Positions 1 to 64,000 of a stretch of DNA of 64,000 nt are shown in pieces. Source of the DNA: Tomocerus qinae (taxonomy: Eukaryota > Arthropoda > Collembola > Entomobryomorpha > Tomoceridae); contig CM034549.1 in assembly GCA_020055645.1 (NCBI GenBank), positions 18,993,930 to 19,057,929 on the forward strand. The letters are read 5' to 3'. Below the pieces are notes generated by a model that was not told where the DNA came from, made no database searches, and saw only the letters and a program-made list of their open reading frames with translations. How positions within the stretch are numbered: the stretch's first letter is position 1; each line of letters starts with the position of its first letter. Position numbers and translations under genes: made by a program.

Positions 1-537
1 GTGTTGCCACTGTTTCCGCTGTTGCCGCTGGGAGGTATGGGAGTGAGCGGCAACATCATAATAGCGGAGGCAGTGGCAACAATGGCGACACGCTAGAATC
101 CCTGGCGGCAACACGCTACAACCACTTGCGGCAACAGCGGCGACACGCTACAACCACTTGCAGCAACAGCGGCGACACGCTGCAACCACTAGCAGCAACA
201 CTGACTAGCGGCAACAGAGACACATTAATCTGGTTTCCTCTGTGTTGCTCTTGTCTTAGAGCATTGAGCTCAGAGCAACAGTGCACTGGCTTATATTAGG
301 TTTAGCGACAACAGAGGAAATCAGATTAATGTGACTCTGTTGCCGCTAGTGGTTGCAGCGTGTAGCCGCAAGTGGTTGTAGCGTGTAGCCGCTGTTGCCG
401 CTAGTGGTTGTAACGTGTCGCCACTGTTGCCGCCAGTGATTGTAGCGTGTCGCCACTGTCTCCGCTATTATGCTGTTGCCGCTCACCCCCATACCTCCCA
501 GCGGCAACGGCGGCAACAGCGGAAACAGTGGCAACAC
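1..537. mobile_element. Small foldback repeat with minisatellite arms
   Basis: The left part (about 1-247) and the right part (about 305-537) are inverted copies around a loop of about 57 bp. The right end CAGTGGCAACAC at 526-537 mirrors the first bases of the window. Both arms contain a tandem repeat of about 32 bp (core CGGCAACAGCGGCGACAC followed by GCTACAACCACTT), present about three times per arm with small changes. It is much more GC-rich than its surroundings. No protein is encoded; ORFs across it are repeat translations. Such structure is typical of non-autonomous foldback elements. The left end coincides with the window edge, so neither the true terminus nor a target duplication can be checked. 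Confidence 0.75.
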
Positions 538-1235
538 AGTACCGCTGCCTAAATTCAGCCCCCGCGACAGATTTGGTCACGAATTAGCTAGTAATTTATT
601 TATATTTTCAACATTTTTTGGGAGAACTGCTGGTGTAAGCGAATGCGTAGGAATAAGTTGATGAAAACCGGTGTTTCAATGTAACTTTGCACGGGCTTTC
701 GATTGGTATCAACGGTTTTGTCGTGCTACTTACGGTTCTTTAGATACATAGGGCCTGAATCCTAGTTTGACACCCTGTACACTGCGGATGTGGTGAGTGG
801 TGACGATTGAATTCACATTTAGTTGAACAAGCTTATGAGTTATTTTTTGTTCAGACAAAACGAATAAGACAAGACGAACATAATAGAATTCCGACTATGT
901 ACACCGAAGAAAATTTAAAAGATAAAATAGGTAAAAATTAATAGACTATAGATGCAGGTTCTTCATTTCCAAGTTTAATTGAAACTATGAAAAATGTAAA
1001 ATTGTGGATACTCTTGAAAACAATCTGTTATCATGTTGATTCGGGCGCATCGGGTATGTTTCTGACAATCGTATAAAGAAGTAATATAATGTAAATAATA
1101 CATTGACATTTTCGTGAGAAATCCAGGGACTGGCATGGTAAATAGGTATGTTAGATTGCAAAGCTAATTAAAAAAGCCTCGTTTGGCAATTTCAACATTT
1201 TTTGCAAGTGAATTGGTTTGAAAGTCCTCATTAAA

Positions 1236-1293
1236 ATGTCATTGTCATCGATCTCGTTTTCTCGTCCTCGAACCCGAACCTTCAATGGAAAAG
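1236..1293 (+). CDS. Possible first coding exon, unidentified
   Basis: An ATG opens a 58-nt frame that runs into a consensus splice donor (AAAAG followed by GTAAGC), leaving phase 1. The predicted peptide MSLSSISFSRPRTRTFNGK is rich in Ser and Arg with no acidic residues, as in a mitochondrial presequence. The segment is less AT-rich than its surroundings. No following exon could be linked with confidence: acceptors near 2888 and 3380 are phase-compatible but tiny. I do not recognise the protein, and chance occurrence is quite possible. Confidence 0.2.
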
Positions 1294-2875
1294 GTAAGCA
1301 AACTGCCAATTTCCATGCAATTCTACTCAAAAATAAAGTTAGCTAGTACTACGTCATTACTTTGTGTATACGTAACAAATGTCAAAAAACAATGACGTGT
1401 TATTTATTTGGGAAGCCCTATGCAGATAGCTATACCTCACGATGCATTATTATTGTAAACAACATAAGGCAAGTAATCCCTACGTACATAACTTCTAGCT
1501 AGTTGATTATTTCAGTGTGCAAAAAACCAGATTTTCTAGCTATTACGTAAAAGCTTCATCGCTTCATTCAGTCGTATCATGCATGATCGTTGAATATAGC
1601 ACTAAAAGATCAATGCCAATGGCATGACCTGAAATACGTTTTGTTTTACTTGGTTGGGTAGTATGGGTAGTATAATCAATAGATGATAATTACAATTGGA
1701 TCGTATATTATATGAAATAAGTCACATCGATGAAATGGAAACTAGAGTGACAGGATTTTGCCTCTGTGCTCCTAAAAAGTAGTGAACTGGATAGGTACAG
1801 ATAAATAGGACAAACGTACTATTGACATCAATTCAATTAAATAGGTACATAAACATCACTTCTGAAAAGCAGGTTTTCATAGGGCACAAGTTCAAATTAT
1901 GCAACAACAACGCTCATAACACTTCGCCAATGTAAAAGGTAAACATAAGAATTACTTGTAAATATCTTTACTGTAACTTTATATGGCGAAATGAATAGGA
2001 ACAGATGACAATCAAAGGTGCATAATGCATATTTTGCACTGCAAATGCGTAATATGAAATTATACCTCAAAAAACTTGATTTGACTGCTCATCCTATAGA
2101 TAACTCATAAACTTAAAAAAAATGATTTGATTATCCTCCTGTTTATCCTCCTAGACTAAGAAACTGGACCCTGCATTTACTTGTCCTTCGAAAGGTAATT
2201 TGAGATTGAAAATACGAGATGTGAAATACGTCATAGTTTTTTACGACTTTTGCTGTGTGAATTGTTTAATAGGTATGCGACCTGCGTCATCCATTATGAT
2301 GGTCCACAAGATCCAAAAGATAAGCAGAACTGCATAAATGGGATTTTATAGTGCCTTAGGGGCAATGGGAGCCACCAATTAGATATTAAATATATTTTCT
2401 CTGAAAAACAATCATGTTTTTTCAGGAAAACTTACCAGTTTAAGTAAATTGAAATCTTCTGAAATAATTTTCCATTTTCTACATGAGAATCTACCACGAA
2501 TTATAATATAAAATGCATGTTTCTGATTGTGCATGTCAAAATATGAGAATTTTGCATTGTTCTGTAGGAATTAGTAAGTTTGTTATTATTACTTAGTATA
2601 ATCATGAGATAGAAATTATTTCTGCAATTACAGAAATAGCTGTGGCAGACAGATGTTGCGGCATAAGTATATCGTAAGGAGAGGAAACTTACGTTAAATA
2701 ACAATTTATATTTAACAGTGAGCGATTGCACTCATCAAACCGTAGCTATTGTGTTACGATAGGCAGACAGTCACGACTAAGTATTACTAAAAGCGTATTT
2801 TAGGGTTACTTAAGTTTAAATCAAATAATTTTTGCTATAATTTCATGAATTGTGTAGATAATGAAAAGAACATAC

Positions 2876-2966
2876 CGCCTCTTTTAGCCATGGTGTCCAG
2901 AAATGGGAGGTCTACTCCAGCAGTTTCCGACATAAGGGTTTTCAACTTGACCAGAAACAATGACAT
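2876..2966 (-). CDS. Possible first coding exon, unidentified
   Basis: On the minus strand an ATG (2966-2964) with an in-frame stop just upstream starts a 91-nt frame. It ends at a good donor (GGCG followed by GTATGT), leaving phase 1. The peptide of 30 residues begins MSLFLVKLKTL and ends DLPFLDTMAKRG. It has balanced composition unlike the surrounding AT-rich translations, and the GC content rises over it. The opposite strand also has a fair acceptor (CCTCTTTTAG at 2878-2887), so the strand is not certain. No family was recognised and no downstream exon was linked. Confidence 0.22.
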
Positions 2967-5900
2967 GTCTCTTTAACTGCTATTTTGAGTAAATTGCTCT
3001 TGTTTAAAACAAAAAATGAATTCAATTCCCAAGAACAAAATTGAATTCAAAAAGATAATCAAGTCCAGTCGAGAAACACAATTGGAAAGTCCAATAAACC
3101 CCTCGCAAGAAAATCTCACGATAATTTGTTTTTTATTATTATTGAATAAGTTTTCTGTGTCTAGTACGAATATCCTTTCGGACACAGGAGTGTTTAAAAC
3201 GTCTTATTCTTAGCGGTGTTGTTGGTCCACACTGTCACACTGAATTGACAAATGAGTCACATTACAGTTTTGTTATTTAGGCTAGAATCACCCAAAGGGT
3301 AAAAGTATGTTGGTAAAAACTGCTAGAAAAACGTCTATAACAAGTTCTAACGGAGCGGCTTCTTTCACTGATTTTTTTGTTTTAGTTGCAATGTACTATT
3401 GCCCATGTGAGTATTTTTCTGTTGAGGAGAATTGGAGTAAATTGAAAATTGTGCTGTGCCTTGGCCAGCCTGTTGTATTATAAACTAAAGGGGTTGAATT
3501 GAAAGATGTAGGTTTACTCGTTAGGTAGTACAATCTCTGCTCCGTTTTTGGAAACGTAACAATAATTTAGGGACAGTCTCCTCAGAGAATAAGCCTAGCT
3601 GAGTATGGCATAATGTGTACGGGAGCGTAGAGCAAGACAGTTAATTGTTTAAGGACTGTTGACTATACAATTGTAGAATTGAGTGGCTAGGAGTGCAAAT
3701 GAACAATGAATTTGACTGTATATCTGCAGCATAGACGTGGAGTTGGCCATACTCTGTAATATTTAAGATGGGTTGTGGGTCAATGAGTTAGACGAATAAT
3801 ATTTCTAGAGTACCTATACCTCATTTTCGACTCTGCTACGTTTGCCTCTCATATTAATAGTTCCAGAAACATAGAAAATCCATCCTCTCTCAAGTAGAAT
3901 ATATAATAACATCCAAGTGGGCCATTAGCAAGGTGCACATAATGTACTCGTAAGAAAAGCTTTAAATTGTACATCAAGAATTCCTTTTGGTTTAGTTGGG
4001 GACTGAATATTTAACACTTTATGGTGCTTGGGGATTGGGTTAGTACTTAATTTAATGCAGCAACAGACATAATGCTCAGGTATGCGTGTATATTATGTGC
4101 ACTGTCCACGGACTTTGTACCTCAACTTATCTGACAAAAACAAAGATGCATTTTATAACATAGTATAGATATAATGATGCAGTTATATAATCCTAAGAAT
4201 CATACCAAGACGAACACATCATATGTACTCTATGTACCTTTCACGAACTCGTTTACGATCGAATTAAAAGGCCAAGGATAAAAAGGAAAGTTTGCACTTG
4301 CCGTAGTTGTGCTCTGCTCTATCTCTGTTTTGTACTCACTTTTATACATACACTGCAACCAAAGGGTGCAGTTTCTGTGTTTACATCTTATCATTTCATT
4401 TTTAAGCTCAAATAACTAATATACAAATGTAGCTATTAGATGTACATTATTATGAGTTATATCTTAATAGTGAATAATGCTAACGTTTTTAATCTCAACG
4501 CACAGAGACGTGCATCACATGGGAAGGTTGCCAATGAGTTTGGAATATGCGAAGGCGCATAGGTAACGTAGTAGATAAGAAATGTTACATAACCAAATTT
4601 GAGACCGTGTACCGTGGCTCTATGCTACGCTATGACCCAAAAACAAGATCTTTGAACACAGTATCATTGATGAGTTCATATAACGTAGACCTACTACATC
4701 TACTACTACATAACTACTGCTGTCTACCTGCATGTGTACCATATGTGACCATTTATAAGGTAGCAGCAATAAGATTAGCACTCAGGTCCCTACAAACCTA
4801 TCCAAATATCCTTAAGGAGTACAATTGAGATACTGCAGATTTGCACGTGAATACTTTACATAGGTATCCGGCGGAAAATTTACAATGTGAAACATTGTCA
4901 TTTTAACAGTCGTGTAGATAGATTTCGTGTACCATTTTGTTTGAGGAGCCCTTTTCCATTATAGGTCAACTTCCATTTGAGAAATAGAACGCGTACCCCT
5001 ATCATCATCATGTAAGCATTACCTTTGTACGCGTATCTTTCATATGCTTGCATTTAGCATTACTTATTAAACGCCATAGATTAAGTATTCATAGCAGAGT
5101 ATATGATTCAACGCATGCATAATAGATACAAAACTTCATAGTGACCAAGTAATCATAATAATCAGGTATCACCCATGTTATCTTACAGACAAACGCACAA
5201 CCTCCTTTGTTCTGTACACACTATAAGTATGTTCATGTAACTAATAGAAGTTAGTAGTACACTAAAATGACATTTACCGAAAGATCTATTCAATCATCAT
5301 TACGGTACAAAGTCCATCTTGTAGATAGAGTACCTACTCAATACGTTATACCCAATGACGTTACTAAGCTAGGTTTGCAGACTTGAAATCAGGCACTGGA
5401 GAAAAAATCTGTGATAATAATTGTGTTTATTTCATGAATTAAAGTTACTTAAATTAATTTATTAAATCTCAAACAAAATTATATTATTCCGACGTAACTA
5501 CATTAGATTTATGTCAATCGAATGATCGTGTCAAGGACTATTAAATGATATTTCCAAATCAAAATTGGTGTATTTTCTTCAAGCCCAATATAATGTGTAT
5601 TAAAGAAAATGCAATTTTACTCGAAATTGTTTTGATATAATTTTGAAACAACCGAAATACACTATACAAGAAGAGAGCTATTATAATTTTAAGTCTTTAA
5701 AGTAGTACTATGCTATAGTAATAGCGAAGATTACATTTTTTATATTAAATTATTATTGTAGTATTTATTAGCAATAGCGTTCCATTATCTTGCTAGGTCT
5801 TATGTCAGGTACATTTATAATGGTATCTTTATGTAAGCTTAGTAGGTTAATAAAGGACCAATATTATTTACGCTATATTAATAATGCTTCTATGTACAGC

Positions 5901-8900
5901 TCATCAGGGAAGAAAAGAAAGGTACAATATTTTTCCTGCCGTTTTTACTTTGTACTACTCCAATGTAGCGAATTGAAAACCTGTATTTGCGAATTTTTAT
6001 CGTCGCCTGTTAAAGCAAGAGTGAATGAATCACTGACCTTGACATCTTACGTAGACTTGTCTCGTCATTATTAAGCATATGCATAAAGGAATTGTTTTGA
6101 GCAATATTAGTGCACGCAATTGTATCTGATTATTTGATACTGATTAATTATCGGGTCGAAATCTATTGTATGATGCATAAATACTACGTGTAAAAGTAGT
6201 CAATTAAAACTTCGTAGTAGAACCAGATATAATATATGCAAATGGAAGATACAGAGTAAATGAATGATGTTAAACGTTACTCTGCCGCACAGGAATACTA
6301 TTAGATCTATTCTTCAGACTAACTTAAAATCGCATAGTAATAGTAATAACAGGATTTGTATTTTAGGTCATTGTCAGTTTTAACAACTCTCCTGTAATGT
6401 AAATTATTGAGCAATGCATTTAGCAGTGGTCAAAGACAACTCCTTATTACTCACCCTTTTGCGTATTTGACTTTAAGTATTACTACTAACTACGCAGAGA
6501 CAAAGATTCCATAAAAATAAGATATTAATGATGAATGATGATTCACATGCTAATGCGACGTCAATTAGACAAATAAATGTAATTTTAATAAATAATATTG
6601 ATTAAAATTTGCAGATGTAATAAAATATTTGTCAGGCAAACAATAAATTATTGGACGATTTTTCATAGGAAAAGTAGCTTGAAATTCATTTGACATTCCC
6701 AAATTAAAACCAAAAATAATCATAGCTTGAGATTCTGAAAGCATTATAATCTTTAGTATCATTGAAATGATTTTATTCTAAACATATGTACTAAGTACTA
6801 GTAGCTTGGAAAGCAATTCCAAAATTTTATCCTTGTTGTCTTTGGTGGGTGTTCTGGAACTCCATTCAAACCAATCAATCAACAAAAAGACTGCAAAAAA
6901 TCAGCCAATGCATCAACATCAAGCTGCTGTTTAGATGCCTTAGCTATTTTCTGTGATGACTTTTCCTTAATATGTAGCCTTTAGGCTTTAGGGGATTTCT
7001 GTTGTAGTTTTCTCAAGTATTTCCGTCTATACAAAAAACTTTAGTACCCTAATCTACGTCATATTCACTGGTTAGTAGTACCTAGAAAAAGATCCAACAG
7101 AATCTGATACTTTGATATAGTATTGACGCATTTTATTTTGAAGATAGGAATAGACTTGAGTAGATTGTTTGCATGGATCATTAAGTGATTTTTATCACAA
7201 TTTTACATAGAAATCTTCCTTAGGAAACATCTACCTCAACAGAGTACAGAGAACTAAATAGTCTAGACAATATTAAAATAGTAGAGGTAAGTACAAGTTG
7301 ATGTTCGTTAACTTATCAAAATCACCTTGACTTTTTGTGTCTATTCAGCATATGGATAATAGAACTACCTGTATGTGTGTATCCAATATTGTCATAAGCC
7401 AACTCACGAACTATTGTGTGTGATATTTATTATCTATACCTATGTAGATTGATATGGCTTTATTTATTAGTTGTTTAGGTACATTGCAAAAAGTTATGTT
7501 TGTTATTTTAATTTTAACTACACGTTGGAATACATTGATCTGGAACAAGTTGGGCTTCCATAAAAATGTTTCATTGACCTTGACTAAATAATTTCGAAGT
7601 GAGTGTGGTAGATCTTTATTCACGTATCCCACTATACTAATCGGTTCCTGTCCAGAGAGTAATTATCACCTTTGTTTTTCTTCCATATATGGAGTCTTTC
7701 ATGATATTGTGGTTCCTGGTGTTTAAAATATTTCATGGCTATTTACGCAGGAAAAATCCTCTTTTAAATTCCGGTTCACAGAACTATACTAAGGTGATAT
7801 TATGGAAGTAAAATCCCGATCCGACAAATCCTATTACTTGTTTGGAAAACTAAACCACACCAGTTGTGTGAACCAACAATTGCAACCTGTTCTGCTTCCG
7901 TGTATATTATACAGGTACTCCAGTAATACCTATAATCTAAATACCTGCTTATACATATCTGAACTTCAAAAGTGAAAAACAGTAATTAAACATATCCTAT
8001 GGGGTAGTGTGGTAGTAGTTGTGGTATGTCAATACTACTACTACTATGTTTCAAACCAAGTATTAAATTAAGAATACCTATTAAAGGTATTTCTTCGTTT
8101 TCTTCCTCCATTCTGCTGTTTCTTTGTCCACATTTCTACATAAAGGAATAGATTTAATAACAAAGAAAATATCTTACTTTGATAGCGTTCCATGATGCAA
8201 AAACTTTGGTCACACTGTTTTATTAGCTTTGTATCTGGAATGTATTTAATAAATTGAAAAGGTACACAGTAGGATATGAATTATAGCACCTCTGTATTTC
8301 TTCGCACGTTTCTTCACACACACATCGATAAATGATTCTCACGTTTTGCTAAAATCTCCAGTGCTAATTCAATATAGATACTATCGTTTTTTCCCAAAAA
8401 ATATACTTTGTGCGAAAAAGTGGTGGAAAATTTTTTAAGTACTCCCATTTACCAATTAAATTCACTCAGGCACGTGGATACACCTTATTTTCCCAGAAAT
8501 GCAATGTACTTATATTATTTCTTGTAACAATCCTTTGTGTTCTTTGTGAGACTAGCTCAACGTATTTATCACAGTCACAAGCAACTTACAATTAAATAAA
8601 GTGACCACTTCCAATTTTGTTCTCTCCATTGGTTTGTTGGTTTGATTGCCTTCCTATCAGTTCAGGCGTGAAAATAAATCACAGGTGAAACTAGGAAATA
8701 CTAAGCTAAGCAATGTTTGTTTGTACATGTACTTGGCATTTTAATATAAACGGTGTCTGTCAGTTCCTCTGATGAATCATGTACTAAGTATCTGTTGAAG
8801 TTTGAACACCTTGTTTCCTCTACGTAAATAAATAGAGACATCTGAGTCTCATTATTTTACTGGAGAAAAAACACGCGCAAAACTCCCGGGTCGAGGAATT

Positions 8901-8909
8901 GCGTAGAAT

Positions 8910-9003
8910 ATGGATCATTCCAATTCAGAGCAACCAAAATCGACTTTCCATTTTGACCAGGTTCAATGGGCTCAGATGTTTACGAGGCATAAATTCATGC
9001 AAG
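8910..9003 (+). CDS. Possible first coding exon, unidentified
   Basis: An ATG preceded by a locally GC-rich leader (8870-8909) opens 31 codons plus one base and runs into the donor GTGGGT after ATGCAAG. The peptide begins MDHSNSEQPKSTFHFDQ and continues VQWAQMFTRHKFMQ, with Trp, Gln, His and Met and no homopolymer runs. That is unusual in this AT-rich region. Beyond the donor the frame stays open to 9219, but the composition degrades to AT-driven residues. I do not recognise the family and could not place a second exon before the palindromic element at 13556. Confidence 0.28.
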
Positions 9004-12000
9004 GTGGGTCTTCCTTGCGTTTAGGAAATGTGTGGGTGGAGAATAGCGTGGCTCCTTGTGTCCACAAAAAGCCCAATTGCTTTTTAATAGTTATTTTACG
9101 ACCGCGTGGAATTCTGCATCAATTTTTACTTTCTTTACTTGATGCCTCTATTGCATTACCCTATCTCAAAATCTTAATGCATGCCAAAATATCTATATCT
9201 ATAATATTTCAATTTAGGTAAAATATAATTGTAAACATTTTGTACATGTAATGCTGTATAATAACTATATATATACGCTCTTTATTTGTTATTTACTAGT
9301 TATTTATTTACTTGTGCTTGTGCTATATGATACCTTTACAATACATCATATTTACTTATACGATCAATATTTATGATTTGCTAATGTAACAATACACAGA
9401 GTGATCTTATCATACTCATAAGCCTGCTATTGAAATTGCGTGATTAAATTCTAAAAAGATATTTTGTACATATCATACTAAGCCATAATAGTAATATCGT
9501 TATTTACCATATCATCTAGCATAGATCAAAAATAGATTTTTCTAAATACACATGTAGATAGAAGAGATAAGCATGTTTTAATGCAGTGACTAACGCACCT
9601 CAACAAAGATTGTTATACCTATACATAATGTTAATTCATCTACTTCTCACATTGTATGTATGAATCGTAGATTGCCCAAACATTTGTATTCATATCTTAG
9701 GTATACTTATTTTAGCATTTAATATTCCAAACCTAAGTTAAATATTTTACAAGTTACAAAATGTCAGTAGATATTAATTGGTAATTAGGTACTATACTTA
9801 CAGTTAATAAGGTAAAGGTTACTTATTCATTGCAAATAAGTCGTCCGAATCATTGCCAAGCATAAAAATAACTATTTACTACGTTACTACCACTTTAGTA
9901 GGTAGGTATCTTAATTTAGATCAAGCTATCACACTGCACTGTGAGGAGAGTAGTACAATTTATTTAACTACATCGTCATTTTCTGTCTACAGATACTCTT
10001 ATAGCTCCTCCTAAGGTTAAATTACAAATCTGAAGTATACTGTAAAAATAGTAAATCAATTTTTTTTACAGAAATGTTCTCGATAACATTTTTAAGCCTC
10101 GTAAAAACAAATTCACACCAAATACATGCATTATGCACAGTAAATGGTTGGCATTTAATTTTGATTAGTGTAGGCATGTTTGGGAACAAATTGGACGGGT
10201 ACATGCGGCAGTACATAACAATAAAAATTTAACGAATCTAAAATGAGTCAATGTTAATTACAAATAGCATGACATACGACTTGGTGTATTATGTATTTAT
10301 TTGAAACAAGAAAATTCATGTAAGGAAATAATTATTTGACTACCCATTACACGTTTTGCATAATTAGTTCAATACTGAAATCCTCACCTTGTGATAAATC
10401 TCCAATTACAATTAGGTATTTGCTATACTGTGCTTAGCACAAGAAACAAAGGTAAAAGAGGGGATCGATGTGTGTGTACTAAATGTCCATAATAGGTTAA
10501 AGCCTATATACGTAACACGTATGTACATGATATTTAAGCATATCAAGTAAACATGCATGCACTAGGTCAAGTACATTGGTCACATTTTTCTGCTTAATAA
10601 ATCACCATAAAAGCTTCAAAGTACAAGAATTGAAACGCTTTACAAACTACCAATTCAAGTACAATGAATGTAAGTACTAACTGACCAATGGGATGGATTA
10701 AATTTAGTAAAATGCCTAACAACCAAGCTTCGCTGCTTATGGTAATGGCTCTTATTAACTGAATTGAATTACTTATACACTAAGGAATTGGGAACAACAA
10801 CAAGAGTGCGTTTCCGAAAGGAGATATGGCTCAATGCATACATTTATTTTTACTTGTCGATTTAGTACCTGATTGTAAATCTTCATAAACACGATTACGA
10901 GATTAAGTAGGTAAGCAATTACTTCATGCCAAGAACATAGATCAGATACAAATATTACAATATTATTATTTATTCTATGCCAAATCCGATATTCTATTAC
11001 ATTTTCTGTTTGTCTCAAGTACTAAGTTCAAGATTTAAGCTATATCTCCTACATCCCCTTTTGTATACTATGAATTGAATCTTTTTAAATAAACCATTGT
11101 AATTATTATTAGTAAATCAGTAGTGCATTTCACGTTCAGAAATAACTTATTTTTGTATCACGTTTGGTCAGTGAATTTAATATTATCCTAAAATTTATTC
11201 TTCACCTACTCACTCACACCTTGTAAGTTGTAAAGACTGAGAATTGGCATGCCTGTATCTGTATGTAGTGTGCCTGTAAACGGTGTGCATTTTTGGATCA
11301 TGTATATTGATCAAGATTTGGAGATTTTTGTTAACACGACATTAGATATCCATCATTCGTTGTTCACATGATGAATTACAACCATCACATATTTTATTGC
11401 ACAAACAATCTACACTAATCTGCATAAATGCATGGCGTGCTTAAGCGATTTAAAGGCTTCTGTTTCCGCTGATTGTACAAAATTACGCGCATTCCGCAAA
11501 ATTTTATTGCACAAATATGGAAGTTCCATGAAGTGGTATGGTGTTTGAGATTATCCAGTTCTTCAGATGCAGCATTAGTATTGTTCGATAATGTCATGGG
11601 TTAAGATTAGTCAAAACTCGTTGCTTAACTTTTGCTTTTACATGCGCATTAAGTGATGTTAAGTGTTTTTAAGTACGGAAAACACTACAATTATGACGTT
11701 GAAGTTTTTAGTAAAAGTTCTTACACTTTGAACTATGACTTTCACAAGTGATTTAAAACACTACTTCTACCAACGAAATTACTGATGAGTGATGACAGTG
11801 ATAATATGCAAATATTTGAACCACAAAGCTATAAAAGTAATAAACCCATCAATGCAGGATTTATATTTTATCCCCTATCCGTTTTGCTAAACAATAGAGG
11901 AAAATTAATTCGCGTATGAAAAGCTTCTAATCATATCTCCGTAATGTGATTTAAGCAGAAATTAACAAAGCAGGAACATCAATAAAATTTTTGTGACATT

Positions 12001-13549
12001 TTCCATTTACCATTGTACTTATCACTTGAATTAGGTATTAAATATCCACAATTTAAACGTTTGTGAATGAGAAATGTACATAGAAAGCCAAACTTGCACT
12101 GTTCCGTTTGAGATTATCAGACACTTATGACATGTACAGTACAGAAGCATAAATATACCTCTGAACACTGAGGAAATAATATATAGAAAGTGGGACTTGT
12201 GGTAATGTTTACATTTAGTAACAAAGTATTAGCACGTAGGACTATGTATTGGTGCAATTCAATGCAAGTCGATTTCGTTATCTATATCTTGATGCATTAA
12301 TGTTTTAAGCATGCGATTATCATTCTCTTAAGTGTGTAAAACCTATGAGATCATTCATTCATTACTTACTCGCTTTCAATGTAGGGTCGTGTGCCGATGT
12401 CACATGTCATTTCCTCGTAAATGTCAAAAAACTCATCAGTTCAAAATGATTAACTTGGCACTTGGTAGCAATGAAAGAAGACACGTTTTCAGCAACTACA
12501 CTTTATCAGAGCATGTTATGCCTGGATTTTTATGCAACGGATTTTAATGTTTTATCTTCTTCACTTCAAAACAGGCCTTGCCCTTTTATTAGTACACGCT
12601 TCTGGTATTTGGATGAGTTGTATTAAATGGTTGTACTATAATGACTCTAATTGCAGCATGAAAAGCCACACTAGATTCTGTGTTAAATTAGTTCACTAGA
12701 CGTACAAAATTGCAATTCGCTATACTAGTATAATTTTACTAATAAGATGATTGTCAATTGGTTAATAATATTTAGAATGCTTTGACATTATTTTTAGCAT
12801 TTGCATATACATTCATGGGTGTGTGTTGCCTGTTGCCTGACTGTGTAAGGTAACATTATTTGTGTTTAAAAATTGAGTTTCATGTGTCTGTATTTCTTTC
12901 ACTGAATTTATTATATAATTAATGCGCAGAATGGGTGCACTAGGCAAAATTAACAATTAATTGTGAGTATTTTATCGATACCTTTCTACTGTAGATAATA
13001 TCACAGGTCAGATAAAATTAGTACTCATAATTTAATGTGTATTGTTTAGTTAGGTATGGTCGTCAGTAGTAAGTGCTATGTAAATAGCCCAGATAAATTG
13101 TTAGAGTGTCGAGTGGGGCATAAAGTAGCCTACTATTTACATCTTTATTTAGTACCAATTGTATCTATCTAAATGTTTATTACGTATCTGCGATCATGTA
13201 GACACACAAAAGGTGTACGAGAAAGGATGTGGACTCTTCATTTACATATAAATAGTATGATTGGGTAGTATAGTTAGTTTTATTTAGATCTTTAGTAGAA
13301 GTAGACCAGCTCAACAGCCAAAAAGTAATAAAAGGTAGGATTCTAGGGCAATTTAATCTCCCATGATTATTGTCAATCAACTGTGCTATTTACTTATACA
13401 ACTTACAAAGTCTTGTCCCGTTCGCACTAACTCATTTAGATTGGGCATCCTTTTATGTCATTATCATATTTTATATAACATCAGTACATGATAAAGTAGT
13501 AAGTACCATTTTCATTTATAGGCTATACACTTGCTATCAATCAGTAGGG
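9004..13549. other. AT-rich stretch, no recognisable gene
   Basis: About 4.5 kb of AT-rich DNA up to the target-site repeat of the large palindrome. It has short ORFs only, none resembling a known family. The frame at 12332-12547 has slightly better composition but no homologue that I know. No structured repeat was noticed. Confidence 0.6.
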
Positions 13550-13555
13550 TATGTG
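13550..13555. repeat. Left target-site duplication TATGTG
   Basis: The hexamer TATGTG lies immediately outside the first base of the palindromic element (AGTAGTAAGG...). The same hexamer in direct orientation lies immediately outside the last base of the element, at 24849-24854. Confidence 0.75.
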
Positions 13556-13575
13556 AGTAGTAAGGGGACCAGTAA

Positions 13576-13935
13576 GCCACAACCATGACGCCATCTTGGA
13601 TTCTAAAAGGGCTCGGACAGCCACAACCATAGCCTACGGCACTCATCAAGCACAACCACTAACCTAATCCCTTATGCTCGGATAGTAGTCCTCACCCTCA
13701 CTGTATACTTGGATAGCCACAACCATGACGCAATCTTGGATTCTAAAAACGCTCGAACAGCCACAACCATAGCCTACGGCTCTCATCAAGCACATACACT
13801 AACCTTACTCTCGGATAGTAATTCTCACCCTCACTATGCTTGGATAGCCACAACCATAGCCTACTGCATTCATGATAGTACAGGTACTAACCTAACCTAA
13901 CTCTTTCACTTGGATAGTAGCAACCATACCCAATG
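13576..13935. repeat. Subterminal 140-bp tandem repeat, left arm
   Basis: The motif GCCACAACCATGACGC followed by ATCTTGGATTCTAAAA recurs at 13576 and 13716 (period 140). A truncated third unit begins at 13847. The mirror array is at about 24525-24830 in the right arm. Subterminal repeats of this kind often serve as binding sites for an element's own terminal protein or transposase, but that is inference here. Confidence 0.8.
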
Positions 13936-13977
13936 GAAATTTATTAATACATCATTCACAATTTAATGCTTACATAT

Positions 13978-15005
13978 AATTAACGTGATACAATATAGGT
14001 ATATCAAATTCATATTTTTATATCTATAAGAATAATTACTTAATTACTATAAAACATAATAAATGACAATGCAAATTGGATCTCTTTGAATACTCAATAA
14101 TAATGATGAAGGCCAATGTGTGTAGACATCTCTTGATAATAATATTAATTTTATAATTTTAATTAAATAGATACAAAGTGTACACACATACAGACACGAT
14201 AGTGTAAATGAAGTTATATTAATTAATTATTATTGATTGTCTATTATTGTTTATTAAGTGTAAGACGAGCAACGTGCTCAGGTATAAAACTTTAGTTTGA
14301 TGGTTTGAGAGACCAATGGTCTGGATTATATTTAGTCGGTGGTCAGGCGTTAATTGAAGTCCTTAGCATGCAATAAATTATATTAAATGTTCAAATATTT
14401 TACCAACCGCAACAACAACCGCAACAACCGCACTATCAAGCGCAGAAATTTCATCAAAAACTGTATCAATGTATAATTAACGTGATGCAATATAGGTATA
14501 TCTTAAGATGTATATCATATCTATAGCAGTAATTACTATAAAATATAATAAATGACAATGCAAATTGGATCTCTTTGAATACTCAATGATAATGATGAAG
14601 GGCAATGTGTGCAGACACCCCTTGATAATATTAATTTTATAATTTTAATTAAATAGATAAGTGTACACACATACAGACACGATAGTGTAAACCAGATTAT
14701 ATTAATAAATTATCATTGATTGTCGATTATTGGTTATTAAGTGTGAAGACAAACAACTTATTTTAAAATTTCGCACGGATTTCACTAAGAATAAAGTACT
14801 ACTCAGGTATAAAACTTTTATGTTTGATTCGATAAACCAATGGTGTGGATTATAATTAGTCTGTGGTCAGGCGTTTAAAGTCCTTAGCATGCAGTAAATT
14901 ATATTAAAAGTTCAATTGTTTTACCAACCGCAACAGCAACCGCAACAACCGCACTATCAACCGCAGAAATTTCATCAACAATTGTATCAAATACTGTATC
15001 AACAC
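13978..15005. repeat. Two tandem units of about 0.5 kb, left arm
   Basis: Unit A (about 13978-14475) and unit B (about 14476-15005) both start AATTAACGTGAT[A/G]CAATATAGG and both end in a run of CAACCGCAACAACCGCACTATCAA-like sequence. They share blocks throughout (ATGACAATGCAAATTGGATC; GTACACACATACAGACACG). Unit A of this arm lacks about 40 bp that unit B and the mirrored unit A in the right arm (near 24110-24150) retain. Confidence 0.8.
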
Positions 15006-18000
15006 TATTATTTACAGAATAAACACTTGTTATTTATTGAGGCTATGTGCATTTAGCAAAATAATTTTAAAAGTACACTCGAAAAACAAAGTTTTATATA
15101 CCTGAGACTACATGTGGTTATGTCATGTACACTCCAATGTTTGAATAATCAGAATAGTAGCATTTGACAATTTATTAATACATCAATGAATGTTTAAATG
15201 TATTTTCAAAGTTTGTGTCAGATTATGGGTATATCTCATGCCTATCTAAGAATTGAATGTCAGTAACGATAACATATAATAAACAATAAGCTAAACGATG
15301 TCCCTGTGAGTACTTGTATTTGGTGAACATAAAGGTGTGTAGGACAAAAACATTGTAAATATCTGTGTATGACTATACATGTGAGGGTAAGGGTATGCAA
15401 TGAAGAGATATGGAAAAGGGGTTAAACACAATGGTATGTAGTGGACAAGAAGGTACCTGTAAAGATGCATTACAACATTGTACAGACATACACATTTCAA
15501 TACTTTAAAATATCCAGGCAATGGAAATAAGTTATTTCCCTAAACTGGAATACGTTTGAAACAAAAGAGTTGCTATGACCTTTAGTCAAAAAATCCTTTC
15601 TCAGAAAGGATTTACATAAAAGCTTTTTCTTGTAAGTTTCTTTCAACTTACGCATATATTTTAATTCTACGAAGGTCTTTACTAAGAATATTGTCATTAT
15701 TAGCCGTGTGTGATAATAATTCATAGTCTGAGGTAGTAATACAAGTGCAGGTTACAAATTAAACTCGCATGATTGTACAGAAAGCTGTAAGTCTATTCTT
15801 TGCTAATTATAAAGATATGTCTCATACATTAGCTTAATTCTTGTACTTAAATAGGAATTATCATACCAAAATGTGAAAATTTTTCCTAATATGTTGCAAC
15901 TTTATTACTGAATACTCGGAAACTTGTAAAAACAGTCGACAGACATGGATAGGCACACATTTACATAATCTTTCAAAAATACTAGACCAACCTCACTAAC
16001 CGCACAACTAACCGCAGCAATAGCGTCAGCAAACGAAGTCAAGACCCCGAAAACTACAACAGAAAGTCTTAAAAAATCTATGTATAATATTTCACCAGGT
16101 TTATTGTCAAATAGTACTGATTCTGAGTCTATATTTTGTTCTTTAACACATATTAAAACTTACAATCAATAACGCTAATATGGAAGGGACTAACCGTATA
16201 AGTATCTGTATAGGTGAAGGTTATGAGCTATGCTCTAAGGGCAAGTACCTTAAATTATTCTTCAAGCAATAACAATACAATACAAAATGTTATTTTCAAT
16301 ACAATAATGGGATAATCCTTCGTGGCGTTCAGAAGAAGCAAGGTAATCCTTTTCCAAAAATACGTTTACATGTATGTTCTTACTTATATACTTTATTTAT
16401 ATTATCGAATGAAGCGGTGTACTATGATGTGTAAAATGTTACACTTAAATAGGGGTAGTTTCATCACATTACAACTAAGTTATCATTAAAATCTAGTTTC
16501 AAAAGTAATGTTGGGCATATTTTCAAATTATTCCCATTATTGCGACTTATATCTTCGATATATTAGACGTAATCGAACAAATGAATTGCTTGGGATTAGA
16601 TTATATGTAACTGAGGTAAAATATGAGAAACCAAGTCTATATATTGTTTCTAACGATTTTGCAGCAGTTATTCAAAAGTTAGAATTATTTCAAGTGTATC
16701 TTGAGAAAGTTTATTCTCAATCATTTCGTAGATATTCTGCGGATCGCAATCTCGAAAAATGTCCTATGACTCTGATGGAGCAAAGGTTTCTATATCATCT
16801 TTGTGTCCAGAGTATTGTGATTATAGATTGACTTTAAAAAGAGTAATGTTGCCTGCATATACATTACAGACTACAAATGTGTGAAAACTGTCCAACTCTA
16901 AGGAAGATAATTGTATTGTGCAAATTGTACACAAATTACACAATTTTTTTTTAAAATTAATCCAATAACATGTACCAAATAAAAGTACTTCATTTGTAAA
17001 ATGCGGTTATTACTAAGCCGAGTTTATTTGTACTAAGCCAGAATTCTACTGTTGTCATAGAAGAAAAGCAGGTGACATATAAAAATTTTATATGTTCATA
17101 TTAAAGTAAATACTTTTAAAGCTTATCGCCGATTTTGTTAATTAATTTTCCTAGTTAATAAGCCTAACATAACCTATTAACACAAGTAAGTTTAATTTAA
17201 AAATATAAAACACTCAAATGAATGGTCAAATGTGAGTTAGTGTAATTTATTGTCCGTTTTTGTGCTGATTATAATATAATATGCCGAATTGCAATTAAAT
17301 ATAGTCTGGTATCGAATAAAAATATAAGTTTTAAATTGATTGTATAATTATGAAAGTTTTAAGTAATAGTATTTTATTTTTTAAATATAAATGAATTACT
17401 TTTATTTACAAAAAATACTCTAAAAACAAGAACAGTTTTAGAACTGCTGAAGACATGGTCCGTCTAAAACCTGGTATTTTAATAGTAGAAGTCTAATTAA
17501 CAAAACTAAATCAAAATAATTGTCGGTTTAGCATTTTGAAAATTGTATTAGAAATCCCTCAAGTGACATACTTTTTTTCACGTACTCAAATCAAACCAAC
17601 AAGAGGACATTTCATTCCAATGCAAGTGACAGCTTGCTAAACCGACAATTATTATCAATACGTAGTAAAAAAGTTGTAGACATAATAATATTACTTACTT
17701 GATGGAAACAGAATGTTTATGATGACTGTCAAAAGTACGAAAACGATTTCTTTGATGTCTGGTTATAAGTCAAATGATGTAAGTTTAGACAATATAATGA
17801 ACAAAAACGATTAGGGTACTTTGCTGTTATTATTGAATTTGCTTGTATTAAGCCAAAGTAGTATTGTTGTCGCAGCAGAAAAACAGCTGATATTTATAAT
17901 AACACAGGAGAAAACACAGGAGAATAACACAGGTACAAAGAAAAGAGCGAAAGGAGCTAGTTGAACTGCGGTTAAAAACGATATAGTTTTTAATTATTTC

Positions 18001-18729
18001 GTGGATGCAATGTCCAGACTATTTTTTGAATGCTCAAGCATTTAACTGATTGAGAGTAGAAAAAGGCTATAAATGGCTCAGATGTAAAAAGATATTCTCC
18101 TGATGGGATTGTTACTCTAGCATTTGGTCATAAAACATAAAATTGTATGAAGAAAACTTCAAAAGAATTGATTTTGTATAATATCAATGTTGATGTAAAA
18201 ACTTTGATGCCCGCCAATTTGCTGCATATTTTATTGATTGTTTTACTAGTTATGTAACATAACCTAATGTAACCTAATTTAGGTTAATTTAAATGCTGAA
18301 AAATGAAAATGAATTAACAATGTAAGCTAAAGTAATCCATCGTTCTCTAATGTAATTTAATGCATTGAAATTGTATTCTGAATATAAATTATGATGGTGA
18401 ATGAAAATTAATTTAAAATTTTTCTACATAAATCTGTTTCGTGTGCATATATTTATTTTAAACTAAGAAAAAATTACTTTCATTTACAAATAAAAGATTC
18501 TGAAGCGCTAAAACAGTTTGCAAAATTGTACAAATAATCAAGCTGCTAAGAACAGAAAAACTGCGGTTTTCAAACTATCAACATTATTAGGCACATAAAT
18601 ATCCACTTAAAGCCATTGACTCAGTGTTATCTTAGTTAAATTTTGCATAAATAACGTAATAAATCATTCATATCATGCATAAATTTTGGGAAATTAAAAT
18701 AAAAGTCACACTTTTACATATACACACGG

Positions 18730-18905
18730 ACCGCAGTATCAACCGCAGTAACCGCAGTATCAACCGCAGTAACCGCAGTATCAACCGCAGTAACCGCAGT
18801 ATCAACCGCACTTACCGCAGTATCAACCGCACTAACCGCAGTATCAACCGCACTAACCGCAGTATCAACCGCAATAACAATCGCGTCAACCGCACTATTA
18901 ACCGC
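18730..18905. repeat. CCGCAGTATCAA-type minisatellite, left arm
   Basis: Alternating CCGCAGTATCAA and CCGCAGTAA or CCGCACTAA words repeat about seven times, then decay into CCGCAATAACAATCG. It translates in two frames to Ser-Ile-Asn-Arg or Ala-Val-Asp-Thr repeats, which explains the repetitive ORFs here. Related CCGCAACAACCGCACTATC words also occur at the ends of the 0.5-kb units (14410-14450 and 14930-14970) and near 15995. Confidence 0.85.
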
Positions 18906-19194
18906 AATGTTATTATTCATTATTTCACAATCTTAATATATATTTCACGTATGTATCTCACCAATCATTTACGTAAAAATTATTGATGGAATGATCTTTA
19001 TGGAAAGATTATCCTATCAACAAACTGATTCAATAGGTCAGGTTCGTAATTTCTAACGTAAAACCTTAATAACGTAATTCCTAAGGTGCGACTTCACTTA
19101 TACATACTGTAGTATTATTGGTGAGACTTCACTCACGCAGTATCATACATACATAACCTATTAATCATATTAAATCTTAGAATATATTTAAGTC

Positions 19195-19318
19195 TGCCGG
19201 GACTAACTGTTGACGTAGTTGGACTAGAGAGCTAACAGAAAATGTCGGAGAAGTTTCTCCGAAATTTTCTGTGTCTCTAAGCTCTCTTGGTCCTCTGTCT
19301 CAACAGTTAGTCCCAACA
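19195..19318. repeat. Palindrome centre (stem with 2-base loop)
   Basis: GGGACTAACTGTTGA on the left pairs with TCAACAGTTAGTCCC on the right. Inside these, CTAACAGAAAAT pairs imperfectly with AAATTTTCTGTG, and the innermost CGGAGAA pairs with TTCTCCG around GT. The two arms therefore meet with essentially no spacer. Confidence 0.85.
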
Positions 19319-19594
19319 TTTATTTTAAATATATTCTAAGATTTAATATGATTAATAGGTTATGTATGATACTGCGTGAGTGAAGTCTCACCAATAATAC
19401 TACAGTATGTATAAGTGAAGTCCTGCATTAGGAATTACGTTATTAGGTTTTACGTTAGAAATTACGAGCCTGACTTGAATCAGTTTGTTGATAGGATAAT
19501 CTTTCAATAAGATCATTCCATCAGTAATTTTTACGTAAATATTGTTGAGATACATACGTGAAATATATATTAAGATTGTGAAATAATGAATAAT

Positions 19595-19755
19595 AACATT
19601 GCGGTTAATAGTGCGGTTGTGATTATTGCAGTTGATTGCAGTGCGATAACGGTTATATGCGGTTGATACTGCGGCCAAGTGCGGTTGATACTGCGGTTTA
19701 CTGCGGTTGATACTGCGGTTACTGCAGTCTGCAGTTACTGCAGTTGATACTGCGG
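19595..19755. repeat. CCGCAGTATCAA-type minisatellite, right arm (inverted)
   Basis: This is the reverse-complement counterpart of the array at 18730-18905 (TTGATACTGCGG words), shorter and more degraded. It sits about 340 bp beyond the palindrome centre, as expected from mirror symmetry. Confidence 0.8.
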
Positions 19756-22700
19756 TCCCATGTAGTATGTAAAAGTGTGACTTTTATTTTAATTTCCCAA
19801 AATTATGCATGATATGAATGATTTATTACGTTATTTATACAAAATTTAACTAAGATAACACTGAGTCAATGGCTTTAAGTGGATTTATATGTGCTAATAA
19901 TGTTGATAGTTTGAAAACCGCAGTTTCTGTTTAGCAGCTTGATTATTTGTACAATTTTGCAAACTATTTTAAGCGCTTCAAATCTTTTATTTGTAAATGA
20001 AAGTAATTTTTCTTAGTTTTAAAATAAATATATGCACACGAAACAGATTTATATGTAGAAAAAATTTTAAATTAATTTTCATTCACCATCATAATTTATA
20101 TTCAGAATACCAATTTCAATGCATTAAATTACATTGAGAACGATGAATTACTAACTTACATTGTTGAATTCATTTTCATTTTTCAGCATTTAAATTAACC
20201 TAAAATTAGATTACATTAGGTTATGTTACATAACTAATAAACAATCAATAAAATGCAGCAAATATCAAGTTTTTACATCAACATTGATATTATACAAAAT
20301 CAATTCTTTTGAAGTTTTCTTCATACAATTTTATGTTTTATGACCAAATGCTAGATAACCTTTAATCCCATCAGGAAGAATATCTTTTTACATCTGAAAC
20401 CATTTATAGCCTTTTTCTACTCTCAATCAGTTAAATGTTTGAACATTCAAAAAATAGTCTGGACACATTGATCCACGAAATAATTAAAAACTATATCGTT
20501 TTTAACCGCAGTTCAACTAGCTCGCTCTTTCTTTGTACCTGTGTTATTCTCCTTGTGTTTTCTCCTGTGTTATTATAAATATCAGCTGTTTTCTGCTGCG
20601 ACAACAATACTACTTTGGCTAATACAAGCAAATTCAATAATAACAGCAAAGTACCTAATCATTTTTGTTCATTATATTGTCTAAACTTACATCATTTGAC
20701 TTATAACCAGACATCAAAGAAATCGTTTTCATACTTTTGACGACAGTCATCATAAACATTCTGTTTCCATCAAGTAAGTAATATTATTATGTCTACAACT
20801 TTTTACTACGTATTGATAATAATTGTCGGTTTAAAAGTTTACTGCATTGGAATGAAATGTCCTCTTGTTGGTTTGATTTGAGTACGTGAAAAAAAGTATG
20901 TCACTTGAGATTTCTAATACAATTTTCAAAATGCTAAACCGGCAATTATTTTGATTTAATTTTTGTTAATTAGACTTCTATTAAAATACCAGGTTTTAGA
21001 CGGACCGTAGCATTCTAAAACTGTTCTTGTTTTTAGAGTATTTTTGTAAATAAAAGTAATTCATTTATATTTAAAAAATAAAATACTATTACTTAAAACT
21101 TTCATAATTATACAATCAATTTAAAACTTATATTTTATTCGATACCGAAACTATATTTAATTGCAATTCGGCATATTATATTATAATCAGCACAAAAACG
21201 GACAAATAAATTACACTAACTCACATTTGACCATTCATTTGAGTGTTTATATTTTTAAATTAAACTTACTTGTGTTAATAGGTTATGTTAGGCTTATTAA
21301 CTAGGAAAATTAATTAACAAAATCGGCGATAAGCTTTAAAAGTATTTACTTAATATGAACATATAAAATTTTTATGTCACCTGCTTTTCTCTATGACAAC
21401 AGTAGAATTCTGGCTTAGTACAAATAAACTCGGCTTAGTAATAACCGCATTTTAAAATGGTACTTTTATTTGGTACATGTTATTGGATTAATTTTAAAAG
21501 AATTATTGTAATTTGTGTACAATTGCACAATACAATTATCTTCCTTAGAGTTGGACAGTTTTCACGCATTTGTAGTCTGTAATGTATATGCAGGCAACGT
21601 ATTACTCTTTTAAAGTCAATCTATAATCACAATACTCTGGACACAAAATGATATAGAAACCTTTGCTCCATCAGAGTCATAGGACATTTTTCGGATTGCG
21701 ATCCGCAGAATATCTACGAAATGATTGAAGAATAAACTTTCTCAAGATACACTTGAAATAATTCTAACTTTGAATAACTGCAAAATCGTTAGAAACAATA
21801 TATAGACTGGTTTCTCATATTTTACCTCAGTTACATATAATCTAATCCCAAAGCAATTCATTTGTTCGATCCCGTAATATATCGAAGATATAAGTCGCAA
21901 TAGTTGGAATAATTTGAAAATATACTTAACATTACTTGAAACTAGATTTTAATGATAACTTAGTTGTAATGTGATGAAACTACCCCTATTTAAGTGTAAC
22001 ATTTACACATCATATTTTCATCATTCGATAATATAAATAAAGTATATAAGTAAGAACATACATGTAAACGTATTTTTTGGAAAGGATTACCTTGCTTCTT
22101 CTGAACGCCACGAAGGATTATCCCATTATTGTATTGAAAATAACATTTTGTATGTGTATTGTTATTTATTGCTTGAAGAATAATTTAAGGTACGCATAAA
22201 ACATAGCTCATAACCTACTACAGATATATACGGTTAGTCCCTTCCATATTAGCGTTATTGTGTAAGTTTTAATATGTGTTAAAGAACAAATATAGACTCA
22301 GAATCAGTACTATTTGACAATAAACCTGGTAGTGAAATATTATACATAGATTTTTAAGACTTTCTGTTGTAATTTTCGAAGTCTTGACTCGTTTGCTGAC
22401 ATATTGCTGCGATTAGTGTGCGGTTGAGGTTGGTCTAATATTTTGAAAGATTATGTAAATGTGTGCTATCCATGTCTGTCGACTGTTTTTACAAGTTTCC
22501 AGTATTCAGTAATAAGTTGCAACATATTAGGAAAATTTTCGCATTTTGTATGATAATTCCTATTTAAGTACAAAAATTAAGCTAATGTATGAGACATATC
22601 TTTATAATTAGCAAAGAATAGACTTCTCTGTACAATCATGCGAGTTTAATTTGTAACTTACCACATATATTACTACCTCAGACTATGAATTATTATCACA

Positions 22701-24848
22701 CACGGCTAATAATGACAATATTCTTAGTAAGACCTTCGTAGAATTAAAATATAAGGTGCGTAAGTTGAAAGAAACTACAGAAAAAGCTTTATGTAAATCC
22801 TTTCTGAAGAGGATTTTTTGACTAAAGGTCATAGCAACTCTTTTGTTTCAAACGTATTCAGTTTAGGAAATAACTATTTCCATTGCCTGGATATTTTAAA
22901 GTATTGAAATGTGTATGTCTGTACAATGTTATGTCCATCTTTACAGGTACCTTCTTGTCACTACATACCATTGTGTTTAACCCCTTTTCCATATCTCTTC
23001 ATTGCATACCCTTACCTCACATGTATAGTCATACACGAGATATTTACAATGTTTTGTCCTACACACCTTTATGTTCACCAAATACAAGTACTCACAGAGG
23101 ACATCGTTTAGCTTATTGTTTATTATATGTTATCGTTACTGACATTCAATTCTTAGATAGGCATGAGATGATATAATCTGACACAACTGAAAATACATTT
23201 AAACATTCATTGATGTGATTAATAAATTGTCAAATGCTACTATTCTGATTATTCAAACATTGGAGTGTACATGACATAACACATGTAGTCTCAGGTATAT
23301 AAAACTTTGTTTTCGAGTGTACTTTTAAAATTATTTTGCTAAATACATAGCCTCAATAAATAACAAGTGTTTTATTCTGTAAATAATAGTGTTGATACAG
23401 TATTTGATACAATTGTTGATGAAATTTCTGCGGTTGATAGTGCGGTTGATTTGCCGGTATGTTGCGGTTAATAAAACAATTGAACTTTAATATAATTTAC
23501 TGCATGCTAGGACTTTTAAACGCCTGATACAGACTAATTATAATCCACACCGATTGGTTTATCGAAATCAAACATAAAAGTTTTATACCTGAGTGAGTAC
23601 TTTATTCTTAGTGAAATCCGTGCGAAATTTTAAAATAAGTTGTTTGTCTTCACACTTAATAACCAATAATCGACAATCAATGATTAATTTATTAATATAA
23701 TCTAGTTTACACTATCGTGTCTGTATGTGTGTACACTTATCTATTTAATTAAAAATTATAAAATTAATATTATCAGGGAGTGTCTGCACATTGCCCTTCA
23801 TCATTATCATTGAGTATTCAAAGAGTCAATTTGCATTGTCATTTATTATATTTTATAGTAATTACTGCTATAGATATGATATATATCTTAAGATATACCT
23901 ATATTGCATCACATTAATTATACATTGATACAGTTTTTGATGAAATTTCTGCGGTTGATAGTGCGGTTGTTGCGTGTTATTGCGGTATTAAAATATTTGA
24001 ACATTTAATATAATTTATTGCATGCTAAGGACTTCAATTAACGACCACCGACTAAATATAATCCAGAACCATGTCTCTCAAACCATCAAACTAAAGTTTT
24101 ATACCTGTACTATATTCTTAGCAAAATCACTTGCGAAATTTCAAAATAAATTGTTTGTCTTACACTTAATAACCAATAATTGACAATCAATAATAATTAA
24201 TTAATATAACTTAGTTTACACTATCGTGATATGTATGTGTGTACACTTTGTATCTATTTAATTAAAATTATAAAATTAATATTATTATCAAGAGATGTCT
24301 GCAAACAATGGCCTTCATCATTATCATTGAGTATTCAAAGAGATCCAATTTGTTGTCATTTATTATGTTTTATAGTAATTAAGTAATTATTCTTATAGAT
24401 ATAAATATATGAATTTGATATACTATATTATATCACGTTAATTATATGTAAGCATTAAATTAATGAATATTATGTAATAAAATTTCCATTGGTATGGTTG
24501 CACTATCAAGTGAAAGATTAGGTTAGGTTAGTATACCTTATCATGAATGCAGTAGGCTATGGTTGTGGCTATCCAAGCATAGTGAGGGTGAGAATTACTA
24601 TCCGAGAGTAAGGTTAGTGTATGTGCTTGATGAGAGCCGTAAATATGGTTGTGGCTATCGATTTTAGAATCAAGATTGCGTCATGGTTGTGGCTATCCAA
24701 GTATACGATGGTGGACTACTATCCGAGCATAAGGGATTAGGTTAGTGGTTGTGCTTGATGAGTGCCGTAGGCTATGGTTGTGGCTGTCCGAGCCCTTTTA
24801 GAATCCAAGATGGCGTCATGGTTGTGGCTTACTGGTCCCCTTACTACT

Positions 24849-24854
24849 TATGTG
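24849..24854. repeat. Right target-site duplication TATGTG
   Basis: This is the direct copy of the hexamer at 13550-13555, directly after the last base of the element (...CCTTACTACT). Confidence 0.75.
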
Positions 24855-26058
24855 TATACTAGTTATCATGCACAGAAAACAAACAAAACATTATGTGTGC
24901 ACTTACTAAATGAAAATGAGAGAATAGACGAATATTATTAATGTTTTATTAGAAATGAAAGGGCATCTGGTTTCTAGTTCACGTTCAATATGCCATTGAC
25001 TGACTTCAGTGTGCTACTAGCCCCTCGACACGGCAAAACAACAAAAGATTGCACAAACCAACCTAACCAAATGACTCTTACTCGGTCACCTTGGATTGAT
25101 TGAAGCTTTTTCTGCTTTATTTTATCAATATTAAGTACTATTAACTATGTTCACTTTGTTCACTAAGCTCTAAATGCACACGCGGTGCAAAGTGCAAATT
25201 CTCATTTACTGTGGGTGGACTTCTTTTTATGCACATTATGGACATTCTTCAATCACATTCTCTAGTGGCCAAGTTAATATGATGATTAAAAGTAAAATAC
25301 ACAAAATAAAAAACTTTACATTTTAAAGCAATTGCAAGGTCCAAAGGATGAATGTTTTCTTCAATTATTGTACACTATATGATTATCATTAAAACTCATA
25401 AAATATATATCAAAACTATCAAACGCCCAGCGCAGAGCATAGGTGAGTAAGTCTAATAACTACTTCATACTTCTGAACTTGTAGTTAGGTACTCGTCACA
25501 GAGGGATGAAAACTTCTTTTATCTGAAATCTTGCCATTGCCACAAAAGATTTTTGCCAAGTTTTAGAAGCATTAAATCAAGTTTGCCTTCGCTTTTTTGC
25601 CTCTGTGTGCTTAGAGTATTATATTTAAGACACCAGAATACAAGAAACGAGCAATGAACATTACTTTCCATAATATTTATAAAACCGTTGTAAATGAATT
25701 CTCGCTTAGAATTAATCTTAGTTACTAATAAGACAAATTTTTGAAGACTGAATTTTGTGGATAATTTAAACAATCAATCGTAGGTGTATGGATATTTTTA
25801 TTCAATGTTGTTGCCCCGCCTTAAACTGTTGAATTGGATTTAAGTTGTGATTTCCATGAGTTGGTTGGGTGTATGCCATTAACGAACATAAACACACAGA
25901 TGTAAAAGTGAAATACAAATTCAATTTATTGAAGTTAATTATTATTATGAACAAAGAATACACCCATAAGTAATTGCATAATGACAAACAATTATTAAAG
26001 GTTAATCAAATGTTATCACTTCATATATTAAATACAGCTTTTATGCAAAAATTTACAT
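24855..26058. other. Intergenic, downstream of PSMD14
   Basis: AT-rich sequence between the palindromic element and the PSMD14 stop codon, including the PSMD14 3' untranslated region. Short ORFs (25519-25773 and 25802-25987, minus strand) show no known domain. No structured repeat was seen. Confidence 0.6.
25925..25930 (-). terminator. Candidate poly(A) signal of PSMD14
   Basis: AATAAA on the minus strand about 130 nt beyond the PSMD14 stop codon. It is a candidate by position and sequence only. Confidence 0.45.
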
Positions 26059-27785
<1,727 letters not shown>

Positions 27786-28263
27786 AATTATAGGTTTTAA
27801 TAAACTTCGATGCTTTTAATATGCACTTATATTTTGTTAACTTAATAGTGACAAGATGACAATGACAGCAACAACCTTTTCGTGTATGACAAAGTGACAA
27901 TAGCAATACAAATGACAAGCAAATACGCAAACAGCGAAATCCGAATCTTTGTGACTTGCAGATTTCAAGCTCCGCGCTTGCTGTATTTCAATTTAGTGAA
28001 AAATGCGCGTGTAGTTGAATGGCTATATTGAGCCTAAAGGCTGAACTAGCAGCTGCTAAATTTGAAATCGGCTTATAGTCAATAGGCTCATAAAGTCAAA
28101 AACTAAAAGGAGATTCTCAAAATTTTGAAATGTAAAACTTTAAAACAGTAAGAAGAAAGTGCCTTTCCTAAATCCTGGCAAAATGCTTTCACTTCTGTAG
28201 ATTTTCGCACTTTTGTCTTACTGATCTGCTGTCATAATCATAAGAACCTATCATAATATAGCC
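27786..28263. promoter_or_regulatory. Shared upstream region of PSMD14 and CMC1
   Basis: A 478-bp gap separates the two divergently read start codons, so both promoters must lie here unless distant upstream exons exist. The sequence is AT-rich with no clear TATA box in fixed relation to either start. I see no specific factor site that I could defend. Confidence 0.5.
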
Positions 28264-28730
28264 ATGAATAGCGAAAACAAAGATGCTCCTCGTAAGAGCA
28301 GAGGCCCTCTTGGTTTAGGTAAGAATAAGAATAATTTTTGAACATGTAAATTTTTACATTTAGTCATCATTTGAAATAAAGTCATCTTTCACCGAGTATC
28401 ATTTTTGATTTCGTATTTACAGGAGATCCCGACAGTACAGAATTCCGCAAAGTTGAGACAGAAGTTTTAATACCTATCAAAATGAGAGAGAAAGCAAAGG
28501 AGGAGAAATGTCCTGATGAAGTGAAAGCTTTTTCAGAGTGTTGTAAAAGTTCGAGTTTAGCTATGGTCGTTATGTGTAGAAAAGAAAACCAAAAGCTTAA
28601 AGACTGTCTCACCACTTGGTATCAAAATGAAGAATTTCGGAAAGAATGTCAGGATGAATACCTTAAAGAGAGATCGGATTATAGACGAACTGGTGTGAAG
28701 AAAAAAGCCATGAAAAAGTATGAAGCGTGA
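28264..28730 (+). CDS. CMC1: COX assembly mitochondrial protein CMC1 (twin CX9C)
   Basis: Two exons, 28264-28318 and 28423-28730, split phase 1, giving 120 residues. The protein carries the twin CX9C signature, Cys48-Cys58 and Cys70-Cys80. This folds into a disulfide-linked helical hairpin imported through the Mia40 route into the mitochondrial intermembrane space. The block VETEVLIPIKMREKAKEEKC and the segment MVVMCRKENQKLKDCL followed by the tail EYLKERSDYRRTG are characteristic of CMC1, which supports COX1 maturation and copper handling in cytochrome c oxidase assembly. It has about 20 extra residues before the conserved region. The neighbours are PSMD14 (divergent) and INTS5 (convergent). 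Confidence 0.93.
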
Positions 28731-28826
28731 TGTCTGCGTATCACTCTTATTCGCACTTCTACGATGAATCATGTTTTGGATGTGTAAAATAGTAGCAAAT
28801 GATATAAATTCGCAAATGCCTGGAAT

Positions 28827-28832
28827 AATAAA
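28827..28832 (+). terminator. Candidate poly(A) signal of CMC1
   Basis: AATAAA about 97 nt after the CMC1 stop codon. The opposing INTS5 candidate signal lies only about 50 bp further on. Confidence 0.5.
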
Positions 28833-28882
28833 TGCATAATATCGTCAATAATATTTTGTTAACAGTTATAACATATATTTAA

Positions 28883-28888
28883 TTTATT
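28883..28888 (-). terminator. Candidate poly(A) signal of INTS5
   Basis: AATAAA on the minus strand about 162 nt beyond the INTS5 stop codon. With the CMC1 signal this places both transcript ends within about 60 bp of each other. Confidence 0.45.
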
Positions 28889-29049
28889 TTTTGAAATAAG
28901 CATTTCATACGAAGGAAAACATTTTTTATGTTATTGCAAAAGAAATCACAATTAAAAACTACATCATTAAACTATCTGAAGTTAAAGAATAAAATTACAT
29001 AACGTTACATATAGCAGTAACAATAATCTATAGGTTTGGGAAACAAACT

Positions 29050-32000
29050 TCACTTGTCGGAATCTTTAGAAGATTCTTGAATTGGAAACAGCTTAGGATA
29101 CAAATATCCCAATCGTTCTACATTATTAAGAATAGTTAGTCGGAGCTTTTCTGTATACATTGAATCAACTTTGAGGAACTCCGGACCTCGGACATATTTC
29201 TTGGTCATAGAGTCTTTTATAAAAACAGTCGGTACAGGCACATTAACTTTCATGTACGCCCATATGTCCTTTAACAACAAAACTACTTCATTAGCCTTTA
29301 ATTCATGAACAACTTGCCCAATATAGCTCAAAGGTGGAGGTATTAATTGGCCTATTTTCATAATATTCACTAAACGCACTGTCCACTCAAGTTGAGTTGG
29401 AGATGTCTTGGATTTCGCTTCCTGAAAATATATTTAATCCACAAATAAAATAGGTTACTTTCATTAAATAATTTTCTGCTATGTACCACAATGCCTATAT
29501 TTTACTGTTATTATTTAGTGTACCTGATTAGAAGTCCAATACGCCATAAGGGTAGCCATCAAAGCTCTGAGTAAAACTGAACAGTAGCATAATGATGGAC
29601 AATAATTACCAACTAACTCCAAGAGTGACCACAAGTAAGGATGATCTTCAAAAGCTCGTTTAATCTGCAAGTCACGTTCCACTTGGACCTATATCACACA
29701 GACATAATGGAATTAAAATTATGTCATATTACGCAGTTCAATCGTAAATGTATGCCCATGCTTTGTAAATTACTCAAACCTTTGAAAACTCCTCTTCTGG
29801 CCAAGGAAGTCCATTAAACATTACATCTGGAGAAACAATTTCTACTAATAACAACGCGACTTTCCTCATTGCCTCTACAGATACTACTCGATTTTCTCCA
29901 TCGATAATACCTGGCTTTGGGGGGAAAGGGGGAGGCATGCATCCAGGATTGGCCATACACACATTTAGTAAAACGCTGAGAAATAGTTTAAGATTAAGAC
30001 TCGCATCTTTGTTTTCCCTAATTTCAACTTTGGGAGTAACATTCCAATTTTTCAATCCATTTTTTGCAAGTTTTCCAGAATGGAAGCTGGTGGAGTGGAC
30101 TCTTGAGAGGCTAATACTTGATGTTCTTCGTCGATTTTCTTTTAGTAATGGCACATACATAGAAAACCGTTCCGGTTGAAATTCGTCATCATCATTCATA
30201 AAGCCCGTATTAAAACCACATCTTGCAGATTTAGATGTTACTACTCGATCCTGAAACAGCTGTCTACATTCAGGATTTAGACACGATTGCACCAAACTTC
30301 GTAATGCATCATTTTGTACAGCTTGATCATCAGATAACTTGTATAACAACTTTGCGATGAGACTTATTGTTTTCACTTTGTCATCTGATTTTTTCTTGTT
30401 TACAGACAAAACTTTGAACATGAATTCTACTAAATATCTTTCAATGGTTAGTAAAGTTCCAAAACGAACTTTCATCGTCAAATTCTGTATTTTTGAAAGA
30501 ATTTCCACAATTATACTAGCCTCCTCAATGCAAAAGTTCATCTTACGAACATCCAAAAACGGTGTTAAAATTATCAAATTTTCTTGGAGAACTGTGGTGA
30601 TTTTTCTCCGGATAGGGTACAAATTATCAGTTTCACTATCAATCAGTCGCAGCACATTTTTCCATTGGTGTATTGTAACCCGAGTATCCGAAGTTTGAGA
30701 CTCCAGTATTTTTGATTTTTCATGTATATTTGACTTAACGGCCAGTATTTGTAAGCTGTCTGCAAGTACATCGGGATACTTCATCTCCAAACTTCCAATT
30801 GTGTCCGTTAAATTCCATAAATGTTCATCTTTCTCCGAAACACGAAAATACCAACATATCGCTTGAACGCCAATTGCAGAGCCGTCATAAAATGATAGCA
30901 ACTTTGTAAACTGCATGGCAACTTTACTAACTTGACTGTCCGAATCAGTGAGAAATGGGATAATAATATCAACATTTTCTTTCAAGGCCGATATGCAGGG
31001 AAAATTTTTCGATAAATCTTTTCTAGTGCAATCTGATTCGTACAGTAAGCTTGACAGTTCGGCAGTAAACTGGTCTGAAATTATGAAATTGAAATTACTT
31101 AATATTATTTTTAATTACAGCTTTGTATGGACACAAATAATGAGCGAGGAAAACTGCTTATGAAATGATTAATTATTAATCACCAAGTAAATTCCTGGCG
31201 TTTGAATTGATGGGATGAGGCCATGTTTTACAGCCTTTCATTAAAATCTCCAATGCAGTTGGTCCCCGATTACTCTTCAGAATTAAATGCATTATCAAAG
31301 CTGCAAATGCCGGTTCGTGACCTCCAAAGTGAAGCTTCACCCATTGAGGAATAAGCACGCGAAGTTTTTGCAAAGTATCTTCTTTTACTGAAACGTCAAA
31401 AGAAGTTGCAACATTATTAACCTAACGTGTGTCATCTACAACATTCGTTTCATTGAATTTCATCATAACCTCTTGGCAAACAGCTATCCATCAAAACATC
31501 TAGCAATGGAACAGATGAAGAGCATAATTGGAGTAAATAAGGCACTGCAAACTGTTCGATCATAGCATTGCTTTCCGTCGTGCCATTCTAAAAGTGCACA
31601 ATTAATGTAACAATTAAAAAACCAACGTAATATAAGCTTAGTATCTACACAAAAGTAAGTTAACATATTACTTAAACTAGTATGTATAAATTCAATTCAA
31701 ATTGATGTATGTACGGACTAATAAAAGTATTTCAAGTACTCACTTGAAGCATTTGGTCAAATGCATGTTGGACTTCTTTAGAATGTGTAGTAGCTAAATA
31801 TCCAAGTACAGAGCTAACAGAGCTTAATTTTGTGGCTTGGGGTGGATTGCTAGAAAAGTTTTGCAATCCTAGACCCAACACTTCTGTGACAACTGTTTGA
31901 GGATATGAGTTACCCACATGAGCTACAACCCAATCAAAGTGCGGACTGTGATTTGCACTGGTATCTGCATAACATAATTTACAGTTCCAGAGTAAGATTT

Positions 32001-32668
32001 TAACAAAATGCCAAGTAAAAGCAACTTTTATTCGCTCAACTTACCCAGCAATGCTGATATGAAGGTATCTGTGTTGGTATGATCAATACATGTAAGACAA
32101 CGGGATGTTAAATCAAGGAGGCTTTGAATTGCTTTAGAACCCATCCAAATATGAATGATTTCATTCACACTTTGGCCTCTGGTGAACGCTGTACGACTGG
32201 AATGTTGTGTTGAAATCTGCCCCAAAAGTTGTAGCGTCCATTGAGATAAAATAGGAGCCCATATTTCCCCACTTGCTTCAAGATATATAATAAATGCAGA
32301 GTGGATATCCTCCAGTAGTTTCTTTTTATCATCGGAAAAATTCTGAGGATTTCCCTAAAAAAATTTAAGATTTCATGTATTATTTGTATACAATATTTAT
32401 TTTGCTTGATATTTTAGAGTGAAATTACTTCCAACTGCGATATGTAGTCCTGAACAAATTCGTCATACATAGTAGAAATGTAGTCAAACACGGCGTCCCG
32501 TGATACTGGTAAATGTCGCAACAGAAACATTCCCTTATAGGTCCTCTCATTAATTGGCAAGTGACCAACCGTTCCTGGAGGAGCACTGTGTCCACCGAGG
32601 AATGCCCTTAATTCCGTCATTATCTCATCCCCAGAGGGATCTTTACTGAACTGATCTAAGAATGCCAT
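29050..32668 (-). CDS. INTS5: Integrator complex subunit 5
   Basis: Eight exons are reconstructed: 32668-32429, 32354-32045, 31964-31744, 31587-31470, 31387-31184, 31074-29780, 29688-29524, 29421-29050. They give 974 residues in one frame with all phases consistent; human INTS5 is about 1,020. The protein belongs to the Integrator backbone, which supports snRNA 3' processing and attenuation of paused RNA polymerase II in the nucleus. Family-typical segments include HSPHFDWVVAHVGNSYPQTV (exon 3), AVPYLLQL (exon 4), a helical-repeat body in exon 6, and the C-terminal IPPPLSYIGQVVHELKANEV followed by the LRLTILNNVERLGYLYP block. The ATG chosen has no in-frame alternative upstream in the exon, and a 5' untranslated intron is possible near 32710. 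It is head-to-head with RPB9 (762 bp) and converges with CMC1. No catalytic residues are expected. Confidence 0.93.
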
Positions 32669-33430
32669 TCCAAATTCTTGAACTTAAGCGTTTCTCAACC
32701 CACTGCCTATTTTTTCTGTAAACGAAAAGTTTTCAATTAGCCATCAGTCGTCACATTCATCAGTATTCGATTCCAAGAGCTATATACAAATAATAATCTT
32801 TAAAAACCATGATTTCACGCACTCACCTTTACATATATGTCAAAAATCACACAAGATGCTGTCGTTTTATTTTAGCATGGTGTCCATTTTCGGTTCAAAT
32901 GTGTCTACCTGTTAACTGTTTTTGCTTCGTTATTTGACATTTTAATTTAAATCTATTCACCAATCCAAAATCCAACTGTTTTTCGGACTTCTTGTAGCTT
33001 TCAATTTATGAAGGGATTCAACCATTTCCGCCTTGGAATAGAGTACCCGCGAACAGCAAACATAATCGACAGATGTAAGTTTTGTTTTTGTCGGTGTAGT
33101 TCATTTCTTTCATTTCGTTCTACCTCTACTGTCTGCTGTCGGCTCTTTCAGTTAAACTTGGAACTGGAATTTTGGAAATGCCAATCTAGCTTTTCTCCAA
33201 ATTTCGTTCATCAGCATTACCAATTCCAAAATCAGTCAGCAAGCCTGGTTAGTAATTTATATAATTTTGAATTTTTATAATATTCAACCCATCAAAAATC
33301 ACTTTTGTAATCGTTTAATCGCATAACTTAGATTGACAAAGTCTATTCGTCATTGTCGTCATTAACTCGTCTACTCGGTACTCGTCGTTAGCTTTAAATT
33401 GTTTCTGGTGACTGCTGCCTGACTCCAGAA
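32669..33430. promoter_or_regulatory. Shared upstream region of INTS5 and RPB9
   Basis: This 762-bp gap lies between two divergently read start codons and must contain the promoters and 5' untranslated parts of both genes. A plus-strand ORF at 33008-33280 is open but lacks any known motif and ends before RPB9. No TATA box or other site could be assigned firmly. Confidence 0.5.
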
Positions 33431-34267
33431 ATGACTAGCAAACCCCCTGCTTTCGATGGAGGAGCCCAAACAGGAGGACCTGGTTTTGTCGGTATAAAGT
33501 TCTGCCCTGAATGGTATGTAATTTCATTCTTAAAAGGTATAAATAATAATTTGTAACATTTTTGACCGATTTTTATTGAATAAATTAAGGCTTAATTTGG
33601 ATAAATTACATTTGCAGTAACAATATGTTGTACCCTCGGGAGGATAAAGAAAATCGTCATCTCCTCTATGCTGTGAGAAAATTACATTATTTTACATTGT
33701 TATTATTATATCATGTTTTATTATAATTTCATCAATCAAATATCGTCTTTATAAGTTGATTTTAAATTGTAGTGCCGAAATTGCGATTATAAACAGCTTG
33801 CGGACAACAACTGCATTTATGTGAACAAGATCACTCACGAAATAGAGTACTTTTTATATATATTATTTCTCTAACATTATATTATTTTATTAAACCCGTT
33901 AAATCACTGGAATTTTGTTACTAACATTACTAATTTCCCCAGGGTTTTTAATCCTTATAAAATATGATGACATTTGCAAATTGCAGTGAGTTGACACACA
34001 TTGTGAGTGATGTGATTTCGGATCCAACACTACCACGTACTGAAGATCATCCCTGTCCAAAATGCCAAAACAAGGAGGCTGTATTCTTTCAAGCTCAGAC
34101 CCGTCGTGCAGAAGTATGTTACGTGTATTGCATAAATTATACTGAATAACTATCTATCTTTATAATGATTCTTATATCTTTGACATTAACTATTAACTTT
34201 TTAGGATGAAATGCGCTTGTACTATGTTTGTACAAATCAACATTGCACCCACCGTTGGACAGAGTAG
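33431..34267 (+). CDS. POLR2I: DNA-directed RNA polymerase II subunit RPB9
   Basis: Five exons, 33431-33513, 33618-33672, 33773-33846, 33987-34113 and 34205-34267, encode 133 residues; human has 125. It has two zinc ribbons: Cys25, Cys28, Cys47, Cys50 at the N-terminus and Cys94, Cys97, Cys122, Cys127 at the C-terminus. The TFIIS-like C-terminal ribbon has the family motif RLYYVCTN...HRWTE, where the protein ends as expected. RPB9 sits at the jaw of polymerase II and influences start-site choice, fidelity and transcription-coupled repair. The linker contains [20 protein letters not shown], strongly conserved. All introns are about 100-140 bp and phases agree. Nothing is anomalous. Confidence 0.97.
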
Positions 34268-36632
34268 GGTTTAGTGCAAATAATTTTATTTTTTGGCACA
34301 TTTTGATTGTAATTTACTATATTTAAGTTTATATTAAAAAGTATAAATACAAATTGATTTTATACAATTTACAGTATCAATAAAGTCAATTATTATACAA
34401 GATTTCATACAATAAAAACCTATTTATGTATCTTATACTAACGGTGATAGATTCGAGTATCCATTGGAATAATTTAAAAAATTTTAGTCAAAAAAAATTT
34501 TCTACAGTTTCTTGTAGAATACTCCCTAGTTTCTTTTTATCATTAAGCTTCACATGCATACTTTTGCAACTTGTAAGTGCAATAAAGTAATGAGCTGGGT
34601 ACCTTTTTTGAGTTGTTATTATCTGCATAATTACATGATAATTTAAATATAATAACTTAAGTAAACCCGCATAGCGGCATAGAACTGGTAGTAAAGCAGC
34701 ATCTTAAAAGCTGAGATATTTGCATATCAGACAACCAACTACCAACCCATAACCCAACGTAACATCCAATCCAAGGTCCTTTGACTAAAAGCGGTAGATG
34801 TTTTGTCACATTCACTTATCTTTATCTCGCATATGCTTAGGAAGATCCAATACACATTGTGTTCAGTATGAAAATACATAAACCCTTGAATGTAAGTGTG
34901 AGTGAACTATGATAATAGGGTTACAATTTTCATTTGATTACAAACTTTGTGTGGGTTACTTATCTAAGTGTTATTGGCAATGTCAATGTACAGTTCTTAA
35001 GAAATAGTGTGTACCATACTATTGTATTTTATTTTAGTGTATGATATTTGGGCAATATTAACAAAACAGAAAGAGATGGTAGTTATTTAGTAAAAGTGTA
35101 AACTTTACCGTTAGCCGTATATATGTTTGTGTTGGAATGAAGTGGATGTGAGTTAACGAAGTTAAACCATTTTATCATCACACAAAGGTTGTTATATAAC
35201 CCTTCTAACATCATTCTAAGTAAGTATGTGCACAAAAGCCATATGAACCTGTGAATTCTATTGTATGCATCTATGACATACATGGTTAGGTTTACATGAC
35301 ATGTTTGTATTTACACCGCTGTTATAATAATGCAATAATAAATTTCCTGGAAAGTCAACTTTCACCAAAATAATTTCGTTAACAACCAAGTTACACTTTG
35401 CGTTTGCACTCACGACTCGACTCACGTCTCTCAATAGAATAAGGAGAATTTGGGGAAGTTCTTTCCTGCTTCCTTACTAGTAACCTTTTCATCATCAATC
35501 CCGTAAGTTGATTTAGTTCGTGGAACTGCTTTCTCTCTAGTTTGCCGGTGGGCTTTAATAGTACAAGTACATAGTACATACTTCTTGGAAAGACAAAGCA
35601 ATCTTATATATTCCTCTACGGAGTGTGACACACGTAATAATAGCACATCTTTTCTGAAGCTAGGAAGATAGAGATGAAATTAAGGTTGGGTGCGGTTGTA
35701 CATTTAGCACTGTAAAATACTGCGCATTATATGTAGGTGTCTGAATTTTTTAATGAAGGTAGACGGTAGATCTGTAGATATGTTTTGTGCGATGAGATGA
35801 GATCTGTTTGTCCGATATAGTGACCTGAATTCGAAAAATTGTTCCATATGCAATATGGGATTAGGACAATATTTTATGGATCAACACGGACAAATCTTTA
35901 TGTATTCTTAATAATAGTGGCAAAATTATAACGCATTCATAACAAGTACCTATTAAAAGAAACCTAAGGCTTAGAATTGAGACGTTTTCTTAGAATTCAG
36001 CAAATATAAAAATTTTGCGCTACTCTCACCCTAAAATGAAATTTTTATCTATTTTTTTATGCCCAGAATGTATATGAAAATTGTTTTCAACTACTTTAGG
36101 TCTCAGGTATAAGAAAATCGTTTCCTCCATCCAGATAGATAACTGAGCTCCAGGTTTTATGTAACTCCTTTTCGCTTGTCACCCCAGACTTTTTTTTGGA
36201 TCAAAATATAATTTGTTATCGCTATACCTTCATCAATGTATGAAAGCACAGTTCGAATTCGAATTCTCTAGATAAGACGAAAATGGTAAATCAAGGTTAT
36301 TACAGCCTACAGTTAATGTTTATAGTTAAGAATCTCATGACACTCGTCACGTTTTTATTTTTTTCATTTGAGTGGATTTGTCGCACATTTACAGAAACTT
36401 GAGACAGAATTTGTACAATAGATAAACGTATTTATTAGTTCTAGTCTGATTCCTCTTGTGAATCAAAATCAGGATATACCTTTCCCTTCAGTGAGCAAGG
36501 GAATTCTGTTTTAAATGAGAACAGACAGCCGACATCAAAAACTTTTATGAAGTAAAAGATAACTTGAAGGCTATGAGTAGTTCAACTTATCTTATGATTA
36601 CTACAATTTACTAGCTGGTGAAACTTTGAAGG
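34268..36632. other. Intergenic between RPB9 and PsuG gene
   Basis: AT-rich, with no recognised gene. Overlapping minus-strand frames at 35391-35646 have a slightly better composition but no known domain and no splice support. The start holds the RPB9 3' untranslated region and the end holds the 5' region of the PsuG gene. No structured repeat was noticed. Confidence 0.6.
34379..34384 (+). terminator. Candidate poly(A) signal of RPB9
   Basis: AATAAA about 112 nt beyond the RPB9 stop codon, in an AT-rich trailer. Confidence 0.5.
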
Positions 36633-39600
36633 ATGGCACTGGCATACCATGCAGCTAACCTTCGGGGAATTCGACGAGGACGTAATTGCTTTAGAAGACT
36701 GCAGACTATAGATTCCTCTAATTTTCTCAAGCCACTCTGTCTGAATAACTCAACTGGCAATTTCAGTTTAACAAATATATTGACATCCTGCACATCGCCG
36801 AAAAGGAAAAATGCTGTCGCAACTTCTTACACGACAGACACTTCTTTTCTCTTTGCCACCAGCCCTAAAAGTTATTCAACAAACATATTCAGAGTTTCAG
36901 AAGAGATACGAGACGCTATAGAAGGAAGCTGTGCCACGGCAGCTCCAGTTGTCGCCTTAGAGTCTGCCATTCTAACTCATGGCATGCCTTACCCTCACAA
37001 CATTGAAACATCTCTTCATCTTCAAAACCTCATCAGAGATCAGGTTATAAGAATGCTTTTCACTCTTATTACTCCTTTACTTATAATGCCAATACCCATA
37101 ATATTTATTCCAATACTGCAAGTCCTTATTATTAGTTTATATTAAATACCTATTCGTACCTTGAATTATTTTCTCTCGCTTTCTTAGACAAAGATTTCCT
37201 TTACCCTTCTCAAAAGTGTCAAATTTAAAAACCATTATTGGAAACCATTCGTATAACTTGTACTATGAGACTTTTGAAACCCAAACTCCTTAATTACAGG
37301 TACAGTGAAATATGGCTTTCACATATGAATATTATTTGGAAATTAGATATAAACATAGTGAAAGTCGTATAGTATGGCTTTCACATGTGAAAGTTTATTT
37401 TAGAGCTTGGGTTAATTGAAAGTCATATGGCTTTTACAAGTGAAAGTTTATTTTAGAGCTTAGGTTAATTGGTGAAAGTCATATGGCTTTCGCATGTGAA
37501 AGTTTTAAGGTTTAGTTTACATGGCGAAAGCCATATGGCTTTCACATGTGAAAGTTTTAAAGTTTATTTGATAAAAGTCATTTGAACGGTTTCTTGTTCC
37601 CCATTTTGTACATGGGCATTATTTTGGTACTATTTATTTTTTAATTCCTGTTAAATTACCCTGCACTTTCATGATTGAATGAAATATAAGGCTTTTGATG
37701 AAAGGATAATTTATAATTTTACATTCAATATAATGTTTGTATTTTCTCACGCTGCTCTTGTGTATCTTTACATGCTATATGCTTTTTAACAAAAGTGAGT
37801 GTAGCTGCCTTAAAAAATCTGAAAATGAAAATCCTGAGCATTTTCGCTATAAACAGCAAATAAAATCGTAAAATGGAGCACTATTTATTTAATCAACAGA
37901 CCACTTAGCTTCCATCTTACATTTTTACTGTAAAGTGTAGCCCTGATCCAAACTTACATTAATACTGTAGTGTAAGGAAGGTTTAAAAATTGTTTTTATG
38001 TTATGTTACATTAGAGATGTGTTACTCATTACTATTATCGTACTGATACTAGATGTTGTTATTTGTGTGGATAATTAATGTATTTGTAGTATTAGAATCT
38101 AATTGAAAGTCTTAAATTTTGCTTGTTCTCAATGATTTAGGGTGGGATCCCAGCCACTATTGGTGTAATTAAAGGACAGCTTACAGTTGGGCTTTCTGAA
38201 GAAGAAATCAAAGTTTTGGGATCTCCCAACACTAATACCTCGACTCCTGTGGTGAAAGTCTCACGAAGAGATCTTCCTTATGTTCTTTCTCAAGTGAGTC
38301 TCTTCACTGTTTTCTTTTGGTTCATAACAATTGTAGTTCATGATTAAACGATTACCATTTTCAGAAATTAAATGGCGGAACTACGGTATCAGGAACAATC
38401 GTCGGGGCTGTCAAAGCTGGTATCTCTATTTTTGCCACAGGTGACATATTTATATTTCTTCGCTTTCCAATGACTGTCAAAAGCATGTACATGTAGTACG
38501 TATATTGATGCATGACTTACGTTCTATTGATTGCTATTTATCCTAATTTTAGACTGGACTTACCAACAGCTTGTATATTTACTCATTGGAGCTGCATGAT
38601 TTGAGATTACATGTTGTATTTATCTTTAATTACAAATTATAATGGCTGTATACCTACTTTTAGCAATCTATATGCAAAACGCTACTACCCCAAACCATGA
38701 GTCCTTTGAGTCATAATGAATATGAGATTTATCTTGTATTTAGGTGGAATTGGCGGTGTTCACAGAGGAGCTGAAACTACATTTGATATCAGTGCTGATT
38801 TACGGGAATTGGGTCGAAGTCCCATTGCTGTCGTTTCAGCCGGTGTAAAATCGATTTTGGATATTGGAAAGACCTTAGAGTACCTTGTTAGTTGATTTTC
38901 TCTTTAGCTCTGTAATTTGCGTGTCAACATTCAACATGACAAGGCACTTAATCCTAAGTCTACTGTGGCCATTTCATTAAAACTGCTGTAGCAGAAACTT
39001 TTGTTTACAGTGTATTAAGTCAAAAGGAATGAATGATTAAAGAGTAAGTTTCATTTAAACTGTGAAAATAGCCCAAGTTCCAATCACAGTGTTCACTTCT
39101 ATCTATAACCCACAAAAGCCATATTCCAACAACTTATGGGTCCTAGAATTCAATTAGAAACCACCGTTCCGTAGTGAATGCTTTCAGAATGAGTATAATA
39201 GGTGTGAATGAGATGTGACTTACTACACACTATCAAAAGTCAAATAAATGCAAGTAATGTCATTAGAACACATTCATGTGCACTCAGGCAACTTGACGAA
39301 CTTTAGCAATTGTTTCAATGTGACAAATTCCGTAGAATTCGAAACAATATGCACTGAGATTTTTCTAGAACTCAATAAATTCAACGTTATTAACACAAAG
39401 TTACTAAAGCTGTACACGGAGGCAGAGGACTTTGATCTAGTATTGTTTAGTCCTACAAAAGGGAAAGAACAATCAAATTAATACAGTATCTGCTATGCGT
39501 TAAATAATAATCATTTTCTTTCTCATTAGGAAACTGAAGGGGTTTGTGTCTGTGTCTTGAAAAAAGACAGCAAAAGAAATGGCGACTGCTTGAATAATAC

Positions 39601-42600
39601 AGAAAGTTCAGATCCCCGATCCTCACAATCCTCAACATCAGAATCAATTGTTGAAAGCACCTTATTAGAAGCTGACAGAAGTCGTCCTGGAACTGGCAGT
39701 GCTAAATTTCCTTCCTTTTTTACAGCAGAGAGTCGATTTGAAGCACCGTTTGCTCTAGCAGATGAAATTCAGGCTGCTATTCTCATTCATTCTGCTCGTC
39801 ACCTTGAATTGCATTCCGGAATCCTCATAGCTGTGCCAATACCTAAGGTTCTACCCGTGCTCATCAGCACTATTTACTATATTACTAATATGCTTAACTA
39901 AATATAAATGTTAATGTAAATGTGACTTTGCTTAATGAATGGGGAATACATCTGCTCTAAGAGGAAATGAAACAGAATTATTAAATGTTTTATCCGTAAA
40001 TGGAAGTCGTATTATACTGCTAACCATTTAAAAGACTGCACTGCATAATAGATAATGCATTAACGACTTTGTAGCATTGTGTAATAGCTGTAAAATTCAA
40101 TAAGCAAATTAACAGTTTTCCTCTAAAAAATGGTACCCAATTTGCTTGTCTTATTGTCCATTTCCAATTCTGTGCTAATCTTTTGCATTTATCTCAGGGT
40201 CCCTCGTAACTATTTAGAAGTCTATGCACACCCAATAGACGGATCGTGTGACAGGGCTGGGAATATATTTCGGTGTAATTGTGGGTCTGATACCCAGTCT
40301 TGAAACATTAAGTTTAAATGAATTACATTTGTAAAGCAGTTGGGAGGGTCTTTAGAGCATTCCGGAAGTTTTCTTTATAAGATACGGATATTAATTTTAT
40401 ATATTTAGAAAGTAATTGTGATCCAGAAGTAGTTAATGGGAGCAATGGGCGTATTTCAATCACTCACCCTTGTTTAATCCCATTTTATACCACTAAAAAT
40501 ACTGAAAGAGAATATATAGCAGTTCATTGATATATCAGTCGAGTATGTAACCTGCAACGGTGGATAATATAGTCTGGCTTGTAAAGAATGGTAAAGGTGA
40601 ATTTATAGGTACAAGGCCATGAGTAGTAATTGTTCATTTATAAAAGTGATAGTCGTTCTTCAAAGTTGGAATTTAGAATAGGGCGCTACTTAATATGAAA
40701 ATACGTCGTCCGTATTCTTTTCGAAGTTTACTCCAAGCTCATTGCCCTTTCAAACAGCAGTGTTTCTGTCTTTACTTTTAAGCTTAAACTGAAATGATGT
40801 CCACAAGGATCACTTTAGTTCCGTCGTAAGAATAGCTCGTTGGGGAACACTTTTGAGGAAGAGAATAGAGGTGCTAAATGTTTTGTAGAGAAAATAGGAT
40901 GGGATCCAAAGCACATACATACTACATAAGCAAGGCAGTCGTGCATGCTTTATGCATGAAGAATATTCACGTCTGGCCGAGGGTGAAAAACAAGGAGAAA
41001 GTTGAGACGGCTTTCACCGTCTTCTCTACACTCAGTTTTCAGACTCCCAACATCCATACCAAAATTAGGCCGTGCAGTATCAACCAACTCTGCTCACTGC
41101 GTCTAATTTTCTGCTTCTTTAGGCACGTGTATTAAATTATATTTGTGTTTCACCGCATTTGGTTGGAAATCCATCCGAAACTCTGGATTGCCGTTAGCAA
41201 ACGTATCTAAAAATACTTCAATCCTTGTAAAAAATGCTATGGAGTTGTGCAAAACGCTACTATCTGTATTAATCAACTTTCGAGCGATATATATGTACTA
41301 TTATATTTAAAATACATGCATTTTAGGCCTCTCAATTTTGTTTTAAAATTCATAAAATAAGAATATCGTTTTTCTTGATCTGCAAACTCTAGTATTTATA
41401 AGATGTATGGCACTTGCTTGACTTCTCCAGCGTTGCCCCAAATTACAAAATAAGTTTACATTTTCAAGTTCCAGTAAAATAAATGCATTAAAACACTAAC
41501 TTCGAGCAAAAAATAAGCATTAAAAAAGCCACCGTAAATTAGCATTTAATTGCATAATATTATCTTCAGTTAATGGTACATCCATTCACCGCTTTTAGAG
41601 CCCTAATTTGTAAAGTGGAAAAAAGATTGTTTCAGCAAATACGAGCAGGCCAAACATTTTACAACCATTAACTCTGAAATTTTTAGAAAGCCAGAGCAAT
41701 AGAAGCACATTTGGTCGTAATACAATAGCCTCTGTGTGTGCTATATTGCATTACAAAGTGCTACATATATGTATGTAATTGCAATAGTACTACTATCAAC
41801 TATACCCGTTAGGAATGAAAATAAGCACGTATTTGCACTTTCCGCAAGCTTTCACTCTTCATTTCGTGGGATTTCTTTTGTTTCTGTTATTGTAAACTTA
41901 CCGTGTTTTTATTGCTTTCATTTGTCGTTTAGGAGTTTGAAGCTTCTGGTCAGAAAATCGAGGGAGCCATTCAGGAAGCTCTAGAGAAAGCGTCGAGACT
42001 TTCCATCCAGGGAAGAGATATGACACCATTTCTCCTTGGAGAAATCAACCAACTAACACAAGGCGAGTCCTTGCTGGCTAATAAGCACTTGATTGAGAAT
42101 AACGTACGAATAGCGACGAAAATTGCCACCGAGTTGGCTAAATTGACGAGGGACGAGATAGAAATGAACCGAACAGGCTACAATGGTTCTGAAAGTAAAT
42201 ACGGGGGAGGAAACCTGAAGAAGAGCCAAAGACCGATTCTAAATATTACTGGAGCAAATGACTCACCTCTTAATCCTTATCACAAACGTTCATTTTCAAC
42301 CGTTGCAGACGAGAAATACAAGATCTTCTTTAACGCCCCACCTTCATGTACTTCTATTGATTCACACTGCCACACTACTGGCCCTGATTTTCTTCTGTCG
42401 CACAAACAAAGGAAAACTGACGGGACTACTGAACAAAAAACTACCCAATTCATTTATTTTAGCGAGAAAAGCAAAAATTCTGCTGACCGTGAAAATCAAA
42501 ATTATGACTTATCGAAAGAATTAGTAGTAATCAATAATAATATGGGTTCAATTTTCAATGAACATCGTTTTATTAAACCACGGCGAAGATTCATTGACGG

Positions 42601-42978
42601 AAGACGAACGTATTCTACCCTTTCTCCCACTGATAATGTTACCGGAAGACCTGTAAGTTCTAGCTGTGTGTAATAAAACGCTATAAAAATATGCCAGGTA
42701 CTTCAGGAAGACACTTAAGTGCTTTATTGTTCCTAACTTAATATATCTGCAGAAAACTGTAAAATAACAGCAGATGATTTCCCATTTTAACTTTTCTAAT
42801 CATATCTATTACTGTAATCTAGATTCTAGTAAACCTTTTGTGCTTAATATTGCTATTTTCCGTTTGCAACGGTAATTTTTGAGTTTATGTTACTAGCATT
42901 TGATCATTTGCATTATAGGTGATAATTGGAGGCACGTCTTTAGATCTGATACTTTCAGTAAAGGAACCGCATATTGTG
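36633..42978 (+). CDS. Pseudouridine-metabolising bifunctional protein: PsuG domain plus start of PfkB kinase (3' part not found)
   Basis: Seven in-phase exons: 36633-37043, 38141-38293, 38365-38440, 38744-38886, 39530-39847, 41933-42652, 42919-42978 (627 residues so far). Residues 1-90 are Arg- and Ser-rich and poor in acid, like a mitochondrial presequence. Residues about 92-447 form pseudouridine-5'-phosphate glycosidase, which splits pseudouridine 5'-phosphate into uracil and ribose 5-phosphate. They include [16 protein letters not shown] (Glu110, the family catalytic acid), [22 protein letters not shown] and [11 protein letters not shown] (Lys249, the expected Schiff-base lysine). Residues 608-627 ([20 protein letters not shown]) open a PfkB/pseudouridine kinase domain. 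Oddities are a Ser-rich insertion of about 45 residues at about 271-317 and a 160-residue low-complexity linker (448-607). The last exon ends in a good donor (GTAAGT), but the remaining kinase exons were not seen. Confidence 0.9.
37305..37590. repeat. Palindrome-bearing minisatellite in PsuG intron 1
   Basis: Four to five diverged tandem units of about 55-65 bp, each with the core GAAAGTCATATGGCTTTC then ACATGTGAAAGTTT. The last unit carries a perfect 18-bp palindrome, GAAAGCCATATGGCTTTC (37526-37543), overlapping a perfect 16-bp palindrome, CTTTCACATGTGAAAG (37539-37554). Between cores lie AT-rich spacers such as TTTATTTTAGAGCTTAGG. The rest of this 1.1-kb intron shows nothing else. Confidence 0.85.
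39248..39481 (+). CDS. Orphan ORF in PsuG intron 4, unidentified
   Basis: A 77-codon frame from ATG (39248) to TAA lies wholly within the intron between PsuG exons 4 and 5, on the same strand. The composition is balanced (ends [20 protein letters not shown]) and unlike the AT-driven ORFs of other introns. No signal peptide, membrane segment or known motif was seen. It could be a small nested gene, an alternative exon, or a mobile-element remnant. I do not recognise it. Confidence 0.22.
   Translation: MQVMSLEHIHVHSGNLTNFSNCFNVTNSVEFETICTEIFLELNKFNVINTKLLKLYTEAEDFDLVLFSPTKGKEQSN
39848..41932. other. PsuG intron 5
   Basis: A 2.1-kb intron from a GTTCTA donor to a TTTGTCGTTTAG acceptor. It is AT-rich with small ORFs only (40878-41135 and 41736-41984), no known domain and no repeat structure. 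Confidence 0.6.
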
Positions 42979-45900
42979 GTAAGTTCGTTACATAAATATT
43001 TCATAGTATTATCTGTACCACGCAAAATTCTGGGATCCATCCATAATGTAGCTTTTATTATTAGCACTTGGTTCAATTTAGTTGTATCGTATTTATATCT
43101 TGATGAATGAATTCATTCCAATTGTAGAATAGTTCACCTCTACGGAAGTTAAATATGTGCTACACCTACGTGATATGGTTATGACGCAAGAAAATAAGGG
43201 TAATATAGTACATGAATAGCATATAGGAAATGTAGGGCACGTTTGATGACTAGATATATATTATGACAAGATAAGGCAATGATCTAAATTGTAAATGTAT
43301 ATGAAATATGAATATCTGAGAACAATACAGCGAGGCATTCCAATTATAGCTATCTGACATTATGCCATTGCCAAATGCTGACAGTAAAAGGGTTTTACAC
43401 CTTGGTCATACTGTGTGACAATGGTGGTTTATTCTGGGACGTGTCCAAGAAATTCTTTATCTACGTAATTTCATGACCACGTAACTCGACATAAAACTGT
43501 CCATAAAACTCTAACAAGGAACTAACTCGTGTGAAAGTCGAGCCGAAGCGAAATTATCACAACCAAGAAATCCGATTGCTCTCTTTCACCTTTCAGCCAC
43601 TAAAATACGCATAAGGAAAATCCAGTCTCCGTTCTTATTTTCTCTTCTTATTACGTTCACATCGCACGTTTTCAGGAAGTGCTGCTGTGTCAGTAAAACA
43701 CGGAACTGTTTTATTTTTGGATAATGAGATAAAATTTAACCTTTCGTTCCTCATATTCATGAATTAAATGAATTTTAAGCTATAGGATTAATATATTCTT
43801 GGCGATTCCTATTTCTTGTCTTATTCTATTACCAGTAGTATTCATTATATTTCAGGATAAACTGACGATTAAAAACTTATATTTAATCAGGTTTCAAGTA
43901 ATTTTTATGGACCGTTTTTCCTTTCCACATTCACAAAAGAATTTAAAACTTATCTGCAGTTATTTTATTACAATGAAATTAATATTTTCAGTTAGCCAAT
44001 CCACTGGCGTGTACTATATACAATGTGGTGCAAAAGGCATAATAATATCAAATTGACTTCTTGACATTTAAAACCAGTACATGAATGTAAGATGAAATTT
44101 TATTCCTTTAGTGATTCATCAACACTTATAACAGAAGTGGGTATGGGGTTAGTCTAGAAATTTCAAATAGTATTTGCTAGACGAAACAGGTATCAATGAA
44201 GAACGTACACCATGTCTAATATACAAACTACATAGAAAATTGTTAACTGATGAAAACTGTTTTATTGTATTGCTTATCAGTTATGAAAGGAGTCGCGGAC
44301 TTCCTTTTATTACTTTCTGCCCTTGATATTTAATGGTAGAGACGAAGTACATTCAAATCACATTAATAGGGTCCTGTCACGCACAATAGTCCACTAATCC
44401 TCATTCTATTCAAATTTTGCTTCTACAATCCAATCGATTTACTTGACAATAAAGCTAAACTGAATTATTTAATGGTATTTTTATCGTACCTTCCCAGCAA
44501 TATCACCAAATACTAATGAGAGTAGCATAGATGTACTGTAGGTAGGTAGTAGTAATGATGACTAATGATAGGAGTGAGTAGTTATTTTGTCACTTTCCGT
44601 AACAGTTTATAAATGTAACCTTTGCCAATACCATTTACATTTCCGTTTCAGTACCTATTATAATTGTCTACATGCTACGCAATCATTCAGTTTGTTTAAC
44701 CTCGGCAAATTAAATTCCGCAGCTCTTGATATATTAATGAATGGTTTATTCACAGAATTGAATTCATACAGCTAAGGATGTTATCCATCTCAACTAAATA
44801 ATAACACTAAAATCTACATGGCCATTTGATATAACTCATTTATGCCGAACCATGTTATTTTGAAATTGTTCTTAGAGTATACTTGCTAGTAGACAATATC
44901 CTTATAGTTTTTATCTTTTTGATAAAAATCCAAACTGAGTGATACGGGGAAAGCCAATTCAGGGACTTTAACAAAAGGTCACCGTCAATTCTCAAAGTTT
45001 ATATTTAGACTGGTTTTCTTGAAATGTTTGTGTAATGCAATTGTATGAGAAGATCGTTATCATTGAGTGTGGATCACATACTCTTCTAGCGTCTTCAGCC
45101 GATTGTCTATTTACGTCTCTGCGTTGACATTTCAGTAAAGTGCATTTTAGTGCATTCAGAATCCTTAAACTGGCAATAACTTTTTATGAGATTTTCAAAT
45201 TGAAAGACATCATTCATGTCATACTCCAACTTCTGTTAGATGAATAAATGTTGTAGGAACAGACTTATTACCACCATATATTTATTTGTACGTGGAATTG
45301 TTGGAAGTTGTCTATGTGGTGTCTAGGCCACAAGCGTTTTGCAGGAACTACGTATTCACGTACTGAGTACTGAGTACGATCATTTTCTTACTTTAGTTTT
45401 TACCAACTCTAAAAGAGGAAACCATTTTATGCTTTCCATGTTTTTGTGACATTAATCTCGACCGACTTTGCTTTATGTTTTGAGAATTTTAATAGTTCCT
45501 TACTGTCATATTGCCTACCAATGTTTTAGAATATTTATTTTGCTTGTTCAAGTTTTGGGTGTTTGTATGAAAAAGTACAAATTCATCTCTTCTTTCATCT
45601 TCTCATTCTTTTCTTTTTTTCTTTTCAATTTAAAGTACTTTTATTCAACCCTCCTTAAACGTTTACTAATTCAATTGGTAGATTTAGCCACAGCAGTTAT
45701 CGTTCAAATCCTATTGGAATATGTGGTAATAATGCAGCATAAGACTACGAGATATCAAATTATCCATAAGGCTTTCTCTTTCCTTTTGCTAAATGACTTT
45801 CACCAAAATAAAATATACGCCAAATTAAACTGAATTTTTACTTTTTATGATTTACATGGAATTAGCGTACTGGAGAAAGTCGTATGGGTTACTGGCTGTG

Positions 45901-48900
45901 ACATACCGTAGCCACCCGTCACTGGCTACTGAAGTGACCATTTTTTACCTAGGTACCGTGGCATATATAATAATATATAGCGTAAAGATAAGAGCAATAT
46001 ATATAATCTCATTCACTAGAAATGATCTTGACGTTAGGAAGCCGGAAGTGCTCGCTTGTTTTGGCAGGCTAGCAAAACTGAAATCGTGTTGAATTAAGTG
46101 CAAATAAATGTAGGAATTGCCTGATGCTGTCTTTTCCTTTATTTTGACTTTCCATGAGTGATGATCATGGTATTGTAAGATAGTCCATTTACTTACGTGC
46201 CAAAGTATTTCTTTATGATTCTGTTTTCTTTGTACGTGTGTTATCTCCAGTTTTCCGGTAGTTTATATATCTGAGTGTTCCCCAATGAAAAGTTCATGGT
46301 TACCATTTACGACTTACAAATCAATATTATACATACACTTAATCCGCCTCTGACCTTTCTTAAACATAACATGTTCATGTTCACCACCCACGTCGGTTTC
46401 CATTTCACTTCAGTTGTAGATTTTTCTATCTTTAGAACTCCCACTTGTCATAGATTCTTATTTATTTACCTGTTAAGCGAATAAATTCTTACGAGCAATT
46501 TTCCCAAATACGATTGTAATTTGTAATGAACATATTTAAATGATAGAAAAAGAATACTAAATCAAAGTTTGCAAATACAGTGCTTTTGGTTTCACAGAGC
46601 TAGTAGCTGCGTGGTAGAATATAGAATTTCAGTAGGCATTAGAAAATCGAAAGTGTACACTATCTATACACGGGTGACTTAGTAATTGTAGAAACGCTGT
46701 AGGATGTCTCAAATAAATGTAGTACCAATATAGTATGTATAAATAGCAACATGGATGAAAACCCATGTAAAAGTATTATCATACATATGTACGTTACTAC
46801 CGGGTAGTGTAATTGTGTGTAGAGGATATTATTGGAGCATTCACAGGATTATTTAAATACTATTATTCAGATATTTCTTAATGCCTCTACTCAAGAGAAA
46901 GGACTATACAAGTAGTAAAAGATCGATAACTGCTGTAAATATAATTTCCTGCTGTGAAACGACAGTCACATTGAGTTACATCAGTAAACCAGCTTAAGAG
47001 CTCTGCTTGATACAAATAGAATACATTATTGGGAACCTGTGTTCATGACTGTGTAGAGAGTCTAGCATATTTTAAGCAAAATAGTAAATGAAGGTAAGAG
47101 AGCTTCAGCTAACGATTTGGTAAGTAAATTCAAATTGCTTACATTCCACCTAATAGTTTAGAAACACATTCCACTTTCCAGTTGTAAATTGAGTAACTCC
47201 TTTAGGTCTTGTACTACTATAACAATCTATAGGATCCTTGACTATAATTGTTTCCACCGGTAAGCAGATAGGCAAGTGTTTGTCTTTGCAATTTTCACTC
47301 GAAAATGGTATTCATTTCTTTGTGTGCATTTCAGATGTCTCTAAAACGAGCAAGTCAAGTTTCATTACAATTAATAACGTTTACCTAAGCAAATGTCGTT
47401 GGCAGGTCTGATCTTTGTTTATGTATACAATGGTTGGAATGAAAGCTGTCACGATAGCTATTTGCTCGATTGTTCGATTATATCTCTTCCACTTGAATTC
47501 GCTTTTTGACCTTTTCTTCTTGCATCTTTTAAGGATTTGAATTATTCCTTTCCAGTCTCAATCATCTTGACTTGATTAGGATGTACAAAGTTTGATTTCG
47601 TGCCACTCTCCTACAATTTCAGCAAGGTGAAAGCAATCACAACAGAAAAGAATAAAAGGAACCACGCTTCCCATAACACTTGAGAAGGTACACAGCGTAG
47701 TAAATGAATCTATTTATAAAGGCCTGAGACGAAATACCGTCTGTCAAAGTACAAATGCATAGGAATAAAAATGTCTCTCTTTACATCAAAGAAAAGTCAT
47801 TACCTACAAAACTGTTTCATAGATATTTTGCGTTGTACATTTACTACAACTGCATGCAGCTACATCGTTAGTCTTATTGCGTAATCACTAAATGAACGCG
47901 AATGAAAGCATATCTATTGAATGCTATAAATAATATTATTACTACACTCTCGTGTGTCTGGTGCGACATGGAACAGAGTTATTATTGCTTATAATTTCTT
48001 TTACTGTTATTACTACAGTAGTACATGAGCTTGAGTTTTGAATTACAGTCAATCAATTGACATAAAGTTGATAAATAATAGATATTCCTTTTGTCAAAAG
48101 AAATTATAAATATTTCTTGATGCCCCCGGAATGTTTTTAAATTCTTACCATTGCAGTTGATTTACAACATCTGCTATAAATTAAGTAGAAAAAAATTATG
48201 CGAGTAAGAAGAAAATTTTGTGTTCAGTGAAAAGGAAGTGAAATATAGTTTGCTTTGTGTTCACTATTTTAAATTGACGCTTTAAATTGAATTTTGCCAT
48301 GATATGCGAAATAAATAGGTTTGTCAATTGGTGCAATTTGTCTCTATTGTACTATATGTGAATGTGGTGGGAGGAATGTATCCTTCAATTAGATGTAATT
48401 ACCTTGCGAGAGCAAGATGTGGTTGGGCATTTGATACGGAACTAATTTGACAATTAGAACGTGACCTACGATGCCGCATGATGTGCTATTGTACTGCTTC
48501 ATCTGGTAGAATGTAGAACGAGGGTAAGCGCGTGTTCCTTCTGTCAGATTAATACAGTTAAAGTTTTAGCACTTGAGCTAAACTTGGGCCAAGTAGTTTT
48601 CTTAAAAGGTACTCTTAGAGAAGACGAGGAAGGAAAATGACTTGAACCCTCTAGGGACCATTCTGGTCAAATTGTGAGGTGCAGTACAAGGCATAAAGAC
48701 TTTCTTTGATAGGGAAAAGAGCAGGGGATAAGTAAGAAGGTCTCATTAGGTTATTCAGCAGTACATACATATTATGTAGTAGCTCTACTACTACTACAAT
48801 ACCTTATTCTACATAACCTTACCGATCGTATTTCTGGGAAGTATTTTGTCCGAGATGGCAGACAGTCGAAGGACACCTTCTCATTGATGAGGTTTAGACT

Positions 48901-51900
48901 CAAATTGATCTGAAGATTGAACTCCTGTAAATATCTGGAACAAAATAGCATGCTCATTCATTCCTATTAGGTCTTACCTGACCTCGTAGAAAATGTCAAA
49001 ATGCACTAGATTAACTTGTAAAATGATTAAATGTAAAATATCTCAATGCATCTATTAATCTTTGCCAACTTCGTTTATCTGTGAAGGTGAGAGCGCGTAA
49101 GGGTAGGACGGAGAAATTAAAACTTTCATCACAACTTTCCGTTGCGCGTAAATTGGGATGTTATCTGCCACATTAATTATGTAGGCCCTTTGGTTATACC
49201 ATATCTTTAGCTCCTAATATATAATGTAGATTACTGATGTGGGGGAAATAAATTATCCTGGAAAAATGAAGAATGAAAAAGTAGCTACTGAGTTTTTCAC
49301 TTTCTAAATAAGCAGCCTACTTTGAGGCTTTGTGTTTGAGCCAAGTTACAGAATTTCCGAAGCCATATTATATGCATGGTTGCTTCCACTTCTACCTTTG
49401 GTGTCAAAAATAATTTTCTCTTTTCAAAGAATCTTTTATACTTTTGTAGAGTATGTAGATATATCGACTACTTGGGTATAGTAGAACTTGTTTTAGAGCT
49501 ATTCTAAGAATTACGACGCACATGATAAGGAGCAAGTAGTTTATCGGTTTTCTCCTTTGAGTAGGCTGACAATAGCTCAAAGAATAGGGCAGCCACACCG
49601 AACTGGATGTAAATAAGTACATGAAAGTGTGATGCTAGTGTATATTTACCTAGCATTAATATTTAAGTGGCTTGATTCTATTTTTGGTCATTAAAGTTTT
49701 CTGCGAACTAGTTCTGTTTTTGCAGCTGTCGTTTTCTAGTTTCGCCAGTGAGTCAACAGAGAGGTTTGACATCAAAATCTTGTTAATTAATGCGTAGGTA
49801 TTATAATAGGTGTAAAACGGTAGTTTGACAACGATGACGTTCTTCATTTAGTGTTGCCCTTCCACTTGTGATTATGTCATTAGGAAGAACAAGTGTACAA
49901 TAAATATTTGCCATCTCCCCCGTGACATCATTTACCATCCTCAATTTTGTCTTTGCTTTGAAGTTAAAGTGCATACGTACAATGGATCTACTTAGGTCAT
50001 GCTCTAGAATAAACTACTAATGAAGTAGCTCGTGCAGTCTACGTCAATAAAAATACTGTAAACATTTGCTACTATGTAATGTACTCCTGCATAATTAATG
50101 TAATTATATGTAGTATAAACATGTAACTTTTCCACGTGGAATATACCATACTTTGCTATCTATTTATACCCCTACATATAGATTATGTTAATAAAAGTGA
50201 TGAGTCACCTTCTTATAACGATTAAATTGGGGATTCAGTCGCAATTAAATCATTCGGATTACGTAATACAATTTGGATAGAAGCAATAATGATTTCCAAT
50301 GTCACGGTAAAACTTATAAACAATGGCCCATTTGGGCAATTATATAGTTCAATATCTTAAATTACATAACATTCCCATTTTTATCGGGATAAACATCCTT
50401 GAAGGAATTACAAATTGATGAAATTGTTTTTACAATGTGCTATAAACGTTCACTATAATATACAACGTACCTGAGTAGTTATATTTTTGTAGTCCATTTA
50501 ATGTTATTATCGTTAACATAACGTCCACATTAAAGATAGCTTGTCCGTTTGAGGTAGTAGTTTAAGGTTTTAGCTTTTACTTATCTTTAAACACGAAAAG
50601 AAAATCCATTGTGTATTTTATGGGAACCATGAAGAATCCTAGTAAAAGTATTGGGTTTTCTCCATTCCAGTAGTGGCAGTTCCGGGGCACGTAATTCTAC
50701 TATATAACTACACATGTACTAATATAGACAAGGTACTAATACTATTATGTATACACCTTAAAGGTGTATGCATTCATTATAGTACTTGGTTTACTCAGCT
50801 CTTGAGTGAGTTAAGCTCTGAGAATGTATCTATTATGCATTACTTACTACTTTATTGAATTATTGTACTGTTTGCTTTTCTTGTTGTGTCTAAGCTTCTT
50901 CTATTACTTAAATGTGTAAAAAGTAGGTCATCTACAGGGTTTGCCATATCGCAAAAGTTATGATTTTCTAATAGCCAATTTATTGCTCTTGTCCTAAAGA
51001 AATTTCATAAGGACAAATCACATTAGTGGCAAAAACCATGATTTGACATTTCTAAATGTATGGGAAAAGGTTCCTAAAATATTTGAAAAGTCATCCATTT
51101 GAATAAATGAGGTCCTAGAATGTCGAGTCTGTGTAAGTGGCTATTCAGTTACTAGAGATGTCAAATTTGCGAGGGTAAACCTTGTCTGAAGCTGCACTTA
51201 TGTATTTATCTATGATGTGTACCTACATCAACTCTCTGAACCTGAACACTTAATAATTGATTTTAGTAAACCTACTTACATAGTAGGTACCAATATTGAC
51301 TAATGTCTGTCTTAACAGTCAGTTAGTGAGTGCAGCAGGTATATAGTAGTATGTTTGTGTACGCATCCATTTGGTTTCCGTCTAAGAGAAACAAAATCGA
51401 TAGCCTACACACAAATAAGCCTTGACACACATAATCCATAATTTTCTTTCGTATAGGTAGTTTACTTTTTTACTTTAATCCATCAGTGCAGTTTTGTCTT
51501 ACATCTACTCGTAGTAATAGATTTGTCTTTGTTGATCCATTGATAAAATGATATTATTATGAGTACGTTAAACATTTAGCTATCAATATGTATAACATCT
51601 TACAATTACAATGTCAAAACAATAATGCTATTTTACATATATAAGTACTTAAGCTTAATATTGCCGTAATTATTAACATTGTCATTGATTAGTATCTATT
51701 TTTCTAACTACAGCTTAATCTGTGTAGTTACATATATAGATACTCTATTTTAATAACAATAAGTATAGGTTTGTTACAACTGCACAGTAATACTGGTCAT
51801 ACTCTGTTACTTGCACAATTAAAACTAATTTCTTACGCATCTAATCACATCTTAACCTAAATTGTCCTAACTCTTGATTCAATGCTAAAGCTTTCTCCAA

Positions 51901-53775
51901 CTTTCTCTTAGCATTATTTGTATACTCGTTGGTAATTTTTATCGCTAGCAAATTTACAAAATTATCCTATCTTATCTCGTGTGTATTAATATTTCGACTT
52001 CCATATGCTGAAACTTTTTAATTTTATTTTCATGTTTCATCTCCGATGTAAGCCTCTGCATGGCAATTACATTGCACTATTGTCTGACCAATAGGATTTG
52101 TGTTCATTTTGCATTTTTCACTAAAAATCTCCGTGCTATAAGTCTGATAATTTTTATAGCAAGTAGTTTTCATTAATTACTACTGAAAAGACTAATAAAT
52201 ATCCATTATGCATTTATTATAGTAGATACTTTTAGTAAATCAGGTATAAAATGTAATTGCTATTGTATGTTGGAATATCGTCTTTCCACTTATTTAGCTA
52301 CTACTAGTTTAGCATTGAAGTTGAATACAGACAGCCAAAATGATAATGAATCTGATATTTATATCACGATAGAATACCAATACAATAAATAATATTTGTA
52401 AAGGAATATTAAAAGCTGACATTATGTGTATTTACATGTGACCGAGAAATTTAATCTCTATTTGGCAATGATAGCTATTTTAATCGTAGATTCATCCTAT
52501 ACTTGGAAAATGTTGAAAAGAACTGCGATACTTTGCTTTGAAGTATGAAATGAAGCGGATTTGTCAAAGAGGAGAAATTGAAAAGATACGATGTTTATTT
52601 TGAGTTGGGTAAACCGGTACGAGGTTTGACATTTGCCATTTACGAGCTAAAGAGAAATGTTTGTATAAATATTTATTAAACTTATGTCCATTGCACGTTT
52701 TTCTGTATAGCTAATAATACTACATACAAGCATAGCAGTAAATATTCATGTTAAATAGGATGGATATCTATATATAGGTGGCTACTGTCTAACTAGGCTT
52801 ATGTTGTTCGTTTACCTTGTCAAATATTATTCTCGTTATACGTTGCGATTAATCATATTATGCATCTGTACTCAGTCAGTTCCACTTCCCTTGCAGATAC
52901 ATTGGGGAACATTAAGTAGAGGCTCTACCATTTCTACTGCAATCAGATTAAATATTTATCCAGATGGACGGTAGCATGAGAGATGGCTTCCACTATTTAT
53001 ATCCATGCAAGAGATAACGCAAACGAGCCAGGTTAGCATTTATATTGCTACAAAGGTCAGAATCGTGAAATAATGTCCCTTTCTTTATTTCCGTAGGGAA
53101 AGTCGCAATAGTCATAGAAGGATCTACTGATAAAACTATGTGGATTATGAAATTATTACTAGCGCAGATAAAGCAGCGCCATTTATTACATAGTTTTGCT
53201 TTCGCATGCCTCTATGTTATCGGGTGGAAAGCTGTAAACGGGAAAGGAAAAACCATCAAATCTCATGTAGACCGAATGAAATGATGATCTCCAACATAAT
53301 TCTTAAATCCACATTATATTGCGACCAACGTCCATTAATTACCGCGTTTTATCTACCCTCAATGTGACTCGACCATTGCAATTCTCTACACGTTCGTGCA
53401 TATGTACATGACTAATTAAGTCCTAATTGTATTAATTACATAGATTCCCTGTATTGAGATATTCCTATTTCCCAGTATCCACTCAGTGATAGCAAATGAG
53501 CTCGTGCAGCAATAACAGGATCGATTTACAATTTGATCTCAGCTAATTGTCATTATGATGTTATTGTTTTCACTACCATTCAATTCCTTACTTTATCTAC
53601 TCCGACTACAGGTGATCAGGAACAACAATAGTAGCAAACAGTAGTCTATCAGATATTTCTAAAAAAGCTAATAATACTAGACGAAAATAGGAAGAAATGT
53701 GTTGTTTGATTTTCTGTATTGTATTTCTGTTTCCATAATCCAATGCTAGACCTCGACATATTCGTAATAGCATAG

Positions 53776-53855
53776 TACCTCCCGGTTAGACTACCTCCTG
53801 GCAGACTACCTCTCGGTTAGAATACCTCCTGGCAGACTACCTCTGGTAGACTACC
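53776..53855. repeat. TAGACTACCTCC minisatellite
   Basis: Units of about 14-15 bp, alternating CGGTTAGA[C/A]TACCTCC and TGGCAGACTACCTCT, occur five to six times in tandem. An inverted, more degraded relative (GGGAGGTAGTCTAACAGGGAG) lies at 54235-54257. Confidence 0.75.
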
Positions 53856-54221
53856 TCCCTATGAAATTACTTCTTGATATGAAAACTAGGATAAAACGGC
53901 ATTACGAAAATGGAGACTACAAAACTTGGTAGCTTAAGACCATTTGGTTGACGATTGTATAAGTGCCCTTTCTCACAGCTTTGATTTTTAATGCACATGC
54001 ACAAACTCAGTACTGTTCCCTTGCCAGGTTATATATAAATACGCATTGTTCAAAAGCTAATGAATCAAAATCTTGACATCCTATTCTTATTACTAAAAGT
54101 CTCCATTGGAGTGAACAACAGTGCAAAATTAATTTCTCGTTTTGAGTAATTTAGTAATACATTAATGTAAAATGTACAATATTTTTTGCAATTGACAATT
54201 TTACTTAGAAAGATATTGTGC

Positions 54222-54290
54222 AGTAGTCTGACAGTGGGAGGTAGTCTAACAGGGAGATAGTGGGACGGAGAGGTATTCAAACTCAGGAGG
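54222..54290. repeat. Inverted relative of the TAGACTACCTCC array
   Basis: TAGTCTGACAGTGGGAGG followed by TAGTCTAACAGGGAGATAGT and GGAGAGGTATTC are reverse-complement variants of the units at 53776-53855. Together they bracket about 370 bp of AT-rich sequence and may be the ends of a small foldback element. Confidence 0.6.
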
Positions 54291-57200
54291 CATTAGGATG
54301 TAATTTTAATATTGGTAAACAGCTATTTATTTACGACTGTATAACCTAAGATGTCACAATGTAAGGTAATATACGAATAATGCCATTTTACGTTTTGCGG
54401 TTAATACATAGCCCACCGTCTGTTTGGAAACATGGAATATAATTTCTCCTGCACTTATTGACTTCCCGGTCTAAACTATTTGTTCAAAACAAAGTTTGAA
54501 TCATTATGAAATGATGAAATGAAGCTCTACAAATTGTTAGCAATGTTTGGATTTGACGAATTGAGCAGTGTTTAAACAATAGGGATTATAAATTCACCAT
54601 CGCAAATTGTGCGAGACCTGCATAACCACAATTCTGGCAAAGCATGGATGGAATAACTTCTTAACAACACAAACTTTGTGGAAAGAGTAAATGGAGGTAC
54701 TATATAGCCAGCATTGTCATTTTTAGGTTACGTAGTGATTTGAGATTATAATATAAGGTCTGATGAAATCAATACAAACGAACCCATATGTGTGCTGGGT
54801 TTCAAATTCCAATAAGTAAATAAGAAATCTTACAAGTTTTGGGAAATTGCATGCAGGTACATAGACATCACTCCAAAAGACATCCTTGACATGAAAACTT
54901 TAAAATTGTAACGGTAAGATTACCTCCATAGACTCTGCATGTATGTGTAGAAAGTAATTTAAAATGACAATTTTTTTATGGAGTAGTGCACCTTGAGTTA
55001 TCACAAAGGTAAAATTGGTATTCCAAAAAATTAGGTACAGTATAATGGAAACTATGAAGCACAGCTTGATATGATATGAAGATTTTCATTTGTTTAATGT
55101 GTCGCATTTGATCGTGAATAATTTTAAGGTTTGCAGCTTGGATTTAGACAGTTACTGCGTAATATAACTTTCATTTGACTGTGTTGAAGTTGAAAGTACA
55201 TTCGAATTTAGGAGCCTGAATGGATGAGTCAGTGGGTCATGTCTGTGGAAAGTGCGAGGGTTTTGTAGTTATTAGGGATTGAAGAAAATGTAGAGCGAAT
55301 TGAATTAATAGTATTTTCATTGCGGTTGTATTTCTCTTTCTGTCTGGGAAATATATTGCGTTCGTGTATGCAGGTAATTGCAATGGTCTGGGCCGAATAT
55401 AGGTATGCAGTGTACACAACAATGACAGAAGAATCGGTGCGCTTAGGGTTGTCCTTCTATTTAATTCAAGAAGCTCAATTCCTCGCCAACATGTTCATAA
55501 AGAAAGTACAGCCTTTAATATGGTGCATATAGGAGTTATTTGATAGTCAGAAATAATATAGCAAGGATTATTGGTTATGTGGGCCCAGTGCTATAACGAA
55601 TTTGAACATAGGTATAGGGTTCTGAAAGTGGAATAAAATAGTTTCACGTATGCAGATGATGGTTAGGAGTTTGGGCATTATTTATTTATTAAGGAAGCGA
55701 CATGCCAAAATTCGCGTGGGACTCGATTGAGGTTTGTGAGCTTTGGGTATATTGGTTATTGACGTACAGAATAGGTAAAATTATCACGGAGTCCCCTACT
55801 CACGTCGTATGCTCCATTTCTAACGAGAATAAACGAAAAATATTTGAAATCAAAGACAGCTCAGTCAAGTCTCGAGAAAATAAGTTAACGTGAGTCACAA
55901 AATTTTCGTCTTTGTCGACTCGAAAGACAGATAAAGGACAGAAGACTCCGGCGGATATCATTCACAGTCCATTCACATTTAGATGACATGTAAAATCGGT
56001 TTCGCACATGTATTTTGAATTCAAAGTTGGGCAGGAGCACGGAGCCAGCGCATAACTTTGCTTGTTTATATTCTGTGCAATGTTGATGTACAGATAAGGT
56101 GTCGCGAGCATAATACTCGATGTGCATCTACACTAAGTTCACTAGCTGCTTGCTTTCATGAGAGAACTTTCCTTAGCCGTAATTTCAATTCCGTGTTATG
56201 ATGAAAAGAGGAATGGCCTGTTTTTCTCTTATGAAATCTGAATGACTATGCTTGTCTTGTTGTGCTCTCCCTCTCTCCTTTCATGCACTATGCAAACAAA
56301 CTCAACTACTCAAACTCCGTTTTCCTCTCAACCGACTCAAATGAGTGGCATACAAAATAACTGCCAACAGAAACTCTCTATGTAACATTCCCTAGGATTA
56401 TTATACATACACACTTCTATAACCCACACTTTCTTTCTATTGTTAAACTCCCATGTCTAACCTACTATATAGACTTCCACCTATTTACACCACCACCGCC
56501 ACATTAAACCTAAATAACCAAACCCGAAACCAAACTACTCTCTATAATGCTACATTCTTCTTTCAATTCAAGTGCCTTTTCCGTATCTGTTATTTTCTGC
56601 TTGTGGCCAAACAATTCCATCTGTCCTATATCACTGCATTCTATTATAAACCACCGTCAACAAAAATTCGACCTAAGTGGGGATTATCGAAGAAAGTCAC
56701 TAAAACGTGAAGGTGCATTTTTAAACAAGTACATCGCATAGAAAGCCCATTTTCCTACTTTAATTACTCCCTCACGATACAATATTCAAACCTATACACC
56801 ACTAAATGATGCTCTTTTCATTATAGTACCTCTTTGAATTTATAACGAGAGGATATCACAAATGAAGCGTACACACACACACACGCCTTGTTTAGTGGTT
56901 ACGTTGCCATCCGCTTTTCAACCTCCTCATTTGCCAAATAATGACTTTTCTCCCCTCATTACTAGTTTTATTAGGATATCCGTAACCATTCACGTCGAAA
57001 GCAAAGAAAATTTCACATAAATGGGCTACTTCTAGCATAAATTGACTATTTCTTTGACATTCGCAGGCAAAACAAATCATTTAATAACCTTCTATTGTCT
57101 TCATTTCGTTTTCAAACCCCTTAATTTATAAAATCGCTGGCTTTATTTCCCTGATTTCCCTGTCATCGGTAAATTGCTTATAAGAACTCTTTTGTACCTA

Positions 57201-60200
57201 CTAAATACTCCAACCAACCGGCAACCCATAATCAATTCGAATTTTAAATCATATACTTTTCTCTTATTAAACGAAATTACATTATTGAATGAAATCAGAT
57301 GCCACAGAATAATTAATTAACAAATAATTTTGTATTTAGTATTTCAAATGTAGATGCTTTCTACCAAATAAAGTTTAAAATCCTGTTCATTTTGGTATAC
57401 CTTGTAGTGAAAGTTACATAATTTTAAGAATTACGTTTTATGTACATACTTCTGGTTATAATATGAATATTTGTGGCATATGCTTTCTCCTGAAATATTT
57501 TTTGTCTCATCGCTACCGATATTTTCACATCCGCTTCGTTCTCTTCACAAGCTTTCTGCAATGGAAAAATTGAGTTTTCTATATGCTCACTTTTGTACAT
57601 TAGTACTAGATGCATTGATGTAGTATTTCTACAGTGTTTGTAATCTACCTTGTATGGAATGTGGTATAAACAAAAACTGTCATAGACCAAGGGCGAAATC
57701 GATGAATATTTCATGAATGGGATTACCAGGAAGGAAAGTACATATTATAGAGCATCTGAAGAGTGTTATTTGTAAGAGCAGTATGGAAATTATTCTTGAA
57801 GTCAATGAAAGAAAAGGAAATGACAAGGAAATGTAATTATTATCCCGACAGCATTTCCTTCTCTTCACATAGACGACTCTCAGATCTCATGACTCATGAC
57901 GCAAACTACTTATTTTATGGAAAACAGAAAACTTCAAGGACAGCTTTTCTTTGCGTGCGTGTTGGAATTAGAAAGATGTGTGCGTTTATTTATTATTAGA
58001 TAGATGTACATATGTTAGCTATCGTATTATGTAATTCATGTCATCTGACTCATATCTGTCCAAATCTTCATGCTAACATCATGCATGAGTTCATATTGTG
58101 TACAGTTATAAAAATCACGGAAAATAAAAATGCAATGGAAGGGTTTTTAATTGGATTGACGTAAGAAGGTGCTCCGAATTCCTGCTCTAAGGCAAATATT
58201 CTTTCATGTAGGTGGTAAAAATCGATCACTGACAATTTCACCGTGTAAATCCTACGAAATACGCACTTGTTCAACATTTTCCAAATAATATTCTTCAGCG
58301 CGATAGCTATAGCCTTTAGCATTGTATATTACATAGGCGTAGCAGTTTTAATCTTCATTTAAATCTAGTTGTATACATAAAATTTTATTATGAATATTTT
58401 TTTCAGCTTATATCATTGTTTCAAATTAGGTAATCCTGACACAAGCAGACCTTTCAATAGGGCATAAAATGCTAGATAACTCCCAACAACCTGACATGTT
58501 TATATTCTAATGTCCTAGTAGAACCTAATTTTTAAAAAATAATTTAAAAATCAATGTGAAGATGCCTACTTTCATTTAGCATCATGCCCAATCGACTTTT
58601 TTCACTATTTTAGCTGCAGCAAAAAAGGCGTATTAAAAACATGCCAATTTAAAAAAGATCTTCAATATAACCTTCCTTAAACCAATTTTGATGTACTATG
58701 ATGCCAAAAGATAAAAAAACAAACTTTCATAATTTTATTCCTAATTACTAAATTTAGATTAAATATAGAAACAAATTTCAATCGTTAAAAACTAGTAGAG
58801 TTTTCTATAGGAAATAATACATTACGTTCTATCATTGTATTGATTCATCTAGTCATGAAATAGTGTTACGGATTCCGTTAAGAAGCATGGAGAATAAACG
58901 TTAAAACAGTATCATAGCCAAGGAGTACATTAAAGTACAAATGTTGTGACATTATCAATATAAATTAATGCACTTACGAGTGTGTTCCCTAATTGCATCT
59001 CCTTTCCTGATAAACACCACGAGCTAAGTTGATAAATGCTAGTACAGTACTCTGAACACTGTATGCACACATTAGACATGTAATTGTGTAACTGTCAGCA
59101 TAATTGTATTTTCGTCTAATTGCCAAAAACGATCATCAAGATAGCAGTAAATATTATTTGTATTTATAGCTTAGCTTACAGTATAATCTCTATATCTGCC
59201 ATCCCATAGACATTTTAGGTAACTATTAGACTATGTATAGTAATTACACTTTAAGTGACTGCTACTGACTAGAAGTGGAATCGCGTGGACGGTGCATGTA
59301 TCAGTACAATACATATGATCATGATTCATTTCCTTACAAACGACGAATACAATAGTAACGTAGAACATACCTCTTGCAGCCATTAAAATATAAATATTTA
59401 CTTTGCTTTTTGAATTATGCTGTTACTTACTCTCAATTTACTCGATGAATACAGATCGACTTATCGTATCAGTAAGGCTAATGAATTGTTTCCTTTTACT
59501 TTCAATTGCAATATCAATACCATATCGGGTACAAACATCTTTAGCGTTAAAGGTATATAGTCAGTCGTTTCCATAAATAGTAACACTTAAAAAGGAGCAA
59601 TATTTGATTTATATAAGTTACATAACAATATATTATATGCCTTCTACTACTGCACAGATTAGAAGTATATAGCTGTGGCTAAGGCAAGCTAATAGATCAC
59701 GCTATACATGATCACTGACTATAATCTTTACTAATCATAAGATTTGTGTATTGATTGACTAGATAAACATGTCTTGGTATATGGTACAGTGGATATTTCT
59801 GTTTTATAGTATCTACTCCAATTAAAGCATTACAACGGCTACACTTTTGGTGTTTCCTCCACATGAATGTCCAATGGTGAGTAAACATTAGTGCATGTCC
59901 ACACGTGAACACAAGTATGTAGATATTCCCGATTTACAATATTTTTTGACGTATACTTCTAACATTTCCACTATACTCATATCAAAGTATAATTTGGATA
60001 ATTCTCTGTTGCAAACTTGCCTTGAGAATATGGATCGTTGCGTGATCACTAATCAGATCACATATAATATAGCTGCACCGCAAGATGTATAGTAATGCCA
60101 AAAGAGGTAAAAATTTTGACACTTCGGAAGTTTTCCTTTCTTTTAGCTACCTAAGCAGACTCACTAGCTAAATAAGCAAGAATTATCAAAAATAGCTACC

Positions 60201-60767
60201 TAATTGTAAGTTGATTTGTCATAAACATAATTTGTAAGAATTCTTTCTTCGATTGTTTCTACGTAATGATTTCTGTGAATACTTGGATAACAATGTAATT
60301 TCAATTTTGTGACGATTTTGGTCAGTATCTACGAGTACTGCGATTTTCAATGGCTTTTCAGCGTTTTCTTAAGAACTTTCAAAATGTAATGGTTCCCAAC
60401 AAGAATTATTTTTACTTTTTTTCGCTTTTGAAATGCACTACTGGAACCTAGCACTAATAGTATCTTTAATAGCCTATGCGTAACACTTAACTAAAGTATA
60501 CTATCTATACTCAATCTAAAAATAACTCAATATTTAGGAGTATTATAATCTTTAAATGGAATAATGATGTGGATTCTGACGATTACGTTATGATACTACT
60601 GATACACTGTAGAACTTGAATATAGAAAGAATAATATTAAGTATGTATATGTCATGTCTTGGTTCTAGTGAATAGAATTATATAATGCAAGGATGGAAAT
60701 CAGCAAATCTGTAGAATCTTATTTGAAATGTAGTCACTTATAGAAAGAGACAGGATGAAATCTTTTG

Positions 60768-62209
60768 CTAACAAGCACTGCTATTGACAGCGGCAACGGT
60801 TTCAATAGGAATCGGAGCAGAAGTTGAGGAGGGCAGAGTAGTAGTAGCGGAATTATTATTACCATTTCGGGGCAATGCACGTCCCCCATTTTGATCCCGG
60901 AATTTCCGGCCAGCACTATCATAGCGACCTAACAAAGCACTGGAGCTGTCAAAGTCTTCTTCGATTTCTTGTTTAGTAGGGATAGTAGCTGGGGCGGAGG
61001 TATTATTAACACTTGGGCCAATATGATTTCCGTAGTAGGATCTCTTAGCCGCAGCATTGACATTATTGCCCATTAAATCCTCAGCGTCACCTGAGCCTCG
61101 ATTGTGAGATAACAGACCCCCACTCCCACAACTTCCTCGATGTCCATCACTTTTCCGTAGAAACTTATCACTTTCCATGTCATCTAAATTGGTATTACTC
61201 GTATTATCACCGGGAACGGCAGATGCCATCAGTTCTTCCCCCTCGCCCCCATCCCCATTTTCATACAAAGACGTGAGTCCAATGAGCTCATTCATGGCTG
61301 CAGTGTGAGTGGGATCTTCCCCGTTCATCATGCGAATCTTTTGGATCATTTCTTTAATTTCATATCTGAGTATGGTTAAAAAGCACCCTTTTAGGAAAAC
61401 TATAATGCAGAAGCCGATCACAAAGAGAACGTCCGTCACATGGTCCAACCACTTCAGAACTTTCTCGCCACAACCCTCCCGATGAATATGAGGTGTGACA
61501 AAAACAGGAGAAGGTGTCGACGACGACGAAGGTGGCCAAGGGGAGGAGCCAGAAGGCCATGATGTCTGTGTCCTTAAATTTATCGATGGGGTTGGAGTGA
61601 TCTCGTTACTATTTATTAAGAGAGAAGACGAGGATTCCTCGGAACTGCTGCTCCCACTTCCGCTCCCACTACCACTTCCGGCAAAATTGCTGTAATAACT
61701 AGGAGGAGTCGGGGACACGATTGAGTTTGTAGCTAGATGAGCAGGGATGGCACAGGTGCCGATGTAAGGTAGTGCTGAGGATTCCGTTGTTGTTTGTTGG
61801 GGAGCGGATGTGGATTTGTAAGCCTGGTTGTTCTGACGCCCTGCCTTTTGTCGCCGTTGGTAAGCGATACTTCCGCTACGTCCAGAGCCCGAACCAGAGC
61901 CAGAGCCTTGCCCTTGAACTGTGTTCAAATTTAGTATATCTATAATATTGTTCGGATTTTGATTGTTATAATAATTACTATTACTGTTTAAATTATTGTG
62001 GCTTGAAGATGGGATTTGGTTGTGACGCTGAGAACGCTTAGCATCCGAAGAACCCTTGCTGTGCTGACTACCACTGCTCGCTGTAGGAACAGGTAGTTGA
62101 TTTGTTATGGAAAAATTGCAGCATGTCGACGGCAACTTTGGTAATGGAGACGCAGTCGTTTCATAAGGAAGTCCGTTTACATCGTAATGATTATTCATTG
62201 AGGTCGATT
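60768..62209 (-). CDS. Tetraspanin, last coding exon (5' exons not found)
   Basis: A single exon encoding about 480 residues, entered at a TTTTAG acceptor (phase 1) and ending in TAG at 60768-60770. In order it carries VNGLPYE and a Cys-Cys pair (STCCNF, codons 62118-62123), which fits the PxSCC element of a tetraspanin large extracellular loop. Next is a long Ser/Asn/Gln/Gly-rich stretch, a Cys in IGTCAIPAH (61752-61754), and the closing REGCGEKVLKWLDH (Cys codon 61470-61472). The fourth transmembrane helix VLFVIGFCIIVFLKGCFLTIL follows, and then a basic juxtamembrane YEIKEMIQKIRMM. The cytoplasmic tail is about 185 residues, with acidic and Asn/Ser-rich parts. From the CC pair to the last loop Cys is about 216 residues, where the family usually has a few tens. 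The first three membrane helices would be upstream, beyond 62209. The layout somewhat recalls peripherin/rds-like tetraspanins, but that assignment is tentative. Confidence 0.75.
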
Positions 62210-63096
62210 CTAAAACAATCAACAAATACCAATTCAATTTTTAATTCGTAATGTCTGTTTACACACCTTCGTAACATTCATATCCGTAGTTATTTCCTAA
62301 ATCGTTGGGCAAAGGGCAAATCTCTGGTCATAAGTTTTACCTGGCCATATAATTACGTCAATTGTGAATCAAGTACAATGTACAGATCAATGACAGTGGC
62401 AATAGTATCAAATACGATTTTGCCAAATCAATGTTGCAATTTACAATCATTATCTTCAAGCCACTCACATATGGATCCATATTTCATGAATAATTAATTA
62501 AGAAATTCAGATACCGTATTTCCCAATATTATATTATAGTACATATTGAAAGAAGTTGTCAATATAATCAATTTGCAGGTTGGTGGCTTTCTAAAAGTGG
62601 TTTACCAGCTTAAGATTCATCATATATTGAAAGTTCGCTACTGACTGGCCTATAGGAAATTTGTTGGGTCATGATTTAGGTACCTAAATGTGTAAAACTT
62701 TCCCAGTTCCAAGTATCTTTATCAATCTCAATTATAGGCGACAATACAGATAGTAGAGACGAAAATATTCCTAGTAGATGTGTAGACTTTCACAAAGTAG
62801 ATTCTAAAAATAAGTTGATATGTGTGTGTTCATTATACATGCTAGCTGAAATGATGCGAATGGAAAAAATAATATCTTTGCCTAAGCATTGTTTGTACAG
62901 GGATATGAAGATCTACTTAAAGCCTTCTCCTTGATCTGTTCAATTTATTTCAGGCAACGACTACGCATTACTTCCAGAAATGTTCTGACAGGACAAGTTG
63001 AGGTCAGAATTTCTCGACCAATTTGCACGTGCATTTTTTACAATATTTCATGGAATCACGTCATATTACTTGCACAGCAGTTCTTATCAAATATAA
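62210..63096. other. Upstream of the tetraspanin exon, nothing recognised
   Basis: This is intron sequence of the tetraspanin gene read on the minus strand. I looked for an upstream exon with a CCG motif or membrane helix and saw none. A plus-strand ORF at 62889-63197 runs into the inverted repeat and is not convincing. Confidence 0.5.
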
Positions 63097-63420
63097 TTTA
63101 TCGATTAAATGAATTTATGAAATTCAATCGTAATTTTATGAGTGAGCTTGTCCGAAGTAATTACCTACTTAATGTATACCTACACAATGTATACTGAAGT
63201 GAACACATATGTTTATAGCGCCTAAAACACGCGATCGAACCCCTATATTCCCTGCTTCTTCGTGTCCAGGTAGCCATTACTTCATAATATTTGTGTCTTT
63301 TCTGCATAAAAGTAATTACAGGGTCAAATGTTGCCATTTGGGAGGGTGGGAGGTAATTACTTCGGACAAGCTCACTCATAAAATTACGATTGAATTTCAT
63401 AAATTCATTTAATCGATAAA
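63097..63420. repeat. Perfect 70-bp inverted repeat, 184-bp loop
   Basis: 63097-63166 and 63351-63420 are exact inverted copies (left arm starts TTTATCGATTAAATGAATTT and ends GAAGTAATTACCT). A third, diverged copy in the left-arm orientation lies at about 63425-63468 (TTTCATGAGCTTGTCC..., then TAATTACCTACTTAATGTAT). The arrangement of inverted plus direct copies next to a tyrosine recombinase suggests the non-coding end of that element or a derived non-autonomous copy. Confidence 0.85.
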
Positions 63421-63570
63421 TTTTATTTCATGAGCTTGTCCTCTTTAATTACCTACTTAATGTATGATGTTGAAAGAATGCAGAAAAGAATGCTGAGATT
63501 CATGTAAAGTACAAAAATCAAATGTATTGTACAAAATTAATTGTATAACATAGGATTGCAAAATTTAAGT

Positions 63571-64000
63571 TCATTTGCTACTAAAAATAGCTTTTGAAAA
63601 GTCTTCCCTAGTGTCTAAAGGTCGGTTATAAAACTGACCAAACATGGAAGATGATCTGGTCCACCCAGCACTCGATCTTATGAGATCAATTGGTACGTCT
63701 CTTCTGTTGTTGACGAGACTGCTGCATGGCGTGTGCTATGAGCAGTAAAAATTGAAGTGTCTATTCCGGAATTGAACAAAATTGTTTTTATCCATCGGCT
63801 GATGGTCTGGGATGTAACTTTCCTGTGGCTTTTTGACAAACTAATAAATAAATCTTTATCTTTTCTCAATGATTGAGTAATCTCTAGATATTTCTTCATA
63901 GTTCTAACTGCACACCATTCAGGGTGATCAGAAAATTCCGGAAGAAAAAGACATGGTTGCAAACGTCCTGGCTTGCTTGTTTTGACTTCGTCAGGAATGA
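63571..64000 (-). pseudogene. Tyrosine recombinase fragment (DIRS/Ngaro/Crypton type), frameshifted, cut by window edge
   Basis: The minus strand, open from the window end, encodes KTSKPGRLQPCLFLPEF, then a helical segment. After that comes TAHSTRHAAVS, the HxxR box of the tyrosine recombinase fold. A frame change at about 63685-63715 interrupts the protein. The frame two bases over continues with SSAGWTRSSSMFGQFYNRP, containing the nucleophilic Tyr, and stops at 63571-63573. Residues of the C-terminal catalytic part are therefore present but split between frames, so this copy is probably inactive. The HSTRHA and FxxFYxRP boxes are of the kind seen in DIRS-like and Crypton-like mobile elements of animals. 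The N-terminal half lies outside the window. Confidence 0.85.

What the first reader, a model, noticed from the sequence alone, without database searches (positions are those of the whole stretch)
13550..24854. 11.3-kb spacerless palindrome flanked by an exact 6-bp target duplication
Two arms of about 5.6-5.7 kb meet at 19253/19254 with no spacer. Their outer ends are perfectly matched (AGTAGTAAGG...CCTTACTACT) and abut a direct repeat TATGTG on both sides. A palindrome created by a sequencing fold-back would not be expected to stop at matched termini with a target duplication, so this looks like an inserted element that is all terminal inverted repeat. A 6-bp duplication with AG ends fits, from memory, Polinton/Maverick elements, which replicate by protein priming. 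Linear protein-primed replicons are known to throw off snap-back palindromic genomes, so this could be an integrated palindromic derivative of one end of such an element. That is a hypothesis; no Polinton gene was found in the arms.
Basis: partly seen in the sequence, partly recalled or inferred. Interest (0 to 1): 0.9.

Follow-up and report, generated by a model that had tools for sequence, protein, structure and literature searches.

The report
Palindromic Polinton transposons with hairpin core
The 11-kb mirror-image stretch is a real inserted mobile element, one of a family in this springtail-like genome in which one end of a large virus-like transposon (a Polinton) stands as two mirror-image arms around a small conserved hairpin; I met no report of such elements in the papers searched.

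Summary
Two arms (13556-19253, 19254-24848) meet without a spacer between exact TATGTG repeats. It is neither a lone oddity nor a fold-back artefact. The genome (a springtail by its nearest named relative) has 28 loci with all or part of the same 63-bp imperfect hairpin. Nine of 12 palindromes read at both ends have perfect 6-bp target duplications, one with paralogous empty sites. The Polinton link holds. Two full-length Polintons in this genome share the AGTAGTAG-type ends and 6-bp duplications; in polymerase-bearing palindromes the arms match their pPolB end and diverge near the pPolB stop. The window copy keeps Polinton ends and a pPolB relic. The integrase, ATPase and protease-like genes lie outside the shared end and were not found in the palindromes. 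The arms are sisters in the polymerase tree in 6 of 6 palindromes with both arms included, while palindromic and standard copies interleave. Best reading: transposing palindromic satellites of Polintons, arm identity renewed by snap-back at the hairpin; the replication step is inferred. The window copy's right arm looks like sequencing noise.

The parts
13550..13555 (.). left copy of the 6-bp target-site duplication TATGTG
   Evidence: exact
13556..19253 (+). left arm (terminus to centre), the cleaner copy
   Evidence: 0.6-0.9% from the arm of the palindrome at C1:51.63 Mb over the alignable part
13556..13935 (+). terminal region AGTAGTAAGGGG..., internally repeated; first 169 bp 94% identical to the inverted repeat of the full-length Polinton C1:23252768-23267580
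13975..14990 (+). roughly 500-bp direct duplication inside the arm (13975-14469 / 14472-14990)
17709..18203 (+). decayed remnant of the C-terminal part of Polinton pPolB (P0001 residues 1253-1431)
   Evidence: tblastn 44% identity, E 2e-24
18240..19253 (+). centre module shared by the palindromes; no DNA match at the corresponding place in the two standard Polintons, one of which (C4:25.6 Mb) has a related minisatellite elsewhere
18730..18878 (+). 21-bp minisatellite ACCGCAGTATCAACCGCACTA in the centre module
19226..19287 (.). core imperfect hairpin at the exact centre with an asymmetric bulge; all or part of it at 28 genomic loci
19254..24848 (-). right arm (inverted copy), noisy sequence
24849..24854 (.). 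right copy of TATGTG
   Evidence: exact

Best explanation
The thing is a member of a family of palindromic, Polinton-derived transposons, best seen as satellites of full-length Polintons. Polymerase-bearing members are two inverted copies of the pPolB end of a Polinton joined through a centre module of about 1 kb whose apex is a conserved 63-bp imperfect hairpin; members such as the window copy keep the Polinton ends, centre and a pPolB relic, with a replaced or decayed middle. Shown here: Polinton-type ends with 6-bp duplications (so they integrate as palindromes), pPolB under purifying selection, sister arms within elements, mosaic exchange of pPolB ends with standard Polintons, and a conserved asymmetric hairpin. 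Inferred: the free palindrome is replicated by protein-primed pPolB (its own or a helper's); a strand that has passed the centre folds back on the hairpin and copies its own arm, renewing arm identity while leaving the bulge unsymmetrised; the integrase of a full-length Polinton inserts the product in trans.
For: Perfect 6-bp TSD in 9 of 12 palindromes read at both ends. Five of 5 fetched paralogous copies of the target of the C1:51.63-Mb palindrome carry a single ATGAAT. Two full-length Polintons (C1:23252768-23267580; C4:25596508-25611047) have the same kind of ends and 6-bp TSDs. In the second, the part outside the palindrome-homologous end encodes an rve integrase (E 2e-7, 31.5 bits, just under Pfam's cut-off of 32.6), a Pox_A32-type ATPase (24.2 bits, over the cut-off) and a weak adenovirus-protease match (E 0.026). 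Of nine ORFs from that part, eight have no tblastn match (E 0.01) in the fetched pieces of eight palindromes or in the window element; the ninth matches only through the minisatellite. The arm of C1:67.6 Mb matches the Polinton's right 5.5 kb at 93.6%. PF03175 is found in both arms of six palindromes; the longest frames are 1448, 1446 and 1443 aa in three of them. pPolB dN/dS is 0.05-0.11 in 27 of 28 pairs of core-bearing copies. Arms are sisters in 6 of 6 palindromes with both arms in the tree, while palindromic and standard labels need 5 changes, at least 4 on supported branches. Core hairpin at 28 loci, also where the flanking arms differ. Separate left-end palindrome with TSD. DUF659/hAT-like ORF mirrored in both arms of the C14 palindrome.
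Against: No direct evidence of free DNA forms, protein priming or integration in trans. Three of 12 palindromes lack a perfect TSD: C1:140.31 Mb has 5 of 6, C14 has 9 bp of inverted flank instead, and in C9 the palindrome runs on into its flanks, so some may have been reshaped on the chromosome. In the window element the left arm is closer to another element (0.6-0.9%) than to its own right arm (4.1%); in C9 the arms (2.0%) are hardly closer than C9 is to its relatives (2.3-3.0%). Some different loci also have nearly identical pPolB (39.7 Mb and C7, dS 0.006). Ongoing gene conversion would also make arms sisters. The tree's labels are weakly clustered (28 of 500 shuffles as low), so palindromic descent is partly inherited. 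Only one of 40 left-end loci is an inverted pair, so snap-back is not equally common at both ends.
Confidence: 0.65

Rival explanations
1. Palindromic transposon with Polinton ends that arose once or rarely; arm identity is kept by gene conversion between the arms on the chromosome (as recalled for Y-chromosome palindromes), not by snap-back replication.
For: Arm identity 99.1-99.8% in 7 of 9 palindromes measured; C14 has 9 bp of inverted flank and no TSD; the C9 palindrome includes its flanks.
Against: The palindrome at C1:48.02 Mb has a pPolB stretch 3 of 1490 bases from a standard Polinton while its two arms show 0 mismatches in 1453 bases, so both arms took on that sequence very recently. 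A separate left-end palindrome needs a separate origin anyway. The core stays asymmetric although the flanks pair right up to it in some loci (3333, C3_4593: 30 of 30).
Confidence: 0.23
2. The palindromes are unresolved head-to-head dimers of a hairpin-ended linear element (poxvirus- or parvovirus-like): the core is the closed hairpin end of a half-length monomer whose other end is protein-primed.
For: Conserved asymmetric bulge and a near-identical core where arms differ; 5 of 5 truncated cores end 12-14 nt past the apex, on either side, and three of them lead into sequence with no match to the fetched loci, as one-arm insertions would.
Against: No resolvase or nickase was recognised, but only three palindrome ORFs were scanned with Pfam and that scan is not sensitive (it missed pPolB). 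Truncations can equally be hairpin cleavage after insertion.
Confidence: 0.2
3. Sequencing or assembly fold-back artefact.
For: The right arm of the window copy is noisy in a way typical of long-read errors; inverted duplications are reported to spoil nanopore base calls (PMC7229812, passages); C9 runs on into its flanks.
Against: Different flanks with exact target duplications at 9 of 12 palindromes, a shared specific centre at 28 loci, empty-site paralogues.
Confidence: 0.03
4. A Foldback/Galileo-type or other cut-and-paste element with long inverted repeats, unrelated to Polintons.
For: Long, internally repeated inverted arms and no long gene in the window copy.
Against: pPolB in relatives and a relic in the window, ends and TSD length shared with full-length Polintons.
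Confidence: 0.01

Closest known systems
Polinton/Maverick self-synthesising transposons (polintoviruses)
   Same: AG... ends and 6-bp target duplication (definition recalled, matched to standard copies here); pPolB; polymerase-bearing palindrome arms reach 93-99% DNA identity to the pPolB end of standard copies
   Different: palindrome of one end; integrase, ATPase and protease-like genes not found; added centre module with a hairpin
Non-autonomous DNA transposons / satellites in general
   Same: cis ends kept, enzyme presumed in trans
   Different: several keep the polymerase and lack the integrase; nearly the whole element is inverted repeat
Foldback and Galileo elements of Drosophila (recalled; start of the abstract of PMC3573991 seen in the listing)
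   Same: long, internally repetitive inverted repeats
   Different: different ends and enzyme class, no pPolB
Snap-back or inverted-dimer derivatives of protein-primed replicons (adenovirus, yeast linear plasmids; recalled, no paper seen; searches found none on the subject)
   Same: palindromic derivative of one end of a terminal-protein genome
   Different: here integrated with target duplications and propagating as a family
Parvovirus/AAV or poxvirus dimer replicative forms with a hairpin junction (recalled)
   Same: imperfect conserved hairpin with a bulge at the centre of a palindrome
   Different: no Rep/NS1 or resolvase recognised; outer ends are Polinton ends

Membership tests
Polinton/Maverick (as derived, non-autonomous members) | 6-bp target duplication with AG...CT ends (definition recalled; matched to standard copies here) | tested here: met
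   9 of 12 palindromes, 2 of 2 standard Polintons read at both ends
[quoted passage not shown]
   PF03175 50 bits in the C1:67.6-Mb palindrome and invariant positions in an alignment with 11 relatives; only a relic in the window copy. Protein priming itself not tested
Polinton/Maverick (autonomous) | retroviral-type integrase | tested here: not met
   rve ORF of the standard copy has no tblastn match in the fetched pieces of eight palindromes or the window element; the same query finds the other standard Polinton
Polinton/Maverick (autonomous) | packaging ATPase and adenovirus-like protease | tested here: not met
   no tblastn match in the palindromes; the ATPase query also found nothing in the C1:23.25-Mb Polinton pieces, so that control is positive for the protease only
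Polinton/Maverick (autonomous) | jelly-roll capsid proteins | tested here: inconclusive
   no Pfam capsid match over cut-off in nine ORFs of the standard copy
Snap-back derivative of a protein-primed replicon | self-complementary free DNA with terminal protein | not testable with these tools
   needs DNA from the animal
Foldback/Galileo | P-superfamily transposase in full-length relatives (recalled) | tested here: not met
   the two full-length relatives examined are Polinton-type
Hairpin-telomere replicon | conserved imperfect hairpin at the junction | tested here: met
   28 loci, full-length core in 23
Hairpin-telomere replicon | telomere resolvase or Rep nickase | tested here: inconclusive
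   none in three palindrome ORFs scanned with Pfam; the scan is insensitive

The most novel reading that the evidence does not exclude
A heritable class of self-complementary transposons: palindromes that replicate through a hairpin-primed, protein-primed cycle, keep their two halves identical by copying one from the other, and live by taking polymerase ends from Polintons and using their integrase, with the 63-bp hairpin as their own cis-acting replication element.
Probability: 0.45. Interest if true: 0.92.

Novelty: new variant of a known kind. Interest (0 to 1): 0.83.

Why it matters
As far as I know (recall), protein-primed replication of Polintons rests mainly on gene content. Integrated palindromes of either end, with target duplications, are the footprint expected if Polinton DNA passes through a single-stranded, fold-back-prone stage. 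The conserved central hairpin is a concrete cis element to test, and arm copying would make insertions datable from arm divergence. The family also shows that gene-scale near-perfect palindromes persist in an animal genome.

Tried and rejected
Artefact: rejected for the family because of target duplications, shared centre and empty-site paralogues. Cut-and-paste foldback element: rejected by pPolB and ends. hmmscan of the pPolB ORF against Pfam missed PF03175, although the same family scored 50 bits in the genome search; I rely on the latter and on the alignment. No PDB sequence matched the pPolB at E 1. Viral contigs: no match to the single-protein patterns; one distant relative, IMGVR_UViG_3300007522_001028, with no long inverted repeat in the 13.8 kb held. 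Rfam at gathering thresholds: nothing in 13000-25500. Host: springtail from INTS5, 57% to Orchesella cincta; I recall a Tomocerus qinae assembly of about 334 Mb, but a paper search found nothing, so this is unverified. A wider search with the C1:67.6-Mb terminus did not complete. The not-in-print claim rests: 'Polinton' with 'palindrom' (44 papers, 20 listed), with Maverick/TIR/non-autonomous terms (46, 20 listed), 'foldback' (7), 'Collembola' (0) and 'hairpin' (38, 25 listed); open-licence PMC only; titles and starts of abstracts seen.
Full report
OBSERVATION. The palindrome is in the sequence as described: arms 13556-19253 and 19254-24848, centre without spacer, identical outer ends, and TATGTG directly outside each end.

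SETTING. The window is C4:18993930-19057929 of a 334-Mb, 115-contig assembly. A gene at 29774-31114 is Integrator subunit 5, its best named hit Orchesella cincta (57%), so the host is most likely a springtail. No relatives of this genome are held.

FAMILY. The terminus has 49 matches in the genome (a lower bound: 40 of 83 candidates scored), of which I count about 32 in inverted pairs 8-17 kb apart. I fetched ten such neighbourhoods. Eight are giant palindromes, two of them with a 2.1- or 3.7-kb one-sided centre; one (C1:23252768-23267580) is a full-length Polinton with 169-bp inverted repeats; one (C7:145500) shows a single terminus. A search with the window's centre found 51 matches at 28 loci, and a 65-base core query gave 30 matches at the same 28.

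INTEGRATION. Of 12 palindromes whose two ends I read, 9 have perfect 6-bp duplications: TATGTG (window), ATGAAT, ATTTTA, ATGCAT, CATTAT, TTTGTT, AAGAAC, TGTTCT, CTTTAT (its left end differs by one base). C1:140.31 Mb has 5 of 6; C14 has none but 9 bp of inverted flank; C9's palindrome continues into its flanks. The palindrome at C1:51.63 Mb lies a few bases inside the end of a ~1.1-kb repeat. A search with its two flanks joined gave 40 scored matches (of 284 candidates); the 38 that are not the two flanks themselves run through the target. In 5 of 5 copies that I fetched, ATGAAT occurs once. So it inserted as a palindrome and duplicated its target.

POLINTON IDENTITY. C4:25596508-25611047 is a 14.5-kb Polinton: about 258-bp inverted repeats, CCTAGG on both sides, rve integrase (E 2.2e-7, 31.5 bits, cut-off 32.6), Pox_A32-type ATPase (E 2.8e-5, over cut-off), a weak adenovirus-protease match (E 0.026) and pPolB. 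Its right 5.5 kb aligns with the arm of the C1:67.6-Mb palindrome at 93.6%, from terminus to some 35-40 bp beyond the pPolB stop; the rest of the Polinton has no counterpart there. The C1:23.25-Mb Polinton stops matching that arm about 110 bp before the stop. The C1:67.6-Mb palindrome holds a 1448-aa pPolB frame in its left arm and a broken copy in the right. Named relatives of this pPolB are from springtails, a planthopper and a scallop; most hits are unnamed. Exonuclease and polymerase motif positions (recalled as such) are among the invariant columns of a 12-sequence alignment. The window copy retains only residues 1253-1431 as a decayed stretch in the left arm. Of nine ORFs taken from the other two thirds of the C4 Polinton, eight have no tblastn match in the pieces of eight palindromes or the window element; the ninth matches only through the centre-module minisatellite, so that minisatellite does have a relative inside a standard Polinton. 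The same queries find the C1:23.25-Mb Polinton for six of nine ORFs, the ATPase not among them.

ARMS. Substitutions between arms are 0.20-0.89% in 7 of 9 palindromes, 2.0% in C9 and 4.1% in the window copy. Between elements the alignable parts of left arms differ by 5-17%; the exceptions are the window copy, C1:51.63 Mb and C9, which are 0.6-3.0% apart, so for these three the arms are not clearly closer than the elements. In pPolB DNA the arms show 0-6 mismatches over 697-1610 bases in six palindromes, against 61 and 72 in about 1490 between two pairs of palindromes; but two loci (C1:39.7 Mb and C7) are themselves nearly identical. In a tree of 26 pPolB stretches the two arms are sisters in 6 of 6 cases where both were included; the palindromic and standard labels need 5 changes, at least 4 of them forced by supported branches, with 28 of 500 shuffles as low. 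Of the eight rows labelled standard I read both ends of two; the other six are called standard because they have no core match nearby and a left-end match 9-16 kb away. Some rows labelled palindrome are one-sided core loci (0.86, 46.49, 50.64 Mb).

MOSAICS. The C14 palindrome is 93-99% identical to the Polinton at C1:23.25 Mb in windows up to the pPolB end; beyond it there is no similarity to that Polinton, but 93-96% to the centre module of C1:67.6 Mb, whose terminus-side sequence is only 53-79% similar to C14's and whose pPolB region is 64-96%. The C1:48.02-Mb palindrome has a pPolB stretch 3 of 1490 bases from the C4:25.6-Mb Polinton, while its terminus-side sequence matches that element only at 75% from base 603 on. 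So palindromes keep a centre and exchange ends with standard elements. C14 also carries a DUF659/hAT-like ORF at mirrored places in both arms, as expected if one arm is copied from the other.

CENTRE. The 28 loci carry all or part of AGAGAGCT-A-ACAGAAAATGTCGGAGAAGTTTCTCCGAAATTTTCTGT-GTCTCACA-AGCTCTCT, a hairpin with a bulge of different size on its two sides. It is there at full length, with some substitutions, in 23 of 28; in the other 5 (C1:140.32, 2.79, 128.94, 51.37 and 12.55 Mb) it stops 12-14 nt beyond the apex, on either side. In 13 of 28 loci the sequence 60-110 nt outside the core pairs at 46 or more of 50 positions. Three loci (C1:48.62, 129.06, 136.05 Mb) have a different flanking sequence around the same core. 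Several resume the second arm further out after the core (C10, C7, C1:0.86, 46.49, 50.64, 51.37 and 140.32 Mb). I read the bulge as the part that arm copying does not reach, and the breakpoints as either the 3' ends of fold-back strands or later hairpin cleavage; the data do not decide.

OTHER END. A left-end (integrase-side) query found 44 matches in 40 loci (40 of 47 candidates scored). One locus is an inverted pair: C4:14237070-14241337, 4.27 kb, arms 98-99%, ~165-bp loop, TSD GTCAAT, about 73% identical to the C4:25.6-Mb Polinton's left end and without the core. This separate case is what a simple snap-back of the opposite end would leave.

SELECTION. pPolB pairs from eight core-bearing copies give dN/dS 0.05-0.11 in 27 of 28 comparisons; the other pair has almost no changes. 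The polymerase has been kept working. Since these lineages exchange with standard Polintons, part of that selection may have acted in standard elements.

WINDOW COPY. Relative to C1:51.63 Mb the right arm has 221 private substitutions and 91 deletion events, 41 of 51 single-base ones next to the same base; substitutions are clumped and near indels. Nanopore reads are reported to lose accuracy in inverted duplications, with a model in which the part after the junction suffers (PMC7229812, abstract and passages). I take the right arm as poorly called rather than old; the sequencing platform is unknown to me.

MECHANISM. Shown by sequence: integration as palindromes, Polinton ends and polymerase, arm renewal, end exchange, conserved hairpin. 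Inferred: protein priming, fold-back copying at the hairpin, integrase in trans. Gene conversion on the chromosome remains the main rival for arm identity.

KNOWN. A review describes Polintons as typically 15-25 kb elements with pPolB and a DDE integrase (PMC6431247, section 10 read). Bidnaviruses are thought to have taken pPolB and terminal repeats from Polintons (PMC4061559, abstract and passages). I saw no description of palindromic Polintons in the listings.

Confidence lowered from 0.66 to 0.65 and the gene-conversion rival raised from 0.22 to 0.23, because two different loci proved nearly identical and the minisatellite has a relative in a standard Polinton.

Noticed in passing
window 1-527: GC-rich inverted repeat made of 32-bp tandem units, possibly another foldback-like repeat.
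   Followed up: no
window 63083-63434: Inverted repeat with 78-84-bp arms, 96-99% identical.
   Followed up: no
window 37373-37569: 53-bp tandem repeat.
   Followed up: no
L011/L012 (C14:234300-252100): Palindrome with mirrored DUF659/hAT-like ORF in both arms and 9 bp of inverted flank in place of a target duplication.
   Followed up: partly
L021/L022 (C9:29800-43200): Palindrome that runs on into its flanks, so a chromosomal inverted duplication or an assembly fold-back.
   Followed up: no
L015/L016 (C7:145500-165300): Polinton left end near 686 and large cysteine-rich ORFs of 300 and 425 aa at 8338-10352.
   Followed up: no
L088 (C4:14235800-14242200): Separate 4.27-kb left-end Polinton palindrome with TSD GTCAAT; its ~165-bp loop holds, by eye, an 11-bp-stem hairpin.
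   Followed up: partly
C1, for example 16181557-16182674 and 23268173-23269290: High-copy ~1.1-kb inverted-repeat element ending TGTGTATGAATTTAAG.
   Followed up: no
L017 3224-4399 and L019 4042-4683, each with a mirror copy: Arms of the C1:33.33- and 41.42-Mb palindromes carry related acidic ORFs of 392 and 214 aa; the 392-aa one has no Pfam match.
   Followed up: no
L060 6735-7361: A 209-aa minisatellite-like ORF in the standard C4 Polinton resembles the minisatellite of the palindromes' centre module.
   Followed up: no
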